The notes beneath the pieces are model-generated. The model saw nothing but the letters and a program-made list of their open reading frames with translations. It ran no database searches and was not told the DNA's origin. Below, in pieces: positions 1-64,000 of a stretch of 64,000 nt of DNA. The DNA is taken from positions 682,001 through 746,000 of the forward strand of contig NZ_JARDUB010000001.1 of NCBI RefSeq assembly GCF_029360665.1, given 5' to 3'. The position numbers and the translations under genes are program-made. The stretch is from Eudoraea chungangensis. GTDB lineage: Bacteria > Bacteroidota > Bacteroidia > Flavobacteriales > Flavobacteriaceae. How positions within the stretch are numbered: the first letter of the stretch is position 1; each line of letters begins with the position of its first letter.

Positions 1-231
1 AAACGGATAGCAGATGCCATCTTCTTTTGATTTAATTGTGTTTTTTTTATAGATTTCAAAGTCTTTTTTGTTGCGAATGTACATGCCCATGTATTTCCAT
101 ATGTTGTCATTAAAAATAATTGATTTGAGTTCCTGCTCATGAGTCTCTTCAAAGGGTATTAACCGCACCCGATCATTTTCTAGTTTTATTTGAGAATGTA
201 GTAGTTCCTTTTTCAGTTTAATAAGCGACAT
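1..231 (-). CDS. GNAT-family N-acetyltransferase, C-terminus outside window
   Basis: Reading the minus strand from an ATG at 231 gives an open frame that runs off the left edge. It begins MSLIKLKKELL and then shows LENDRVRLIPFEE, the opening strand of RimJ/RimL-type acetyltransferases. The acetyl-CoA loop is not in the window, so the substrate cannot be judged. The ATG lies two bases past the stop of the VOC gene, so the two are probably co-transcribed and translationally coupled. The family call rests only on about 77 N-terminal residues. Confidence 0.6.
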   Translation of the reverse strand, partial: MSLIKLKKELLHSQIKLENDRVRLIPFEETHEQELKSIIFNDNIWKYMGMYIRNKKDFEIYKKNTIKSKEDGICYPF

Positions 232-233
232 AA

Positions 234-683
234 TTAAGCTCTTTGCCAGTTTTGTAATTCAATTAAATTTCCTTCAGGGTCTTTGGCATAAACAAAGGTC
301 AGAATTCCAATATTTTCCACTTCTTTTTGCGTGACTTCTCCCGTTGTTTTACCACCATTCGCAATTAAGGTATTAAGCAATTTTTCCACATTCTCCACCT
401 CAAAGGCTATGTGTCCATATCCATTCGTATTCGGAGCTCTGACACCTTGATTATCTATGAGTCCATACTGATAAATTTCTAATGTAGGTCCATTTTCATC
501 ATATCCAGGAAGCAATAGATGTGCACCTTGTAAGTGTGCGTTCTTAAGTCCTGTACCCTTGTCCAACCATGTGCCAGATTGTTCCCGAATGGGTGGGACG
601 AGTTTACAATTGAAAGTATTGATATAAAAGTCTGCAAGAGCTTTCCAATCATTACTGACTATATTGATATGCGCAAATCTCAT
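234..683 (-). CDS. VOC-family (glyoxalase/dioxygenase-fold) protein
   Basis: The 149-aa product has the vicinal-oxygen-chelate layout. It opens with MRFAHINIVSNDWKALADFY (metal-ligand His at strand 1), has a central GYGHIAFEVENVEKLL (second repeat His), and ends with KDPEGNLIELQNW (C-terminal Glu). This is the usual length for a single-chain VOC protein of the lactoylglutathione lyase or bleomycin-resistance type; the substrate is unknown. It lies nine bases after the cupin gene and two bases before the acetyltransferase gene in a minus-strand operon, which suggests a shared small-molecule detoxification or modification role (inference). Confidence 0.85.
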   Translation of the reverse strand: MRFAHINIVSNDWKALADFYINTFNCKLVPPIREQSGTWLDKGTGLKNAHLQGAHLLLPGYDENGPTLEIYQYGLIDNQGVRAPNTNGYGHIAFEVENVEKLLNTLIANGGKTTGEVTQKEVENIGILTFVYAKDPEGNLIELQNWQRA

Positions 684-692
684 GAGTACTAC

Positions 693-1058
693 TTAAATTT
701 TGTCTAAATCAGCTAGGGTCAAGTTATTGTCTACATTTCCCGTATTTAGGGTGGACGAGGGTTCAAATAGCATTATATGAACTTCGTCGGGTGCATAAGG
801 TTTGTGGTCCGTTCCTTTAGGAATAATAACAAATTCACCCGCCTTAAGATTAAGTGTTTGATCCTCTATCTCAATAAACAATTCTCCATTTATAACATAG
901 AAAAATTCATCCTCATTATCGTGATGATGCATGACAAACTCGCCTTTAAACTTTGCAATTTTGACCATTTGTTGGTTAAGTTCACCCACTACCTTAGGAG
1001 ACCAATATTCACTAAAAGATTTGAGCTTTTGCGCAATGTTTACCTTTTTTATCTTCAT
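693..1058 (-). CDS. Cupin-domain protein
   Basis: A single cupin barrel. Motif 1 is visible as GEFVMHHHDNEDEFFYVINGE (His/His/Glu metal ligands) and motif 2 as PKGTDHKPYA. A longer frame extends upstream to 1127, but the first 23 residues are Lys/Asn-rich and unlike the family, so the start MKIKKVNIAQ at 1058 is preferred, giving about 121 aa. Small stand-alone cupins of this type bind a metal and may act as isomerases, dioxygenases or sensors; the function is undetermined. First gene of a likely cupin-VOC-GNAT operon. Confidence 0.8.
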   Translation of the reverse strand: MKIKKVNIAQKLKSFSEYWSPKVVGELNQQMVKIAKFKGEFVMHHHDNEDEFFYVINGELFIEIEDQTLNLKAGEFVIIPKGTDHKPYAPDEVHIMLFEPSSTLNTGNVDNNLTLADLDKI

Positions 1059-1221
1059 AATTTTAGGTGTGTTTGTATTCTTCTTCTTTAAAACTTGAGA
1101 AAAAATCTTTTTTTTTAGCTGTGGCACCTATGCGTTGATAAAACTGAGGAGCCTCTAATGTTTTCAGAATTTGAAAAGAACAGCTAACATTGTATTCCCA
1201 TCCTCATTATGACAATTAATT

Positions 1222-2193
1222 TTAACTCTTTTTCAAAATCCATTGCATTAGCTCCTCCTTATCTATGCTATTCCAGGTTGACTGAGTATTCTTTTTTTGG
1301 GAAATATCTTCATCTGATTGTAACACAACGAGTTCTGTGTCATTATTTCCAATCAGTTGTAATTCAGCTAAAAACCCAACCATATCTGTTGAATTGTTTT
1401 CATACAAAGTTCTGAGGTACTTCTTTAATCTATACTTTATCGCCGGGTCAATGTAAGCTCTCACCGCGTATTCCTTGTAATTCTCAATATTCCTATTTTT
1501 TTCATCAAAGTAGCTGTATGATGAAAAAATATGATAATTCTCTGGTGCCGTTTTAGGTGTTCCCTTTAAATGTGTTTCCAACATGTAGTTTATGAATCTA
1601 GCCTCCCAAAGGTCAATATGATTAATTCTAATATCACGTTTATGCTGATACCATTTTCTAGTCCAATCCATTGTTAAATTACTAATGACAATTCCTTTGA
1701 TGTTTAACCGAAAACTGTCACTTTCTTTGTCAATAGATTCTATATATTTCAAGGCTCTATGCCCTACCAGACCTGTACCTAAAAAAAATATATTTTCATT
1801 CGGCAAATCATATTTGGAAAAAGCTTTTTGAATTTGGACGGTTGTGGAAAATGAAGATTGGTCAGAAAAATAAAAATCAAAAGGAATTTCGGTTGAAACA
1901 GATAATACCGCAAAACCTTTTTCAGAGGCATGCTTATAAAGCTGCTTGCCATTTTTATTCTTTTGATCAAATCCCGAATCCTCCAGAAAAATAAGCACCC
2001 CTTTAAGGCTTTTTTCTTCTGGAAGCATTAGCGTAAAGCCACTCTGAATGTAGGGTAAAAAGTCATTGCCCATTCCAATTCTAAGACTATCATTCGTTAT
2101 TGGCTGATAAGATTCAACAATTTTTTGTGAAAAGGACTTCAGGCTCAAAATGGTAACAAAGAATAAAACAAATAACCTACAAGGTAGTTTCAT
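1222..2193 (-). CDS. Exported alpha/beta-hydrolase-like protein without a visible nucleophile
   Basis: 323 aa with an N-terminal signal peptide (MKLPCRLFVLFFVTILSL, Ala-free cleavage zone near SFSQ). The order of segments resembles an alpha/beta hydrolase: a strand VLIFLEDSGFD, a second strand GFAVLSVSTE, then FFLGTGLVGHRALKYIE where the GxSxG nucleophile elbow would sit. In that elbow Gly replaces Ser, so a catalytic serine is not apparent. The rest is unrecognised. It precedes a run of exported serine hydrolases and peptidases on the same strand. It may be a degenerate esterase or a binding protein; the call is by fold pattern only. Confidence 0.45.
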   Translation of the reverse strand: MKLPCRLFVLFFVTILSLKSFSQKIVESYQPITNDSLRIGMGNDFLPYIQSGFTLMLPEEKSLKGVLIFLEDSGFDQKNKNGKQLYKHASEKGFAVLSVSTEIPFDFYFSDQSSFSTTVQIQKAFSKYDLPNENIFFLGTGLVGHRALKYIESIDKESDSFRLNIKGIVISNLTMDWTRKWYQHKRDIRINHIDLWEARFINYMLETHLKGTPKTAPENYHIFSSYSYFDEKNRNIENYKEYAVRAYIDPAIKYRLKKYLRTLYENNSTDMVGFLAELQLIGNNDTELVVLQSDEDISQKKNTQSTWNSIDKEELMQWILKKS

Positions 2194-2323
2194 AATAGTT
2201 TATTTTTAAATCTGTGCAAAATGCTTTTACAGTAGTTGTGATAATTTCACTATAAACCGATAATTTAATAATACATATTTACATCTTTTTTCCAACGGAC
2301 CATAAAACACACACTTTTTAGTA

Positions 2324-3787
2324 CTATTCGTTTTTCAGTTTATTAATACTATTAATCATCCCTTCGTTATAATGGTATTCGTTCTTTTCATTTAAGCGCA
2401 AAGCTTTCTCATAATACTTAAGTGCATTTAAAGTATCTCCTTCTATTTCATAGGTTTCAGCCAAGCCTGCAGATGCAATCCATGAATTTGGATAGGCATC
2501 TGCATACATTTTGAATACTTGAAGAGCTTTTTTAGAATTGTCATTCCACACGTGAGAATTTCCAACTCCATTAAAGTTGCTTTTTAAGTTATCAAAGCGA
2601 GAGTTTGGATTTTCTTGATTTAGTTTCTTTAATAATTGGGCAGCTCTATCAAATTCATCATTTAGTACCAAATCCATAATATCTTCTTCAAGAGTTAATC
2701 CTCTACCCTTCAATTCTGGTAATACAATTCTAGCAACATCATTAATTATTATATCAAAGGCAGGAGTTTGATACCCATTACTTAGTAGCATTATTGTCGT
2801 ATTGCTTTTAGGAAAGAATCTGTAAGCTGTAGAATTTCCCCCTGAGAAACCATAAGACTCCAAACCATTTACATAATATCGACCCCAACCATGCAGAAAA
2901 TCATCTTTTTGGTACTTAAAGTTATTTGTAAATGCGAATGGAGACCACATAGCCGATTTAACCTCTGGGCCTATTAGTACATCAGCTTTTAATTGTTTAT
3001 CCCATTTTATGAAATTGCTGAGGGTTATATTCAGCCCATTTCCCGAATGGCCTCTTATACCAGAATTATTTGTGTCTTTTACAAACTTCTTATTTCTATC
3101 ACTATAATAATATCTAGTTGCTCGATTTGGAATGCCCTCGAGGGCATTGGACGAAAACAAAACACCATTAAAGGAACCATCGAATTGATTTTTAAGAATA
3201 TATTCTTCAAACTGATTTCCTGTAATTTTTTCAATTATTTGAGCCAGAAACCAATAATTGGTTTGGTTATAACTAAATTGATACCCCGTTACAAATTGCA
3301 TCTTCTCCTGCAATAGTTTTTCCATCAACTCTTCGTCTGATAGGGTACTTTTATATCTCATGATATCTGGTAAACCTGAAGAATGACTTAATAGGTTTTT
3401 GATTTTGATTTGTTGCCATTCCCTAGGCAAACCATCCAAGTATTTCGATAGGTCATCCTCTACTTTTAACTCTCCATCTTCGATAAGTTGAAATATCCCT
3501 GTAGCCGTTATTAGCTTGGTAGTTGAAAAAACTCTAAACAACGTATTCTTATCTACTAAGGTGCTATCTTCTATAGAGGCGTTTCCAAAATAATTTTCAT
3601 AGACTATTTTGTCTCCCTCAACTATAGCCAAAGCCAAGCCAGGGATATTGTGCAAATCCATTAAACTAATAAGATATTCATCAATTCTTACCTCATTCTC
3701 GTACTCCTTGGATTTTTTTTCTGAATTAGAACAAGAAAAACTGATAAACAAAAGCAAAAGGATGGAAAGAGTATTTAATAGTTTCAT
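2324..3787 (-). CDS. Lipoprotein serine hydrolase (beta-lactamase/PBP4* fold) with C-terminal TPR
   Basis: The start is placed at MKLLNTLSILLLLFISFSC (3787), a lipobox signal ending in Cys. A frame extending to 3889 would run into the upstream peptidase gene and lacks a signal. The catalytic SxxK is STTK in FRVFSTTKLITATG. The YxN position reads YNQ (FSYNQTNYW) and the usual HSGG loop reads FSGG (YGFSGGNSTAYRF), both departures from class C-type enzymes. About 120 C-terminal residues form tetratricopeptide-like helices (WIASAGLAETYEIEGDTLNA). It is closely related to the gene at 9184-10644. Probable periplasmic or surface esterase/peptidase; substrate unknown. Confidence 0.85.
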   Translation of the reverse strand: MKLLNTLSILLLLFISFSCSNSEKKSKEYENEVRIDEYLISLMDLHNIPGLALAIVEGDKIVYENYFGNASIEDSTLVDKNTLFRVFSTTKLITATGIFQLIEDGELKVEDDLSKYLDGLPREWQQIKIKNLLSHSSGLPDIMRYKSTLSDEELMEKLLQEKMQFVTGYQFSYNQTNYWFLAQIIEKITGNQFEEYILKNQFDGSFNGVLFSSNALEGIPNRATRYYYSDRNKKFVKDTNNSGIRGHSGNGLNITLSNFIKWDKQLKADVLIGPEVKSAMWSPFAFTNNFKYQKDDFLHGWGRYYVNGLESYGFSGGNSTAYRFFPKSNTTIMLLSNGYQTPAFDIIINDVARIVLPELKGRGLTLEEDIMDLVLNDEFDRAAQLLKKLNQENPNSRFDNLKSNFNGVGNSHVWNDNSKKALQVFKMYADAYPNSWIASAGLAETYEIEGDTLNALKYYEKALRLNEKNEYHYNEGMINSINKLKNE

Positions 3788-3836
3788 TTTTAAATTCTGA
3801 TTTTTATTGCATTGATAATGTCTAATACCAACTTTT

Positions 3837-5438
3837 CTAATGTTCGAAACTCTTAGACTTTTTAAACGATATTTTGGCCTCCTCCTCATTCCCTGCTTTT
3901 AGATACGCATCTCCCAAATTTTCCCAAGCACTAGAAGAAGAAGGAAATAATCTTGTGACAAATGAAAAAACACCTATCCCCGCCTGAATTGCAGGCATTC
4001 TTCCACTCTTAACCAAGTGCGCTCCCGCCTTGCTAATTTCAGACTCAAAATCAAAAAAGTCATATCTCTCATCTTTAATCATTTTTGGCACCTCTTCATC
4101 CAATTGTTGTATTTCGCCTCTTACGAACATGTCGGTGATGTATCTCATTGGGTTGGGTTTAAAATTGGCATCTGAAAAAGCTAAGGCCGCATCCAATACA
4201 GGATCTTTATTGGTTGAATATTCCGCAAAACTTATATCAATTGGAATGGCTGGTGCCAACCATTCAGCATTTTGCCATGCAGGTTTGTCTTGCCACCAGG
4301 CAAATGATATATAAACCGGATGAAGTGTGTTCGGTAAGACTAGCGGCCGACTATCCCCATAGAAATTAATATTCTCAGCCGTTGGCTCACCCAAAAAAAT
4401 TACATTAGTATAATTATCTAGTTCGTTAACTAGATTCTGACAAGCAGAAAATGTTCTTCTACCTATAATGACAAAAAGACTTCCAACCGTATTTATCTTC
4501 TTGTTCTCTATGATTTTTGTAACCAATGATCTATTCTTAAAGTTGTTCCCTCCACCGTTTAATCGAACGTCAATAATTAATTTTTCAACATCTTCCTTTT
4601 GAATAAAATCAAATAAGCGAGAATAAAAAGTTTCCAACTTTTCGGTTGGATCATCCTCTATTTGGCTTAGTCTTACAAATACTGCTTTTTCTTGGGGTAA
4701 ATGTTTAAAAAAATACATTTTATCTAGATGATCCAGATATAATGGAATGGTATTTTGTGTCCGGGATTCAAACCAGTTTTCATCTTGAAACACATAACCA
4801 TATTTTCGAGGTACTTCTTGCCCAACTGGCAATGCATTGAATTCCTTTTGAAATACTTCACCATTCTTCTCCAGAGTGAAACTAACCGAATTCTCAAGAT
4901 TAGAAGTGATTCCTTGGGCATGCAACACCTCTGTAATTGTTAAAAAATTTATTCCATTACTTTTAAAGTATTGTGTATTCTCCGCACTAACTACTGGATA
5001 AACCTTTTCCAAAGCATCCATTATAGGTATTCCATTTACTTCTAGAACTTTGGCACCGACGAAGTCTTTATAATTTTTATGAACACCTTGCAGATAAATC
5101 CCATCAGAAAACTGATATAAATTTAAAGGCAAATAGTGGAATTTGAAAGGTTCGATGTTAAAGGCAACAGCCATATGTCCATATTCAAATAGCCCGATGA
5201 TTCTAGACAAACCAACTATTATTTCATGACTTTCCAAAGAGGGTATTTGGTTGAATAACTTCTCCACTTCAGCATCAAAGATTTCCGCTGTTGTTTTAAC
5301 AAATAGGAAGGAATAGTCTTCATGTATAGTTTTTTGCAAAAACATAAGGTCATTTTGCCAATCCTTTACGGTTGGTGTTTCCTGGGCAAATATCAATAGT
5401 GATACAAGTATAAAAAATAGAGTGCTTAGCTTTTTCAT
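3837..5438 (-). CDS. Exported S41-family (C-terminal processing-like) peptidase with TPR tail
   Basis: 533 aa with the signal peptide MKKLSTLFFILVSLLIFAQ. The middle contains a PDZ-like stretch (GAKVLEVNGIPIMDALEKV) and the S41 core. That core shows LIIDVRLNGGGNN, then GRRTFSACQNLVNEL with the probable nucleophile Ser, then FLGEPTAENINFYGD. The C-terminus ends in a TPR unit (SSAWENLGDAYLKAGNEEEA). Tsp/CtpA relatives degrade or trim periplasmic proteins and peptides. It sits 49 bases upstream of the serine-hydrolase lipoprotein on the same strand and 35 bases downstream of the M20 amidohydrolase, so a three-gene exported-hydrolase operon is likely. Confidence 0.85.
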   Translation of the reverse strand: MKKLSTLFFILVSLLIFAQETPTVKDWQNDLMFLQKTIHEDYSFLFVKTTAEIFDAEVEKLFNQIPSLESHEIIVGLSRIIGLFEYGHMAVAFNIEPFKFHYLPLNLYQFSDGIYLQGVHKNYKDFVGAKVLEVNGIPIMDALEKVYPVVSAENTQYFKSNGINFLTITEVLHAQGITSNLENSVSFTLEKNGEVFQKEFNALPVGQEVPRKYGYVFQDENWFESRTQNTIPLYLDHLDKMYFFKHLPQEKAVFVRLSQIEDDPTEKLETFYSRLFDFIQKEDVEKLIIDVRLNGGGNNFKNRSLVTKIIENKKINTVGSLFVIIGRRTFSACQNLVNELDNYTNVIFLGEPTAENINFYGDSRPLVLPNTLHPVYISFAWWQDKPAWQNAEWLAPAIPIDISFAEYSTNKDPVLDAALAFSDANFKPNPMRYITDMFVRGEIQQLDEEVPKMIKDERYDFFDFESEISKAGAHLVKSGRMPAIQAGIGVFSFVTRLFPSSSSAWENLGDAYLKAGNEEEAKISFKKSKSFEH

Positions 5439-5473
5439 GATTTAATTAATGTTATTCTTAATGCTTTTCTGTT

Positions 5474-6766
5474 CTAATTACCTTTTACTTTAGTATGATT
5501 TGTCCTATCCTTCAAAAAAAATGAAAAATAGTTCACACCATGCTTAATGACTTCTTCATCCACCATGAATTCGGAGGTATGAGGTAAGGCAACGATTCCT
5601 TTATTTTTATTGGAAGCTCCCAATAGAAACATTACTCCCGGTACCTCATATTGATAGTAAATAAAATCTTCGTTGGAATAAGGCACTTGGCCATAAAAGG
5701 TCGTTACCCGTTCATCGCCATACATATCCTTTAAAGCAGCCAAACTCTCGTAGGTTAACTTTGGATCATTGACAACGGTTGGCCTCTCGGCGGTAAATGA
5801 TGTTTCCAGAAGATATTTACCATATTTGGAATTTTCTACTTGGTGGGTAATTTCTTTAGTTATTGTCTCCAATCGGGTAGAGTCAGTCTCGTAATATGTG
5901 CATTCAAACGAAGTTTTCTTATTGCCTTTATCGATAGCGATATTCGAACCAATAATGAAAAAATTCTTATAAATCGTATTCGGGTTCTCCAATCCATAAT
6001 CTGGATGCGTTAAGTATTTCAAGGACCATGGAGCGCTTTTTGACTTATGCCGCACAAATTCTTGTATTGTATTCTCGAAGAAGCTTTTAAAGCCCTTTTC
6101 ATCAATTGATTTATCAAATATCAATTTGATTCTCCTTTGGTAGGCAAACAGTTCGCCGGGTTTTGAACTAACAGTACCTACTTCCGTGGGAAAAACATGA
6201 AGTCCAAATATTTCATCTGGTTGGATTTCTTTAAATAGCCCATTTTCAATCATATTTTTTGCTCCCTTAAAAGACTCTTCGGCTGGTTGGAAAATAAAAT
6301 ACACTGTACCTATACTGTCTTTAATTTTTGATAGCATGTTGGCGATGCCAAGACCAATTGTAGTATGTACGTCGTGCCCGCAAATATGCGCAGCTTGGGG
6401 GTTAGCATTAGGTTTATTGTTGAAGGTATGGAGTGCGGCATCCATGTCAGCTCTCCAAGCAACCTTCTTTCCATTTTGTATTTTGCCTTTTAGAATTCCA
6501 ACCACCCCATATCCGCCAAAACCAGTTTTAACTACTAAGCCCAAATTCTGTAAATATTCTTTGACAATTATAGAAGTTCTTTTTTCACTTCCTGCCAGTT
6601 CAGGATTGTCGTGTAAATCATTTCTTATAGCCACAAGCTCCTCAAAAATATCTTCCACTTGAATTGAAGAAACATTGTCGAAATTTTGCGCCCTTGAATC
6701 ATATAACCCACTAAGGAGAAAAACTAAACTACATATAGTAAATAATACTAATTTCATACTCTTCAT
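5474..6766 (-). CDS. Exported M20-family amidohydrolase
   Basis: 430 aa with a signal peptide (VLFTICSLVFLLSGLYDSRAQ region). M20D features are clear: WRADMDAALH, the metal motif HICGHDVHTTIGLG, FQPAEESFKGAK with the catalytic Glu-Glu, GLHVFP, and a C-terminal LPHTSEFMVDEE. Family members cleave N-acyl amino acids, hippurate-like amides or dipeptides using two metal ions. The enzyme appears periplasmic and sits directly upstream of the S41 peptidase gene, fitting stepwise breakdown of imported peptides (inference). Confidence 0.88.
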   Translation of the reverse strand: MKSMKLVLFTICSLVFLLSGLYDSRAQNFDNVSSIQVEDIFEELVAIRNDLHDNPELAGSEKRTSIIVKEYLQNLGLVVKTGFGGYGVVGILKGKIQNGKKVAWRADMDAALHTFNNKPNANPQAAHICGHDVHTTIGLGIANMLSKIKDSIGTVYFIFQPAEESFKGAKNMIENGLFKEIQPDEIFGLHVFPTEVGTVSSKPGELFAYQRRIKLIFDKSIDEKGFKSFFENTIQEFVRHKSKSAPWSLKYLTHPDYGLENPNTIYKNFFIIGSNIAIDKGNKKTSFECTYYETDSTRLETITKEITHQVENSKYGKYLLETSFTAERPTVVNDPKLTYESLAALKDMYGDERVTTFYGQVPYSNEDFIYYQYEVPGVMFLLGASNKNKGIVALPHTSEFMVDEEVIKHGVNYFSFFLKDRTNHTKVKGN

Positions 6767-6961
6767 TCATTGCATACTAATTCCTCAATACATCCTCTCT
6801 ATAAGTACGTTCTTATTGCTATTGTAGTGAGGGAACCAATTATTTTAAAGTTTTAGACCAACAAAGAAAACTTAAAAATATTCATCAATTTTAGACGATT
6901 GACGATCGAGAAAAGAATATGATTAAAACGTAGATTTTGGGATTAGAACACAAAAATTATG

Positions 6962-7807
6962 CTAATCGTGTAGGCTAGAGTTTATTTGTTTATAGTATTT
7001 ATAAGATAAAGGAACAGATATTTCGCCTAGTTTAAATTCTAGACTAGCGTTATGGGAGTTACCATTCACTGCTTTGATATTCGACAAGTTTATCAAATAA
7101 GATCGATGACATCTTTTTAAAAAAGGGGCTTGTTTATTTATTTCTCTAAGGGTGTTTCTAAAAGTCGAATGATTTAAGGAGCCATCTTGCTCGTAAAAGA
7201 TTTCGACATAATTTTCAGATGATTTTACAAATAAAACATCATTTTTTAAGAGAACAATCTTCTCTTCCTTATTCAGACCCATAAAAGTGATTTCATCCGG
7301 TGATTCACTACTTGAACTCTTTCCCACTCTATTTCTGAAATACAGGTAAAAAGGAAAAATAAAAACCATTATTGGAATCAAAGAATTTGCAAAAAACCAA
7401 ATACCGTGTTCGATATAGCTATCAAATCCCAAGTTGCGACTAAAGAAATTATTTAGAAATATTTGATTATAGGCATGTATGGGGACACTGGAAATTAAAA
7501 CTAAAGAGATAAAAGAAAAAACCTCATCTTTAATTGTCCATACATTTTTATTAAGAATGTACCACCTTCTCTCGAGTCTTGCGTTAATCAAATAAGCTAG
7601 AGAAAAAAGAAAACCAAAGCCGCTTAAGGTCAGGTTTCTGAATTCGGAATCAAATCCATCAGTATCAAAGGGTCTCAAAAAAATCATAATAGAAGCAAGT
7701 ATGCAACCTAACAATGCAGCGATTATAGCCTGACTTTTAAAGTCATGATTAAAAGGAATCTTTTTGTTAACAAATTCCTTCATGCCTAATTTAGACTTGT
7801 CTCCCAT
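6962..7807 (-). CDS. Membrane-anchored LytTR-type transcriptional regulator
   Basis: 281 aa. The N-terminal half has four hydrophobic segments (around AIIAALLGCILASIMIFL, SGFGFLFSLAYLI, FSFISLVLISSVPI and LIPIMVFIFPFYLYF). The C-terminal 100 residues are a LytTR DNA-binding domain: ENYVEIFYEQDG, STFRNTLREI, FLKRCHRSYLINLSNI. There is no receiver domain, so sensing would be through the membrane part. The gene is flanked on the same strand by exported hydrolase genes and is a natural candidate for their regulator. Confidence 0.85.
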   Translation of the reverse strand: MGDKSKLGMKEFVNKKIPFNHDFKSQAIIAALLGCILASIMIFLRPFDTDGFDSEFRNLTLSGFGFLFSLAYLINARLERRWYILNKNVWTIKDEVFSFISLVLISSVPIHAYNQIFLNNFFSRNLGFDSYIEHGIWFFANSLIPIMVFIFPFYLYFRNRVGKSSSSESPDEITFMGLNKEEKIVLLKNDVLFVKSSENYVEIFYEQDGSLNHSTFRNTLREINKQAPFLKRCHRSYLINLSNIKAVNGNSHNASLEFKLGEISVPLSYKYYKQINSSLHD

Positions 7808-7891
7808 TATCTATTAATTTCCTATATGTGCCCTACAATGCCGAAATCTGTTATTCATTAAAATACTATAACGGAAATAAAGATAAATAAA

Positions 7892-9100
7892 CTACTCGCG
7901 CATCCACATCGCTGGCCACCCATATACTTTAGATATAGCACGGACAATTTCATGACTCAATGGAAATCCATTATCAGAATTGGTCATTACAACTACGCCT
8001 CTGCCCTTTTCTGCAAACGAAACAGCATAACAAATAAAGCCGACATTTCCACCAGAATGTCTAAATCGAAATGCATCTCCCTTACCATCTATTCCAATTC
8101 CTGTTCCTCCTGCGTTGGGCACTCTCTGCATCATCATTTTGGCTGATTCTTGTTCTAATATTCCACCATTTTCACCACGATACGACTTACCCAATGCTAT
8201 CATAAACTTAGCCAAATCGGATGGTGTAGTCCAAAGTCCGGCAGCTGCTTTCTCAGGATATAGGTGATATCCACCACTGACAACCTTCCCCTCGGAATCA
8301 TAACCGTTTGAGATAAAATTATTCAATTTTTTAGACATAGGATGGTTAAACGTACTACCACGCATCCCTATTGGTTCAAAAATCAATTCTTCGGTTAATT
8401 CAGAGAACTTTTTACCACTAACATCTTCCAATAGTAATTGTAAAACCTGCATTCCGCCTCCCGAATAATACTCGGACTGACCAGGTGTTTGTATTACCCT
8501 TACAGGATCTGAATTAGTAATTTCACTACCATCTAATATTTGCACCAAGGTTGGGATAGAATCGTTTCTATGATATCCTTGAAATCCAGATGTACCTAAT
8601 CCTGAAGTATGGCTCATTATTCGGCGTGGTGTTACCTTCTCTGTTATAGTAAATTTATTCTCAGGTACTTGCCAACTCATAAGCTTTAAATTTACATCTT
8701 CATCAAGAACTATTAATTCTTGCTCGGCAAGCATAAATGCCGTTACACTAGCTATGGGCTTGGAAATTGAAGCAGCTTGAAAAAGCGTATTCTCATTTAC
8801 TTTTTGACCTTCTTTTTTATTCTTTAAACCATATCCTTTTGCCCAAAGAATTTCATTGTTGTCAAAAACGGCGATACTGACACCAGGAATATTTAATTCT
8901 TTCATGCGAGCTTCGATTGTGAGAGATCCCGTATCACTCTTACCGTTTTCATCTATTCGGCAAATATTCTTTTCCATTAGGTTTTGGAGTGAAACATCAT
9001 CTACTTTATTGGAAGAACTCGTTATCTCCTTCTTGTTTCCCGATTGGCAGGAACAAATCAAAAAAACCATGAATATCAAATGAAATTTTGATTTAATCAT
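7892..9100 (-). CDS. Lipoprotein serine hydrolase (beta-lactamase/PBP4* fold)
   Basis: 402 aa with a lipobox-type signal (FHLIFMVFLICSCQSG). It keeps the orthodox class C-type motifs: SxxK as ASISKPIASV, a YSG motif in EYYSGGGMQVL, and HSGG in RFRHSGGNVGFICYA. Unlike the two TPR-bearing relatives on either side, it stops after the hydrolase domain. Members hydrolyse D-amino-acid peptides or esters in the periplasm; no substrate evidence is visible. Same strand as the neighbouring hydrolases, 84 bases after the LytTR regulator boundary. Confidence 0.88.
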   Translation of the reverse strand: MIKSKFHLIFMVFLICSCQSGNKKEITSSSNKVDDVSLQNLMEKNICRIDENGKSDTGSLTIEARMKELNIPGVSIAVFDNNEILWAKGYGLKNKKEGQKVNENTLFQAASISKPIASVTAFMLAEQELIVLDEDVNLKLMSWQVPENKFTITEKVTPRRIMSHTSGLGTSGFQGYHRNDSIPTLVQILDGSEITNSDPVRVIQTPGQSEYYSGGGMQVLQLLLEDVSGKKFSELTEELIFEPIGMRGSTFNHPMSKKLNNFISNGYDSEGKVVSGGYHLYPEKAAAGLWTTPSDLAKFMIALGKSYRGENGGILEQESAKMMMQRVPNAGGTGIGIDGKGDAFRFRHSGGNVGFICYAVSFAEKGRGVVVMTNSDNGFPLSHEIVRAISKVYGWPAMWMRE

Positions 9101-9183
9101 TTTGAAAAAATTGCTATAATTCTGTATATATTTATTATTGTGATTTACGTAATCAAGAACTTTCTTCTTAGCAAAATTTCTTT

Positions 9184-10644
9184 CTACTTCTTTTGTAAGT
9201 CACTAATAAGATTCGTTAATTCTTCATTGTAATATCCTTCATTTTTTTCATTGAGTGATATTGCCTTTTTATAATATTTTATGGCATTCAAAGTGTCTTT
9301 TCGGGCTTCGTATACTTCACCCAAACCAGAAAAGGATATCCACCAGTCTGGATTTGCTTCTGCATTCAATTCGTAAACTTTCATTGCTTTCTCTGTCTCA
9401 TCCTCCCAGGCATAGGAATTTCCAATCCCATTAATATTCCATCTTAAATTTTCAAATCGAGACTTTGGATTTTCTTTTTTGAGTTTTTTGAAAACCTGTA
9501 ATGCCTCATTAAACTCATTTCTTTCAATAAGGCCTAAAACGTTATATTCTAGTGTACAACCCTTGGTGCGCAATTTTGATATTGCAAGTCGAGCAATATC
9601 ATTTACTATAATATCATAGACAGGACTCACATAGCCGTTTGATAGGAATATTATTGAAGTATTACTATCAGGGAAAAACCTATAGGCTGCCAAGTTTCCA
9701 CCAGAAAAACCAAACGATTTTTGATTATTCATAGGATAATTACCCCAGCCATGCAAAAAGTTTTCTTTTTGATAATTGAAATTGTTCGTGTAATTAAATG
9801 GGGACCACATTTTGGATTTGGTTTTTTTATCCAATAGAAGATTTTTTTTCAACTTCTCGTCCCATTTGATAAATTCATCAAGGGTAATGTTTAAACCGTT
9901 TCCTGAATGTCCTCTAACACCACTGTTATCTGTTGCCTTAATATACTCTTTTCTTTTTCCATTGTAAAAATATCTTGTCGCTCGATTTGGTAATTCTTCT
10001 TGTGAGTTAGATGAAAAGATGGCACCTTCATTGGTATTTGAAAATTGATTTTTGAGGATAAACTTATCAAATGTTGCACCAGTAATTTTTTCAATAATTT
10101 GGGTAAGAAGCCAATAGTTGGTTTGGTTATAGCTAAACTGATATCCAGTTTCAAACTCCATTTTATCATTGTATAATTTTCCCATCAGTTCATCATCAGT
10201 TAAAGTACTTTCATATTTCATGATATCTGGAAGCCCAGATGAATGACTCAATAGGTTTTTAATTTGGATCTTTTGCCATTCAATTGGTAAGTCATCGATG
10301 TACTTTGCTATTGTGTCATCCAATTGTAGTTGACCTCTTTCAATTAATTGAAAAACTCCTGTCGTGGTGATAAGCTTTGTGGCTGAGAAAATTCTAAATA
10401 AGGTGTTTTCGTTAACAGATAATCTATCTTCCAAGGATGCTTTGCCATAATAGTCTTTAAAAATCACTTCGTCATCTTGAATAACTGCCAAGGCCAAACC
10501 AGGAATATTATGCTGTTCTATGGTCTTCTTGATATAAAAATCAATTTCACCACTTAATTGAGAAGTTTTGATTTGCTCTTTCTTATAGGTAAAAGAGATT
10601 GAGATAATCGAAACAATAAAGATTATTGTCAATAGTTTTTTCAT
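9184..10644 (-). CDS. Exported serine hydrolase (beta-lactamase/PBP4* fold) with C-terminal TPR, paralogue of 2324-3787
   Basis: The start is placed at MKKLLTIIFIVSIISISF (10644), which gives a signal peptide; the in-frame extension to 10674 adds ten unlikely residues. The domain order is the same as in the gene at 2324-3787. SxxK is in FSATKLITTTG, the YxN position again reads YNQ, FSGG replaces HSGG (FGFSGGNLAAYRF), and a TPR tail follows (WWISFSGLGEVYEARKDTLNA). Long stretches are near identical to the paralogue (NLLSHSSGLPDIM, GYQFSYNQTNYW). This indicates duplication within the locus followed by divergence of signal sequence and surface residues. The active-site variants are conserved in both copies, so they are probably functional. 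Confidence 0.86.
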   Translation of the reverse strand: MKKLLTIIFIVSIISISFTYKKEQIKTSQLSGEIDFYIKKTIEQHNIPGLALAVIQDDEVIFKDYYGKASLEDRLSVNENTLFRIFSATKLITTTGVFQLIERGQLQLDDTIAKYIDDLPIEWQKIQIKNLLSHSSGLPDIMKYESTLTDDELMGKLYNDKMEFETGYQFSYNQTNYWLLTQIIEKITGATFDKFILKNQFSNTNEGAIFSSNSQEELPNRATRYFYNGKRKEYIKATDNSGVRGHSGNGLNITLDEFIKWDEKLKKNLLLDKKTKSKMWSPFNYTNNFNYQKENFLHGWGNYPMNNQKSFGFSGGNLAAYRFFPDSNTSIIFLSNGYVSPVYDIIVNDIARLAISKLRTKGCTLEYNVLGLIERNEFNEALQVFKKLKKENPKSRFENLRWNINGIGNSYAWEDETEKAMKVYELNAEANPDWWISFSGLGEVYEARKDTLNAIKYYKKAISLNEKNEGYYNEELTNLISDLQKK

Positions 10645-10793
10645 TTTGAATTTGTTTAAATCAACGATCCGCAAAATTACTCGAACTAGGAAAAAAAAAG
10701 TGCCACTAAAAAAAAGTGAACTGATTTGTTTGAGAAAAAATCAAGACGCTAAATAGAAATTTCAAACCAAACCCAAAAAAAGACACTAAGTGC

Positions 10794-11948
10794 TCATATC
10801 TTATTTTCTATTCGAAATTGTTTGGGTGTTTTACCCGTATGTTTTTTAAATGCCCTATGAAAAGCAGACTTCGAATTAAAGCCCACCTCGTATTGGATTT
10901 CTAAGACATGTGTTGATTTACGTTCAGGGTTTTGAAGTATTTTGATTGCCATTTCAATTCTATATTCGTTGATAAAATCGAAAAAATGTTTACCTATGTG
11001 CCTATTAATAAGTAGAGATAGGTCTTGTGTGTTAATGTTTAGGTTACGAGCCAATTCCTTTATGGTCAAGTCAGGAGAAAGAAAAGGTTTTTCTTTGATA
11101 ATATAACTGTTCAGTCTAGTTATATCAAGATTGATTTTCTTTACATCGCTTGTAACCGGTAGATTTTTAAGATTAAATATTTTATCCCTCGGTACGCTAA
11201 CCAATTGGTTTTTAATCCCCTTTGATTTAAATATTTCGGGAGTATACAGACTTCTAAGAGTTAACCATGTTACAAACGCTAGTAATAATACTGTATGCGT
11301 TGTGCGTGCAGTCAAGACAAAATCGATATTGCTTACATATACTGCTATGGTTCGAAGGAATGAAAAAACAAAAAATAATATTACTAAGGGGATAAAATCC
11401 TTTAACCACTTATAGTTTAAGTGAGTCTTGTGCGAATAATCACTTCTCAAGGTTCTATTTTTGTAATCTAATAATATCATACTCACAACATAAAATGCGC
11501 CAGAAAAAATGCTTATTGCAGCATAGGTTTTAGATTCTAGTTGGGCGTGGAATGATTGGTAAAAAACTATTCTTTCTAATTCAGACACCATAAAAAACCT
11601 TGGCATAAAAATGATTGACACCAAAATGAAAGGAGTGAGATGTATCAGGTGTTTTTTCTCAAATTTAAAATTAAAACGCAATACTGAGACAAAGTATAAA
11701 TAACACAGAGGTGCCAACAACAATATTAACTGATCTCTAAACTGCTCAAAAATCAAAGGCATCTCTAAATACCTAGAATAGAGAAATACACTAATGTGTA
11801 TGGAAAATGTTATTAGAAAGAATCCCATCAATCTATTGCTCATCTTCTTATGTCTATTACTTTTTACAGTGAGCAAAAAAACCGAAAGTACTAAAGTGAT
11901 GAATACCACGAGCAATGTACTTTTTTCAAGAATTATATTTTTATACAT
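10794..11948 (-). CDS. AraC-family regulator with N-terminal membrane domain
   Basis: 384 aa. Seven or so hydrophobic segments occupy residues 1-240 (for example LLVVFITLVLSVFLLTV, LLLAPLCYLYFVSVL, HTVLLLAFVTWLTL). A C-terminal AraC domain of two helix-turn-helix units follows: LTIKELARNLNINTQDLSLL and EIQYEVGFNSKSAFHRAFKK, ending TPKQFR. This architecture is common in Bacteroidetes, where the membrane part is presumed to sense an envelope signal. It heads the minus-strand hydrolase cluster, 150 bases upstream of the TPR serine hydrolase. Confidence 0.88.
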   Translation of the reverse strand: MYKNIILEKSTLLVVFITLVLSVFLLTVKSNRHKKMSNRLMGFFLITFSIHISVFLYSRYLEMPLIFEQFRDQLILLLAPLCYLYFVSVLRFNFKFEKKHLIHLTPFILVSIIFMPRFFMVSELERIVFYQSFHAQLESKTYAAISIFSGAFYVVSMILLDYKNRTLRSDYSHKTHLNYKWLKDFIPLVILFFVFSFLRTIAVYVSNIDFVLTARTTHTVLLLAFVTWLTLRSLYTPEIFKSKGIKNQLVSVPRDKIFNLKNLPVTSDVKKINLDITRLNSYIIKEKPFLSPDLTIKELARNLNINTQDLSLLINRHIGKHFFDFINEYRIEMAIKILQNPERKSTHVLEIQYEVGFNSKSAFHRAFKKHTGKTPKQFRIENKI

Positions 11949-12299
11949 ATATTAAAATCAAATAAACCGTACACATAAAATAAAGATTTTTTAAGGTCAA
12001 TTTAAAATATAGACAAAATAAATTTACTGCTGTATCCATTCCATACGGCATAACATAGTTTCGTGCTGTAAACGCACAATCTTAGCAAACTTGATCCTAT
12101 CTTTTTGCGGGGTAAATCAAAGCTCTCTATTCAAAACTTGTTTCAGGTTTTCCAATTCGAGAATTTTCCAATGTATTTTTATCCAATAGTTTTGAAACCC
12201 TTTTGCGCTCCTACTTCCAATTCTCCTTAAGTACCTAGTTATTGTACTGTATAAGTCTATCACTTTCTAGTGAACAGTAATTAATTTTTAGCTCTAGTT
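11949..12299. other. Non-coding or decayed stretch
   Basis: No intact gene is visible. On the minus strand between about 12,117 and 12,225 a short open stretch reads like the tail of a small alpha-helical protein (FQNYWIKIHWKILELENLK) and stops at 12,117. It cannot be joined to an intact start without frame changes. I read it as a decayed coding remnant rather than a gene. Confidence 0.3.
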
Positions 12300-12482
12300 C
12301 TAAATCCCTTCTACTGTTTTTTCTACTTGTTCCGTAAAGTCTAATCCCTTTAAGGGCATCTTATGGATTTCTGGAATTGTACTATTCTTTTCCCAATTGC
12401 CTAGTAGCTCTTCTAAATAATCTAATCTTTTTTGAGTCGATAATCGTAAACCATAAAGTTCATTAGATGTGTATTCTTGCAC
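12300..12482 (-). pseudogene. Short remnant ORF, unrecognised
   Basis: A 60-codon frame (MQEYTSNELYGLRLSTQKRL at its start) stays open a little upstream without a start codon and then meets a stop. Its composition is protein-like (amphipathic, Leu/Glu/Lys-rich), but no family is recognised. It sits among other broken frames between 12.0 and 13.9 kb, including a short start-like frame at 12,612, so it is probably a fragment of a dead gene. It could instead be a genuine small protein. Confidence 0.3.
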
Positions 12483-12782
12483 AATATTTGTCCCTTCAAA
12501 AAGTCCATCATCAGTTCAAGCGTCAATATATGTGATTTGGGGTCTTCTCTGAAAACTCCCTATCATGTACTGCAACAATTCGAATGATCGTGGTAATAGA
12601 GAAATCACTCATTCTCTTCTTTTTTATTTCATTTATATAGAAGCACCGCTACCATGCCTATGACTCTGTCACAATAGTTGCTAAGTTGTCAAAAAAGAGA
12701 TTTTCGTAAGGGAGATTCATTAGGTTTCCCAAACCTCTTTTAAACAACCACTATTTCATTATAATGTAAATAGAAACTGTTG
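12483..12782. other. Gene-free stretch with broken frames
   Basis: On the minus strand an ATG at 12,612 opens a 29-codon frame (MSDFSITTIIRI...) that is soon stopped. No promoter, terminator or RNA structure is clear. It belongs to the decaying zone that also holds the PPOX pseudogene. Confidence 0.3.
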
Positions 12783-13316
12783 TTATTCTGTACGCAAACC
12801 TTTTTCTATATATTTCCAAATACTTGGATTATTTGAATCTCCATATTTATTTTCGCCCGTCCAAGTATACTCATCAAAGTCTTCATTAAAAACTATTTCA
12901 CCATACCTCTCGTGAAATTCGCTTTCAGAATCAGGTTTATTCCGAATAGTTAATTTTCTTTGTTCCTTATCCCAAACAAGAACATCCAGCTGTGTTTTAT
13001 ACCAATTACTAAACATCGATACCATTTCGAACTGTTTGGCTTTTTTATTGTAATTGATGTACCAATTGTATTCTCTTTCTCTACCATTAGAATCTACCGA
13101 TTTCGCAATGAATTCAATATAATTGCCTTTCAAAATATATCTTACTTCCCGGGTTGATGTTTCCCACCATCCTTTTTCAATATTATCTTCTCGGGTTTCC
13201 CATTTCCCAATTAAGAAATCAAGTTCTTTAATTCCTCTTTCTTGTGCACAGGTAAGCTTAGAAAGTGATACAATGATTAGAAAAAACAAAAATTTTCCTA
13301 GTTTTATATAATTCAT
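12783..13316 (-). CDS. Exported DUF1579/lipocalin-like protein
   Basis: The start MNYIKLGKFLFFLIIVSLSK at 13,316 gives a signal peptide; the frame extends to 13,445 but that part overlaps the neighbouring pseudogene tail. The mature protein opens with IKELDFLIGKWE, the hallmark of DUF1579-like and heme-binding-barrel-like proteins. It continues with alternating strands (YILKGNYIEFIA, NWYINYNKKAKQFEMVSMF, EDFDEYTWTGENKYG). About 177 aa. Probable small periplasmic beta-barrel ligand binder; ligand unknown. It may be an isolated survivor in a decaying region. Confidence 0.6.
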   Translation of the reverse strand: MNYIKLGKFLFFLIIVSLSKLTCAQERGIKELDFLIGKWETREDNIEKGWWETSTREVRYILKGNYIEFIAKSVDSNGREREYNWYINYNKKAKQFEMVSMFSNWYKTQLDVLVWDKEQRKLTIRNKPDSESEFHERYGEIVFNEDFDEYTWTGENKYGDSNNPSIWKYIEKGLRTE

Positions 13317-13449
13317 ATTCAAGTTTTTAAAAACGCCTTCCGGTCTTATTAAGCAATAGTTTTTAATCGTATCGAAGACATTGTTACTTATTGTTTTAAT
13401 ATAGTCGATTTTTTTCATCATTCTTAATGATTTCATCCATTTCACTATA

Positions 13450-13828
13450 GCTTTTTTCCAGTTCGCCGCTGTCCGCTAACTCATAAGGTTTCCTTAATTC
13501 CTGGGATTAAAAAGATTAATCCAACTTTGGGGTTTTCTAAGACGTTCATAAAGGTAACTGCTCTTCTATTTCCCAATCGATCCGGGATTGCTAAAGTTTT
13601 TTGGTCTAAAACTTTCACAAAGCCCGGAGGATCACCTTTTTGGTAGCTATCAAAATTCCCACTTTGGACCGATGACGAAATAACAATAAATGGGGATTTC
13701 TCAATAAATAATCATGACTTTTCATCAATATAATCAAGTGTTTTTCTGGCAACTAACGCACTAGAATGTCCAATAATATCTAGAAAATCTTGTTCGTTAG
13801 TAATGACTAATTCAAATTATCGTTTCAT
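13450..13828 (-). pseudogene. PPOX-type FMN-dependent flavin-nucleotide-binding protein (MSMEG_1061-like), broken
   Basis: From an ATG at 13,828 the minus strand reads FELVITNEQDFLDIIG, then SGNFDSYQKGDPPGFVKVLD, then TLAIPDRLGNRRAVTFMNV and NPKVGLIFLIPGIKETL. This is the N-terminal two thirds of the pyridoxamine 5'-phosphate oxidase-like MSMEG_1061 family. It is interrupted by in-frame stops at codon 4, after DEKS, and after KETL (TGA, where the family has Arg), and the C-terminal third is missing. Clear relic of a once-functional flavin-binding enzyme. Confidence 0.8.
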
Positions 13829-13976
13829 AATTAATACTTCTAATTACACATAACTATGAGTGTTCGATTGCTGTGGTCTCCGTTTTAAGGCTTTAGTTTC
13901 AATCCAAATTACATCCTGTTAGGAGGCGTTTTCTTAATTGTTTATTTTCTGCTTTTCGTAACCTGAAAAATAGATT
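13829..13976. other. Intergenic, nothing recognised
   Basis: Short gap between the PPOX relic and the polyol dehydrogenase stop. No clear terminator or RNA was seen. Confidence 0.3.
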
Positions 13977-15461
13977 TTATATCATGTTATTCATATAATT
14001 TTTGATATTAGGATCCTCATAGATTTTCTGAACTTTCTCCGTATACAACTTTGTAAACTCCTTATTTTCAATAAGATTTCCAAAAAGAGATTCTTGTCTT
14101 AAGAAGGCTAAAGTGTCTGTATTGGTTTTTTTGGCTGCCTGATGGAGTTCGATACTTCTGGCATCGATTATTTCTATGGGGTTTCCATTTCTATCTATTC
14201 CCTTATCACTATAATAACACCAAGCGGCAATCACTAAAGTTGCAAACTTTATACTTCCAGCAGTTGCTAAATTATCCTGTAGTGTGGCAATTAAAAATTT
14301 AGGTAATTTGGCGGAGCTTTCCGAACAAATCCGGCTGATACTGTCTTTAATATTAGGATTGGCAAAACGCTCTAACAAAGTGTCTTTGTAGTCTTTCAGG
14401 TTAATACCTTCTATCTCGCCTAAAATAGGGGTGGCTTCATTATCTAGAAAGGCACGTAAATAGATAACAAAGGTTTCGTCTTCCATACAGGCATTGATAG
14501 TGGGATGTCCATGAATAGCCCCCAAAAGACCCAAGACCGAATGACCTGCATTCAGTAAGCGTAATTTCATTTTCTCATAAGGACCAACATCGGGGACGAA
14601 TTGCACCCCGGCCTTTTCAAAGGCAGGGCGGCCATTAGAAAATTTATCCTCTACCACCCATTGAATAAAAGGTTCGCAGGTAACGGGCCAGGCATCATCT
14701 ACCCCATAGGCCTGTGTCAGGACTTCAACATCTGCTTCAGTTGTCACTGGTGTAATTCGGTCTACCATACAATTAGGAAAGCAGACTTCTTCGGCTATCC
14801 ATTTGGCCAGGTCCGAGTCTTGTGCTGCTGCAAAAGTGAGTAACATCTTTCGCAGCATGTCACCATTATGTTCAATATTATCACAAGAAAGCACTGTAAA
14901 TGCGGACAGACCTTCGGCACGGCGTCTTTTTAATGCTGCAGTTAAAAACCCAAAAACAGTTTTTGGTTCTTCTGGGTGCTGTAGTTCGTGTTGAATGTCC
15001 GGATTGTCAAAATTGAATTCCCCTGTACTGGGATTAAAATTATACCCTCCCTCGGTAATGGTCAAGGAAACAATTTTCGTCTCTTCAGAAGCCATGCGCA
15101 GGATCACTTGTTCTGCCGTATCGGTGCCCATTATAAAATCTACGATCGATCCGATAACTTCAGCTTCAATTTTTCCATTGGGATGTTTAACCATCAGGGT
15201 GTAAAGGTGGTCTTGCTTTTTAAAAATGTTATATAGTTTGACATCTGCTTCACGCAAGCCTACGCCACAGATTCCCCAGACTGAGGCCGCACTGTCATTT
15301 TTTAATTGGTGCAAATAATACGCCAAATGGGCACGATGAAAACCCCCAACACCAATATGAACTATTCCAGATGTTTCTTCTCCACGTTTATATTTTGGTA
15401 CAGGGATTCGACTTCCCACTTTTTGTAAATTTCGTTGCCTGAGTTGTATTGGAATTTCCAT
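13977..15461 (-). CDS. Mannitol/polyol dehydrogenase family oxidoreductase
   Basis: 494 aa, typical for long-chain mannitol 2-dehydrogenase and fructuronate reductase relatives. The N-terminal nucleotide-binding signature GIVHIGVGGFHRAHLAYYL is clear. The catalytic segment EKMKLRLLNAGHSVLGLLG carries the conserved Lys, Asn and His. The enzyme oxidises a sugar alcohol to a ketose with NAD(P). The start lies two bases from the stop of the upstream permease gene, so translation is probably coupled. That pairing suggests the permease feeds this enzyme; mannitol, arabitol or a related polyol are all possible. Confidence 0.88.
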   Translation of the reverse strand: MEIPIQLRQRNLQKVGSRIPVPKYKRGEETSGIVHIGVGGFHRAHLAYYLHQLKNDSAASVWGICGVGLREADVKLYNIFKKQDHLYTLMVKHPNGKIEAEVIGSIVDFIMGTDTAEQVILRMASEETKIVSLTITEGGYNFNPSTGEFNFDNPDIQHELQHPEEPKTVFGFLTAALKRRRAEGLSAFTVLSCDNIEHNGDMLRKMLLTFAAAQDSDLAKWIAEEVCFPNCMVDRITPVTTEADVEVLTQAYGVDDAWPVTCEPFIQWVVEDKFSNGRPAFEKAGVQFVPDVGPYEKMKLRLLNAGHSVLGLLGAIHGHPTINACMEDETFVIYLRAFLDNEATPILGEIEGINLKDYKDTLLERFANPNIKDSISRICSESSAKLPKFLIATLQDNLATAGSIKFATLVIAAWCYYSDKGIDRNGNPIEIIDARSIELHQAAKKTNTDTLAFLRQESLFGNLIENKEFTKLYTEKVQKIYEDPNIKNYMNNMI

Positions 15462-15463
15462 GG

Positions 15464-17182
15464 CTATCCTTTGGTATTTGATTTACCTCTTCTTAGCGCC
15501 CAATAGGCCAATACGAAATAAACGATGGTACAAACAAAGGCGTAGGAGTAAAATAGTTCCCGATTTTCGATATAATCCGCTTCAGTAGAACTTGCGAATA
15601 GTACATTACAGGCCAAGATCAAAGTGGCTGCCAAGGCCGAAATTGCAATAATTTTCAATCCTTTGGAGAAAAAAGAAACATCCTTAAAAAGAACGGGTTC
15701 TTCCTTTGCTTGCTCCTCCTGAAAGCCTCTGATTCTATCATTTCGGAGGTCTTCTTCTTTTACTTGCTCAGAATACTCTTCCTTAGCGCCATATCGAGAG
15801 GCGAGAAAGGTATACACCGCAATGGTAAAAACCCAAGTGGGGATAAACAGGTAATAGAAGGAAATCAGGTCTAAAGCATTCAGGCCAAAACCAAAGACAA
15901 GGCCTAGGCCCCAAGAAGCAACCGCAGGCAAACTAAAGCTTAGCTTACGGTATGAAGACCAATAGCGGGTTAAGCCAATTCTAGGAAAAATCTGATGTTC
16001 TGCAAAAACAATGGCCCCTACAGGAACTACAAGCAGCCCGGCATAAGTCAATAATGGCAGTATTTGTGAAAACACAAAGGGAAAACAGGCAATGCAAACG
16101 GTGACCATACCAACTACAATGGTGGTTCTCTTTCTGGAATGGTTGAAGAAAATTGCCTGTGCAGCCAAACCCGATCTATATAAATTGGTAATGGCGGTTG
16201 TCCAGCCCGCGACAATTACAATAACAAACCCCGACCAGCCAAGGGCATAATAGGCTACATCTCCGGGATCCAATTCTATGATAGATTTTCCTAATATAAC
16301 AGCAGCGCCGGCACCCATGATTCCGGCAGCAATCCATGCGATATAGTGTCCGAACATCATGCCCGTACTAGTGGCATAGCCATAGGATTTCTTTTTCGCA
16401 AAACGCAAAAGGGCCATGTCGATCAATCCAAAATGTGTAATAGTATTGGCAGCCCATCCAAAGCCTATAACTTCAACCAGTCCTATTCCTGGAGCTCCGG
16501 CACTATTGATGCCTGTCCAAATAGACTCGTCCCCAAGGGTCATAAAATCGGTCCATCCTCCCGGTAATGTTTTATGCAATACGTCTAATGATAAAGCAGG
16601 AAGGAGTACCATAGCTCCGCTGGTAAACATTACAAAGAGCCAGGGTGCACAGATGCCTGAAAATTCAGAAACTGCATTAAAACCATAGAGAGCAATGGAG
16701 ACCACAACAATACCTACGGCGATTACAATCAAAATAAACCAGGCATTGGTAGGGTACCAATTGAGTTGTGCGGGAATATCAAATGCAAAGCGCACTGCTG
16801 TAGCTGAGACTGTTATCATCGCCGCTGATATTACCGAAAAGATGATAACGTTTGCCCAATTGTATAACTTTGTCATCGAGTCGCCAGCTATCTTATTGAG
16901 ATAGGTATAGAGGCTCAAGCGTGTATCAACAGCTATTGGTGAGGTAATAAAGCGCCAGCTAAGTACGGCTAGAATATTTCCTATCAAAAGGCCAAGGATA
17001 ATATCCATCGTTTTGGCGCCTAGGGCTACAAAGGTAGCCCCTATTACAAACTCTGTAGCCGCTACATGTTCTGCGGCATAGAGTCCTGCAAAATGAGTCC
17101 AATCGTGTAATCTATGTTTGGCGACTGGTAATTGTTCTTCATCAAGGTTTTTAAATTGTTTAAATTCTTCGGTCGTCTTCAT
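15464..17182 (-). CDS. NCS1-type (purine-cytosine permease family) transporter
   Basis: 572 aa with about 12 hydrophobic segments. The N-terminal part HDWTHFAGLYAAEHVAATEF and the Gly-rich first helices resemble nucleobase:cation symporter-1 proteins. Later segments include LYRSGLAAQAIF and FGLNALDLISFYYLFIPTW. The length is at the long end of the family because of a charged loop near residue 470 (EQVKEEDLRNDRIRG). NCS1 members carry nucleobases, hydantoins or vitamins. Here the tight coupling to a polyol dehydrogenase argues for a different substrate. A gap of 154 bases separates it from the cox operon. Confidence 0.75.
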   Translation of the reverse strand: MKTTEEFKQFKNLDEEQLPVAKHRLHDWTHFAGLYAAEHVAATEFVIGATFVALGAKTMDIILGLLIGNILAVLSWRFITSPIAVDTRLSLYTYLNKIAGDSMTKLYNWANVIIFSVISAAMITVSATAVRFAFDIPAQLNWYPTNAWFILIVIAVGIVVVSIALYGFNAVSEFSGICAPWLFVMFTSGAMVLLPALSLDVLHKTLPGGWTDFMTLGDESIWTGINSAGAPGIGLVEVIGFGWAANTITHFGLIDMALLRFAKKKSYGYATSTGMMFGHYIAWIAAGIMGAGAAVILGKSIIELDPGDVAYYALGWSGFVIVIVAGWTTAITNLYRSGLAAQAIFFNHSRKRTTIVVGMVTVCIACFPFVFSQILPLLTYAGLLVVPVGAIVFAEHQIFPRIGLTRYWSSYRKLSFSLPAVASWGLGLVFGFGLNALDLISFYYLFIPTWVFTIAVYTFLASRYGAKEEYSEQVKEEDLRNDRIRGFQEEQAKEEPVLFKDVSFFSKGLKIIAISALAATLILACNVLFASSTEADYIENRELFYSYAFVCTIVYFVLAYWALRRGKSNTKG

Positions 17183-17336
17183 ATCTTAGTTTGTCCTTGG
17201 AAATAAGATTACTATAAGTTATTAAGTGCAGGGAATTTTCACAAACTTTATTCTAAATTTATGATGCCCCTACCCTAAATAATTCAACCCGTAGAAAGAA
17301 TGAAAATAGTAGTAAGCTTTAATATACTAATAGACA

Positions 17337-18335
17337 CTAAATTTTGCTGATATATTTTTCTGGTTCGTTTTCAAAGCTCACCTTACACCCATCACAGCAG
17401 AAGTATACCTTCTCTCCTTGGTATTCTACAATATGCTTAGGATTCAATTTGGAAACGGGAACATTACAGACAGGGTTAATGTAATAGTCGTTCACAAACT
17501 GCTCATTAACTTCTTCCTTGTTTTCCTTTATACCCCCACAACAAGACTCCTTACCGCTCTTCTCATTTCGGAAATCATCGATTATCTCCGCCAAAATACT
17601 GATGGCAACCTCACTGGCCAGTTTAGCATTAATATCCAAGCCTACAGGACTTCTCAGTTCTGCAATACGATCCTGTGATATCCCGGCATTCGTCAAAAAA
17701 CTTTTGATATCCTCAGATTTTTTGGCACTTGCCACAAAGCCTACATAGCTCGCCGAGGTTTCTAAAGCTTTCTTTACGGATAGCTCATCATCTTCTCCCT
17801 GAGTAGTAACTATAATAAAGGTATTACTAAAATTTTTAAACCGGCTAAAGTCAACTTCACTTGAGATACTATTGGCCAAAGGAAACATTTGAAGGTCTGC
17901 GTCTGTTGCCATTACAGAAACTCTGAAATCTGCAGTGCAGGCCATTTGTACTAGTTTACGGGCTATATTACTTTTCCCTATTACAATTAACTCGGGTTGT
18001 GGCATCACAGGTTCTATCATAACTTCTAAGGTTCCTTTACTTTGACAAGACATTACATATTCTTTGTAGGTCGCTGTAGACCGAGAGCCACCTTCTGGGG
18101 ATATTCGAATACGGCGGTAGCGCTTGTTTTTTATTACATCCAAGGCCTCTTTAATAACAATTCCGCGAACGCAACCTCCTCCTATCCACCCAATGAGTTC
18201 TCCGGTTTCTAAGATTAGTGCCTTGTCTCCCACCTTTCCAGAGCTTGGGGCAATGCGGTCTACCACCTGTGCAATGGCAAAGTTAGAGCCTTTGGCCAAG
18301 TGTTTTTCTATTTGCAATGCTAGTTCGTTAAACAT
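17337..18335 (-). CDS. XdhC/CoxF-I-like maturation factor fused to a C-terminal YHS domain
   Basis: 332 aa in three parts. Residues 1-75 are an XdhC_CoxI domain (SSGKVGDKALILETGEL, GWIGGGCVRGIVIKEA). Residues 110-250 are the XdhC Rossmann domain (ELIVIGKSNIARKLVQMA). After a Cys-Cys-Gly-Gly linker (ESCCGGIKENKEE) comes a YHS domain from about 285 (NPVCNVPVSK, VYFCCDGCKVSFENEPEKY). XdhC proteins bind Moco and protect or sulfurate it for molybdenum hydroxylases; YHS domains are seen in metal, notably copper, handling proteins. The start overlaps the CoxE stop by eight bases, placing it last in the cox operon. Role in building the Mo-S-Cu centre is inferred. Confidence 0.8.
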   Translation of the reverse strand: MFNELALQIEKHLAKGSNFAIAQVVDRIAPSSGKVGDKALILETGELIGWIGGGCVRGIVIKEALDVIKNKRYRRIRISPEGGSRSTATYKEYVMSCQSKGTLEVMIEPVMPQPELIVIGKSNIARKLVQMACTADFRVSVMATDADLQMFPLANSISSEVDFSRFKNFSNTFIIVTTQGEDDELSVKKALETSASYVGFVASAKKSEDIKSFLTNAGISQDRIAELRSPVGLDINAKLASEVAISILAEIIDDFRNEKSGKESCCGGIKENKEEVNEQFVNDYYINPVCNVPVSKLNPKHIVEYQGEKVYFCCDGCKVSFENEPEKYISKI

Positions 18336-19467
18336 CCATTAATAATTTTTCCAATTTAAGCAGACTATCTAGATTATGTGCAGATTCAAAAGCATCCAGA
18401 TGGGGCATCACATTTACAATTCCTTTTTGAATTGGCTGATAGCCATCCATTCCTTTTAATGGATTAAGCCATACCAGCGTTTTGCACTTTCTGCGTATTG
18501 TGCGCACAGCTTCTTTTAGTTCTGTAACACTGCCTGTTTCTAAACCATCGCTTAAAATAACTACGATATGCTTTTGACTTAAAAGTTTACTCCCATAGTC
18601 CGACAAGAATTCTTGAAGAGATTCTCCTATTTTAGTTCCACTCGACCAAGAATTAACATTCTTCCCTATCTCCTTTAAAATTTCCAATTCATTATTTTGG
18701 CGGAGCATTGGTGTAATGTGGGTCAAATGCGTACTAAAGGTAAAGAACTCCAAACTTTTAAAATACTTTTTTAACACTAAGACATAGCGTAAAAGATAGT
18801 AACTATAGGTATCCATAGACCCGCTTACGTCCAGAATAAAAATTACTTTTCGCTTTTCCTTTCGCTTCTTTTTATAGGATAAATCCAATAACAAGCCTCC
18901 TTTAGAAACGCCTTGGCGGATAGTGTTTCGTATATCAATACGACCTCTATTGGAGTTCTCTAACCTACGCTTAAAACGCATGCTCATTTGATGAAAAAGC
19001 TCTTCCGCCAGCTCCTCTAGTTTTTCTTTATCGGTTACATCAACCTTTGAAAAATCTGTATAACGCAAGCGAATACTTTCATTTGCCCCTACGGTCTCTT
19101 TAGCTTCATGCTCTTTAACCTCTTTCTTAGGTAGTTTAAACTCTGTCCCCAAGAAAATAACCGTGGCGGTTTCCTTCTCCTTCTTTAATTGCTTAATCTG
19201 TTTTTTTCGTTTTTCTAACTTCTCCTCATAATACCGACTCCAAAAACGCTGGAACATTTCATCAAAACGGTCAAAATGTTCTTTCCTTTTGCAGTATATC
19301 GCCTTTAAGCTATATTGAAATAATTTTCGATCCAGCGCATAGCCTTTTTCAGCAATACTAAAAGCGTCACGCGTTTCTTGAGGTCCAAGCATAAATTGTC
19401 TCTCTCGGCAATACATGGTAAAGTCGATAAGGCGTTCTTTAAAGGATTTGTCTACTTCAACTAACAT
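18328..19467 (-). CDS. coxE: CoxE-like VWA-domain protein
   Basis: 379 aa. The C-terminal half is a von Willebrand A domain with MIDAS motif DVSGSMDTYSYY and the later SSGTKIGESL threonine. The N-terminal half is helical and charged (RKKQIKQLKKEKETA). This is the architecture of CoxE, which works with the MoxR-type ATPase CoxD to mature the carbon monoxide dehydrogenase active site. It lies 19 bases after the DUF1272 gene and overlaps the XdhC-YHS start, fitting one operon. Confidence 0.87.
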   Translation of the reverse strand: MLVEVDKSFKERLIDFTMYCRERQFMLGPQETRDAFSIAEKGYALDRKLFQYSLKAIYCKRKEHFDRFDEMFQRFWSRYYEEKLEKRKKQIKQLKKEKETATVIFLGTEFKLPKKEVKEHEAKETVGANESIRLRYTDFSKVDVTDKEKLEELAEELFHQMSMRFKRRLENSNRGRIDIRNTIRQGVSKGGLLLDLSYKKKRKEKRKVIFILDVSGSMDTYSYYLLRYVLVLKKYFKSLEFFTFSTHLTHITPMLRQNNELEILKEIGKNVNSWSSGTKIGESLQEFLSDYGSKLLSQKHIVVILSDGLETGSVTELKEAVRTIRRKCKTLVWLNPLKGMDGYQPIQKGIVNVMPHLDAFESAHNLDSLLKLEKLLMDV

Positions 19468-19486
19468 GAAATTAATGCAATTAATA

Positions 19487-19792
19487 CTAGCGTTCTCTTG
19501 GATTTAGACCGGCATTCGATTCATATAGCCTCTTAAATTTTTCCATATTCACAGGCTTGTAAACTTCTTTAATAGTGACCGGAAAGTTTCCTACGTTATA
19601 TTTGGTAAAGTCTTTTGTTGGCCGGCTTGGTCTTAAAGCAAAGCCTCCTCCACAATTGGGGCAAACATTGTCCAAAATATTCGTTACACATTCTGCACAA
19701 AAAGTACATTCAAAAGAACAAATCATCGCTTCACTACTCTCGTTGGGCAGTCGCTTGGCACAGTTTTCACAAATAGGACGTATTTCTAGCAT
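19487..19792 (-). CDS. DUF1272 zinc-ribbon-like protein
   Basis: The start is set at MLEIRPICENCAKRLPNESS (19,792), the family's normal N-terminus; the longer frame to 19,843 adds 17 unlikely residues. Four CxxC-type pairs are visible: ICENC, MICSFECTFCAEC, and VCPNCGGGF. They are followed by LRPSRP, matching the short DUF1272 family, which is then extended by about 45 residues. It probably binds Zn or another metal; function unknown. Its position between coxD and coxE on the same strand is the only functional hint. Confidence 0.8.
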   Translation of the reverse strand: MLEIRPICENCAKRLPNESSEAMICSFECTFCAECVTNILDNVCPNCGGGFALRPSRPTKDFTKYNVGNFPVTIKEVYKPVNMEKFKRLYESNAGLNPRER

Positions 19793-19853
19793 AATTATAT
19801 TTAAAAACCCCTTAGAGTGGTAAAATAAAAATGTTTTTGTCAATTAACTCAGC

Positions 19854-20726
19854 TCAACTAATAGGGTATAAGAATTCTTGAACAGATTTATTACGAACAA
19901 ATTCAACGTCGTCTTTATGTTTTAAAACGCTTCCAATAGTAGTCTGGACGATTTCGTCTGTGATATTCTTTTGATTCATCAGTAATAAGGTCTTAGCCCA
20001 GTCTAAGGATTCGGCAATTCCCGGAGGCTTATGCAAACTCGACTTACGTAGATTATGAATAAAAGTAACGACCTGGGTAGCCAATTCTTCGTCTATATTA
20101 GGCAGCTTTTTTGCTATAATATTTATCTCTCCCGTTTTAGAAGGAAAATCCACCCAATGATATAGGCAGCGTCTTCTTAGTGCGTCGCTTAACTCCCTAG
20201 TACGATTAGAAGTTAAGATAACGAGAGGTTTAGATTTTGCATTAATGGTTCCTAGTTCGGGGATGCTAATTTGGAAATCCGAGAGCAATTCTAAAAGGTA
20301 GGCCTCAAATTCTTCATCGGCTCTATCAATTTCATCAATCAACAGAACAACTGGTTTATCAGAACTTATAGATTGTAATAATGGACGCTGCAATACATAG
20401 TCCATTCCAAATATCTGATTCTGTAACTCCATTTTATTCTCTTCTTGTTCAAAGAGTTTAATATGAAGAAGTTGTTTTTGATAATTCCATTCATAAATGG
20501 TAGTACTTACGTCTAATCCTTCATAGCATTGCAGCCTTATCAAGGTAGTACCTAAATGTTCTGCTAAGGTTTTAGCCAACATAGTCTTTCCCACTCCTGG
20601 ATTACCTTCCAATAACAAAGGTTTTTCCAAATTTTTCAGTAGAAATAGAGAGGTCGCTAAAGCCTCGTTTAAAATATAGTCGTGTTCATAGAAGTCTTCT
20701 ATGAGTGCCTGAATGTCTTTTGTCAA
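19854..20726 (-). CDS. coxD: CoxD-like MoxR-family AAA+ ATPase
   Basis: 290 aa. Walker A GNPGVGKTMLAKTLAEHLG, Walker B VLLIDEIDRADEEFEAYLLE, sensor 1 LVILTSNRTRELSDALRRRC. MoxR-type ATPases partner VWA proteins as metal-insertion or remodelling chaperones; in the CO dehydrogenase system CoxD is needed for adding sulfur and copper to the Mo site. The VWA partner CoxE is two genes downstream. A hairpin plus T-rich tract precedes the gene and could lower its expression relative to the structural genes. Confidence 0.88.
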   Translation of the reverse strand: MTKDIQALIEDFYEHDYILNEALATSLFLLKNLEKPLLLEGNPGVGKTMLAKTLAEHLGTTLIRLQCYEGLDVSTTIYEWNYQKQLLHIKLFEQEENKMELQNQIFGMDYVLQRPLLQSISSDKPVVLLIDEIDRADEEFEAYLLELLSDFQISIPELGTINAKSKPLVILTSNRTRELSDALRRRCLYHWVDFPSKTGEINIIAKKLPNIDEELATQVVTFIHNLRKSSLHKPPGIAESLDWAKTLLLMNQKNITDEIVQTTIGSVLKHKDDVEFVRNKSVQEFLYPIS

Positions 20727-20744
20727 TAGCCGCCTTTTTAAAAA

Positions 20745-20775
20745 AGAAAGCCATACCGTATGGGCATAGCTTTTC
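20745..20775 (-). terminator. Possible attenuator between coxG and coxD
   Basis: On the minus strand CCATA-CGG-TATGG forms a short stem, with AAAG/CTTT able to extend it across an internal loop, followed by TTTCTTTTTT. The stem is weak, so partial termination is more likely than complete termination. It would separate structural genes (coxMSLG) from maturation genes. Confidence 0.35.
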
Positions 20776-20795
20776 TTTGTTGATTATAATAATAA

Positions 20796-21266
20796 TTAAA
20801 CTGCTGCTTCAGCAGCTTCCAATTTTTTAGAAAAATTCGATACAAATTGTTTAAAAAGCTGATTGGATACGGTAGTAATTAATCGGGAACCGAACTGTGC
20901 AATTTTCCCATTAACCGTTACATCCATAATGGCATCTAATTTAACCCCTCCCTCTTCACGCTCATTTAAATCTATGGTCATCATCATTTCTGCGTTTCCA
21001 TTTCCTTTAGAATCCACACCGTCACCAGTAATAATAATTTTACGGTTTTCTTCGTCGATTTCTTTATAAAAAATATCGGCATCATACTTCACTCCCATAG
21101 GGCCAAATTTCATTCCTACTTTTCCTTTGTAGTGATTATCCCCAACTTTCTCGTCTACGGTTACACCTGGCACGCAGTCCATAATTTTCTCTGGGTCTAT
21201 CAAATGCTCCCATACTAAATCTGTGCCTTGTGGAACTTCGAACGATTTATCTAATTGTGTTTTCAT
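20796..21266 (-). CDS. coxG: CoxG-like SRPBCC-family protein
   Basis: 156 aa. The opening KSFEVPQGTDLVWEHLIDPE, then KIMDCVPGVTVDEKVGDNHYKGKVGMKFGP is the CoxG signature. SRPBCC lipid-binding-like barrels of this family are reported to attach the soluble CO dehydrogenase to the membrane. It is 53 bases downstream of coxL on the same strand. The C-terminal helix (LFKQFVSNFSKKLEAAEA) is amphipathic and may be the membrane contact. There is no signal peptide, consistent with a cytoplasmic protein. Confidence 0.87.
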   Translation of the reverse strand: MKTQLDKSFEVPQGTDLVWEHLIDPEKIMDCVPGVTVDEKVGDNHYKGKVGMKFGPMGVKYDADIFYKEIDEENRKIIITGDGVDSKGNGNAEMMMTIDLNEREEGGVKLDAIMDVTVNGKIAQFGSRLITTVSNQLFKQFVSNFSKKLEAAEAAV

Positions 21267-21319
21267 TTAAGTTTCATTTTTAAAATCCCTTATAGGGGTT
21301 TCTTGATATTGATTTAATA

Positions 21320-23686
21320 CTAGGCCTTGGCCTTCGCTTCCTGTATAGCTTCCCAAACTTTTGCCGGTGTAATTGGAATATCCAAATGCTTAATTCCTAA
21401 AGGATACAACGCGTCAATAATTGCATTTGCAATAGCTGGTGGTGCACCAACAGTAGGGGATTCCGCAACTCCTTTCGCTCCCAAAGGATGGTGTGGCGAA
21501 GGTGTTATAGTATGGCCTGTCTCCCAATGCGGACTTTCCACGGCTGTGGGCACTAGGTAGTCCATAAGTGTTCCGTTAAGCACGTTTCCTTCATCATCGT
21601 ATTCAATTCCTTCGTACATAGCCGGAGCAATTCCCTGGGTTAATCCCCCGTGAACCTGTCCTTCGACTATCATAGGATTGATAATATTTCCACAGTCATC
21701 TATGGCAACAAAACGTTTTACATCGATAGCCCCTGTTTCCTCATCCACTTCCACAACACATATATATGCGCCATTAGGGAAAGTTAAATTTGGCGGATCA
21801 TAATAATGTGTAGCCTCGAATCCTGGCTCCATCCCTGGAGGGAAATTAGTATAGGCCGCAAAAGCTACATCCTGAATTGTTTTGGACTTTTCGGGGGCAC
21901 CTTTTACAAAATACTTCCCTACTTCCCACTCAATATCCTCTTCGCTAACTTCTAATAAATGTGCTGCAATTTTCTTGCCTTTATCTCTTAGCTTACGGGC
22001 CGCAATTGCCGCTGCCGCTCCTGCGGTTGGCGTACTTCTACTGGCATACGTCCCTAAGCCATAAGGCGCAGTGTCTGTATCTCCCTCGTCAATCTCAATA
22101 TCTGTATATGGGATACCTAGTTCTTCAGCGAGTATTTGTGCATAAGTTGTTTCATGACCCTGCCCCTGAGACTTTGTCCCAAAACGTGCTAAAGCTTTCC
22201 CTGTTGGATGAACTCGAATTTCGGCACTATCGAACATCGCGATTCCCAAGATATCAAAATCTTTAGACGGCCCGGCACCTACCACTTCCGTAAATGTACA
22301 TAAGCCAATCCCCATCAATTTTCCCTCCGCACGTTTTTTAGCCTGCTCTTTTTTATAATCGTCATAGCCCAACATGTCCATAGCTTTTCTCAGAGTGGCT
22401 TCATAATCTCCACTATCATAACTCCATCCCAAAGGAGAAGCATAAGGAAACTGATCCTTTTTAATGAAATTTTCCAAACGCAAAAGAGCTGGATCTTTTC
22501 CAATTTCGGCGGCTAACTTATCTACCATACGCTCAATAGCATGGACAGCTTCCGTAACACGGAAGGAGCATCTATAGGCTACACCTCCAGGCGCCTTGTT
22601 AGTATAAACAGCGTCTAGTTCCGCAAAGGCATTATCATAGTCGTAGGACCCTGTACAAATAGAGAACATACCCGTGGGATATTTGGACGGATTAGCAGAT
22701 GAATCTGTATACCCATGATCGGCAAGAGTGGATACTTTAAAAGCCTGAATTTTACCATCTTTGGTAGCTGCTAATTCGCAATCCATATGATAGTCTCTAG
22801 CAAAACCGTTTACCAAGTTTTCAGAACGGTCTTCAATCCATTTAACTGGCTTTCCGATTAAGAAAGAAGCTGCAATGGCAATAACATATCCAGGGTATAC
22901 TGGTACTTTTCCACCAAATCCACCTCCAATATCCGGAGCTATAATTCTAATTTTTTCTTCAGATAAACCTACATGGCCAGCAACCAAAGCTAAAATAGTA
23001 CGAATAGCGTGTGGTGCCTGAGAGGTCAAATAAATCAACATTTTCTGGGTATCCTTATCGTAAGAAGCAACAACCCCACATGTTTCAATAGAAGCCACGT
23101 GTATTCTTGGCAGGTGAATTCTTTCTTTAACCACCACATCTGCATTGGCAATAGCAGCGTCGGTTTTTTCTCTGTCTCCACGCTCCCAATGATAAATATG
23201 ATTGTCTTTCTGCCCTTCTTTATCGGGCCTTAATAAGGGCGCGTCTTCGTCTAAAGACTTGAAAGGGTCAACGATCGCTTGCATAGGCTCGTATTCTACC
23301 TCCACAGCCTCTGCCCCATCAACAGCGATATACCTATCTGTTGCCACTACTGCACAAACCTCTTGGGATTGATGCATAATAGTATCTGTTGGCAATACCA
23401 TTTGAGAGTCGGAAAGAAGCGTTGGCATCCAATGTAGATTATACTGCGCCAAATCTTCACCTGTAATTACAGCTAAAACGCCATCAATGGCCAATGCTTT
23501 TTCCTTATTTATACTTTTTATTTTGGCGTAGGCGTATGGACTTCTAACCATTACCATACTTAACATGCCAGGTAATTTTACATCATCGGTATAGTTACCT
23601 TTGCCGTGTAAAAAACGGGCATCTTCTTTTCTTTTTACAGAGTGGCCCATTCCGCCTACCTCTGGTGATGTTTTACATGAGAACAT
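21320..23686 (-). CDS. coxL: Aerobic carbon monoxide dehydrogenase large subunit, form I
   Basis: 788 aa molybdopterin-binding subunit. The active-site loop reads GGVAYRCSFRVTEAVH, with Cys373 in the AYxCSFR motif that defines form I CoxL and ligates copper in the Mo-S-Cu centre. Form II homologues have AYRGAGR instead. Other Moco contacts are visible: IAPDIGGGFGGKVPVYPG, GTKSQGQGHETTYAQ and the catalytic Glu in LGAKGVAESPTVG near the C-terminus. It oxidises CO with water to CO2, passing electrons to the Fe-S and FAD subunits encoded just upstream. The gene order medium-small-large is the classical form I order. Confidence 0.95.
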   Translation of the reverse strand: MFSCKTSPEVGGMGHSVKRKEDARFLHGKGNYTDDVKLPGMLSMVMVRSPYAYAKIKSINKEKALAIDGVLAVITGEDLAQYNLHWMPTLLSDSQMVLPTDTIMHQSQEVCAVVATDRYIAVDGAEAVEVEYEPMQAIVDPFKSLDEDAPLLRPDKEGQKDNHIYHWERGDREKTDAAIANADVVVKERIHLPRIHVASIETCGVVASYDKDTQKMLIYLTSQAPHAIRTILALVAGHVGLSEEKIRIIAPDIGGGFGGKVPVYPGYVIAIAASFLIGKPVKWIEDRSENLVNGFARDYHMDCELAATKDGKIQAFKVSTLADHGYTDSSANPSKYPTGMFSICTGSYDYDNAFAELDAVYTNKAPGGVAYRCSFRVTEAVHAIERMVDKLAAEIGKDPALLRLENFIKKDQFPYASPLGWSYDSGDYEATLRKAMDMLGYDDYKKEQAKKRAEGKLMGIGLCTFTEVVGAGPSKDFDILGIAMFDSAEIRVHPTGKALARFGTKSQGQGHETTYAQILAEELGIPYTDIEIDEGDTDTAPYGLGTYASRSTPTAGAAAAIAARKLRDKGKKIAAHLLEVSEEDIEWEVGKYFVKGAPEKSKTIQDVAFAAYTNFPPGMEPGFEATHYYDPPNLTFPNGAYICVVEVDEETGAIDVKRFVAIDDCGNIINPMIVEGQVHGGLTQGIAPAMYEGIEYDDEGNVLNGTLMDYLVPTAVESPHWETGHTITPSPHHPLGAKGVAESPTVGAPPAIANAIIDALYPLGIKHLDIPITPAKVWEAIQEAKAKA
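22559..22579 (-). other. Form I CoxL active-site motif AYRCSFR
   Basis: The codons of the seven-residue motif were read directly on the minus strand; the Cys codon TGC occupies 22,568-22,570. This residue ligates Cu in characterised form I enzymes. Confidence 0.95.
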
Positions 23687-23703
23687 AATTTTTTCTTTAG
23701 AGG

Positions 23704-24195
23704 TTAAACAGTTTCTTCCTTAGGGTTGGCCATTTCTTTTGCAGCCTGTTGGACAGACTTTACAATATTGTTATATCCTGTACAACGACATAAATTCCCT
23801 GAAATTCCCCATCGAATTTCTTCTTCCGTAGGGTTTGGATTTGTTTTCAACATATCTATAGATCTCATTATCATTCCAGGGGTGCAGAAACCACAATGAA
23901 GCCCGTGTTGGTCATGAAAAGCCTGCTGCAAAGGGTGGTTTGTGCCGTCGGCAGCAATCCCTTCTATAGTTGTGATGTTGGCACCATCTGCACGTACTGT
24001 TAGATAGGTACAAGACTTTACCGATTTACCATCAATAAGAATGGTACAGGCTCCGCAACTTGAAGTATCACAGCCTATATGCGTTCCGGTCAAATCCAGG
24101 TTTTCTCGAATAAAATGTACTAAGAGCAAACGCGAATCTACCTCAGCAGAAACACTCTCCCCGTTAATTGTCATTGTTACATTATGTTTAGCCAT
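23704..24195 (-). CDS. coxS: CO dehydrogenase small [2Fe-2S] subunit
   Basis: 163 aa. The plant-type ferredoxin cluster is CDTSSCGAC...SC ([15 protein letters not shown] then KSCTYL). The second, helical cluster is HCGFCTPGM with GNLCRCTGY. Both match xanthine-oxidase-family small subunits and all eight cysteines are present. It shuttles electrons from the Mo site in CoxL to FAD in CoxM. It is 17 bases upstream of coxL and seven bases downstream of coxM. Confidence 0.95.
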
Positions 24196-24202
24196 AGTAG
24201 TA

Positions 24203-25072
24203 TTAGTTTCTGGCTCTTTCCAGAGCCTTATTTATCATTCGTTTAGTTATGGTATTTACAATAGACCTTTTGTAGGCTTCAGAGCCTCTTAGGTCCGATT
24301 CGGGTTCGCAATCTTCACTAGCTATTTGCCCAACTTGTTCAATTAGTTCATCGGTAACCTTCTGTCCTCGAAGAACTTCTTCTCCTCTATCTAAACGCAT
24401 CGGCACTGCGCTAACATTGGTAAGGCCAATCCCAATTTCCTGGCAAACGCCAGCATCGTCTAATTCTATATGGACTGCAACTCCTGCCGTTGCGTAATCG
24501 CCAACTTTCCGTTCCATTTTATAATAGGCACCTCCGCTATTCTTTTTTGCCTTAGGTATTTGTATTTCGGTTAAAATATCTCCTGGTTCCAAGGCCGTCA
24601 TATAGAAACCATGGAAAAATTCATCAATAGGGATTGACTTTTCGCCATCTGCTCCTTCCGCAACGATAGTGGCTCTAAGTGCAAGCATCACCGCCGGTTG
24701 ATCGTTCGCAGCATCTCCATGTGCAATATTGCCTCCAATGGTTCCGAAGTTTCTAACGGAGGGGTCTGCCGTTAGCCAAACCGCATCTCCAAAAATAGGA
24801 TAACTGGATATTAGTAAATCACTGTGCTCTAAATCGGTCTGCGTGGTCATCGCTCCTATTTTTAGCAAATTGCCTTCTTCCTTAATATAGGAAAGTCCGC
24901 CGATCTTACTTATATCAATAATGTGTTCTGGAGTTGCAAATCGAAGCTTCATCATGGGAAGCAGACTGTGACCGCCCGACATGTATTTTGCCTCTTCGCC
25001 AAGCTCCTGTGATAAGGCAATTGCTTCTTTAACAGAAGTGGCCTTATGGTAATCAAATTTCGCAGGAATCAT
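24203..25072 (-). CDS. coxM: CO dehydrogenase medium FAD-binding subunit
   Basis: 289 aa. The two FAD-binding motifs are present: [13 protein letters not shown] (family form AGGHS) and [17 protein letters not shown]-terminal domain includes [18 protein letters not shown]. It holds FAD, which re-oxidises the Fe-S subunit and passes electrons to quinones. First gene of the cox operon, with a promoter-like sequence about 35 to 65 bases upstream. Confidence 0.95.
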
Positions 25073-25105
25073 AATTTTTTTGGTGTTTAATTAACAGGTA
25101 GACAA

Positions 25106-25136
25106 TAAATATATCTTATTTTTCCCGATGTCACAA
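25106..25136 (-). promoter_or_regulatory. Probable cox operon promoter (Bacteroidetes type)
   Basis: On the minus strand TTG and, 20 bases later, TATATTTA approximate the Bacteroidetes TTG-N19/20-TAnnTTTG consensus (last base differs). It lies 34 bases upstream of coxM. Possible activator sites sit just upstream of it. Confidence 0.5.
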
Positions 25137-25146
25137 AAAAATAAGC

Positions 25147-25183
25147 TTTTGTTTAACGTTTTTGTTTAACCCTACTTAGGGTT
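25147..25183. promoter_or_regulatory. Candidate operator: direct repeats plus palindrome upstream of coxM
   Basis: Two copies of TTTTGTTTAAC (25,147-25,157 and 25,160-25,170, 13-base period) abut a palindrome AACCCTACTTAGGGTT (25,168-25,183, seven-base arms). They lie immediately upstream of the -33 element of the cox promoter and between two divergent transcription units, the classical place for an activator site. The cognate regulator is not identified. Confidence 0.45.
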
Positions 25184-25269
25184 AGATTAAGTGCTCTCCA
25201 TTTTTCTTAATAATTAATCATTTTGAGGAAATTCTTACCTTTAATGCAGACTAAAAATTATCATTAGGC

Positions 25270-26451
25270 ATGTACTCCCAACTCTATTTTGATTATAACG
25301 CTACCACTCCCTGTTCAAAACAAGTTGTAGAGGTTATGCTTCCTTATTTTAAGGAAGATTTTGGGAATCCTTCCAGTAGTCATCATGCCTATGGATGGTT
25401 GGCAATGAGTGCCGTAGAAGAAGCAACTCATTCTATAGCAAAGAGTCTAGGAGTCTCTCGAAATAGTCTAATTTACACTTCGGGTGCGACTGAAAGTATA
25501 AATATGGTATTGAAAGGCGTGGCAAGAAAATTGAAGGCTAAGGGAAAGCATATTATTACTACTAAGGCTGAGCATAAAGCGGTGTTAGATACTTGTAAAT
25601 TTTTGGAGGAAGACGGATTTTCAATTAGTTATTTAGATGTAGATTCTTCTGGACTTATTTCTTTGGAAGCCTTAAACAAAACACTGCGCTCGGATACCAT
25701 TTTGGTCTCTATACTCTATGCCAACAATGAAACCGGGAACATTCAACCTTTGCATAATATTGCCAAACTTGTTCACGATAATGGAAGTCTATTATTTTCA
25801 GATACTACTCAAGCTTTGGGTAAAGTTTCCTTGTCTACAATTCTAGATTTGGTAGATTTTGCTTGTTTTTCTGGACACAAAGTTTACGGGCCAAAAGGTA
25901 TTGGTTTGGTCTATATCCGAGATAATGAAAACAGAAATACGGTGCCAAGTTTAATTCAAGGAGGAGGTCAACAAAAAAAACAGAGAGGTGGTACTATTAA
26001 TACACCATTGATTGTTGGTTTGGCGAAAGCTATTCAGCTGGCCCAATCAACCTTAAACATTGAGAGTGAAAGGCAAAAAAAACTAAGAGACCAATTAGAG
26101 CAAAGCCTATTGGAGAAAATAGAAATGACTGTTCTAAATAGCAATGCGCCCCAACGCTTACCTAATACAACAAATGTTTCCTTTGCCTATGTTGATGGTG
26201 CAAATTTGCTTACTGCTTTAAGCCGTCAAATTGCCGTTTCCAATGGGTCTGCCTGTAATTCGGCCTCTGTGGAGCCTTCACATGTTCTAGTGGCAATGGG
26301 GGTGGATCGCAATTTGGCTTATGCTTCTTTACGCTTTAGTATTGGAAAATTTACGTCGGTAGAAGATATAAAAAAGGCTGTAGAGATAATATGCAAAGAA
26401 GTTACTAAGCAGCGAGAAAATAATATTCTCTGGGAGCGACGAAACGTTTAA
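25270..26451 (+). CDS. Cysteine desulfurase (NifS/IscS-type, class V aminotransferase)
   Basis: 393 aa PLP enzyme. The PLP-lysine motif is SGHKVYGPKGIGLVYI, upstream ATTPCSKQVVEVML and TSGATESINMVLKG bind PLP phosphate, and the sulfur-carrying Cys is in SNGSACNSASVEPSHVL. It moves sulfur from cysteine to an acceptor protein. It is divergent from the cox operon across a 197-base shared regulatory region. Supplying the sulfido ligand of the CO dehydrogenase Mo-S-Cu site, perhaps via an XdhC protein, is a reasonable inference. General Fe-S assembly is the alternative. Confidence 0.88.
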   Translation: MYSQLYFDYNATTPCSKQVVEVMLPYFKEDFGNPSSSHHAYGWLAMSAVEEATHSIAKSLGVSRNSLIYTSGATESINMVLKGVARKLKAKGKHIITTKAEHKAVLDTCKFLEEDGFSISYLDVDSSGLISLEALNKTLRSDTILVSILYANNETGNIQPLHNIAKLVHDNGSLLFSDTTQALGKVSLSTILDLVDFACFSGHKVYGPKGIGLVYIRDNENRNTVPSLIQGGGQQKKQRGGTINTPLIVGLAKAIQLAQSTLNIESERQKKLRDQLEQSLLEKIEMTVLNSNAPQRLPNTTNVSFAYVDGANLLTALSRQIAVSNGSACNSASVEPSHVLVAMGVDRNLAYASLRFSIGKFTSVEDIKKAVEIICKEVTKQRENNILWERRNV

Positions 26452-26483
26452 GTAAAATACTTTTTTTGTAAGACCTTTATGAT

Positions 26484-27593
26484 TTAATTATTCCGTTCGT
26501 GAATGGGTCCTATTTTCTCCCGCAGCATCCCTCCTTTTTTTCCTGATAGCACACTTAAGATTTCACTAAATAAACTCAAGGCAATTTCTTCTGGCGTATT
26601 GGCACCAATCTCTAGTCCACAGGGAGCGTAAATTCTATTTAATTCCTCTTCGGTAAACTCAATGCCATTTGCTTTAAATTCTGCTATCATTTTATCGAAC
26701 CGTTTTCGCGGGCCCAAAGAAGCAATATAAATTGAGTCAGAATTTATCAAATTCAACAGATTGGCATAGTCCGTTTTATAATCATGAGCCATTAATATAA
26801 TTGCGGTTCTGCTGTCAATGTCTGGCCGGGCTTCATCTTCTTTTAAGTAAATATTATTTACGGATTGTAGTTTTTGCTTTTTCAGTTTTTGAATATTCCC
26901 AACCAGACTTACGTCCCAATCCATCAGTTTTGCCAATTCTAAAATGGGGTAAACATCATAGTTGTCGCCATATATAGCTAAATGAAATTGTGGAGGAATC
27001 AGTTCAATAAAAACCCTAACCTCTAATTCATCTTTCTCAAACTTATAGGTTTTGGATTTATGATTCTGCAGTACTTCCTGAATCTTCTCTTGCAAAAAAA
27101 TTCGCAGACCGTCATGCTTACAATCTTCCAGTGTTTCCGATTCTTTGTCGTAGTAAAAACTCTTCCCCAAAGGAATATTATCTGCCTCCATGTTCGTATC
27201 CGTAATAGTCGCAATTATATGAAAGCCTCTGTCTGAGACACATTTTTCCAACATTTCCAATGTGGAAGAATTTTCGGAAATGGGAGAAATCAATACATCT
27301 ATTATGCCATTGCAGCCTAAACCTACCCCTATCTCATTCTCCAAGGAAGTATCATAAGTAACAATAGACGGTTGTTGTCTCAGTATAGCAACCTGGGATC
27401 TCCTCAGCGCATCTCCTTCTAAACAACCTCCGCTTATGCCTCCTTCAAAGACTCCAGACTCAAAAACGAGCATTCTGGCACCTTCTCTGCGATAGGAAGA
27501 TTCTTCCACTCTCACTACCTGAGCAATGGCACATTTTTCGGGGGAATTCTTATAGGAATTATAAAGTTGTAGTATGGATTTTATTTCTTTCAT
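26484..27593 (-). CDS. XdhC-family Moco maturation protein
   Basis: 369 aa. An N-terminal XdhC_CoxI domain (VVRVEESSYRREGARMLVF, FEGGISGGCLEGDALRRSQ) is followed by a C-terminal Rossmann-type domain (FHLAIYGDNYDVYPILELA, YIASLGPRKRFDKM, IYAPCGLEIGANTPEEIALS). This is the complete two-domain form, unlike the YHS fusion in the cox operon. It is convergent with the cysteine desulfurase gene and divergent from moaA, so it lies within the same molybdenum neighbourhood. The probable role is binding and sulfuration of Moco before insertion. Confidence 0.85.
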   Translation of the reverse strand: MKEIKSILQLYNSYKNSPEKCAIAQVVRVEESSYRREGARMLVFESGVFEGGISGGCLEGDALRRSQVAILRQQPSIVTYDTSLENEIGVGLGCNGIIDVLISPISENSSTLEMLEKCVSDRGFHIIATITDTNMEADNIPLGKSFYYDKESETLEDCKHDGLRIFLQEKIQEVLQNHKSKTYKFEKDELEVRVFIELIPPQFHLAIYGDNYDVYPILELAKLMDWDVSLVGNIQKLKKQKLQSVNNIYLKEDEARPDIDSRTAIILMAHDYKTDYANLLNLINSDSIYIASLGPRKRFDKMIAEFKANGIEFTEEELNRIYAPCGLEIGANTPEEIALSLFSEILSVLSGKKGGMLREKIGPIHERNN

Positions 27594-27684
27594 TTTCTTA
27601 GAATTTCTTATTTCTTTCTTAAATAGCGCTCCGAATATATCAAAAAATAGCTATATTAACTGCTCTTAATTATCGAGTATTGCT

Positions 27685-28668
27685 ATGAAGGATTCGTTTA
27701 ATAGGACTATAGACTATGTCCGTATTGCAGTAACAGACCGCTGCAATCTGCGGTGTTTCTACTGCATGCCTGCAGAGGGAATTCCCTACGAACCCAAATC
27801 CCATCTGTTAAGTTATGAAGAAATTACACGGCTGCTCGAAGTATTGGGAGGCATGGGGTTTCAGAAAGTCAGATTTACTGGAGGGGAACCTTTTCTTCGA
27901 AAAGACTTTGTGCAATTATTAGAGAATACTTCGGAACTAGAGGCTATTAAATCTATACATATTACCTCCAACGGCACGCTGCTTCAAAGACATATTCCCA
28001 AGCTTAAAGAGCTCGGAATAAAGAAAATAAACCTAAGTATTGATTCTTTAGACAAAGATAGATTTCAAAAAATTACAAGGAGGAATGACTTTGAGAAGGT
28101 GATGCAAACCTTTCACCTTTTAGTAGAAAACGACTTTAAGATAAAACTGAATGCCGTTATTATGAAAGGCATCAATACTCAGGATATAATTCCTTTAGCA
28201 GAATTGGCCAAAGACTATCCGGTAGACGTCAGATTTATTGAAGAAATGCCTTTTAATGGCGGGTATAAGGAAAATGTGGAAATGTATTCTGCCCGGGATA
28301 TTTATGCAGATCTAATAAAGCATTATCCAGACTTAGAAAAGCTTCCAAGCAAGCATGGAGATACGGCAAGATTACTCTCTAACCCAGGGTATAAAGGTAA
28401 TATTGGTGTTATTGCTGCTTTTTCCAGAACTTTTTGTAATACTTGTAATCGTCTGCGAATTTCCTCTAAAGGAGACATTAAAAGCTGTCTTTACGATGAC
28501 GGGGTATTTAATATTCGTGATTTTATGCGTTCTGGGGTAACCAATAAAGAACTGGAAGATAAGTTTAAAGAAATTGTACGTTTAAAACCAAAAGACGGGT
28601 TTGAGGCTGAAAAGATGCGAAAAATTCCAACCGCTGCCATGCAGAGCATGAGTAGTATTGGTGGGTAA
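27685..28668 (+). CDS. moaA: GTP 3',8-cyclase, radical SAM (Moco step 1)
   Basis: 327 aa. The radical SAM CxxxCxxC is TDRCNLRCFYCMPAEGI. The C-terminal [4Fe-4S] motif that binds GTP is FCNTCNRLRISSKGDIKSCL. The protein ends in Gly-Gly, the conserved MoaA tail. It makes 3',8-cyclo-H2GTP, the MoaC substrate. No moaC is in the window. It is followed 95 bases later by moeA. Confidence 0.95.
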   Translation: MKDSFNRTIDYVRIAVTDRCNLRCFYCMPAEGIPYEPKSHLLSYEEITRLLEVLGGMGFQKVRFTGGEPFLRKDFVQLLENTSELEAIKSIHITSNGTLLQRHIPKLKELGIKKINLSIDSLDKDRFQKITRRNDFEKVMQTFHLLVENDFKIKLNAVIMKGINTQDIIPLAELAKDYPVDVRFIEEMPFNGGYKENVEMYSARDIYADLIKHYPDLEKLPSKHGDTARLLSNPGYKGNIGVIAAFSRTFCNTCNRLRISSKGDIKSCLYDDGVFNIRDFMRSGVTNKELEDKFKEIVRLKPKDGFEAEKMRKIPTAAMQSMSSIGG

Positions 28669-28763
28669 CTAATAATCCAAACCGTTATTGATGGTTGATT
28701 TTAGCCCTTTATTAATAGTAAAGTAGAGCTGCTTTTTTGTGATATAAAGCTCCGAAAGAACAA

Positions 28764-29978
28764 ATGAAAAACACATTTATTCCCTACGAAAATGCCTTGT
28801 CTATCTTAGAGCAGCACAAGGCCGATTTACCCATAGAATCGCGAAATATAGAAGATTGTATTGGAGCATATCTGGCAGAAGACCTAATCGCAGATCGGGA
28901 CTTCCCTCCTTTTGACAGAGTAACCATGGATGGGATTGCCATAGCATATGAAGCCTTTGAAAAAGGTATCCGAACCTTCCCTATAGAATCTACCGCCGCG
29001 GCTGGAAATCCACAAACAGGCCTGAAAGAGCCTGCCAACTGTATTGAAGTAATGACTGGTGCAATTATGCCGCAAAATGTGGATACTGTAATTCGATATG
29101 AAGATCTTACGATTGAGGGGCTAGAGGCTACCATAAATCTCGACAGTTTAAATTATAAACAAAACGTGCACTTTAAGGGAATTGATATTGCCAAAGAAAC
29201 GGTAATAGTAGAAAGTGGAAAGAGAATGTCTAGTGCAGAGATCAATATTGCGGCAGCAGTTGGAAAAGATTATTTGCAAGTACATAAAATGCCAAAAGTG
29301 ATTATTTTTTCTACAGGTGACGAATTGGTCCCGGTTAATGAAACGCCCAAACTGCATCAAATACGCAGGTCAAATATTTATGGGATTCAGGCAACTTTAA
29401 AAGAATGGGGCGTTTCTGCAGACCTCCTACATTTGGCCGACGATAAGCAAGAGATGTTCCGGACCATTTCTACAGCCCTTCAAGAATACGATCTCTTTAT
29501 TTTTACAGGGGGTGTTTCCAAAGGTAAATTTGATTATTTACCAGAAGTTTTGGAAGAACTACAAGTAGAAAAACACTTTCATAAAATTCAGCAACGCCCC
29601 GGAAAGCCTTTTTGGTTTGGGACTAACGCAGAAGGAAAAAAGATTTTTGCCCTGCCTGGGAACCCCGTTTCATCTTTTGTATGCGTGTATATGTACCTAA
29701 AGTATTGGTTAGAAAAGTCTTTAGGAATAAAATCCGAAGTGTTCTATGTAAAACTAAAAAACGATATAGAGTTTAAACCAGATTTGGTATACTTTCTAGA
29801 GGCAGTCATTGAAAGCAAAGAAGACGGAACGCTGGTCGCAGAGGCTATAAAAGGAAATGGTTCTGGTGATTTCGCAAATCTTGTAAAAACCGATGGATTT
29901 TTAATATTACCGCAAAATAAAAGCCAATTTTTTGCGAATAATGTATATCCTTTTGTACCTTACCGGCAAAAATGGTAA
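28764..29978 (+). CDS. moeA: Molybdopterin molybdotransferase
   Basis: 404 aa. MoeA motifs: RDFPPFDRVTMDGIAI, IEVMTGAIMPQNVDTVIRYED, VIIFSTGDELVP, IFTGGVSKGKFDYLPEVL and FALPGNPVSSFVCVYMY. It inserts molybdate into adenylylated molybdopterin. Same strand as moaA and the small membrane protein downstream (18-base gap), suggesting co-expression. Confidence 0.95.
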   Translation: MKNTFIPYENALSILEQHKADLPIESRNIEDCIGAYLAEDLIADRDFPPFDRVTMDGIAIAYEAFEKGIRTFPIESTAAAGNPQTGLKEPANCIEVMTGAIMPQNVDTVIRYEDLTIEGLEATINLDSLNYKQNVHFKGIDIAKETVIVESGKRMSSAEINIAAAVGKDYLQVHKMPKVIIFSTGDELVPVNETPKLHQIRRSNIYGIQATLKEWGVSADLLHLADDKQEMFRTISTALQEYDLFIFTGGVSKGKFDYLPEVLEELQVEKHFHKIQQRPGKPFWFGTNAEGKKIFALPGNPVSSFVCVYMYLKYWLEKSLGIKSEVFYVKLKNDIEFKPDLVYFLEAVIESKEDGTLVAEAIKGNGSGDFANLVKTDGFLILPQNKSQFFANNVYPFVPYRQKW

Positions 29979-29996
29979 AAAATTGCTAGGAATATT

Positions 29997-30446
29997 ATGA
30001 AAAAAAAATGTTGTAAAACGAAGATAGAATCCCCAAAAAAATTTGTAGCTGCGGGGGAATCTATGTCTTTTTTGTCTACCGTTTTGCTCATTTTAATTCC
30101 TAAATGCCCGCTTTGCTTAACGGCCTACATGAGCGCTATGGTGATGTTCTTTGATGTAGAATACACAACTTTGGTTCCAGTTCTATTACATACCAAACCC
30201 GTAATGGGACTTATAATTATTATGATGATTATTCTTAATAGAAAAGACAAGCGCACCATTATTTCCTTAGCCATATCCGGGCTGGCCATGACCTTTTTAG
30301 TCTTAAAAACCTATTATGCCACCGCTTTATTCTTTCCGGACTGGATTATTTATATTGCTTTTATCTTTGCGATTTGGTATAATGGAAACTTCCAGTATTT
30401 CTACCGTTTCTTAAAATTTAGTCAGAAGAAAAAAGTGATTTCCTAA
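29997..30446 (+). CDS. Small four-TM membrane protein with Cys-rich N-terminus
   Basis: 149 aa, family not recognised. The N-terminus MKKKCCKTKIESPKK carries a Cys-Cys pair. The first membrane segment contains FLSTVLLILIPKCPLCLTAY with a CPLC pair, and three more hydrophobic segments follow. The pattern of a cytoplasmic CC pair plus CxxC in the first helix recalls small metal transporters of the MerF/MerC type, without clear homology. It starts 18 bases after moeA, so it may serve metal supply (Cu or Mo) for the CO dehydrogenase locus; this is inference. Confidence 0.5.
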   Translation: MKKKCCKTKIESPKKFVAAGESMSFLSTVLLILIPKCPLCLTAYMSAMVMFFDVEYTTLVPVLLHTKPVMGLIIIMMIILNRKDKRTIISLAISGLAMTFLVLKTYYATALFFPDWIIYIAFIFAIWYNGNFQYFYRFLKFSQKKKVIS

Positions 30447-31222
30447 AACGCTATTTGAAATCCATTTACCAATAGAACTCTCACCCCTACTAGTAAAACA
30501 AGTATTGCAGTAACTATTTTAATACCGCTGCCAGTTAGTCTACTAAGACTTAAACGAATACCTATTTGTCCGCCAATAAATACGGCCACGATCAAGCCAA
30601 TTACTTCCATATAAGGGAGTTCAAAAGTACCTCTGGTAAGTAAACCGCCAATTCCAGAAATAGAGTTTACTAAAATAAAGAAACTGGCAAGTGCCGCTAT
30701 CTTAATAGATTTATCCCATTTCATATGGTTAAGAATAGGGGCCAAAAAAATACCTCCTCCAATTCCTACCAAACCAGATAACAAGCCAATCCCAGCGCCT
30801 AAAAGGTAGGTCAGATAGGATGGGTAATTCGGGTTTTCCCCTTCCGATTTTTTAGGTTTAAAGGTTTGGTAGATTAGGGCTAGGGCCGAAATAATCAAGG
30901 CAAAGCCCAGGATTACAAAAAAGATGTTTTCAGACAATCTAAAACGGGCGCCAACAAAAGCCATGGGGATACTACTGAGCACAAAGGGAAGAAATTTTTT
31001 AAAGTCGAGATATCCTTTTTTATAGTACATATAACAACTGCCTGTTACCACTACAAGGTTACATATTAGGGCGGTACTGCGTATCACAAAAAAACTTACA
31101 AACACCAGGCTTAGCAAGGCCAGATAGCTAGAGCCGCCACCAAAACCAACGGAAGAGTAGAGCGTGGCAATCACAAAGAAACCAAGCATTAACAGAAAGA
31201 ACTCTGGGAGGGTTAGGAGCAT
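30443..31222 (-). CDS. TauE/SafE-family membrane permease
   Basis: 259 aa with seven to eight hydrophobic segments. The repeated signature YSSVGFGGGSSYLALLSLV near the N-terminus and GLVGIGGGIFLAPILNHM in the middle are the TauE/SafE half-repeats. Family members move sulfite, organosulfonates or other anions. It overlaps the moeB gene by ten bases and its stop overlaps the stop of the convergent small membrane protein. The context with mobA-moeB suggests a sulfur or oxyanion role in cofactor synthesis (inference). Confidence 0.85.
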   Translation of the reverse strand: MLLTLPEFFLLMLGFFVIATLYSSVGFGGGSSYLALLSLVFVSFFVIRSTALICNLVVVTGSCYMYYKKGYLDFKKFLPFVLSSIPMAFVGARFRLSENIFFVILGFALIISALALIYQTFKPKKSEGENPNYPSYLTYLLGAGIGLLSGLVGIGGGIFLAPILNHMKWDKSIKIAALASFFILVNSISGIGGLLTRGTFELPYMEVIGLIVAVFIGGQIGIRLSLSRLTGSGIKIVTAILVLLVGVRVLLVNGFQIAF

Positions 31223-32280
31223 GAAATCAAGTACTGATTAAGACCTCCTAAAATACTAAAAAATGAACTCTGAGGATACTGTTCCCTTAATTGTCTCAAG
31301 GCCATTTCACTCCGCTTCCCTGACTGACAAAGAAGATATACAGGCTCAGAAAAATCAATTTCACTCAAAGAACTGGATAAGTCGGACAAAGGAATATGTA
31401 CGGAATTTGGGAGGTGATATTCTTTGAATTCTTCCACCGTTCTTACATCAATAATCTGAGCATTTGCGGCTATTAATTCATGTATCTCCTCTACCTCTAT
31501 CGTAGGAAGGACTTCACAGGGCTCGTTCCATTCATAAAAATCTTGGAGTTTCTCAATCTTTAAATTTTCCGGACGCGCCTCAAATTCTATGGTAAGAGAA
31601 GACTGTTGCAAACCATTAAAAATCAATACTTTTCCTGAAAGTACCTCTCCAACTTCGGCCATTACTTTAACTGCCTCTAAGGCCTGAAAACTGCCAACTA
31701 TTCCTGGAATTATACCGAGAACCCCATGTTCATTGCAATTGGGCACTTCGTTTTCCTTGGGCATTTTTGGAAAGAAACATCGGTAACTAGGTCCGTTTTT
31801 ATAATTAAAAACACTAACCTGACCTTCATATCCATGAAGTGCTCCATAAACAAAGGGCTTGTTTAGTATAATACAGGCGTCGTTCACTAAATATCTAGTT
31901 GGAAAATTGTCTGAAGTATCTACCACCAGATCATACGATTCTATAAGTTCAAGGGCATTAGAGGGCGCCAAAAATTCTTGATGTGAAATAACCCTCGTCT
32001 CCGGGTTTTGCGCTTCTAACTTTTCTTTGGCGGCCAAAACTTTAGGCTTCCCTACATCGGCTTGGCCATACAGAACCTGGCGATGTAAATTACTAATCGA
32101 AACCACGTCCTTATCTACTATTCCTATAGTGCCTACTCCCATAGCGTTTAAATACGTAAGCACAGGAACACCCAAACCTCCGGCGCCAATAACCAATACC
32201 TTAGCCTTTTGCAGCTTTACCTGGCCTGTCCTACCAAAACCCTTTAAAATAGTTTGTCTGTTATAGCGCTCCTGCTTCAT
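31213..32280 (-). CDS. moeB: Molybdopterin-synthase adenylyltransferase with C-terminal rhodanese domain
   Basis: 355 aa. The ThiF/MoeB domain shows VLVIGAGGLGVPVLTYLNAM, NLHRQVLYGQ and DTSDNFPTRYLVNDAC. A rhodanese domain from about residue 265 shows IDVRTVEEFKEYHLPNSVHI and the active Cys in YLLCQSGKRSEMAL. It activates the MoaD C-terminus and the rhodanese supplies sulfur. It starts two bases after the mobA stop. The zinc CxxC pairs of some MoeB proteins are not evident. Confidence 0.9.
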   Translation of the reverse strand: MKQERYNRQTILKGFGRTGQVKLQKAKVLVIGAGGLGVPVLTYLNAMGVGTIGIVDKDVVSISNLHRQVLYGQADVGKPKVLAAKEKLEAQNPETRVISHQEFLAPSNALELIESYDLVVDTSDNFPTRYLVNDACIILNKPFVYGALHGYEGQVSVFNYKNGPSYRCFFPKMPKENEVPNCNEHGVLGIIPGIVGSFQALEAVKVMAEVGEVLSGKVLIFNGLQQSSLTIEFEARPENLKIEKLQDFYEWNEPCEVLPTIEVEEIHELIAANAQIIDVRTVEEFKEYHLPNSVHIPLSDLSSSLSEIDFSEPVYLLCQSGKRSEMALRQLREQYPQSSFFSILGGLNQYLISCS

Positions 32281-32282
32281 CC

Positions 32283-32873
32283 CTAGGCGAGTTGTTTTAA
32301 GGCCTTTTCATATTCCTCTTTGGAATTTGCATTCAGTAGTACGCTCTCTTTTTTGGGAAATACCAATTTGGTGTCGTGATTAATTAAGTACTTCCTAGGA
32401 CAGGTGCCATTGCCAGCTTCCAGATATTGGATAGAGGCTTCAAGAGCCTCCGGTTCCCAAATAGCACATAATGGCTCTGGTAAGGGGTTTTCTTTTAAGG
32501 CAAAAGCCGTGGCCTTTTTAGAAGTATCCCGTTCAGAAATCAATTCTTTTAGGGAAGGAACGTCTATCAAAGGGAGGTCGCAAGCTAATACCAACCAGGC
32601 CACCTCCGGATACTTTTTATGTGCGGATAGCAGACCATTATAAGGTCCGCGAAATTCATTTAGGTCTACGATGGCTTCCATTTCTAGAGGTAGTTCTTTC
32701 TTCTGTTCTTCACGTAAGCTAATAAAAGTTTTATCACACACCTCATCTAAAAGGCCGTAAAGATACTCCCGCTGGGGAAGCCCGTGATAGGGAATTAAGC
32801 CCTTATCTGTACCCATGCGACTGCTTTTGCCTCCGGACAAAACCAATCCGTATATTTTTTTATTTGAAGTCAT
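32283..32873 (-). CDS. mobA: Molybdenum cofactor guanylyltransferase-like NTP transferase
   Basis: 196 aa. LVLSGGKSSRMGTDKGLIPY is the nucleotidyltransferase P-loop-like motif, in the GG form associated with MobA. Further motifs are LVLACDLPLIDVPSLKEL and a C-terminal NLNSKEEYEKA-like tail (LLNANSKEEYEKAL). MobA attaches GMP to Moco. Characterised CO dehydrogenases use the cytosine dinucleotide form made by MocA, so either this enzyme uses CTP here or a separate mocA lies elsewhere. First gene of mobA-moeB-tauE. Confidence 0.82.
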   Translation of the reverse strand: MTSNKKIYGLVLSGGKSSRMGTDKGLIPYHGLPQREYLYGLLDEVCDKTFISLREEQKKELPLEMEAIVDLNEFRGPYNGLLSAHKKYPEVAWLVLACDLPLIDVPSLKELISERDTSKKATAFALKENPLPEPLCAIWEPEALEASIQYLEAGNGTCPRKYLINHDTKLVFPKKESVLLNANSKEEYEKALKQLA

Positions 32874-33559
32874 TTTTTTTATATATAAGTTTTGTGCCCT
32901 ATGTGTCTCCCGTATTTACCGAGATATTCGGGTCTAAAAACGAGTTTCTTTATTCCACAAATTTTGAAAAATCAATTTAAGTAAAAATATATAGATCTCC
33001 TTTAGCTTTATTATCAATTTATGATTCACAGGCTATAATTTAAAACGCTACATCCCTAAAGGAGTCTTTCATAATTTGGTTTTTCCTAAACTTAAATTTC
33101 CAAAATTCGATTACTATCTTTGATGAAACCACTAGTATGTTTATGCCTTGTTGTATGCCCTCCAAATTGTTCCAAGCTTGAAATTAATACCTATAACTCA
33201 TCGTAGGAGCTATGCAAAATGCATATTTAAGCATCTCTTTTTTGCTGTCTTCTGAACAGGAAATAAACCTCTGTGAAATGGATTATAAATGCCCTTTGGT
33301 ACAGATGGAATATGCCAGCCCTTGTTGTTTTCAAAGAAAAATCACCCCTATTTCCACTTATAGAAATAGCTATCTATTTGTCTGCCCTAAGTTTAATTGT
33401 TTTGCATCTCTACAATCGGAAATGTTGCAATCAGTGTGTCAAATGAGGGTTTTTTGGTTACTCGTTAGTGGTTAAAATATGATATTAGAAATTGTGAAAA
33501 TATCTCATATATTTCCTTTGGAGGATTTGAACCAAGGTATGTCATTGTAGGGTTTAATT
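32874..33559. other. Long intergenic region, nothing firm
   Basis: No convincing gene, RNA or promoter. A plus-strand 87-codon frame at 33,212-33,475 has no coding character. The stretch separates the cofactor genes from an unrelated methyltransferase. Confidence 0.3.
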
Positions 33560-34543
33560 CTAACCAACTAATCTAAAATAAAATGCAGCCTGGTCTCCGT
33601 TTTTTTCCTTGTTAAGTTTTCGCGCCATCTTCTTATACTTTAGTTTTTCGAAATATGTAATAATCCCTTTTTTAAATCCTTTGGGGTAAACAGAGAATAA
33701 GGACTCATCTTTTATATATTTTTCACTTCCTAAAAATTGAAATGCAGTAGAATCGTACTCTACTTTGTAAAAATCTAATTTTGCCAAGTCTGCCAGTTTT
33801 TGCATACTCCTAATGGAGTGAATAAAAAAATGTCGAGGTGCATCTAGTTGAACCCAGTTTGTTCGATATTTTTTCCATGCAAATGAAGAGGTCGTGGGAA
33901 TTCTTAAAATAGCGACGCCATTGGGGGATAGTAATTCAGAAACTTTTAATAAAGTCTTTATAGGGTCTCCTATATGCTCAAAAGAATGATGGAAAGTAAT
34001 AACATTCCATTTTCCAGAAATCTCATATATCTCAGAATTAGTAATCTCCAGGCCATTTTTATATGAAATCGACTTACTTAAATACGGGTCACATCCTAGG
34101 AGGTTTTTAAATCCGGCTTCCGCTAAGGGGTATAAAAAAGAAGAACCATTTCCGCTACCAACATCCAGAATTTTGGTGTCTATGTTTACGTCCAATCCCT
34201 TAAAAATATCGTAATCGGCCTTTCCTGTTATAATTCGTGTAAATTTTTGAAGCAATATGTTTTTACTAACCAATGAAGCGTATTTCCATTTTCTAATAGA
34301 ACCAATAAAGCCCTTAAATTTTTTTTCCTCAAATTTCGTAAAACTATAATACCCACTTGGATAATATGGAGACATGTTTTCGGGTATTTCGCCTATCTGC
34401 AGACAATCACAAGCATTGCATTGAAAATACTTAAATTGATGACGCAATCCGTACATCATTTCTCTGGCGGCATATTCCATATTTCCATTTTCATTGCCAC
34501 AAATTTGACAGACATAAATTTCCGTTTCATTTTTTATATCCAT
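33560..34543 (-). CDS. Class I SAM-dependent methyltransferase with N-terminal zinc-finger-like segment
   Basis: 327 aa. The N-terminus has two CxxC pairs (VCQICGNENG and FQCNACDCLQIG) like the zinc-binding segment of C-methyltransferase-type proteins. The Rossmann SAM site is TKILDVGSGNGSSFLYPLAE, followed by VITFHHSFEHIGDP and a later GVAILRIPTTSS. The set resembles Methyltransf_23 enzymes found in polysaccharide gene clusters, acting on sugars or lipids. It is isolated here with 300-base gaps on both sides, so the substrate is unknown. Confidence 0.85.
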   Translation of the reverse strand: MDIKNETEIYVCQICGNENGNMEYAAREMMYGLRHQFKYFQCNACDCLQIGEIPENMSPYYPSGYYSFTKFEEKKFKGFIGSIRKWKYASLVSKNILLQKFTRIITGKADYDIFKGLDVNIDTKILDVGSGNGSSFLYPLAEAGFKNLLGCDPYLSKSISYKNGLEITNSEIYEISGKWNVITFHHSFEHIGDPIKTLLKVSELLSPNGVAILRIPTTSSFAWKKYRTNWVQLDAPRHFFIHSIRSMQKLADLAKLDFYKVEYDSTAFQFLGSEKYIKDESLFSVYPKGFKKGIITYFEKLKYKKMARKLNKEKNGDQAAFYFRLVG

Positions 34544-34851
34544 TGTAATTCACTTCGAATTAAATCCATCATCTCGATTAATGATTAATTGTCTTTAATA
34601 CTTGTTCTTGAGATCCTTTCTATTTGCAATCGAGGAGTATTTATACCAAAGATCACCTATCTTCCATTATTGATTTTATACCATTATTGCGATCCATTCT
34701 CTTGGTAGTATAGACTAATTGTGCTGATTAAAGAATAATTAATTTGTGTTATTCCCTCTTAATCTCTCTTTCGCCACTACTTGCATTTATGCGTCTTTCA
34801 TTTCAGGCGGGATTTAAAACATATTTCGTTCTCTGCCCCTCTACTAATTAA
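34544..34851. other. Intergenic, nothing recognised
   Basis: AT-rich gap of about 308 bases between two minus-strand genes. No clear promoter match, hairpin terminator or small gene was seen. Confidence 0.3.
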
Positions 34852-36204
34852 TTAAAATCCATGCTGAGCCGATGAAAAATCTAAGTCTGTTAACCCTTGT
34901 TTAATTTCTGGTGCATTCATAAATAGGTTCCAAAACAACTGTGTTTTGTAATTTTCCATCATAGGACCAATGGTTCCCTGGTCAATTGCCAAATATCGCG
35001 GCGTTTTCCATTGATAATGTATGGAAAATGCATCATAAGGCCCAACAATACCAATATACTCATCCTGCATATCCTCGTATAAATAATGTAAAAATTTTAA
35101 GGATTCATCGGGCGTATAAGGAATGGAAGATAGCGCTGCGGTAGGTGTAATTACGCCTTTGTCATTATTTGGTTGATGCGCCGCATAGCCTGTGCTGCCG
35201 TCAGAATTGCGAGAATAACTAGCGGTTAACCCCCAACACTTTTCATTATAACCCTCAAATTCATTTGGGTTTTGAACGCTATGCTGATAAATAATTTGTG
35301 TATGATTTTTTACAACATCCCAATAATTAGCATAATTATCGGTTAGTCCACGCGGGTCAAGAGTCAGAAATGAATATTGAGCCCAGAACAATGGCCCTAC
35401 GTTGTGGGGTGCTCCATTGTGATTAAAAATAACCGGTATGTCATACTGGCTGGCTCCGCTTAAAATACCTCCATTTCTCGCCCATCCATTGTGGTAGACA
35501 TCTGGTGTAATAGAATGCGTAGGAGAGGATGCAGCCATTACATAAGCAATTAGACCTTCGTTATAACCTGTAATGGGCAAATTCAATTGCCACTCAAAAT
35601 CTGGCGACCAATGCCAGTACAATACGTTTTCACCCTTTGTATACCAATTCCATTCTACGCCCTTCCATAATGCATCTGCTTTTTGCGCTAATTCCTGTTC
35701 CTGTATGCTGCCGTTTTTAAAATATTCTCGGATACAAATCAAAGCCTGACAAAGAAAGGCCGTTTCCACTAAGTCTCCTCCATTATCTAAAGGGCTAAAG
35801 GGGATTGTCTGGCCGTTGATTCCATCCATCCAATGTGGCCATGCGCCATGAAAACGGTCTGCAGTTTCCAAAAAGCTTAAAGCAGTTTCCAGGTGTTGTA
35901 CCCCCTCTGTTCTGGATATGTACTGGTTTTCAATTCCCAACAGAATATTGAGAAAGCCAAAGCCAGAACCGGCTGTGGTTACTATATTCTCTTCAAAAGA
36001 CAGGTTGTCTTCGTGTAATCTCTCTCGCGCTAACTTAGAACTTGGGTGTGCGTAATTCCAGAAATACCCTAAAACATCTTCTTGCGCTTTTTCGATTAAT
36101 TCAATGTCAGAAAGCATTGGAACCTCTTCAACAACCATGTTGTCTTTCTTGCAGGAAGATAACAGGAAAGTCAAAATTAGAATATGTCTAAAGTGGTTTT
36201 TCAT
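34852..36204 (-). CDS. GH144-type glucoamylase-like lipoprotein
   Basis: 450 aa. The start MKNHFRHILILTFLLSSCKK gives a lipobox. It matches the DUF/glucoamylase family PF10091: KAQEDVLGYFWNYAHP, a helical alpha/alpha toroid with GDLVETAFLCQALICIREY, WNWYTKGENVLYWHWSPD, and GVITPTAALSSIPYTPDES. GH144 members include endo-beta-1,2-glucanases and sophorohydrolases from Bacteroidetes. Probably surface or periplasmic breakdown of beta-1,2-glucan-like polymers. No SusCD pair is nearby. Confidence 0.82.
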   Translation of the reverse strand: MKNHFRHILILTFLLSSCKKDNMVVEEVPMLSDIELIEKAQEDVLGYFWNYAHPSSKLARERLHEDNLSFEENIVTTAGSGFGFLNILLGIENQYISRTEGVQHLETALSFLETADRFHGAWPHWMDGINGQTIPFSPLDNGGDLVETAFLCQALICIREYFKNGSIQEQELAQKADALWKGVEWNWYTKGENVLYWHWSPDFEWQLNLPITGYNEGLIAYVMAASSPTHSITPDVYHNGWARNGGILSGASQYDIPVIFNHNGAPHNVGPLFWAQYSFLTLDPRGLTDNYANYWDVVKNHTQIIYQHSVQNPNEFEGYNEKCWGLTASYSRNSDGSTGYAAHQPNNDKGVITPTAALSSIPYTPDESLKFLHYLYEDMQDEYIGIVGPYDAFSIHYQWKTPRYLAIDQGTIGPMMENYKTQLFWNLFMNAPEIKQGLTDLDFSSAQHGF

Positions 36205-36489
36205 ATACTATGATTGCTTTTCACTTCTTCGAAGAGGGCTTAAGGACATTGAAACATTGGATACTTTTTTTACCAATGTCTATTTGGAATAAACATAAGA
36301 CTTTTTTACTTAAAGTAGTTGCCTACCAAATAACATATCGGTTCCATATTAGGAGAATACTTCACTTGCTTAATAAGTCGTTTCAGCTCTTAATTTGTAC
36401 GCTTCGGTCATTTTGCCTGCATTTACACTATTCCTCTATCCTACATTTGTACTATAAAATAAAAAAACAATAATTTAAATAGTATAAAC

Positions 36490-36915
36490 ATGGGAAATAT
36501 AACCTTATTATTAGCAACCGGAATCACCTCCTTAATGTTAGCGTTTAATGGGTCTAACCATTACTCCAACGACATAGAAGTGTCAAAGCACAACACTGCA
36601 ATGCAGTCCGATACCTGCTTGTTGGCAGATCTAACTTATATAGACGAAAATGATGAAATAGAATTAGGTTTTGATACCGCTGTCTATTTACCTGAAGACT
36701 ATAATGCTTATGAGGGCATGACTTTTGACATCAGCGAAATTGAATATGCTGAAATAGAACAAAATATAGAACTAGGATTCGACACTAAAGAATACCTTCC
36801 TGAAGATTTTAATGCTTACGCTGAAGTGGAGCTAAACTTAGATGATATCATATACATCGAAGACGAAGAGGAAGACTTCGAACATGGATTAGATGCTAGT
36901 GTTTACGTACAGTAA
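36490..36915 (+). CDS. Small acidic exported repeat protein
   Basis: 141 aa with a hydrophobic N-terminus (NITLLLATGITSLMLAFNG), so probably secreted. The rest is very acidic and built from about 36-residue repeats. Units are IELGFDTAVYLPEDYNAY, IELGFDTKEYLPEDFNAY, and a truncated FEHGLDASVYVQ, separated by short acidic strands (DISEIEYAEIEQN, LDDIIYIEDEEED). No known family is recognised. A hairpin terminator lies 56 bases after the stop, and a histidine kinase/response regulator pair begins after it. It may be a calcium- or cation-binding or signalling protein regulated by that pair (inference). Confidence 0.65.
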   Translation: MGNITLLLATGITSLMLAFNGSNHYSNDIEVSKHNTAMQSDTCLLADLTYIDENDEIELGFDTAVYLPEDYNAYEGMTFDISEIEYAEIEQNIELGFDTKEYLPEDFNAYAEVELNLDDIIYIEDEEEDFEHGLDASVYVQ

Positions 36916-36970
36916 GACTTTAGTGTCCTCCAGAGATTAAATCGATGATTGGATTGGTTTGTTTATTACG

Positions 36971-36994
36971 AGCCCTATCTTTAACGATAGGGCT
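36971..36994 (+). terminator. Hairpin terminator after the acidic repeat gene
   Basis: AGCCCTATC (36,971-36,979), loop TTTAAC, GATAGGGCT (36,986-36,994): a perfect nine-base stem. Only a weak T-rich tail follows, so it may work in both directions or act as a transcript-stabilising hairpin. Confidence 0.65.
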
Positions 36995-37084
36995 TGCTTG
37001 TATCAACCAAGGCCAAATTAATTTGACAAAGAAATTCATGTAAATTTGTGTTGTACCCGCCCTACCTTATAAACGATTGTTAAT

Positions 37085-38113
37085 ATGTTAAGACAAGTAA
37101 AAGTAAAACAAGCCCGTCTGATAAAAGTCTCTTTGATTCTAGCTGTTCTGGTTACTCTCCCAAAGACAATCTATATCTACAACAAATTTCATGAGGGGGA
37201 TATGGATTTTTCCATAGACTGGGTGGCAGACTTTTTTATAAAGTTTGTTTTTTTCTTTCTTTTCTCATATCTCATTTTACAGCTAAATTCTAACTGGGGA
37301 TATTTTTTTACAAAATATAAAAAAGTAATAAGGGTAGTTGCTGTTATTATTTTAAATCTCGGGATCCTTTTAGCAGGGGCTACCGTACTAGATTTTATTT
37401 TTGACTTCATAATTGGTAACCCATTGTCTGTGCAGGAAAAAGGGTTCTTGTTTTTTGAACTTACGGTACTTGTTATAATCTTACTTTTTGTTTCCAGAAT
37501 ACTTAGGCTTCAGTTGGTCACTCAGGTTAGCTTAGTTGAAAATGAAAGACTTAAACAACAAAATCTACAAACAGAATTAGCGGCATTAAAAAATCAAATA
37601 GACCCACATTTCCTATTTAACTCCTTAAATTCCCTAAGTTGCCTAATAAAGGATAACGACAGCGCTTCGCAATTTGTAAAAAAACTATCGTTTATGTATC
37701 GTTATATTTTACAGAGTGGAGACAGGGACCTAGTATCCTTAAAAGAAGAACTTAAGTTTTTGGATAGTTATTGCTATTTGATGAAAACCCGCTACAGAGA
37801 TCGATTCCGTCTGGTTATTGATATCGATGAAAAATATCTTAGCAAGCAAATACCGCCATTAGCTCTTCAATTATTAGTAGAAAATGCCGTAAAACACAAT
37901 GAGATATCGGAATCCAACCCTTTGACCGTCAACGTATTTTCCCAAGATGGTTCTATTTATGTTGAAAATAAACTGCAACCAAGAACAGTAATGTCTGAAG
38001 GCACAGGGAACGGACTTGTAAACCTGGATAAAAGATATTATTTAATAGAAAAGCAACGCATTACAATTTCTAAAGATGATAATAAGTTTAGTGTTAAACT
38101 ACCTCTAAAATAA
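37085..38113 (+). CDS. LytS-type sensor histidine kinase
   Basis: 342 aa. Four hydrophobic segments occupy residues 15-145 (LILAVLVTLPKTI, FIKFVFFFLFSYLIL, VVAVIILNLGILLAGA and LTVLVIILLFVS). A coiled-coil linker and the His_kinase domain follow, with the phospho-acceptor in LKNQIDPHFLFNSLNSLSCL and the ATP motif PPLALQLLVENAVKHN. Membrane sensor of a LytTR-type two-component pair; five bases separate it from the regulator gene. Confidence 0.92.
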   Translation: MLRQVKVKQARLIKVSLILAVLVTLPKTIYIYNKFHEGDMDFSIDWVADFFIKFVFFFLFSYLILQLNSNWGYFFTKYKKVIRVVAVIILNLGILLAGATVLDFIFDFIIGNPLSVQEKGFLFFELTVLVIILLFVSRILRLQLVTQVSLVENERLKQQNLQTELAALKNQIDPHFLFNSLNSLSCLIKDNDSASQFVKKLSFMYRYILQSGDRDLVSLKEELKFLDSYCYLMKTRYRDRFRLVIDIDEKYLSKQIPPLALQLLVENAVKHNEISESNPLTVNVFSQDGSIYVENKLQPRTVMSEGTGNGLVNLDKRYYLIEKQRITISKDDNKFSVKLPLK

Positions 38114-38118
38114 GAAAA

Positions 38119-38880
38119 ATGAAAGTAGTTATTGTGGAAGACGAGCTGGCGGCTAGTGAAAACCTAACGTATTTACTTAAGAAGCTTAATCCCACTATAG
38201 AAGTACTGACAGTATTGGATTCTGTAAGATCTTCTGTTGCCTACTTTTCTGCACCGAATGAAGCGGAGTTAGTGTTTATGGATATTCATTTGGCCGATGG
38301 CCTTTCTTTTGAAATATTCGATAAGGTCCCCATAAACAAACCCGTGGTTTTTACCACGGCATACGACCAGTATGCGTTAAAAGCTTTTAAGGTAAACAGT
38401 ATAGACTATTTGCTAAAACCCGTTGATGAAGAGGAACTGGCCAAGGCGCTAAAGCAATTTGAGGTACAATCCCAGACAGAGACCTCTCCTAATATGCAAA
38501 TGGAAGGCTTGTTAGATCTTATTAAAGCGAATAGTAAAAGCTATAAAACCACTTATTTGGTGAGTCAGAGAGACCAATTGATCCCAATTAAAAGCTCCAA
38601 TTTTGCCTATCTATATATATATTCCGGGATCGTCAAGGCCGTTACCAAAGACAACAAAAGCTATACTTTGGATAAGAAACTGGAGGACATAGAAAAGGAG
38701 TTAGACCCCAGCTGTTTTTTTAGAGCTAACAGACAATTCATAGTGCATAAAGATGCCATAGCGAATATTAAATACTATTTCAACGGCAAACTTTTATTAA
38801 ATGTCTTGCCTGCTTCTAAAGAAAAAATTGTGGTTAGTAAGGCCAAATCCAAAGAGTTAAAAACATGGCTCAATTCCTGA
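38119..38880 (+). CDS. LytTR-type response regulator
   Basis: 253 aa. The receiver domain has acidic pair MKVVIVEDELAASENL, phospho-Asp in ELVFMDIHLADGLSFEIF, and Lys in YLLKPVDEEELAK. The C-terminal LytTR DNA-binding domain shows FAYLYIYSGIVKAV and CFFRANRQFIVHKDAI. It directly follows its cognate kinase. Targets unknown; the acidic repeat gene just upstream is a candidate. Confidence 0.93.
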   Translation: MKVVIVEDELAASENLTYLLKKLNPTIEVLTVLDSVRSSVAYFSAPNEAELVFMDIHLADGLSFEIFDKVPINKPVVFTTAYDQYALKAFKVNSIDYLLKPVDEEELAKALKQFEVQSQTETSPNMQMEGLLDLIKANSKSYKTTYLVSQRDQLIPIKSSNFAYLYIYSGIVKAVTKDNKSYTLDKKLEDIEKELDPSCFFRANRQFIVHKDAIANIKYYFNGKLLLNVLPASKEKIVVSKAKSKELKTWLNS

Positions 38881-39062
38881 TTTGGGTTACCACAGGATTT
38901 TTAATAATGCTTATCGCAAAATTTCTGTCACGGTCCTTATGGTAGTATTCTATCTTATGCTCCTTAAGCATCTGATTTTTTTCTGAGATAAATGTACTTT
39001 ATCAAAAGTGCGAAAATAAAAACCGTAACCATTTATTAATAAATGAATTACGGCTTTAATTT

Positions 39063-39075
39063 GTGGTCCCACCTG
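39063..39075. repeat. attL core GTGGTCCCACCTG
   Basis: Thirteen bases identical to the 3' end (acceptor stem and part of the T stem, reverse complement) of the tRNA at 57,497-57,570. The integrase gene starts 181 bases to the right. The flanks also match loosely, both cores being preceded by a CCGTAA...TTACGG hairpin. Confidence 0.8.
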
Positions 39076-39085
39076 TACCACAATT

Positions 39086-39202
39086 ATTGAATACCAGTGC
39101 AATCCAAAATATAGTTTTCGTTTCATAAATATTTTATAATATATTGAATACTAATGTTTTAAATGTTTATATTTTTGTTAATCCATTTCAGTAGTATTCA
39201 TT
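39086..39202. repeat. Possible integrase arm-type sites
   Basis: ATTGAATACCA (39,086-39,096) and ATTGAATACTA (39,143-39,153) are direct copies, and TAGTATTCATT (39,192-39,202) is an inverted near-copy. They lie between the att core and the integrase gene, where arm-binding or excisionase sites are expected. Confidence 0.4.
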
Positions 39203-39255
39203 AGAAGTCACCAAGCCGTACAAAAATCGTACATTTATCTCAAAAATTAAAATTT

Positions 39256-40521
39256 ATGGCTTCCGTAAACTATTTATATCGATCTACAAAACCGGTCGGA
39301 CCGCTGACCATTAGATTATTATTCAGAAATAATAATGTTGATGAAGTTTTTGCTGCTAGAACTAGATGCATAGTCCCTAAAGAATACTGGGAAAAACATC
39401 ACAATTCTAAAAGATTAAAAGAAGCAAAAATGAAATCATTAAAGGTTAAAGTGGATAGGGAATTATATGAATTGGAAACACATATACTTGAATCCTTTCA
39501 TGCTACTTCTTTCGAGCTATTAGACAAAAATTGGCTTATCAGTACCGTGGACGCCTTCTACAGGCCACAACTGGAAAACAATCTTTCTAATACCCCGCTA
39601 CTAGAATATATTGATTCCTATATTCGATTTAAAGGCAGTGATTTAGCCAACAGCACAATCAAAAAATATGGTGTGGTAAAAGGTATGCTTTCTAAGTATG
39701 AAACTTTCATTGGTAAAAAGTTGCATATAAATCAAATTGATTTGTCTTTCAAACAAGGTTTTGAAACCTACTGCCTCGATGATGGTTATGCAATAAATAC
39801 GATTGCGAAAGCCTTAAAAATTGTCAAAACAGTCTGCAATCATGCACGTAAAAGAGGTTTGGATGTAAGTCCGGAACTTGAAGAGATTAAATTGAAATCT
39901 GTTGAAGCAGAAACACTCTTCCTTAATTTAGAAGAACTAGAAAAGATTGAGGACTTGAAAGGCCTTCCCGAATATTTGGACAACGCCCGTGACTGGCTTC
40001 TGATTAGTTGCTATACGGGCCAGAGGGTTTCAGATTTCATGAGATTTAAACCGAGTATGATTACCGCAACGACGAATAAAAGTGACAAGGAAGTATTCCT
40101 CTTGGAGTTTAATCAACTTAAGACTAATAGTCCAATTACAATCCCCTTAAATCAGAAGGTTATGAAAATTCTTAATAAAAGAAACGGAAATTTCCCTAGA
40201 AAAATAGCTGATCAGCCATATAATCGATTCATTAAAGAAGTATGTAAGTTGGCAGGACTAACAAATAAGGTGTATGGAAGCAAAAAGGTTTTGGTTGACA
40301 AACTAAGCAAAAAATGGCGCAAAAAGGCCGACAACTACGAAAAATGGGAATTGGTCACATCACATATTGGCCGTCGTACATTTGCGACAAATAACTATAA
40401 TTCAATCCCAACCACATTTCTAGCGTATGCAACTGGTCACAAAAATGAAAAGACATTTTTAACTTACATGCGCAAGAACAATAAAGATATGGCGTTAGAA
40501 CTATCAGAGTATTTCACCTAA
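39256..40521 (+). CDS. Tyrosine recombinase (phage-type integrase) of the island
   Basis: 421 aa in the Bacteroidetes integrase layout: an arm-binding-like N-terminal strand region, a SAM-like core-binding helix domain (LLEYIDSYIRFKGSDLANST), and a catalytic domain. The catalytic Arg is in SCYTGQRVSDFMRF (about residue 257), HxxR in TSHIGRRTFATNNY (about 371-374), His in ATGHKNEKTF and the Tyr nucleophile in LTYMRKNN (about 404). It lies beside attL and presumably catalysed insertion at the tRNA. Confidence 0.93.
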   Translation: MASVNYLYRSTKPVGPLTIRLLFRNNNVDEVFAARTRCIVPKEYWEKHHNSKRLKEAKMKSLKVKVDRELYELETHILESFHATSFELLDKNWLISTVDAFYRPQLENNLSNTPLLEYIDSYIRFKGSDLANSTIKKYGVVKGMLSKYETFIGKKLHINQIDLSFKQGFETYCLDDGYAINTIAKALKIVKTVCNHARKRGLDVSPELEEIKLKSVEAETLFLNLEELEKIEDLKGLPEYLDNARDWLLISCYTGQRVSDFMRFKPSMITATTNKSDKEVFLLEFNQLKTNSPITIPLNQKVMKILNKRNGNFPRKIADQPYNRFIKEVCKLAGLTNKVYGSKKVLVDKLSKKWRKKADNYEKWELVTSHIGRRTFATNNYNSIPTTFLAYATGHKNEKTFLTYMRKNNKDMALELSEYFT

Positions 40522-40535
40522 AAAAGAATAATTAA

Positions 40536-41333
40536 TTGGCAACTACAAAACTGATTGAGCACCTTGAGAATATCAAGGTTTTTACAGACTATAAGAAAAG
40601 TGGACTTTCAAGTATTACCGAGTTTTGGGAACTTGTCCATGATGGAAGTTCCATAATGGACTTAGAAAACAAGAATATAAATTATGCTTCCAATGATAAC
40701 CACGACCCAACTGAAAAAGAATTAGAGGAATTACAAAATAAGAGAGATTGGCTTAGTGCGAATGATCAAACAGAACTCTACCTAAGAACTGTAAGGGGAC
40801 TTATTATAAGTCGCTTAGATGTAGATGAAGCGAATATCCCAGCCTTATTGGAATTGGATGACTTAAAGCAAATAATTAGTGAAAACCACTACCTAAAAAG
40901 TTATATGGCAACCACAGATAACATTATTGATGAGTACATTAGGTTTTCAAAAAATGTGAATCCTGAGGACTATTTTAATGAATATCAGCTACATGAAAGT
41001 CATTCTCGATTGAGTTCATTAAAGAACAAATCTTTTTTGGATAAATACGGAAGAATCCCTGAAAATGAACATAGTGATGTGTTTGGTATAAAAGGATACC
41101 GTTTTTTTGTTTTACTGATCAATCATTTCCCCAAATCAGATAGCGATTTTGCCTATATTTTCTGGAAATTAAAATCAGACAAATTCATTAATTCTTCGAT
41201 TGGCGAAAGTGACTTTAGTCGATTTTTGGACTCTCAGGGTTTTGTAAAGGGACGACTTAAACCAATTCATACCATTTCCACAAATACTAGAGACCCCCTT
41301 TATAGTTTACTTCATAAACTTCTATATCTATAA
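40536..41333 (+). CDS. Hypothetical island protein
   Basis: 265 aa, no recognised domain, probably starting at TTG (40,536) 14 bases after the integrase stop. The sequence is helical and acidic in the middle (DPTEKELEELQNKRDWLSAN) with a C-terminal segment (YRFFVLLINHFPKSDSDFAYIFWKLKSD) resembling small replication- or regulation-associated island proteins. Co-transcription with the integrase is likely; function unknown. Confidence 0.55.
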   Translation: MATTKLIEHLENIKVFTDYKKSGLSSITEFWELVHDGSSIMDLENKNINYASNDNHDPTEKELEELQNKRDWLSANDQTELYLRTVRGLIISRLDVDEANIPALLELDDLKQIISENHYLKSYMATTDNIIDEYIRFSKNVNPEDYFNEYQLHESHSRLSSLKNKSFLDKYGRIPENEHSDVFGIKGYRFFVLLINHFPKSDSDFAYIFWKLKSDKFINSSIGESDFSRFLDSQGFVKGRLKPIHTISTNTRDPLYSLLHKLLYL

Positions 41334-41449
41334 TACTGTTTGTACTATACTGTAGCAGACATGTACAATTTAGGAGCGAATTAGGTCATCAATATTGCGT
41401 TTCTTGCAGAGAACAGATTTACAAGCATTCTAATTTAATATAATGTTCC

Positions 41450-41740
41450 ATGCAATCATTACAATTTATAGAGCTTAATCCACAGGACTTCAAAAGGGAA
41501 CTCGTTAAATCGATAAAAGAAGTTCTTTTGAGCATCGAAGAACAGAAAAAACCCAAAAAGAGTATTGACTACTTGAGTAGAAAAGAAGTAGCTAGTCTTT
41601 TAAAAATCAGTGAAACCTCAGTATACCGTTGGACCAAAAACGGCCGATTGAAAAGTTACGGCTTAGGTAATCGCATTTATTATAAACGACATGAAATTGA
41701 TGAATGTATAATTGATTTAACACCGGGATATCATGATTAA
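41450..41740 (+). CDS. Helix-turn-helix (excisionase/MerR-like) DNA-binding protein
   Basis: 96 aa. The C-terminal half is the excisionase-family winged helix: YLSRKEVASLLKISETSVYR followed by WTKNGRLKSYGLGNRIYYKR. Island proteins of this type act as recombination directionality factors or regulators. Its stop overlaps the next gene by eight bases, so the two are coupled. Confidence 0.85.
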   Translation: MQSLQFIELNPQDFKRELVKSIKEVLLSIEEQKKPKKSIDYLSRKEVASLLKISETSVYRWTKNGRLKSYGLGNRIYYKRHEIDECIIDLTPGYHD

Positions 41741-42878
41741 TAGTTATAATAATATTTACAGCCCACAGGTGAACGGTGAAATTGATATATATGATTATTT
41801 GGATAGAATTGGAAATCCAGATCCAAGGACTAAGAAATTGATTTTACTTGCCAGAGAGTATAAAATGAATGGTGATGAAGTTGGATACCAAAAGATAAAA
41901 GAGTCATTAGTATGTCATACACTCAACTTTTCATTCAATAGTAAGAAATCCAATGAAAATATTATCGCCCCAACAGGCTTTATTTATTTGGACGTGGACA
42001 ACGTTGATAAGATAAACCTGTCAAATCATTATGTGTTCTCTGCTTGGCGGTCCCTCTCGGGGGCCGGGTACGGGTTGTTAGTAAAAGTAGATGGCTTGAC
42101 ACTTGAAAATTTTAAGTCTACTTATGAATCATTAGGCAAAGAACTTGGGATTCCATTAGATTCAATGGCGGCTAAGGCTACTCAATTCACTATACAGAGT
42201 TATGATAAAGATTTATATCTTAACAATGATTCCATTTCTTGGATGGCTATAACTACGAATACCCCCACTTCATCACCATATAAAAAGAAAAAGAAAAGGT
42301 ATACTACTGAAATGGGGGAGGAAGAAACTATTAAATATGACAATCTACACGAAATAGATTTTGATGGCCAAGACTACTTAGTGTTTCCAGATGAAAAATA
42401 TCAAGCTGCCAAGGCCTTTGTTCCTCGCGTTATTCTCTCTGGGAATAGAAATTCAACCCTTTATTCAATTGGTTATCAATTTAAAGCCTTAAACCCTAAT
42501 ATTTCATTAAATTATTTATCTAAAAAAATGCATGGGATTAACAATGGCTGTTGTCTTCCTCCCATGTCGGAAAATGAAGTTGATAAAATAATTTTAAGTA
42601 TTTATGAATTACAGGACTTAGAACCATTTTCAAATTATCCAAGGCGGGTAGTTTTTAATCCAGAAACGGATTTAAGCGTGTCTGAGAAGCGAAAAATAGT
42701 AAATAAGGTAACTGGTGCGATTAGGTCTCAAAAGACCTTAGCTTCTCTTGTGAGTGCTGTGTATAACTGGGATTACTGGATAGATGGAAGAATTACTCAA
42801 AGAAAACTAAAAGAACATACGAAAAAGAATATAAAAACCATTGAGAAGTATTATAAGCAATTAAAAGATATTGGCTGA
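41733..42878 (+). CDS. BT4734/BF3469-family (VirE N-terminal/primase-like) protein
   Basis: 381 aa. The N-terminal portion matches the VirE_N/BT4734-like domain: VCHTLNFSFN, then TGFIYLDVDNVDK and SAWRSLSGAGYGLLVKVDG, with acidic catalytic-like residues in YLDVDN. A central PriCT-like helical part (SGNRNSTLYSIGYQFKAL) follows. In mobile elements such proteins are linked to primase/helicase replication functions. No helicase partner is present here, so the replication module may be truncated. Confidence 0.78.
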   Translation: MINSYNNIYSPQVNGEIDIYDYLDRIGNPDPRTKKLILLAREYKMNGDEVGYQKIKESLVCHTLNFSFNSKKSNENIIAPTGFIYLDVDNVDKINLSNHYVFSAWRSLSGAGYGLLVKVDGLTLENFKSTYESLGKELGIPLDSMAAKATQFTIQSYDKDLYLNNDSISWMAITTNTPTSSPYKKKKKRYTTEMGEEETIKYDNLHEIDFDGQDYLVFPDEKYQAAKAFVPRVILSGNRNSTLYSIGYQFKALNPNISLNYLSKKMHGINNGCCLPPMSENEVDKIILSIYELQDLEPFSNYPRRVVFNPETDLSVSEKRKIVNKVTGAIRSQKTLASLVSAVYNWDYWIDGRITQRKLKEHTKKNIKTIEKYYKQLKDIG

Positions 42879-42883
42879 TTTGA

Positions 42884-45850
42884 TCATTTCCACCAATTAA
42901 CCTCTTCGCCAGTGATTTGTTTATAATCAACTTTAGTCAAATAAAAATGTTTTTTGGCACAATCAATTTTCCTTTTTTCATTTGGGAACTGTAATAAATT
43001 CGGATTCACATTACCTTTGGTTTCGCGAACTAGTTCCAGTCTAAATTTCTTGTCTTCATCCCAACGAATTATTCCCCAATCAGGATTGTAATTCCCAATT
43101 ATTTTAGGAAGTGAAATCTTGAATTGATTTGGGAATTTGAAGAAGCAAATGATCTGATCATCTTCAGTCAATTTGTATTCTACAAACTTTCGTTCAATGT
43201 CAGAGTCGATTTGAACTTGATTGTATAAGGACCAATCTGCACCGTCCACCAATTCCTTTTGAGGGAATTTTCTGCTCTCAGGGAAAATTTCCTCAGGCGG
43301 ATAATCCATCAATTCCTCTGTTAAGGTGTATTCCACTCTGTCTGCGATATGGTCTGCCAACGTGTTCTTGATGGAATCAATAAAAACAGAAGTAAAGCCC
43401 TCTGGATTCTTAAATATCTTTTCCTTTACGTCATTAGAGAGCCCCTTAAAAATCTCAACAAGCGTATTCTTTTTCAAATGAGTTGCTTCTTCGGCTCGTT
43501 GAATAAAGTTAAATACTGGATAGGTCGTTTGTGCTTCTTGTCGATATCGAGGATCTCCTTTTTGGCCTTTCTCACTTGAGAATGTAACAGTTTCGCCAAC
43601 ACGAAGAATCCCTTTGTCAGCAAATGTGATTTCGGAATGTTCTTCTTCTGCGTTAATGTCCACAATCTTGAATCCTTTTAAGCGATCATCTTTTGCGATT
43701 TTGGCTAAATCATCTCCCTTCTTAAAATTTAGTTTGAAAAGTTCTTCATTTCCGTCTGAATCGGCTTTGCGTATTTCCAACTTAATCGTTTCTCCAACAA
43801 CCCCATTTAAAGTGATTTCAAATTTGGTCATTATGAAACGACCTTTTACGACCACAATGTTTGGTTCTGGAAATTTTTGACCATTGAGTTTTGCTATGCA
43901 ATTCTTTATCAATACTCCATTATCAATATTGATTTCGTAAGTTGTTTTCTTGCGAAGCTTCTTCCAAAAGCTCTTAAAGCCTTCTGAGTTATAGATTTCA
44001 TTATTTCTTTTCGCAGCTGATTTTGATGCATTTGATGGGCTTGGTGGCGCAACATCACCACTTTCAAGATAATCACTCTGTAATTGCTCGCAATAGCTCT
44101 CATAGCTCTCATTAGCGATTATCGTGAGTACGTTTACACCTTCGTCTGTTGCACGTTTACCATCTTGATCAACTGAAATTCTTAAACCTCTTCCTATTTC
44201 TTGTCTTTTCCTTCTTTCAGAAGTTGCATTATTGAGTGTGCATATTTGGAAGACATTAGGATTGTCCCATCCTTCTTTTAAAGCGGAATGCGCGAAGATG
44301 AAGCAAATCTTTTCATCAAAGCTCAGCAACCTTTCTTTATCTTTCATGATTAGGTTATAAGCAGCTTTTTCCAATTCTTTTTCACCTTTTGTCTTCCTTT
44401 CAATTCCCGTATCTACAAACTCGTCAGGTTTTCCTTTTCTCACTTTTTTAGCGAAATAACCTTCTCTTACATCACTTGCAGAATAGCCTTGATAGAAAGG
44501 ATAACTTGTTTTTATGTTTTCAAAAGCTTCATCAAATAGTTTCTTGATAATACCATCATTCTCAACGTAGTTGGCAACCTTGTCGATGAAGAAGAGGGAG
44601 AGTACTTTTACTCCTTTTCCTAAAACTTGCTTTTGTTTGATCATGTGGGCCTTGATCGTCTCTTCGATCTGGACCCTGAAGATTTCTTCTTTTGAAAGTG
44701 TTACGTCGCCACCTTCAGCAACTTTATATTCTGTTCCGTTGGTAAAAACTACAACGCCATCTTTCTTATTGATTTCATCAATTTCAAGATCCTTGAAGTT
44801 TTCGTTACCTGTCTTTTCAAAAAGATCATCTCCTTTCTTCAGGTTTACAGTTTCAGTCTGCATCACTCCATTCTTCAAAACATTTAATCTTGCTTCAAGA
44901 CCTAAACCATATCCGGCTTTTCCTTCCTTCAATATCAAGGAAAGTTGATTGTCATTGTAGTTATTTTGCTCCGTTACACCCAACACTTCAATCTTCTTCA
45001 CCAAGTTTTGTTGAAATGCATCAACAGGAGTAAGGTTATAGAATCGATTCATCAATTCCCGATTATCCTCAGTTGTTTTTCCTGTCTCTTTTGGAGTAGC
45101 AGAATACTTGATTGCGAAAAGTGGGTTTAAGGTTCTCAGAGCCTCTTTCGATTTTGCACTCACATAGTTTTGTGACTCATCCAATAATATAATCGGTCTT
45201 GTTTCTTGAATATATTGGTAGGGTAATTTTTCCCCTTGTAATTTTTCGGTTGGTTTGAAGATCACATTCGTAGCTTTATTGAACGAATCGATTGTCATCA
45301 CCATCACTTCCACATCTGAAGATGAAGCATAGCCTCTCAGTTTACTGATCCTTTGTCCAGAATACTGTGTGAGGTTGATCGTCTCATTGTCATAGAGTGA
45401 AGCGAAATGATCTTTGGTGATGTTGAATGTTTTTATGACACCTTCGTAGATGGCCACACTCGGAACGATGATGATGAATTTCCCCCAACCATAGTTTTTA
45501 CGCAATTCATGAATGGTCCTCAAATAAACATAGGTTTTACCTGTTCCTGTCTCCATCTCACAGGTATAGTAGGGGTAACGCCATGAATCGATACCGATCA
45601 TTTCAAAACCATCATCAAAATTCAGGAACATGTCTTCTACCAAGCCGTTCTCCTTTTGGACTTCCAAGAGGTTATCGAATAACCATTCTTCATCCAACAT
45701 CTCATATTGGTCCATATTGGCGATGGTGTCATCTCCTAATTGGAAAGATGTTTCTCTCTTCGTGTAACCATTGAAGAGGCCAACGGTGCTTTCGATTGCT
45801 CTTACTTGGTGCTGTTGGTCACTCTCAAAATGTATCTTCAATTTACTCAT
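42884..45850 (-). CDS. Type III restriction enzyme Res subunit
   Basis: 988 aa SF2 helicase-nuclease. Walker A METGTGKTYVYLRT, Walker B-type ILLDESQNYVS, motif III YSATPKE, motif VI EIGRGLRISVD. A C-terminal PD-(D/E)XK-like nuclease shows NYNPDWGIIRW then LELVRETKGN. Res cuts DNA after ATP-driven diffusion between inversely oriented sites, with Mod giving specificity. It is last in an operon with Mod, a RecB-like nuclease half and a UvrD-like helicase. The first 15 codons are duplicated just upstream as a decoy frame. Confidence 0.93.
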   Translation of the reverse strand: MSKLKIHFESDQQHQVRAIESTVGLFNGYTKRETSFQLGDDTIANMDQYEMLDEEWLFDNLLEVQKENGLVEDMFLNFDDGFEMIGIDSWRYPYYTCEMETGTGKTYVYLRTIHELRKNYGWGKFIIIVPSVAIYEGVIKTFNITKDHFASLYDNETINLTQYSGQRISKLRGYASSSDVEVMVMTIDSFNKATNVIFKPTEKLQGEKLPYQYIQETRPIILLDESQNYVSAKSKEALRTLNPLFAIKYSATPKETGKTTEDNRELMNRFYNLTPVDAFQQNLVKKIEVLGVTEQNNYNDNQLSLILKEGKAGYGLGLEARLNVLKNGVMQTETVNLKKGDDLFEKTGNENFKDLEIDEINKKDGVVVFTNGTEYKVAEGGDVTLSKEEIFRVQIEETIKAHMIKQKQVLGKGVKVLSLFFIDKVANYVENDGIIKKLFDEAFENIKTSYPFYQGYSASDVREGYFAKKVRKGKPDEFVDTGIERKTKGEKELEKAAYNLIMKDKERLLSFDEKICFIFAHSALKEGWDNPNVFQICTLNNATSERRKRQEIGRGLRISVDQDGKRATDEGVNVLTIIANESYESYCEQLQSDYLESGDVAPPSPSNASKSAAKRNNEIYNSEGFKSFWKKLRKKTTYEINIDNGVLIKNCIAKLNGQKFPEPNIVVVKGRFIMTKFEITLNGVVGETIKLEIRKADSDGNEELFKLNFKKGDDLAKIAKDDRLKGFKIVDINAEEEHSEITFADKGILRVGETVTFSSEKGQKGDPRYRQEAQTTYPVFNFIQRAEEATHLKKNTLVEIFKGLSNDVKEKIFKNPEGFTSVFIDSIKNTLADHIADRVEYTLTEELMDYPPEEIFPESRKFPQKELVDGADWSLYNQVQIDSDIERKFVEYKLTEDDQIICFFKFPNQFKISLPKIIGNYNPDWGIIRWDEDKKFRLELVRETKGNVNPNLLQFPNEKRKIDCAKKHFYLTKVDYKQITGEEVNWWK

Positions 45851-45919
45851 CAGTCAATTCATTAATTGGTGCTGTTGGTCACTCTCAAAATGTATCTTCA
45901 ATTTACTCATCAGTCAATT
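45806..45919. repeat. 60-base tandem duplication covering the Res start
   Basis: 45,806-45,859 is repeated exactly at 45,866-45,919 (54 identical bases, 60-base period). The upstream copy contains its own ATG (45,910) and encodes MSKLKIHFESDQQHQLMN, 18 residues, then TGA; the real Res ATG follows three bases later (TGACTGATG). The first 15 residues equal those of Res. Confidence 0.95.
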
Positions 45920-45921
45920 TA

Positions 45922-47871
45922 TTAAATCGTTTTGATGAGCCCTTTGTCACTTAAGCGCAGTTTGTTTTGGTTGCTGATGGCACTATCCAAACAGATGAAA
46001 GTAGAAGAATTATCTAGTTCCAATTGGTCAATCAGACTTTCTTCAATTTCATCATCTAAGCAGATCAGCAGGGTGTTTGGTACCATCTCACTTTCAACCT
46101 TCACGATCTCATTGGTGCCTATTTGTGATTTAGCTTGTGAAGCATCCAATGGAAATCCTTCCAATAATATCAATTCCGTAAGCAGTTTGTTATTATTCCA
46201 GTCTTCTCTTAAAGGAGAACTATTGAAAAGGTCCAAAGAGCTTTCAAGTCGTAAGACATCTTCACTTTGAATGTCTTTCCATTTTCTATAGTTTGAAGAG
46301 GATAACTTAAAGCATTTAAACCCTTCATTGGATTCAACTTTTGAAATCACTCTTCTAATTCTTTCCTTAGTTATCTCAGAAATATTAAAAGCTAAAGAGT
46401 GATCTTTGCAAAACTCATATGCATATTTTTGCGTTTCATCATCCTTATTTAATGGTTCAGGATATTGAACTTGAATAATTTTCCTATTCTTTTTTTCGTT
46501 GATTTCTAAGTCATAAAGTGCATGTGCTGAGGAGCCAGAACCAGCAAAAAAGTCTAAAATAATATCATTATCACTCGTGGCCATTTGTAATATTGCTTGA
46601 ATGAACCCAATTGGCTTTGGGTTTTTAAAAACCCTCTTGTCAAAACCTAGCTCAACAAACTGTTCTGTACCTCTTTCGCTGTTTGCCCATTTTTGAGTCC
46701 AAGAAGATGTTGGCTTGACTCTTTTTTCATCTGTTAAATAGTCTTTTTCCATAACACCCCAAATTTTTCTGGTAGGCATTAACTTTGGAAATATTTGAGT
46801 AATATTATTTTTAGCAGTATTTAACTCCCACCTCCATCGACCTAGAGAGTTATCCGCTCTCAATGGAATAATTTCAATATACCCTGTGAGGTCCATTTTA
46901 TCTTTTGAAGGAAAAAAATCTCCAGTTTCCTCATTGTAATAAAAATAATAGAACATTGATTCTCTGTCTTCTTTACGATCCGCATCTCCAGTTTTTCTTA
47001 AATCTATTTCCCTATAAACAGCACCATCTTCGTCAGTTTTGTTATATCTCTTAATAACCTTTTCTTCTGGCTCCCATCCGTAAAATGATAAATCACTTTT
47101 CTTGAAAATAAGAACATACTCGTGTGATGTTGCTATGTATTTGTCGTCACTTCTTCCTTTCGGATTATTGATGTTCGCAACGCAAGAGATAAAATTCTCT
47201 TCTCCAAATACTTCATTCATTACCGCTCGAAGATTATGCACCTCATTATTGTCAATACTTACAAATATTACCCCATCTTCCTTTAATAAGTTTCTGGCTA
47301 AGCGTAACCGTGGGTAGATCATAGTAAGCCATTTAGAATGAAACCGACCGTCTGATTTTTTATTGGTGGTGAGTGGTTTCCCTTCTTCATCAATTTGGCC
47401 AGTTCTTCTCAAATATTCTTGCAATGGCTCAGTGAAGTCATCATCATAGACAAAATCATTTCCCGTATTGTAAGGTGGATCGATATAGATCATCTTGATC
47501 TTGTTGGCGTAACTCTTTTGAAGAATCTTTAAAACCTCTAAGTTTTCACCTTCTATGAAGATATTTTTCGAATCATTTACGCTATCATCATCTGGTGTTC
47601 CATCAGATTTCAAGCCTTGACCATAAACTGGCTCTAGTGTTCCTTCGGGTGGGATGGATGCTAATCGCCTTGCATCTTTCTTTCCTGGCCAGAAGAGACC
47701 GAAATGTTCCAAGTCGCCATCTTCTTCATCTTGTGCCCAATTGCCTAAATTTTGACGTAAGGTTTCAAAATTCAGCTTACCATCTTCAAAACACTCTGGA
47801 GCAATTTGTTTCAGTTGCTTGATTTTCTCATCATCAAACAAAAACTCAGGTTTTATTCTTTCGTGTGCCAT
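45922..47871 (-). CDS. Type III DNA methyltransferase (Mod)
   Basis: 649 aa. The beta-class order is visible: motif IV YIDPPYNTGNDF at about residue 131, a central target-recognition region, and motif I DFFAGSGSSAHAL towards the C-terminus. N6-adenine methylation is the family activity, and Mod also gives the recognition site to Res. No simple-sequence repeats suggest phase variation. It starts 17 bases after the nuclease gene stop and ends 11 bases before the duplicated Res start. Confidence 0.93.
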   Translation of the reverse strand: MAHERIKPEFLFDDEKIKQLKQIAPECFEDGKLNFETLRQNLGNWAQDEEDGDLEHFGLFWPGKKDARRLASIPPEGTLEPVYGQGLKSDGTPDDDSVNDSKNIFIEGENLEVLKILQKSYANKIKMIYIDPPYNTGNDFVYDDDFTEPLQEYLRRTGQIDEEGKPLTTNKKSDGRFHSKWLTMIYPRLRLARNLLKEDGVIFVSIDNNEVHNLRAVMNEVFGEENFISCVANINNPKGRSDDKYIATSHEYVLIFKKSDLSFYGWEPEEKVIKRYNKTDEDGAVYREIDLRKTGDADRKEDRESMFYYFYYNEETGDFFPSKDKMDLTGYIEIIPLRADNSLGRWRWELNTAKNNITQIFPKLMPTRKIWGVMEKDYLTDEKRVKPTSSWTQKWANSERGTEQFVELGFDKRVFKNPKPIGFIQAILQMATSDNDIILDFFAGSGSSAHALYDLEINEKKNRKIIQVQYPEPLNKDDETQKYAYEFCKDHSLAFNISEITKERIRRVISKVESNEGFKCFKLSSSNYRKWKDIQSEDVLRLESSLDLFNSSPLREDWNNNKLLTELILLEGFPLDASQAKSQIGTNEIVKVESEMVPNTLLICLDDEIEESLIDQLELDNSSTFICLDSAISNQNKLRLSDKGLIKTI

Positions 47872-47888
47872 CTATCTTTTAATCTTTT

Positions 47889-48731
47889 TTATCGTATTTC
47901 AGAAGGGTTAATATCATCAGGGCTTTTTGCTGCCAAATTGGCATTTACCCAGTCTTCTTTATCCGTATCAGAGCCAAAATCATCAAAGTATTTCCTAAAA
48001 CTTCCTCGTTCACCTTTTCCTTTACTAGTTGCATATTCGCGGTAAGAAGCACAAGAAAATCTTGCATCGCATTCCCTACAAATTCTTTGGCCAAATTTAG
48101 AGTTTGTCCCCTCTAAATTACCTTTCAAAGTCTCAACGGATGCAGGCTTGAATTTCTTTTCTTCGATACAATCTACGGTGTTAGCGAAGTCAGCAACAAC
48201 CTCTTTCACTTTCGCTTGATCAAAATCCAATTCAATCAAAGGATTCCATTTTGAAAGTTCATACTGTATCCTGAATTGATCATTTAAAAGGTGTGCTTCC
48301 TTGAGACCTCGGGGGTAAGCAGTTGAGATTACAGCTGTTTTATCTAATACTTGACCTCTGAGTTGTTGCCAGATATGTGCATAGACATTGAGTTGTTTTT
48401 CATACAAATCTTTATTTGACTCGATGTAAGCGGTATCATGTGTCTTGATATCGTACATCCAGGTTTCATTTTCATCTCGTACGATATCAACAATACCTTC
48501 AATGGTAAAGTTTCTCCCTTTCGGTGTTTTTTGATCGGGTAAAGTGAGTTTTACTTCCGTATCAGTGACTTTTGTAGCTACGTCACGTAATTTGGTGAAA
48601 TAATATAACACTTGCGTTAGAGCAAGTTGTTTAACATCCTCTGTTAGAGCATGCCCTCCTTCTAGTCGCATTAATTCGTAATTGTCTTCAAAGTACTCTT
48701 TTATCTTTTCAAATATTTCGTATTCTTCCAT
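47889..48731 (-). CDS. PD-(D/E)XK nuclease half, RecB/Cas4-like, with three cluster cysteines
   Basis: 280 aa. The nuclease core shows EGIVDIV (Asp82), MYDIKTHD (Asp94-x-Lys96), and EKQLNVYAHI (Gln113, Tyr117). The tail RICRECDARFSC contributes three cysteines (218, 221, 227) of a Cas4/AddB-type Fe-S cluster; the usual first Cys is absent here but present at the C-terminus of the upstream helicase. Its ATG overlaps the helicase stop (TGATG), so the two chains are probably translated in step and join to form one nuclease domain. Confidence 0.85.
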   Translation of the reverse strand: MEEYEIFEKIKEYFEDNYELMRLEGGHALTEDVKQLALTQVLYYFTKLRDVATKVTDTEVKLTLPDQKTPKGRNFTIEGIVDIVRDENETWMYDIKTHDTAYIESNKDLYEKQLNVYAHIWQQLRGQVLDKTAVISTAYPRGLKEAHLLNDQFRIQYELSKWNPLIELDFDQAKVKEVVADFANTVDCIEEKKFKPASVETLKGNLEGTNSKFGQRICRECDARFSCASYREYATSKGKGERGSFRKYFDDFGSDTDKEDWVNANLAAKSPDDINPSEIR

Positions 48732-51343
48732 CAGGCGGTTTCTTTTTTCTTCCTTTCGGAAATTAGTAAATGGTGTAAATCTTCAATAGTTTGATGCACC
48801 AAACTTCCGAAAAACATGGTTTGTGAACGTGAAGGGATGAAACAGTATTTTTTAAATAGCATATACCTTCTCGGACATTGTTGGTAATTCAAATAATCAG
48901 AAGTATAGGAATAGCTTTTGCCGAGATCATCTTCTTCTAATTTTATAAGTGGTAGCTCATCAATCTTTACCGATTCAATTATCGGATAGTTATTTTGAGC
49001 GAACATATTCTTGAAGGCTTGACTTCTTTGTTGTCGTTTCCATTGAGGAAGTATAGCCATCTGCTTGGCTCTAGATAATGCCACATAGAACATCCGCATA
49101 TTATCGAAGTGTGAGATTTTATCCAGTGGTTCTCCTTCCTTTTCAAGAAGTTCTCGAATGATGATTTCTTTTTTATCGGCTGGTCTATCGATCTTGTTCA
49201 TACTCCCGAGAACTACATATGGGAATTCAAGACCTTTAGATTGATGTATCGTAAGAAATGGGACACGTCCTTTCGGGAAGGGGTCATTTGCATCTTCATA
49301 TTCAGACTCTCCTAAACGATAGATTGCATAGAGATAAGAACCAACAAATGTATTTGCGAACTTCTTGTCTGTAAGGAATGACGCTGTGATGATTGGTGTG
49401 TATCCTTCCATGAAACGAGCAAGGTATTGTGTAACCAAACCGAGGTTACAGACAGGTCCTTCATCAATTCCTTCTTCTGCCATTTCATACATTTTCTGGA
49501 AATGTTTGAAACCGTTCAAATGATAGAATAAATCAAGCACACTCCAGTCAACTGATGTGACACGGTTTACCACATATTTCAGTGACACAGGTTGTTTTGC
49601 TTGTTGCTTCTTCTTCAGAAGCTCAAGAAAGGCTCTTTTTTGGAGTGTTGCTCTGGCTGTTTTAGATAACCCACTTGCCGAAGCTAAATCTCGAATCATG
49701 TCTAGCTTGAGATTGTTATCAAGTTTCCACTTCTTCTTATTGATGACTTTCATCAAAGCTTCATAATCCGCTTTGATCTTTTTTACCTCTTCTTGTTTGT
49801 CGGTTACATATTCCTTCAACAAACTGTCTTCAGCCATCAACTGCTCAGCATGATACATTGCACCAACTTGCCATTGACGAAAATCTCTCAATCCGCCACT
49901 TGCTTGTCCTTGATGACTCGGTCTTTCTAAAATGTGAAAGAGTAATCCAAAAATCTCAATGGCTTCTGGAATGTCTAAAAAGCGGCCTGCCCTTGGTGCG
50001 AAAATCTGAATGCCACGATCATTCAATGCATTTTCAAAATCTGCAACTGCTCCGTTTTTCGCACCTCGAAAACTCAATGAAGGGAAGAGGAAAGCTACTT
50101 GGTTGTAATCTTCAATTTTTCCTGATGATTTCAAGTCATGAACAAACTGAGCGACCTTATCAAAGACTTCAATTTTGTCAGCTCTATCCGTTGTTACTAT
50201 TGCAGAAAACTCTTCTTGATTAAATGACTGCACGTTTTTGTCAGCCACTCTATAGTGACCACTTCCATCTTTCTTTGCCCAATTAGTCTGATCAATAAAA
50301 TCAGTATAGAAGTTTACTATTTTCTTTTTTGAACGATAGTTTGTGTCAAGGTCAATTCTTGTTGGTGTTTCATTGAGATATTTTTTACTTCTTTCTTCAA
50401 ACTCTACAAGATTTTCAACTGTTGCACCTCTAAAGCGATACAATGCTTGATCATCATCCCCAACAACACAAATGTTTTTACTCTTCTTTGCTAACTCAAA
50501 GTAAATTTGTTCTTGAATTGAGTTTGTATCTTGATACTCATCTACAATGATGTAGTCGTATGCATCCTTTGATCCTTCATAGTTTTTGATTTTGTTGAAT
50601 GCTCTTTGCTGAAGCAAGGAAAAATCTATAGTGTCGATCTTCTCTCCTTTATGGCTTACACAATAGAAAGCATACATCTTCAACACTCGTTCTAAAATCT
50701 CATCATCCGTTTGATGGGCATTTGGATCTAAATTCTCTTCAGAAAAGCGATTGAATATATTGATGATGTTTGTTGCAGCATAATGTCTTGAATAGAAATC
50801 ACTACCACTGAAATACGTGTTTAATTCTCGTTGCGCAGTTTCTTCATCTTCTTCAATATTATCTGAAACCAAATAACCACCGGCACCCAAAAGCTCTCTC
50901 CAAAATGATCTTCGGTAAATCTTGAAATACTGAGCCAATGAGTCTAAAAGGATTGGTGCTTTACTTCTCACACCATCTTCAGAAAATACTCTATCTCGGT
51001 CAACCAAAATATCATGACAAATCGAATGTACTGTTCCAATGGCCATTCCTGAAATGTCATAAGGCTGCCCAGTTTCGTTCGTGATTAAGCCAAGTAAACT
51101 CCTCAGACCATCTTTCAATTGATGAGCTGCTTTTTCAGTAAACGTAGCGAGGAATATTTTCTTTGGATCAACTTGATGAAAGACTATCAAGTTTACTGTG
51201 CGCCATAGAATTACTCTTGTTTTACCAGAACCCGGACCGGCAGTCAAGAACAATGGACCTTCCGTATGAAGAATGGCTTGTTTTTGTTTTGGGTTGGGGG
51301 TAAAGTTTTTTAGATTCCAAAAGTATTCAATGGTTTTAATCAT
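48731..51343 (-). CDS. UvrD/RecB-like SF1 helicase carrying the N-terminal part of a Fe-S nuclease domain
   Basis: 870 aa. SF1 motifs: Walker A AGPGSGKTRVI (from residue 35), Q-motif KQKQAILH, Walker B VDEYQDTNSIQEQIYF, motif III VGDDDQALYRFRGATV, motif V TIHQSKGLEFPYVVLG, motif VI MFYVALSRAKQMA. The last 60 residues switch to YSYTSDYLNYQQCPRRYMLF (Cys823) and FGSLVHQTIEDLH (His850, Glu854), which is how RecB/AddB-type nuclease domains begin. The remaining nuclease motifs are in the next gene. It heads the Mod-Res operon. Confidence 0.9.
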   Translation of the reverse strand: MIKTIEYFWNLKNFTPNPKQKQAILHTEGPLFLTAGPGSGKTRVILWRTVNLIVFHQVDPKKIFLATFTEKAAHQLKDGLRSLLGLITNETGQPYDISGMAIGTVHSICHDILVDRDRVFSEDGVRSKAPILLDSLAQYFKIYRRSFWRELLGAGGYLVSDNIEEDEETAQRELNTYFSGSDFYSRHYAATNIINIFNRFSEENLDPNAHQTDDEILERVLKMYAFYCVSHKGEKIDTIDFSLLQQRAFNKIKNYEGSKDAYDYIIVDEYQDTNSIQEQIYFELAKKSKNICVVGDDDQALYRFRGATVENLVEFEERSKKYLNETPTRIDLDTNYRSKKKIVNFYTDFIDQTNWAKKDGSGHYRVADKNVQSFNQEEFSAIVTTDRADKIEVFDKVAQFVHDLKSSGKIEDYNQVAFLFPSLSFRGAKNGAVADFENALNDRGIQIFAPRAGRFLDIPEAIEIFGLLFHILERPSHQGQASGGLRDFRQWQVGAMYHAEQLMAEDSLLKEYVTDKQEEVKKIKADYEALMKVINKKKWKLDNNLKLDMIRDLASASGLSKTARATLQKRAFLELLKKKQQAKQPVSLKYVVNRVTSVDWSVLDLFYHLNGFKHFQKMYEMAEEGIDEGPVCNLGLVTQYLARFMEGYTPIITASFLTDKKFANTFVGSYLYAIYRLGESEYEDANDPFPKGRVPFLTIHQSKGLEFPYVVLGSMNKIDRPADKKEIIIRELLEKEGEPLDKISHFDNMRMFYVALSRAKQMAILPQWKRQQRSQAFKNMFAQNNYPIIESVKIDELPLIKLEEDDLGKSYSYTSDYLNYQQCPRRYMLFKKYCFIPSRSQTMFFGSLVHQTIEDLHHLLISERKKKETA

Positions 51344-51700
51344 AAGTTTTCGTTCTTAAGTAGGAATTTTCGCATATAACTAATAAAGGACGGTAATTTT
51401 TTTATCTTAAAGAAATCTATACGAACAGAAATCCATTTAGTTGGAAAAAAGTAAAAGCTGTCATATAAATTCGATTTAGATCGGGAACCGAAAAGTTATA
51501 TTTGGCAGGCCAAGGTCAAAAAAATGCTTTTTAATATGCCTGAGGTTTTTATTATTATGGCGTGCAACGTATTTGTAAATGAGTAATTGCCTGGGTTGGT
51601 ACTAAACGTTGCAAGTAAACACTAAAATTGAAATTACTGCGGAAATTCCAAAGTAGGCGAGAAAAAACAATTGCTTATGGCCATTGTTGGTGTTTGTTTT
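51344..51700. other. Gap upstream of the helicase-Mod-Res operon
   Basis: No gene is seen. It includes a perfect inverted repeat TGCAACGT (51,563-51,570) / ACGTTGCA (51,606-51,613) separated by 35 bases, possibly a terminator-like or cassette-junction structure for the neighbouring toxin-antitoxin-like operon. No exact TAnnTTTG promoter for the helicase operon was found. Confidence 0.4.
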
Positions 51701-52165
51701 TTATATAGACAATAACTTTTCATAGTCATATTTGTCATATTTCTTTATATCCTCTGTTTTCAATTTTACTATTTCGTTTTTAACTTGAACTCTATACCAA
51801 TATTCAGGTTTTGTTCGAGAAAATGAACTAATTTTTAGTACAACTTCTGAATTCAGTTTTCTTTTACCAGTTAAATATTTATGAAGGTTACTGTCTCTCA
51901 TTCCAAAATATTTAGCTAAATCTTTTTTGGAAATATCAAAGACCTTTAAGTACAATTTGACAAAATCCAAAATATCAAGAAGCTCATTTTCTTTAATGTC
52001 ATCTCTTTCAATATAGTCTTCTAGTTTATATTGGATAGAAAGAAGTTTATTTCTAATTTTTCTTTCTTTAGATTGATTATCAGAATGCTGTTTAACAAAC
52101 TCATTTATTTTGTTGAGTTTGTCATCGTTCCAAATGTCTTTAGGTAAGATTTCTATATTTTTCAT
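51701..52165 (-). CDS. Helix-turn-helix antitoxin-like protein
   Basis: 154 aa. An N-terminal helical, charged region is followed by an XRE/HigA-like HTH (ISKKDLAKYFGMRDSNLHKY then LTGKRKLNSEVVLKISSFS). The HTH is preceded by helices that could bind a toxin. It lies six bases after a GNAT-like gene, the organisation of GNAT/HTH toxin-antitoxin pairs. Antitoxin identity is inferred from the pairing. Confidence 0.65.
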   Translation of the reverse strand: MKNIEILPKDIWNDDKLNKINEFVKQHSDNQSKERKIRNKLLSIQYKLEDYIERDDIKENELLDILDFVKLYLKVFDISKKDLAKYFGMRDSNLHKYLTGKRKLNSEVVLKISSFSRTKPEYWYRVQVKNEIVKLKTEDIKKYDKYDYEKLLSI

Positions 52166-52171
52166 AACCTT

Positions 52172-52678
52172 TTAATTTAAAAATTCATTAATGAGTTTTT
52201 CACTCCCTTCAGGTAGAATAATCATTGTTGTAGAATTTTCCATTCTTACAGCATTGTATTTTTGACTATACAACTTCATTAGTTTTATCTCATTTTCTTC
52301 TTTCTCTTCGTGTACATCAAATGCAACATATCCTTCTTTTCCTTGAATGAAACTTTGTTTACAAGCAAAAGCTATTAAACAACCTGTAACTCTATCATAT
52401 CTTTTTCTATTACCTCTGTTATGCGGTGAAACTTCAACAAAAGCCATATAAACTTGATAAGGACTTTTAGTATCTATTATTAAACATCCCTCAATTATTT
52501 CAGGTGTTTTGTCGGTCGTTAAAATGTAGGTCTCGTATTCTTTCCTTTTTGAGTATTTATTAAAATTAAATCTCCATCCTTCATTCAGTGAAGGTAATTT
52601 TGATTTATTTTTTGTAATCAAATAGATTTGAGATTTAATCTCGGATTTGGTTGCTAATTCTAGGATTTTTACATTCAT
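52172..52678 (-). CDS. GNAT-fold toxin-like protein
   Basis: 168 aa. The order of strands and the segment VEVSPHNRGNRKRYDRVTGC followed by IAFACKQSFIQGKEGYVAFD resembles the acetyl-CoA-binding core of GNAT enzymes, though the classic RxxGxA loop is not exact. GNAT toxins of this kind acetylate aminoacyl-tRNA or other targets and pair with an HTH antitoxin encoded beside them, as here. A promoter with a TTGTACAA palindrome lies 20 to 50 bases upstream. Alternative: a non-toxic acetyltransferase. Confidence 0.6.
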   Translation of the reverse strand: MNVKILELATKSEIKSQIYLITKNKSKLPSLNEGWRFNFNKYSKRKEYETYILTTDKTPEIIEGCLIIDTKSPYQVYMAFVEVSPHNRGNRKRYDRVTGCLIAFACKQSFIQGKEGYVAFDVHEEKEENEIKLMKLYSQKYNAVRMENSTTMIILPEGSEKLINEFLN

Positions 52679-52697
52679 TCAAATCTTTGTTACAAGT

Positions 52698-52728
52698 CAA
52701 AGATACAAAAATTATACATATTGTACAA
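52698..52728 (-). promoter_or_regulatory. Promoter of the GNAT/HTH pair with palindrome
   Basis: Minus strand TTG, 20 bases, then TATCTTTG (52,698-52,705), a perfect TAnnTTTG. The -33 TTG overlaps a TTGTACAA palindrome, a plausible site for autoregulation by the HTH protein. Confidence 0.55.
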
Positions 52729-52748
52729 TTTTATTTTTAATGAACGAC

Positions 52749-53119
52749 AACTCGTTATAACCATGAATCTTTTCATTTCATAAAAATAATTCTATTTTTT
52801 GTGAAGGAATTAATTGGTATATAACATGTCATGCGCAATGCCATATATTTTAATCGTATTTAAACAATAACAAAGTCTAACAAAATTATAATTAAGTGAG
52901 CAAATTAAAATACTTAGCCTATATAAAGCTTGACATTTAAGTATTTATATCAGAATTCACCTTTTCACGGTGATATTCGACATAGGAAATTAGGAGTCTT
53001 ATAAATTCCGTAAAAAGACCTACATTAGTAAAGGACCAACTAATGAAAAAGGAAAGTGAATTATTTTAACCCGGGTGGGGGCTGATTCTAGAAAGTTGGT
53101 CTAAAAACTTTTAGCTTTT
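52749..53119. repeat. Long diverged repeat R1 (partner R2 at 56,989-57,378)
   Basis: Collinear blocks shared with R2 include AACTCGTTAT, CCATGAATCTTTTC, AATTGGTATATAAC, GTCATGC and AAAAACTTTTAGCTTTT. The distance between the second and last block is 342 bases in R1 and 341 in R2, so the two are homologous despite substitutions. No protein is encoded. Together with R2 it brackets the HNH/XRE and retron modules. Confidence 0.8.
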
Positions 53120-53183
53120 ACCGGAGCCGGCCTAGTCATAGTTTGGTGTGTTGTTAGTGCAATTTCCAAGATTTAGAATCAAA

Positions 53184-54179
53184 TTAACAGTAATCATCAA
53201 TGGAATCACCGCCTGTCCATTCAAGTCCTTGTTTTAGTGTAAATTGTTTTTCAACACCTACTTTTTCGAAAAACGTTCCGAGACTATCATGAATAAAAAC
53301 ATTGCTTTGGTAAGTTATCTCTGCCAAAGAATAAGGTTTTATTGGATGTTCATCACCACTTTTACACATAATCCATAATTTATCCTTGTCTTTTGACATT
53401 GCAAAATCTTCAACAATTGAACTCGTAAATTGGTTTTTAGAAAAAACGTCACCTACACTTAGATTTTTAAAATACCTGATAATTGGATGAGGTGAGTTTT
53501 CATTAGGACAAAGTGGAAATTCACTAGGTGTTTTCCAGTTTTGCGCCTTTTGGACAGCATTTGGAGATAGAGAATTTACAAACTCTAATTCCTCTATCCT
53601 AAGGTCATCAAAGTCAATTGACAGATTTCTATTATAAATCCAATCACCTAAAGTACCACCTTGTAATGGTTTGCCACTTTTAGCCCAAGCCATCAATCTT
53701 TCTTTGCATGTTTGCGCTTCTTTTTTGCTAACTCCACACATCCACTCATAGTTTGGGCTTTTAAATTTATCCCGAAATTTTGAAGGGTCAGCTAGAAAAG
53801 CCTCAACACTTCCGCAGACAAGTTCAATACGTCTTGATGTTATTGGATTGAGTATAATATTTTCTAATCTAGTAACCCAACGCAGGTTCTCTGGTCTGTT
53901 ATTATGCTTGTTTGTATCCTTATGGTCAACAACATGATGTTTTGTAAGTGGTTCTCCGTGGAATGCTGTTGCAACTATTCGATGAACTCGAACTGAAGCA
54001 ATCTCTAGATAGCCTGTCCTGACATTGGGTTTACCAAAAGTCCATTTATTGTCTGTTGGTCGAGTTCGCCTATTGTTTAGGGGATGTCGTAATATAGCAC
54101 CATTATCACGAACAGAGTAATACTCATTTTTATAATAGCATTCTTGTATGCCATTATAAGTTTCAAGTAAACTTTCCAT
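53184..54179 (-). CDS. HNH-endonuclease-like protein
   Basis: 331 aa. Residues 55-100 carry an HNH_3-like motif: VRVHRIVATAFHGEPLTKHH, then VVDHKDTNKHNNRPENLRWVT. The preceding YYSVRDNGAILRH is like the NUMOD4-type segment of homing-endonuclease relatives. The C-terminal 220 residues are unrecognised and unusually long for a simple HNH enzyme. It follows an XRE regulator gene by five bases, an arrangement seen in toxin/defence pairs. Could be a phage-defence nuclease or a selfish endonuclease. Confidence 0.78.
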   Translation of the reverse strand: MESLLETYNGIQECYYKNEYYSVRDNGAILRHPLNNRRTRPTDNKWTFGKPNVRTGYLEIASVRVHRIVATAFHGEPLTKHHVVDHKDTNKHNNRPENLRWVTRLENIILNPITSRRIELVCGSVEAFLADPSKFRDKFKSPNYEWMCGVSKKEAQTCKERLMAWAKSGKPLQGGTLGDWIYNRNLSIDFDDLRIEELEFVNSLSPNAVQKAQNWKTPSEFPLCPNENSPHPIIRYFKNLSVGDVFSKNQFTSSIVEDFAMSKDKDKLWIMCKSGDEHPIKPYSLAEITYQSNVFIHDSLGTFFEKVGVEKQFTLKQGLEWTGGDSIDDYC

Positions 54180-54184
54180 ATTAC

Positions 54185-54700
54185 CTACATTTGATTAGGT
54201 ACAATGTCAATATGGTGTCCTAAAGCAGATGCTAGCTTTGAAAGAATATCAAGCCCAACGGAATATTTACCTTGTTCAATTCTGCTAAGATTTGCAGCGT
54301 TTATATTTGTTAACCTTGCTAAGTCTTTTGCTTCAATTCCCTTTTCTTTCCGTATTTGGCGAATTTTATTTCCGATTCGAGTTCTTTCTGCTTGTTTGTT
54401 TCCAGAACTCATACCCATGAACGTCACACCATTTTGCAATAAATCTCTCCAAATATTGTTGGTCATTAATTCCTTGTCATCGGAGAAATTTTTATCAAAA
54501 ACATATTCTACTATATGCAGTTGATAATGACGAGTTTCTTCATTGGTGTAAATCCCAATCCGAGCCAATACGGAAAAAACTTCTCCATCTGGTGCAACAA
54601 CTTCGACCATTGTTTCATCAATTATTCTTGCTTTTGACTTAAATTCATGTGCTAAAAATTCCTTATCGCTTGCGAAATACTCTTTGTGTTCTTGTTTCAT
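54185..54700 (-). CDS. XRE-family regulator with unknown N-terminal domain
   Basis: 171 aa. The C-terminal third is a clear XRE HTH: IGNKIRQIRKEKGIEAKDLA and LTNINAANLSRIEQGKYSVG. The N-terminal 105 residues (starting KEYFASDKEFLAHEFKSKAR) form an alpha/beta domain with no family recognised and may bind the HNH partner or a ligand. An inverted repeat TTGGCATAT/ATATGCCAA lies 75-112 bases upstream and could be its operator. Confidence 0.82.
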   Translation of the reverse strand: MKQEHKEYFASDKEFLAHEFKSKARIIDETMVEVVAPDGEVFSVLARIGIYTNEETRHYQLHIVEYVFDKNFSDDKELMTNNIWRDLLQNGVTFMGMSSGNKQAERTRIGNKIRQIRKEKGIEAKDLARLTNINAANLSRIEQGKYSVGLDILSKLASALGHHIDIVPNQM

Positions 54701-55049
54701 ATCTTTATGTGCTGTATTTAATGTGTTGCCGCCACTTTTAAGTTATAAAGCAAATATAAAGAAATAAACCATAATTGGCATATAAAATAATTATAAATGG
54801 TAAATATGCCAATTGACAAGAATTACATATTCGGATTTTGGTGTTATGTGTTTTGTTTAGCATAGGTGATTTATCTGCTGACCGCTAAAGGTTAGGCTAT
54901 GGCAAGTAGGGCAGGCAAAGAAACGTTTCGTTTTCGTCTGCACACATAGCCAAAGCTTTTTGTTTTGTAATTTTTTTTAATTGCCAAATCCAAAAGATTT
55001 GGCGGACTTAGTAAATAAACGCAAACCATTAAATTTATCCCTTTTTGCC
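54701..55049. other. Gap between retron operon and XRE/HNH pair
   Basis: Contains the inverted repeat noted separately, a GGCTATG...CATAGCC pairing across 54,893-54,952 and a perfect GCCAAATC-CAAAA-GATTTGGC hairpin (54,983-55,003). The hairpin has an A-run after it on the minus strand rather than a T-run, so it is not a textbook terminator of the retron operon. No gene seen. Confidence 0.45.
54775..54812. promoter_or_regulatory. Candidate XRE operator, TTGGCATAT / ATATGCCAA
   Basis: Perfect nine-base arms at 54,775-54,783 and 54,804-54,812 separated by 20 bases, upstream of the XRE gene. The two-turn spacing suits dimer pairs of an autoregulator. Confidence 0.45.
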
Positions 55050-55922
55050 CTATTTGCTATAGGTGTTGTAAGGGTGCGTTTTTTTATTCGCAATTTTCTT
55101 AATGTATTTGATTCGCTGTATATGTCCATTACGTGAAGCTTCGCTTCTTAACAAATCAACTGCGCGTTCAAAAGTATGTGGCAAAGGGCTAATACCGTTA
55201 TTTTTCACTTGAACTCCGGTAACTACTGGATTGAAGGTGCAATAATGCGTTTTTTTAAAGTTAATTTTAAGTCCTCGGTTGCGCAGCTCTTCTAATATTT
55301 TCCCAGTATTTTGTTTAAAATCAATTGGACTGGAAAACGTTATGTCGTCAACGTAAATAGAAACGGTCAGTCCATCATTTATATATTTTTCAAATAGGTC
55401 ACCGCAACTATGAAAAACAACCAAAGACGCTAAGAATGATGAAGTTGGGCAACCTTGTGGTATAGCTCCTTCTTTTGTGCATATCCTATTGATTAATTTT
55501 GCCACGTCAGGATAAAACCCCTCCTTTCGTAAAGCTTTTTCAACACTAGTGAAAGCAACAGATGGATAGAAATCCTTCAAGTCAGTTAAGAAAAAGTATT
55601 TGTTTCCTTGGTGGTAGCGTGCATTAAGGACAGCATCTCTATTCTTTAAACCACCGAAAAAATATTCGGGAAGTTTTAGTTTATAAAGAACCTGTTTTAA
55701 TAATTGAGATTGTACATATTTTAATTTTGTAGTAGGGGCGTTTATTGGTCTAGTCAAAGCCATGCCATTTTCAAATCTTGGCAATCCTTTTTCGTCAGTT
55801 TTTGGTTCGTCCCAGTTGCGATAAAATCTAGTTTCATCGGCATCAATTGAAGAAGCTAATTTTATCAAAAAACATTTATCGACTTTTAATGCATAGGCTA
55901 AATCTTTGATTCTTTTTTTCAT
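55050..55922 (-). CDS. Retron-type reverse transcriptase
   Basis: 290 aa. RT motifs: LTDLKDFYPS (motif A, residues 112-121), IPQGCPTSS (156-162), and YVDD (190-193). The two features that mark retron RTs are present: NAxxH as NARYH (100-104) and VTG in NPVVTGVQVKNNG (234-236). Retron RTs copy part of a partner ncRNA into msDNA and act as anti-phage guards with an accessory effector. It follows an XRE gene by ten bases and a 79-aa protein gene, all behind one promoter. Confidence 0.92.
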   Translation of the reverse strand: MKKRIKDLAYALKVDKCFLIKLASSIDADETRFYRNWDEPKTDEKGLPRFENGMALTRPINAPTTKLKYVQSQLLKQVLYKLKLPEYFFGGLKNRDAVLNARYHQGNKYFFLTDLKDFYPSVAFTSVEKALRKEGFYPDVAKLINRICTKEGAIPQGCPTSSFLASLVVFHSCGDLFEKYINDGLTVSIYVDDITFSSPIDFKQNTGKILEELRNRGLKINFKKTHYCTFNPVVTGVQVKNNGISPLPHTFERAVDLLRSEASRNGHIQRIKYIKKIANKKTHPYNTYSK

Positions 55923-55932
55923 TTCAGATGTA

Positions 55933-56223
55933 TTATGAAATGAAAACGTCAGTAATTAAACCTTTTATAGAAGGTTCTAACATTTTGAAAGCATCTCGCT
56001 TTGATTCAGCAATATCTTCTTGATCGAGTGAGAAAAAAACTAAAACAGGCATTGGAATAGAAAGCGCGTTTGCTATCTGTTTAAGAATACTCAAAGTAGG
56101 TTCTTTTCTGCCTTTTTCAATTGAAGAAAGATAGGACTGTGAGAGACCGCATTTGTCAGCAAAATCGGTCTGTTTCAGACCCTTTTGCTTTCTTAAATCT
56201 TTTATGGCGTTACCTATATTCAT
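55933..56223 (-). CDS. XRE-type HTH protein of the retron operon
   Basis: The start is set at MNIGNAIKDLRKQKGLKQTD (56,223); a longer frame reaches 56,286 but overlaps the upstream gene and lacks family character. The HTH is KGLKQTDFADKCGLSQSYLS with SSIEKGRKEPTLSILKQIAN. The rest (AESKRDAFKMLEPSIKGLIT) is helical. HTH proteins are one of the known accessory classes of retrons. Here it may bind the small upstream protein, the msDNA, or the operon promoter; which one is unknown. Confidence 0.85.
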   Translation of the reverse strand: MNIGNAIKDLRKQKGLKQTDFADKCGLSQSYLSSIEKGRKEPTLSILKQIANALSIPMPVLVFFSLDQEDIAESKRDAFKMLEPSIKGLITDVFIS

Positions 56224-56260
56224 ATCAATAATAATTTTAAAAAAAATGAGAAGTGTGGAA

Positions 56261-56500
56261 TTAGAATAACCCTGAGATATCGTCAATTCCGAAGAATTTT
56301 AAAAATCTCAAAAGCAGAGAGAGAATCCTCAAAATTTGGTCCGGACTATTGTCCTTTTCGCCGTTTGACATTTCTTCCAACTCTACAAGAATTGCTTCAA
56401 GTAAAGCTTTGTCCTCTTCCGAGAACGCGTACCCGCTCTTTGCGAGTAATGACCTAACTCCATCTTGGAGTTGGTCAACCCTTTGTTTGTTTTTAACCAT
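56261..56500 (-). CDS. 79-aa acidic/amphipathic protein, candidate retron effector
   Basis: Begins MVKNKQRVDQLQDGVRSLLA, has an acidic helical middle (SEEDKALLEAILVELEEMS), and ends with a hydrophobic amphipathic segment ILRILSLLLRFLKFFG. No family recognised. It is the first gene of the retron operon, 37 bases before the XRE gene and after a long structured leader. A C-terminal helix with Leu/Phe on one face and Arg/Lys on the other could insert in membranes, so a toxic effector restrained by the HTH/msDNA is a reasonable guess. Confidence 0.55.
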   Translation of the reverse strand: MVKNKQRVDQLQDGVRSLLAKSGYAFSEEDKALLEAILVELEEMSNGEKDNSPDQILRILSLLLRFLKFFGIDDISGLF

Positions 56501-56840
56501 TTTTAAATGATTTTAATTAATAAACATGGATAGCACTATGCTACCTGCCTATTTAGCTGCGTGAACCCATATAGGATATAGTCCTACGACACTTCTCAAG
56601 TTCCTGCCTAAAGAAAGCCTTATCTAACAAGTGGATAATAACCTCTTTAAGCAATTTTGTAAGGGGTTCAATAAGCCTATAAAGCGGTCTGGTGCACTAC
56701 CACGCGGGTTGTACGTTCGTCCGTTCGTTAGATTTCTTGTTGCCGTTACAATAACCCATTACGGGTGGAGGGGAAACCCCTCTTCAATTGTTTTAGTTAA
56801 AAAACTCTTGAGTTCACTAAACAAACATTTCAAAGAACTA
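56501..56840 (-). ncRNA. Candidate retron ncRNA (msr-msd) leader
   Basis: About 340 transcribed bases between a Bacteroidetes-type promoter and the first ORF. Its centre is richer in G+C than the surroundings. Strong short stems are visible on the minus strand: GAGGGG-TTT-CCCCTC, ACCC-GTAAT-GGGT, an AACCCCTT/AAGAGGTT stem, TAGGA-CTATA-TCCTA, and GGTAGCA-TAG-TGCTATCC. A series of short stems followed by longer folding is the form of msr-msd. The a1/a2 ends and branching G were not pinned down. Confidence 0.5.
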
Positions 56841-56845
56841 CATGG

Positions 56846-56875
56846 CAAATATACACAAAATATTTCTGTGAGCAA
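56846..56875 (-). promoter_or_regulatory. Promoter of the retron operon
   Basis: Minus strand TTG (56,873-56,875), 19-base spacer, TATATTTG (56,846-56,853): an exact match to the Bacteroidetes TTG-N19-TAnnTTTG consensus. Transcription would start near 56,840 and run through the leader, small ORF, XRE and RT. Confidence 0.75.
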
Positions 56876-56988
56876 TAAAAAAGACTAAAATTATTGATTT
56901 ATTTTCTGTGAGGAATAAAATATGATTGTGAAGAAGTCATTTTTTATAGGATTTTGAGGATATGACTAGATTATTTTATATGCACCCG

Positions 56989-57378
56989 AACTCGTTATGG
57001 GGAATTAAATTAACGTATATCCATGAATCTTTTCTGGATATCAGTATAATTCTATACTTTTTGTAAGGTACAAATTGGTATATAACTTGTCATGCAAGAT
57101 GACGGATAATTTACCAATATTTTTAGAAGAAAATAATCTATAGCAATTAATCCAGGGACACTAAATAGAGTAATGTTTTGTGTAAAGCACTAATAACAAA
57201 GACATTAGGTTTAGCCTGTTTGAATTTTATTCGTCCCTTGAATTAATAAATACCTGTCTTTTAATTTCCCTAAAAGGACCTACTTAATAGGGGGAGTATG
57301 TATTGAAAAAAGAAAAGGAATATATTTAAGGCCGGGGGGGTTGATTCTGGAAAATACACCCAAAAACTTTTAGCTTTT
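56989..57378. repeat. Long diverged repeat R2 (partner R1 at 52,749-53,119)
   Basis: Carries the same ordered blocks as R1 with a 22-base insertion after the first. It lies between the retron promoter and the right att site, so it is the last segment of the island before the tRNA. No gene is encoded in it. Confidence 0.8.
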
Positions 57379-57451
57379 CTTGAATGGACCTATTAAAATG
57401 TGACTGTTAATAAGTTCTAGCTATACAATTACCGTACAATTTTTCAAACAA

Positions 57452-57508
57452 AAATCCGTAAACATCTTTTTATCAATGTGTTACGGATTTAAGAAGTGGT
57501 CCCACCTG
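57452..57508. repeat. attR with tRNA terminator-like hairpin
   Basis: The TCCGTAA...TTACGGA hairpin (57,455-57,487) followed by the core GTGGTCCCACCTG (57,496-57,508). The left end at 39,021-39,075 has a diverged copy of the same hairpin plus core. The hairpin here belongs to the element and stands exactly where the tRNA transcript needs a terminator. Confidence 0.75.
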
Positions 57509-57570
57509 GGCTCGAACCAGGGACCCCCTGATTATGAGTCAGGTGCTCTAACCAGCTGAGCTATAGGACC
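57497..57570 (-). tRNA. tRNA with anticodon CAT (tRNA-Met or lysidine-type tRNA-Ile2)
   Basis: The minus strand starts GGTCCTATAGCTCAGCTGG and folds into a full cloverleaf: seven-base acceptor GGTCCTA/TGGGACC, anticodon stem CCTGA/TCAGG with loop CTCATAA, T-loop GTTCGAG. CCA is not encoded. Anticodon CAT leaves elongator Met and Ile2 (k2C) open. The body resembles both and I cannot separate them by eye. Used as the integration site of the island. Confidence 0.93.
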
Positions 57571-57765
57571 GGTTATATCCAAAATTTTGGACTGCAATAT
57601 TACTACTTATTTTATTAGGTTGCAAACCCCGTCTATGCTATTTTAAACGTTTCCTTGAGAAAAGTAAACCAAATTCTCATCGCTGTTATTCTCCCACAGA
57701 GCTACCTCCCTTTCCCTCTTCGTTTAAATATTCACTATATTTAATCCTCACCTTAAACCTCTGTA

Positions 57766-59202
57766 TTGATTAGAAAAAGACTTACGCTTTTATGCGCTCT
57801 TTGTTATTTCTCTTTTGCCGGGCTGGCACAAGAAAACATCCTATACCAGGATATCTATAGCCGGGATTGGTTTGCTGTTGGGGTTGGCTCTTACGGCCGT
57901 ATTGGGGTAAGCGGTACCACAGACGCCGCCGGGATTGATGGCCGAAGACTAAACCTCAACAATATGGGGAGTATTGGTGGTAGAATGGAAGAACAAGACT
58001 ACCTGGAAGCGGGGGTTGCCTTTCATATGACACCCACAGATCCGGGGCCAGACTCGCTGCAGGTAAATGTGCAGCTGCGAACTTCTATTTTTTCGCGAAG
58101 TGGTTCCCTTTTCGGGAATTCTAATACCACCGGGGAGAACGGCCTGGCCATTGCTCTCCCAGAAATGTACGTAGAAGCGAAAAATGTGATCACAAAAGAC
58201 CTAAACCTTTGGGTGGGTTCCAGGCTTTACCGAGGCCCTGATATCCATATGGCAGATTATTGGGTTTTTAACGACCATAGCGGACAAGGCTTTGGTATAG
58301 AATATAAAAATACTAGAGCTGCCGCACTATTTATTGCTTCTACAGATACTACAGCAACTGTACCTCCGTATTTCTTTATAAATATTAAATCGGGTACGCC
58401 CAGTCTGGAAATCAGAAACCGGCAGGTCTATATTCTAGAACACGATATTCGCACCCCTAAGGGCAATCTTTTCTCCTTCCTGGCAGAATACCACCATATT
58501 GGAGACCCAACCGCGGTTTCAGATACTACGAACGCTGTGCTCTCTGCTCCCGGGGATAGCGGCTTTGTTTTTGGTGCGCGCTATCAAAACAACTTTAAAG
58601 GTATGCAAGAGGGCTCCTTTAACCAATTGGGAGTTCGCTACGGACGTGGCATTGCAAACGGGGGTGATGGGGGTTCTTCGCGAACCTGGGAAACCTTTGG
58701 CGCTGTGAATACGGAGACATTTAAATTTAAGAATGCCTACTCTTGGCATATTATAGACCACTTTCTTTTAAACTTTTCCAACAACTTTAGCCTCAATGGT
58801 TATGCCGTCTATAATCGCAGTAAGGGTGCGGCCGATGGGAGGGGGCTGTCTGAAACCTATCTGGGCAGGGAAGTCTTTAATTTTAAACAAGACTTTACGG
58901 TGGGCTTTAAAGGGGTACGCTATATAACGGACCTGTTTCACCTGCAAGCGGAAGCTCATTATTCCCAACGGCAGGATGGTGACCAACCTTGGTATCGTAT
59001 GGGTAAATTGTCTATTATACCTACCCTGGCCCTGCGAAAGGAACGCTCTGTATGGAGCAGACCACAACTACGTTTTATTTATTCTATGGGTATCTATAAC
59101 GACTTTGCTCAGGAAAATTTGTATTCTCCTTTTCTGGAATTAGTAGGGCCGCGAAAAGTAGGGCATTATTTTGGAATACGGGCCGAGTGGTGGACCTGGT
59201 AA
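57766..59202 (+). CDS. LamB-type maltoporin/carbohydrate porin
   Basis: 478 aa outer-membrane beta-barrel. A TTG start gives a signal peptide (LTLLCALCYFSFAGLAQ). Amphipathic strands alternate through the protein and the end matches the LamB family: RPQLRFIYSMGIYNDFAQEN then GHYFGIRAEWWTW. Internally GVRYGRGIANGGDGG is a typical LamB strand-turn. It probably allows passive entry of sugars. No ATG exists in a plausible upstream position, so TTG is assumed. Confidence 0.85.
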   Translation: MIRKRLTLLCALCYFSFAGLAQENILYQDIYSRDWFAVGVGSYGRIGVSGTTDAAGIDGRRLNLNNMGSIGGRMEEQDYLEAGVAFHMTPTDPGPDSLQVNVQLRTSIFSRSGSLFGNSNTTGENGLAIALPEMYVEAKNVITKDLNLWVGSRLYRGPDIHMADYWVFNDHSGQGFGIEYKNTRAAALFIASTDTTATVPPYFFINIKSGTPSLEIRNRQVYILEHDIRTPKGNLFSFLAEYHHIGDPTAVSDTTNAVLSAPGDSGFVFGARYQNNFKGMQEGSFNQLGVRYGRGIANGGDGGSSRTWETFGAVNTETFKFKNAYSWHIIDHFLLNFSNNFSLNGYAVYNRSKGAADGRGLSETYLGREVFNFKQDFTVGFKGVRYITDLFHLQAEAHYSQRQDGDQPWYRMGKLSIIPTLALRKERSVWSRPQLRFIYSMGIYNDFAQENLYSPFLELVGPRKVGHYFGIRAEWWTW

Positions 59203-59612
59203 GACTTAATTAACAGAAAGATTTGTTTTAAATAAAGGACCTGTCTTTTCGCCAATATGCATGGAAAATTTTTGCATCAGGCAATTACTTTTTGAAACAC
59301 TAATCCAAGTACAGAATTCTAATAATACAACTGGTGTATTTTTCTTTGATAAGTATTTATTTAGTAAATAATACACTATCTTGTTGAAGCAATAGTGTCT
59401 GTCCTCCCCTGACCAGTACTATAAGCAAACTAATTTATCGGCATTCTGAAAACATAGACTTATTCTGGTTTTTTGATAAGATTTGCGCTTACCGATTTAA
59501 CTTGGTCTGTCATATTATGGCCACAGCCAGTACTGGCGATGAGCTTTTTCGGTTCTCATTATTACAGACAGCCCAACAGTACTTAAATAATTAATCTTAA
59601 AAATACACTACA
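59203..59612. other. Intergenic, nothing firm
   Basis: About 410 bases without a supported gene. A few short open frames occur on both strands near 59,450-59,600 but show no recognisable domains. Confidence 0.3.
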
Positions 59613-60980
59613 ATGCAAAATTATAAAAGGAATCGACTAGGTAGATTTAAAATTATCCCACTTCTGTTATGCGCGCTTATGTGGTCTTTCCAGCTTAGTG
59701 CCCAGGAAATGAAACCCAGTCAGACTGTTTTTAAAAATGTTCGTGTTTTTGATGGTAAAACAAATAAACTTTCCTCCACAACACAGGTGTTGGTTGAAGG
59801 CAATATGATTAAAGAAGTATCTTCTCAAGCAGGTGATAAAGCCTCTAAAGATGCTGTAGTGATTGATGGAGAAGGTCTCACCTTAATGCCCGGGCTCTCA
59901 GATACGCATGTGCATTAAGCCTTTGCATCGCTTCCACAAGCTGAATTACTATTTGGCGATGCAGCATACAGCTATATCCATTCTACCGTGGATGCCAAGA
60001 TATACCTGATGAATGGAGTGACGTCTGTCCGCGACATGGGCGGCAATACCTTTGGTCTTAAAAAGGCCATTGATCAAGGAATAGTTGAAGGGCCAAGGAT
60101 TTATCCGGCCGGAGGTGCAATCACTCAAACCGCTGGACATTTCGACTTTAGAACTCCTAATCAAAAACATCCAAGATTTGGAGGTAGCGATCCGGCCTAT
60201 GTAGCGGAAGGACACGCCTATATAGTAGACGGAACTTCAGAAGTACTTGCAGCTGCCAGAGAAAATCTCCGACATGGCGCTTCCCATATCAAACTAGCTG
60301 CAGGTGGCGGTTATGCCTCCCCGGCCGATCCTTTACTTGGTGACCAATTTACATTCGATGAAATCAAGGCAGCTACAAATACTGCAGGCGATTGGGGTAC
60401 TTATGTTACCATTCATTCTTATCATCCAAGTGCCATTAATAAGGCCATTGATGCGGGCGTAAAAGATATTGGCCATGGACAATTGCTTGATAAACCTACG
60501 CTGGAGAAAATGGCAGAAAAAGGGGTCTTCTTAAGCACCCAGCCGTTTACCCTATGTAGTGAGCCCCAACTGGATGACTTCTCCAATTCAAAATTAGCAC
60601 AAGTGTGCAAGGGAACAGAATTTATCTATAAGACGGCCAGGGAAATACCCAATCTAAAACTCACCTACGGTACAGATATTTTCCTTAGCCCCAAGGAAAC
60701 GGTAGAAAGCTCTGTAAAAATGATGGAACGTCTTCTGCCATGGTACAAGCCTGGAGAAATCCTGATTATGGCTACGGGAAACTCTGGCGAACTCTTTAAA
60801 CTAAGCGGCCTCAGAAACCCCTACCCGGATGGAGATTTAGGAGTGGTTATGGAAGGTGCTTATGCGGATATCCTCTTGGTAAATGGAAATCCACTAGACG
60901 ATATAACAATGGTGACCGATAATTCGAATATTCGAATTATAATGAAGGATGGAATGATTTATAAAAACACATTAGACTAA
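59613..60980 (+). pseudogene. Exported amidohydrolase (imidazolonepropionase-like), broken by one in-frame TAA
   Basis: The frame from ATG 59,613 encodes a signal peptide (IIPLLLCALMWSFQLSAQ), the beta-sandwich start and LTLMPGLSDTHVH, the HxH metal motif. The next codon is TAA (59,916-59,918). The same frame then continues without interruption as AFASLPQAELLFGDAAYSYI to 60,980 with all later metal-enzyme features (YVTIHSYHPSAINKA, DIGHGQLLDKPTLEKM, LTYGTDIFLSPKETVESS). A single Leu-to-stop change (TTA to TAA) explains it. Downstream start at 59,988 would lack the metal motif. Confidence 0.85.
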
Positions 60981-61121
60981 ACTAGATACACTAGAGAAAG
61001 TACCTGGGTGGTTCTGCTGAAAACGGATAAATTATAGTGAAATAGGGTGTTTTAATTTTTAATTAGACCCTATGAAGGAGTGGTCTGAATTTTTACCCTA
61101 TTATAAGATAACATAAAAAAC

Positions 61122-61523
61122 CTAACCTATCTCTTGGCACAGTTCTACGAGTACACCGTTGGTGGTCTTAGGATGTAAAAAAACCACCAGCTTGTTGTCC
61201 GCTCCCTTTTTAGGAGTCTCATTTAAAACAACGAAGCCTTCCGCTTTCAGCCGGGCTACCTCTGCCTCAATATTTTCAACATCAAAGGCAATATGATGAA
61301 TGCCTTCTCCTTTGCGGTCTATAAACTTGGCTATAGGACTATCTGGTTTTGTAGCCTCTAACAATTCTATCTTATTGGGGCCTACCTTAAAAAAAGAGGT
61401 TTTAACGCCTTCCGAAACTACTTCTTCCATCTTATAGTTAACTTCTCCAAAAAGTTTGGCAAACAATTCGTTGGAAGCATTAATGTCTTTTACGGCTATC
61501 CCAATATGCTCTATTTTATTCAT
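61122..61523 (-). CDS. mce: Methylmalonyl-CoA epimerase
   Basis: 133 aa VOC-fold enzyme. Starts MNKIEHIGIAVKDINASNEL (61,523; three extra codons exist upstream). Metal ligands lie in KIEHIGIAV, EGIHHIAFDV and VLVELCQE. It interconverts (R)- and (S)-methylmalonyl-CoA in propionate metabolism. The length and motifs match the family closely. Divergent from rbfA. Confidence 0.93.
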   Translation of the reverse strand: MNKIEHIGIAVKDINASNELFAKLFGEVNYKMEEVVSEGVKTSFFKVGPNKIELLEATKPDSPIAKFIDRKGEGIHHIAFDVENIEAEVARLKAEGFVVLNETPKKGADNKLVVFLHPKTTNGVLVELCQEIG

Positions 61524-61582
61524 AGTGCCCAACTGCTAAAGGTTTCTTTCTAAACTAACTCTAAAGTACGTATTTTTGCCCT

Positions 61583-61975
61583 ATGGAAACACAAAGACAG
61601 AAAAAAATTGCAGGGGTTTTACAGAAAGATCTGGCCGATATTTTACAACGGGCGGCTACCGATGGTGGACTAAAAGGAACACTGCTTTCTGTTTCTAAAG
61701 TATATGTAACAACAGACCTTTCTATTGCCAAGGTGTATGTGAGTATCTTTCCGGTTGCCAAAGCCAATGAATTACTGGAAGGGTTAATTTCTAACCAACC
61801 ACTTATTAAGCACGAACTTGCCCAACGTACCAAACACCAGCTTAGAAGGATTCCAGAGCTGTCTTTCTTTTTAGACGACTCTTTAGAATATATTGATAAT
61901 ATTGAAAAGTCCTTAAAGGGAAAAGAAAACCCTATTGATAATCCGGAACTACTGCCGAAAAGAAAAAAATCTTAG
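61583..61975 (+). CDS. rbfA: Ribosome-binding factor A
   Basis: 130 aa. ETQRQKKIAGVLQKDLADIL at the start, KVYVTTDLSIAKVYVSIFP, then the KH-like RTKHQLRRIPELSFFLDDSL. This is standard RbfA, needed for 16S rRNA 5' end processing and cold growth. Its stop at 61,973-61,975 is one base before the TTG start of the following permease gene. Confidence 0.95.
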   Translation: METQRQKKIAGVLQKDLADILQRAATDGGLKGTLLSVSKVYVTTDLSIAKVYVSIFPVAKANELLEGLISNQPLIKHELAQRTKHQLRRIPELSFFLDDSLEYIDNIEKSLKGKENPIDNPELLPKRKKS

Positions 61976-61976
61976 C

Positions 61977-63182
61977 TTGAACTTTCCTCTTTATATAGCA
62001 AAAAGGTATGTGCGTTCTAAAAGTTCACAGAATGCAGTAAATATTATCAACTTTATTACTTTTTTGGTTATAGTTATTGGGTCTGCCGCACTGTTTATTG
62101 TCCTTTCTGGATTCTCTGGCCTAAAAACCTTCAGTCTTTCCTTTAGTAACATCTTTGACCCCGACCTTAAGGCTTCACCCATTAGTGGTAAATTTTTTAG
62201 TCTCTCTGCTGAAGAGGAACAAAAATTAAAGGAAATAGAGGGCATTGCCTCCTATTCCAAGGAAATGGAAGAACAGGTATATCTTACCTATAGACAAAAA
62301 AGTTCTGTAGCCTATCTAAAAGGAGTAGATACGGCCTATACCCAAGCAACTCAGGTAGATAGCGCCATCTATTGGGGAAATTGGGCGGTAGACAACCAGC
62401 AGGCGGTTGTTGGTTTGGGTATCGCACACCTTTTAAGCCTAAGCATTAACGACTACCAAAACCCTCTTCAAATCTTGGCTCCCAAACCCGGACTAGGATC
62501 TCCTACCCAGCAAGGTTTTGGTGCAAAACCCTATAACGAAATGCCTGTGGTAATTAGTGGCGTTTACGCTGTGGAGGAAAATCTGGATAAAAAATATATA
62601 CTGACGAGTCTTCCTTTGGCCCAAATTTTATTGGAAAAAGACAACACCCAAATTTCTGGGATAAATTTTCGATTGACCCCTGATGTAGAGATAACAGAAG
62701 TACGGAACAAAATACTTGCTCTTTTAGGAGACAAGGTAAATCTTATGAACCGGCGACAGCTGAACAATGCCTTATACCGCATGCTGAATACCGAGAATTT
62801 AGCTACCTATCTAATCTTTACACTGGTACTTATTATTGCGCTCTTTAATGTGGTAGGTGCTATTATTATGATGATTCTGGACAAACAACAAAATTCTAAA
62901 ACCCTTTATAGTCTCGGCGTTACGATTAGAGAAATTCGAAAGGTGTATTTTGTGCAGGGGGTAATTGTAACGGGCATGGGAGGTCTTATAGGCCTGTTTC
63001 TGGCCTCTTTACTAATCTGGTCTCAATTGGCCTTTGGATGGCTGCGAATTACGCCTTCTTTGGCCTACCCCGTAGAATACAAATTAATGAATGTTTTGGT
63101 GGTAATCGTAACCATAGTGGTTCTTGGGATTGTCGCCTCTAAAATTGCCAGTAGCAGGGTAACAAAAAAGCTTTTGTCCTAG
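61977..63182 (+). CDS. FtsX/LolCE-family ABC transporter permease
   Basis: The start is taken as TTG at 61,977 (MNFPLYIAKRYVRSKSSQNA); the in-frame ATG at 61,935 overlaps rbfA and adds unlikely residues. Four membrane segments: FLVIVIGSAALFIVLSGFSG near the N-terminus, a large periplasmic domain, then LIFTLVLIIALFNVVGAI, GVIVTGMGGLIGLFLASLLI and VLVVIVTIVVLGIVA. This is the lipoprotein-releasing or MacB-like permease layout. The ATPase partner is not in the window. Convergent and overlapping by four bases with dusB. Confidence 0.88.
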   Translation: MNFPLYIAKRYVRSKSSQNAVNIINFITFLVIVIGSAALFIVLSGFSGLKTFSLSFSNIFDPDLKASPISGKFFSLSAEEEQKLKEIEGIASYSKEMEEQVYLTYRQKSSVAYLKGVDTAYTQATQVDSAIYWGNWAVDNQQAVVGLGIAHLLSLSINDYQNPLQILAPKPGLGSPTQQGFGAKPYNEMPVVISGVYAVEENLDKKYILTSLPLAQILLEKDNTQISGINFRLTPDVEITEVRNKILALLGDKVNLMNRRQLNNALYRMLNTENLATYLIFTLVLIIALFNVVGAIIMMILDKQQNSKTLYSLGVTIREIRKVYFVQGVIVTGMGGLIGLFLASLLIWSQLAFGWLRITPSLAYPVEYKLMNVLVVIVTIVVLGIVASKIASSRVTKKLLS

Positions 63183-64000
63183 ACAAAGGCGAAATCTCCA
63201 AACTTCTCTAACACCTCATCAAAGGCGTCAAAAACATCCTTAGAATGGTCGCTGGTAACCATTTTCATTCGGTACTCCTTAAAATTGGGAATGCCCTTAA
63301 AATAATTGGTATAGTGCCTCCGCGTTTCAAATACGCCTAGCTTTTCTCCTTTCCAATCTATAGACATTTGCAAATGTCTTCGAGCGGCCTCTACCCGTTC
63401 TTCCATGGTAGGCGGTGCGAGGTAGTCGCCGGTTTTCAAAAAATGTTTTACCTCTTTAAAAAACCATGGGTAGCCTATACTGGCTCTTCCAATCATTGCG
63501 CCATCTAAACCATATTCGTCCCGCATTTTTTTTGCTGCTTCCGGGCTATTCACATCCCCATTTCCAAAAACAGGGATATGCATTCTGGGATTATTCTTAA
63601 CTTCTCTTATAGGATTCCAATCGGCATAACCCTTATACATCTGTGCCCTGGTTCTACCATGGATAGCAATTGCCTTACAACCCACATCCTGCAGCCGCTC
63701 GGCCACCTCCACAATTTTAATGGTACTATCGTCCCAGCCTAGTCTTGTTTTTACCGTTACCGGTAAATGGGTATGTTCTACCATGGCCTTGGTTAAGGAA
63801 ACCATCAGATCTATGTCTTTTAAAATCCCTGCTCCGGCTCCTTTACTGACCACCTTCTTTACCGGGCATCCAAAATTAATGTCGATAATATCTGGTTTGG
63901 ATTTTTCTACAATCTCCACGGAACGCAACATGGAATCCAGGTTGGCTCCAAAAATCTGAATACCTACCGGACGCTCCTTTTCATAAATGTCGAGCTTCAT
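63179..64000 (-). CDS. dusB: tRNA-dihydrouridine synthase B, N-terminus outside window
   Basis: 273 residues visible, running off the right edge. Dus motifs: VGIQIFGANLDSMLR, DINFGCPVKKVVSKGAGAGI with the catalytic Cys, VTVKTRLGWDD, AIAIHGRTRAQMYKG, PVFGNGDVNSPEAAKKM and GAMIGRASIGYPW for FMN. It reduces specific uridines in tRNA D-loops. About 50 N-terminal residues are missing compared with full-length enzymes. Confidence 0.93.
   Translation of the reverse strand: MKLDIYEKERPVGIQIFGANLDSMLRSVEIVEKSKPDIIDINFGCPVKKVVSKGAGAGILKDIDLMVSLTKAMVEHTHLPVTVKTRLGWDDSTIKIVEVAERLQDVGCKAIAIHGRTRAQMYKGYADWNPIREVKNNPRMHIPVFGNGDVNSPEAAKKMRDEYGLDGAMIGRASIGYPWFFKEVKHFLKTGDYLAPPTMEERVEAARRHLQMSIDWKGEKLGVFETRRHYTNYFKGIPNFKEYRMKMVTSDHSKDVFDAFDEVLEKFGDFAFV

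What the first reader, a model, noticed from the sequence alone, without database searches (positions are those of the whole stretch)
48731..51343. Four-gene helicase / split nuclease / Mod / Res operon
A SF1 helicase, a RecB/Cas4-like nuclease, a type III methyltransferase and a type III Res helicase-nuclease are contiguous on one strand with tight junctions (1-base overlap, 17 bases, 11 bases). Standard type III systems are only Mod plus Res. Adding a RecBCD/AddAB-like machine could degrade DNA cut by Res, or give a second, methyl-sensitive arm. I know of no named system with this exact gene set.
Basis: partly seen in the sequence, partly recalled or inferred. Interest (0 to 1): 0.75.

Follow-up and report, generated by a model that had tools for sequence, protein, structure and literature searches.

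The report
Restriction operon with a split helicase-nuclease
A marine bacterium carries, on a mobile DNA island, a conserved four-gene operon in which an ordinary type III restriction enzyme is joined by a DNA-unwinding, DNA-cutting machine whose cutting domain is divided between two proteins; pairings of this kind were already in print, but the divided form appears not to have been described.

Summary
Four minus-strand ORFs form an operon: UvrD-like helicase (48731-51343), nuclease (47889-48731), Mod (45922-47871), EcoP15I-type Res (42884-45850). One correction: the true Res start lies 71, not 11, bases after Mod. 'Split nuclease' is literal: one Cas4/AddB-like nuclease domain with a four-Cys cluster motif is divided between two ORFs; the first Cys and the motif-I His end the helicase, the other motifs are in the second ORF. 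A scan of one genome per species gave 27 loci. In 26 the ORFs are split at the same place, with assigned overlaps of 1-20 nt in two relative frames, so this is no frameshift or error (L063 could not be scored). Mod was seen in 25 of 27, Res in 21 of 22 loci with enough flank; 22 Res rows of this set form one group apart from 40 Res without helicase-nuclease. UvrD-Cas4 fusions beside type III Mod-Res were published in 2017, so the association is known in kind; the split form with EcoP15I-type Mod-Res was not found in ten literature searches. Most likely role, inferred and untested: an ATP-dependent degradation arm for DNA cut by Mod-Res. New variant of a known kind.

The parts
48731..51343 (-). 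hel: UvrD-like SF1 helicase, 870 aa; its last ~55 residues are the N-terminal piece of the nuclease domain (Cys823, His850)
47889..48731 (-). nuc: rest of the PD-(D/E)XK nuclease domain, 280 aa (D82, D94-x-K96, Q113, Y117, Cys218, Cys221, Cys227)
48729..48733 (-). TGATG stop/start junction between hel and nuc (1-nt overlap; nuc in the -1 frame)
45922..47871 (-). mod: type III beta-class amino-methyltransferase, 649 aa (DPPY 131, FAGSG 442); middle part, about 200-550, highly variable (taken as target-recognition region)
42884..45850 (-). res: EcoP15I-type Res, 988 aa, SF2 motor (GTGKT 102, DESQ 224) and C-terminal PD..ETK endonuclease (923, 943)
45802..45921 (-). 60-nt tandem duplication at the Mod-Res junction; the upstream copy gives an 18-codon mini-ORF, the downstream copy holds the real Res start
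39013..39075 (.). left att-like repeat of the carrying element (78% over 63 nt with 57446-57508; last 13 nt identical)
57446..57508 (.). right att-like repeat, overlapping the 3' end of tRNA-Met (57496-57570, minus strand) by 13 nt
39256..40521 (+). phage-type integrase of the element that carries the operon

Best explanation
A type III restriction-modification system with a built-in, two-polypeptide ATP-dependent helicase-nuclease. Mod recognises and methylates an asymmetric site; Res (with Mod) cuts DNA that lacks the mark. Hel and nuc, translated in a coupled way, assemble into one UvrD-like motor carrying an iron-staple RecB-family nuclease: the first cluster Cys and the motif-I His come from hel, the other three Cys and D/DxK/QxxxY from nuc, so the nuclease should be active only in the complex. 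The complex then loads on the ends or single strands made by Res and degrades the cut foreign DNA, making restriction irreversible. SHOWN from sequence: gene set, divided domain, kept helicase, nuclease and cluster residues, Res nuclease motif and Mod DPPY, overlapping stop/start, co-divergence, one Res group. INFERRED: hel-nuc binding, the shared cluster, direction of travel, acting after Res, horizontal spread as a unit, phage as target.
For: Genes and domains. Divided PDDEXK_1; against fused relatives the cut falls in the loop after the first nuclease helix. Structure: nuc model (pLDDT 77) best Foldseek match is AddA of AddAB (4cei_A, E 1.3e-4, prob 1.00; VIA Z 8.3-8.9, also RecE 9.1, AdnA and Cas4 8.6); hel ends in helix 839-869 holding His850 and matches UvrD/PcrA/Rep, then AddA/RecB. 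Residues, window included: Cys823 28 of 28 hel rows, His850 27 of 28 (gap in L063); D82, D94, K96, Q113, Y117, Cys218/221/227 29 of 29 nuc rows (also invariant). Coupling: 26 of 27 loci split, nuc frame -1 in 19 and +1 in 7, an ATG giving overlaps of 1, 4, 8, 11, 14 or 20 nt. Association: hel beside nuc 27 of 27, Mod 25 of 27, Res 21 of 22 with enough flank. Co-divergence over 22 operons (window included): hel-nuc r 0.947, hel-res 0.957, nuc-res 0.949, mod-res 0.860, hel-mod 0.834, nuc-mod 0.820, 0 of 2000 permutations as high. Res rows of this set are one side of a branch: 100/100 against 20 Res-only rows, SH-aLRT 100 against 40. Res PD..ETK kept in 21 of 21 rows with letters, so hel-nuc adds to Res. 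Mod falls to 16-30% identity over residues 251-400 while hel, nuc and res are 84-86% to L039.
Against: No function was tested. Two of 27 loci show hel-nuc without Mod in view: L063 lies beside type I genes (HsdM, HsdS, HsdR-like) and L055, cut by the contig end, beside a YprA/MrfA-like helicase, so hel-nuc is not bound to type III. In L057 and L064 Mod lies 7.7 and 4.5 kb away, in L061 Mod-Res is upstream, in L062 opposite-strand genes intervene. EcoP15I-type enzymes restrict without such an arm, and 29 of 33 genomes of the family with an RE_endonuc Res lack the split pair. Mod motif I fits FxGxG in only 18 of 25 rows with letters. Binding of hel to nuc was not modelled (single chains only); Cys823 and Cys218-227 lie in low-confidence stretches. 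The genome also has an AddAB-like pair that could do the degrading.
Confidence: 0.5

Rival explanations
1. Hel-nuc is a second, independent restriction arm that uses Mod (or its methylation) as its self/non-self signal, cutting and unwinding unmodified DNA without needing a Res cut, as PMC7430649 suggested for Bad beside a type III Mod.
For: Bad sits beside a type III Mod in Geobacilli (passage); hel-nuc also occurs beside other DNA-targeting systems: type I genes in L063, a YprA-like helicase in L055.
Against: Res is present in 21 of 22 loci with enough flank, its nuclease motif is kept and its sequences group apart, which points to joint work with Res. Mod's middle part is exchanged while hel-nuc is not.
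Confidence: 0.2
2. Hel-nuc repairs or clears the host's own breaks made by accidental Res cutting: an AddAB-like safety device that protects the host rather than attacking phage DNA.
For: Fold and motifs are those of break-processing enzymes; a mobile element entering an unmethylated host would profit from such protection (inference).
Against: The host already has an AddAB-like pair and a UvrD; 29 of 33 genomes of the family with an RE_endonuc Res lack the split pair.
Confidence: 0.12
3. Hel-nuc is a free-standing defence module that only shares transport with Mod-Res.
For: Inserted genes between nuc and Mod vary (GmrSD_N, PLDc_2, DUF4062, TIR/Argonaute-model hits and others); order is reversed in L061; L055 and L063 lack Mod in view.
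Against: Correlated divergence of hel, nuc and res over 22 operons, one separate Res group, and nuc-Mod gaps of 40 nt or less in 12 of 27 loci.
Confidence: 0.13
4. The split is a frameshift lesion, a sequencing error or a programmed frameshift in an ordinary fused gene.
For: In the window the nuc frame is open 17 codons upstream and an A6 run (48743-48748) lies before the stop.
Against: 26 loci with both frame relations (-1 in 19, +1 in 7) and an ATG within 20 nt of the hel stop; 25 split helicase rows are one side of a branch, 100/99; nuclease motifs kept.
Confidence: 0.03

Closest known systems
UvrD-Cas4-like fusion proteins beside type III Mod-Res (Hudaiberdiev et al. 2017, PMC5704561; section 8 read whole; supplements not seen)
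   Same: UvrD-like SF1 helicase joined to a pfam12705 Cas4-like nuclease; Mod and Res called its most common neighbourhood. Fused relatives opened here agree: helicase-nuclease, then methyltransferase, then a DEAD/TnsA-type protein in 12 of 14 loci.
   Different: There it is one polypeptide. Here the nuclease domain is cut in two overlapping ORFs and the helicases fall on a separate side of the tree. The Res of 11 fused-lineage loci did not align to the window's (best E 0.002) and has a C-terminal TnsA-like nuclease in 3 of 4 checked; the split lineage has EcoP15I-type Res. The unfused UvrD + Cas4 operons of that paper are mostly in Clostridiales, without defence context.
Bad, Geobacillus DNA2-like helicase-nuclease (PMC7430649; abstract and passages seen)
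   Same: SF1 helicase with an iron-sulfur RecB-family nuclease beside a type III Mod; [quoted passage not shown]
   Different: Bad is a monomer with the nuclease ahead of a 5'-3' helicase (nuclease mutant D150A, Walker A K815A); here the helicase is UvrD-like, comes first, and the nuclease is divided.
Type III systems with a third, SF2 ATPase gene 5' of mod (Murray et al. 2021, PMC8259958; abstract and passages)
   Same: Extra ATPase gene upstream of mod-res, consistent co-location.
   Different: That ATPase has SF2 motifs and no nuclease motif; here SF1 UvrD-like plus a nuclease.
EcoP15I / EcoPI type III R-M
   Same: Res matches EcoP15I Res (4zcf_C, 2.6e-43); Mod matches 6k0w_B (1.8e-63) and EcoP15I Mod (4zcf_A, 2.4e-55).
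   Different: Typical type III systems have Mod and Res only (PMC8259958, passage).
AddAB / RecBCD
   Same: SF1 motor with trailing RecB-family nuclease; AddB's has the iron staple (PMC7430649, passage).
   Different: No second large helicase subunit; nuclease halved; linked to R-M; the genome has its own AddAB-like pair.
Gabija (GajB) in PADLOC
   Same: Helicase scores against GajB models (best 1.3e-38).
   Different: No GajA-like protein in the Pfam tables of the operon and ten neighbours; the hits are taken to reflect the shared UvrD fold.

Membership tests
Type III restriction-modification system | Mod with beta-class amino-methyltransferase motifs (DPPY, FxGxG) | tested here: met
   window has DPPY and FAGSG; over the set DPPYNTG in 27 of 27 rows, FxGxG in 18 of 25 with letters
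Type III restriction-modification system | Res with SF2 motor and C-terminal PD-(D/E)XK nuclease | tested here: met
   GTGKT 23 of 23, PD..ETK 21 of 21 rows with letters
Type III restriction-modification system | Asymmetric site, one-strand methylation, cleavage needing two sites and ATP | not testable with these tools
   needs methylome and biochemistry
UvrD-Cas4 fusion family (PMC5704561) | UvrD helicase and pfam12705 nuclease in one polypeptide | tested here: not met
   two ORFs in the window and in 26 of 27 relatives; L063 not scored
UvrD-Cas4 fusion family (PMC5704561) | Neighbouring type III Mod and Res | tested here: met
UvrD-Cas4 fusion family (PMC5704561) | Helicase monophyletic with the fusions | tested here: inconclusive
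   split and fused are two sides of one branch (100/99); the only outgroup is one very long branch
Iron-staple (4Fe-4S) RecB-family nuclease | Four Cys (one N-terminal, three C-terminal) around H, D, DxK, QxxxY motifs | tested here: met
   but distributed over two chains; the cluster itself is not shown
Bad (PMC7430649) | Nuclease N-terminal to the helicase in one chain | tested here: not met
   UvrD domains 17-763, nuclease piece 818-864 and next ORF
AddAB / RecBCD | Two large helicase-like subunits forming one complex | tested here: not met
   one UvrD-type protein in the operon; separate AddAB-like pair elsewhere
Gabija | GajA (OLD-type ATPase-TOPRIM) next to GajB | tested here: not met
   no such domain in the Pfam tables of the four operon proteins or ten neighbours; the PADLOC lists show none but are cut at 25 rows

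The most novel reading that the evidence does not exclude
A distinct type III subtype in which an iron-sulfur cluster staples two separately translated polypeptides into one nuclease. The division could be a safety catch: helicase alone and nuclease fragment alone are inert, and DNA degradation is licensed only when both assemble with, or after, Mod-Res cutting, giving a four-protein cut-and-degrade restriction machine.
Probability: 0.35. Interest if true: 0.78.

Novelty: new variant of a known kind. Interest (0 to 1): 0.6.

Why it matters
It turns an unproved idea, that type III restriction can have a processive degradation arm, into a compact four-gene system that can be cloned and dissected gene by gene. 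A nuclease domain and cluster site divided between two overlapping ORFs, and kept so in 26 loci of four phyla (MAGs among them), would be an unusual enzyme design and a simple test of inter-subunit iron-sulfur assembly. It also shows that such 'split' helicase/nuclease ORFs can be real genes, and it marks a Res group that can be used to find the system.

Tried and rejected
Frameshift, sequencing error or programmed frameshift: rejected, two relative frames and several overlap lengths in 26 loci (overlaps depend on the start codon assigned, and L038, L043, L045, L047, L053, L057, L058 and L064 offer more than one). Phase variation by the 60-nt duplication at the Mod-Res junction: the period is a multiple of 3 and the Res frame is intact, so not an on/off switch of the usual kind; its effect on Res translation is unknown. 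Hel-nuc replacing a dead Res nuclease: rejected, PD..ETK kept. Accidental neighbourhood: rejected.

Led nowhere: P0002 alone at E 1e-8 hit only the own genome among 395 of the phylum and no relative in viral contigs; with the 4-row alignment viral contigs gave one locus, L065, with nuc-Mod-Res but an AAA ATPase in place of the helicase. A profile search of nuc against solved-structure sequences gave nothing below E 0.069. P0002 in plasmids gave 5 distant hits; P0001 in phages 40 records, one of them covering 80% or more. Of the 11 of 397 family genomes matching the nuclease HMM, 6 were weak; 3 of these 6 (G118, G444, G610) were opened and hold no hel, nuc, Mod or Res relative. PMC12458937 and PMC12707154 were searched for terms (passages): one UvrD passage (ARMADA ArmD), nothing on this gene set.

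Rows dropped or limits: the 27 loci come from a scan with two peptide patterns, so they are a lower bound. The co-divergence test used 22 of 29 rows, those with all four genes; L065 was left out and L057's Res is a 126-aa fragment. The Res trees left out L057 and include L065; they were rooted at the midpoint. The helicase tree left out L038 and L044 (partial) and did not trim the nuclease tail of L042, L052 and L053. L063's helicase frame is interrupted before its nuclease helix, so it was not scored. In one search the reference letters printed beside the site numbers were wrong because a gapped alignment row had overwritten the protein; the column counts agree with the invariant lists. The 20 Res-only loci are 20 of 39 PF19778 places; all 20 lack split hel-nuc in view, but L096 has a weak partial helicase-like hit at its edge (23%). 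The 20 phylum Res are 20 of 56 places, and their lack of hel-nuc rests, not on opening their neighbourhoods. Of hits H1-H65, 13 were opened. In L003 and L014 the annotated helicase/nuclease pair is broken inside the helicase, not at this junction. dN/dS could not be read in 7 of 8 comparisons because synonymous sites are saturated; pN is 0.08-0.15 for hel, nuc and res against pS 0.80-0.90.
Full report
WHAT IS THERE. On the minus strand of the window four ORFs follow one another: hel 51343-48731 (870 aa), nuc 48731-47889 (280 aa), mod 47871-45922 (649 aa) and res 45850-42884 (988 aa). Hel is a UvrD-like SF1 helicase, mod an N6/N4 amino-methyltransferase, res an SF2 motor with the C-terminal RE_endonuc domain. 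Res matches EcoP15I Res among solved structures (4zcf_C, 2.6e-43) and Mod matches 6k0w_B and EcoP15I Mod. In PADLOC the best hits of hel are RTasHel and GajB and those of nuc DruK and Cas4, while mod and res score as type III (lists cut at 25 rows).

THE NUCLEASE IS ONE DOMAIN IN TWO ORFs. The PDDEXK_1 profile is matched from 8 to 57 by the end of hel (weakly) and from 84 to 246 by nuc. Aligned with fused relatives of about 960 aa from plasmids and a phage, the cut falls in the loop after the first helix of the nuclease domain. Cys823 and His850 are in hel; D82, D94-x-K96, Q113, Y117 and Cys218, Cys221, Cys227 are in nuc. Counting the window, they are kept in 28 of 28 (Cys823), 27 of 28 (His850; L063 has a gap) and 29 of 29 rows (invariant also). 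PMC7430649 describes this Cys pattern as an 'iron staple' spanning the domain and critical for its integrity in AddAB (passages). If a cluster forms here, it would staple two polypeptides; that is inference. The nuc model (mean pLDDT 77, low after residue 215) is nearest to AddA by Foldseek (E 1.3e-4, prob 1.00), with Z 8-9 to RecE, AddA, Cas4 and AdnA, only a little above what the tool's note gives for models without a clear match. The hel model (82) ends in a helix 839-869 holding His850 and matches UvrD, PcrA, Rep, then AddA/RecB.

THE SPLIT IS REAL. The junction is TGATG, nuc in the -1 frame, with an A6 run shortly before, so a lesion had to be considered. An HMM of the nuclease matched 11 of 397 genomes of the same family: the split form in 4 genomes of 3 genera, a fused form in 1, and 6 weak matches, of which the 3 opened are something else. 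In 26 of 27 the two ORFs lie in different frames, nuc in the -1 frame in 19 and the +1 frame in 7, with an ATG that gives overlaps of 1, 4, 8, 11, 14 or 20 nt; L063 is interrupted and not scored. Two frame relations and several overlap lengths exclude a frameshift mechanism and fit coupled translation of two proteins. The 25 split helicases in the tree are one side of a branch (100/99), 10 fused ones the other.

THE ASSOCIATION IS REAL. Around the 27 hel-nuc pairs, within the flanks held (up to 10 kb), Mod is present in 25 and Res in 21 of the 22 loci with enough flank; L038, L043, L052, L055 and L056 end too early, L063 has neither. Nuc and Mod are 40 nt or less apart in 12 of 27 loci; in others the gap is larger, mostly with one or more genes between, up to 7.7 kb, and in L061 Mod-Res come first. 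By record titles 21 hosts are Bacteroidota, 3 Chloroflexota, and one each Fibrobacterota, Bacillota (L063) and Pseudomonadota; many are MAGs. Pairwise divergence of hel, nuc and res is tightly correlated over 22 operons (r 0.947-0.957; with mod 0.82-0.86; 0 of 2000 permutations as high); permutations do not remove shared descent. Host descent alone does not explain it: the window copy is nearest to Adhaeribacter (Hymenobacteraceae) and far from the copy of Eudoraea adriatica, which the tool places in the window's own genus. In the family 33 of 397 genomes have a Res with RE_endonuc, among them all 4 with split hel-nuc. In the trees the 22 Res rows found through nuc form one group (100/100 against 20 Res-only rows of the family; SH-aLRT 100 against 40 rows without hel-nuc); Flavobacteriaceae members fall inside it, not with Res-only rows of their own family. 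So Res commonly lives without hel-nuc, and none of the 40 such Res sampled falls into this group.

WHAT THE PARTS SAY ABOUT MECHANISM. Res keeps its own nuclease motif in 21 of 21 rows with letters, so hel-nuc adds to Res and does not replace it. Between the window and L039, Mod is 82-100% identical over residues 1-200, 70-82% over 551-650 and 16-30% over 251-400, while hel, nuc and res are 84-86%: recognition regions are exchanged, hel-nuc is not, so hel-nuc need not read the site. L063 (type I genes) and L055 (YprA/MrfA-like helicase) show hel-nuc beside other DNA-targeting systems. This favours a general helper acting on cut or unwound DNA over a Mod-bound reader, but does not prove it. I therefore put most weight on a degradation arm after Res cutting (0.5), then an independent Mod-guided arm (0.2).

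COMPARISON WITH WHAT IS KNOWN. PMC5704561 (section 8 read whole) reported UvrD-Cas4-like fusions whose most common neighbourhood is type III Mod and Res, and proposed a role in defence. I found the same in 12 of 14 opened loci of fused relatives (L012 and L014 lack it), but the Res of 11 of them did not align to the window's (best E 0.002) and a TnsA-like C-terminal nuclease shows in 3 of 4 checked. [quoted passage not shown] PMC8259958 describes another third gene, an SF2-type ATPase without nuclease (abstract and passages). Ten library searches (listings seen) showed no description of the split form; that library lacks most subscription journals, and the supplements of the 2017 paper were not seen, so split members may be listed there.

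SURROUNDINGS. The operon lies on an element of about 18.4 kb between att-like repeats 39013-39075 and 57446-57508, the right one at the 3' end of tRNA-Met, with a phage-type integrase at 39256-40521 and a primase-like gene at 41733-42878. Between the operon and the tRNA are an HTH gene with a closely linked upstream partner, an HNH gene with an HTH gene, and a retron type VI-like pair (RT_VI 1.8e-58, HTH_VI 2e-31). It reads as cargo of a mobile defence island; no empty site was compared.

VERDICT. Observation confirmed with one corrected gap; interpretation partly supported; new variant of a known kind; interest 0.6.

Noticed in passing
window 39013-57508: An integrated element of about 18.4 kb: att-like repeats (78% over 63 nt, last 13 nt identical), right one at the 3' end of tRNA-Met, integrase and primase-like genes at the left end, two or more defence modules as cargo.
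   Followed up: partly
window 55050-56286: Reverse transcriptase (RT_VI, 1.8e-58) with HTH_VI partner (2e-31): a retron type VI-like pair on the same island; its noncoding RNA was not looked for.
   Followed up: no
window 52600-53119 and 56894-57378: Three related repeats (32-48 nt, 75-81%) spaced about 4260-4290 nt apart on both sides of the HNH/HTH/RT block; perhaps a duplicated segment or a unit that moved.
   Followed up: no
window 45802-45921: 60-nt tandem duplication including the Res start; leaves an 18-codon mini-ORF between Mod and Res. In L039 Mod and Res are 12 nt apart.
   Followed up: partly
window 51701-52678: HTH gene with a closely linked upstream gene of 168 aa without Pfam or PADLOC hit, directly upstream of hel; looks like a toxin-antitoxin pair or regulator.
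   Followed up: no
window 42884-45850 (Res residues 306-389 and 679-761): Two stretches of Res are alike (29% over 84 columns, E 5e-6 in a two-sequence comparison without composition correction): a possible duplicated insert of unknown role.
   Followed up: no
L041, L049, L050, L051: A protein of about 655-665 aa sits between nuc and Mod; Pfam GmrSD_N for L041, the other three resemble the protein of L032 by BLAST and were not run through Pfam. GmrSD restricts modified DNA (recalled), so these operons may cover modified phage DNA too.
   Followed up: partly
L040 5786-7228, L053 16909-18423: A PIF1-like helicase gene between Mod and Res in two loci.
   Followed up: no
L046, L056, L057, L064 upstream of hel: A ~280-310 aa gene and a ~665-670 aa gene recur upstream of hel; shown to be a PD-Lambda-5_B-like methyltransferase in L064 and a HerA/DUF87 protein in L046 and L064, by size and first residues only in the rest.
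   Followed up: no
L055 11705-14695; L063 14125-20791: Hel-nuc beside a YprA/MrfA-like helicase (L055) and beside type I HsdM/HsdS/HsdR-like genes (L063): possible use with other systems.
   Followed up: partly
L065 8298-16057: Viral-collection contig with AAA ATPase, a 366-aa protein holding the nuc half, Mod and Res, but no UvrD helicase.
   Followed up: partly
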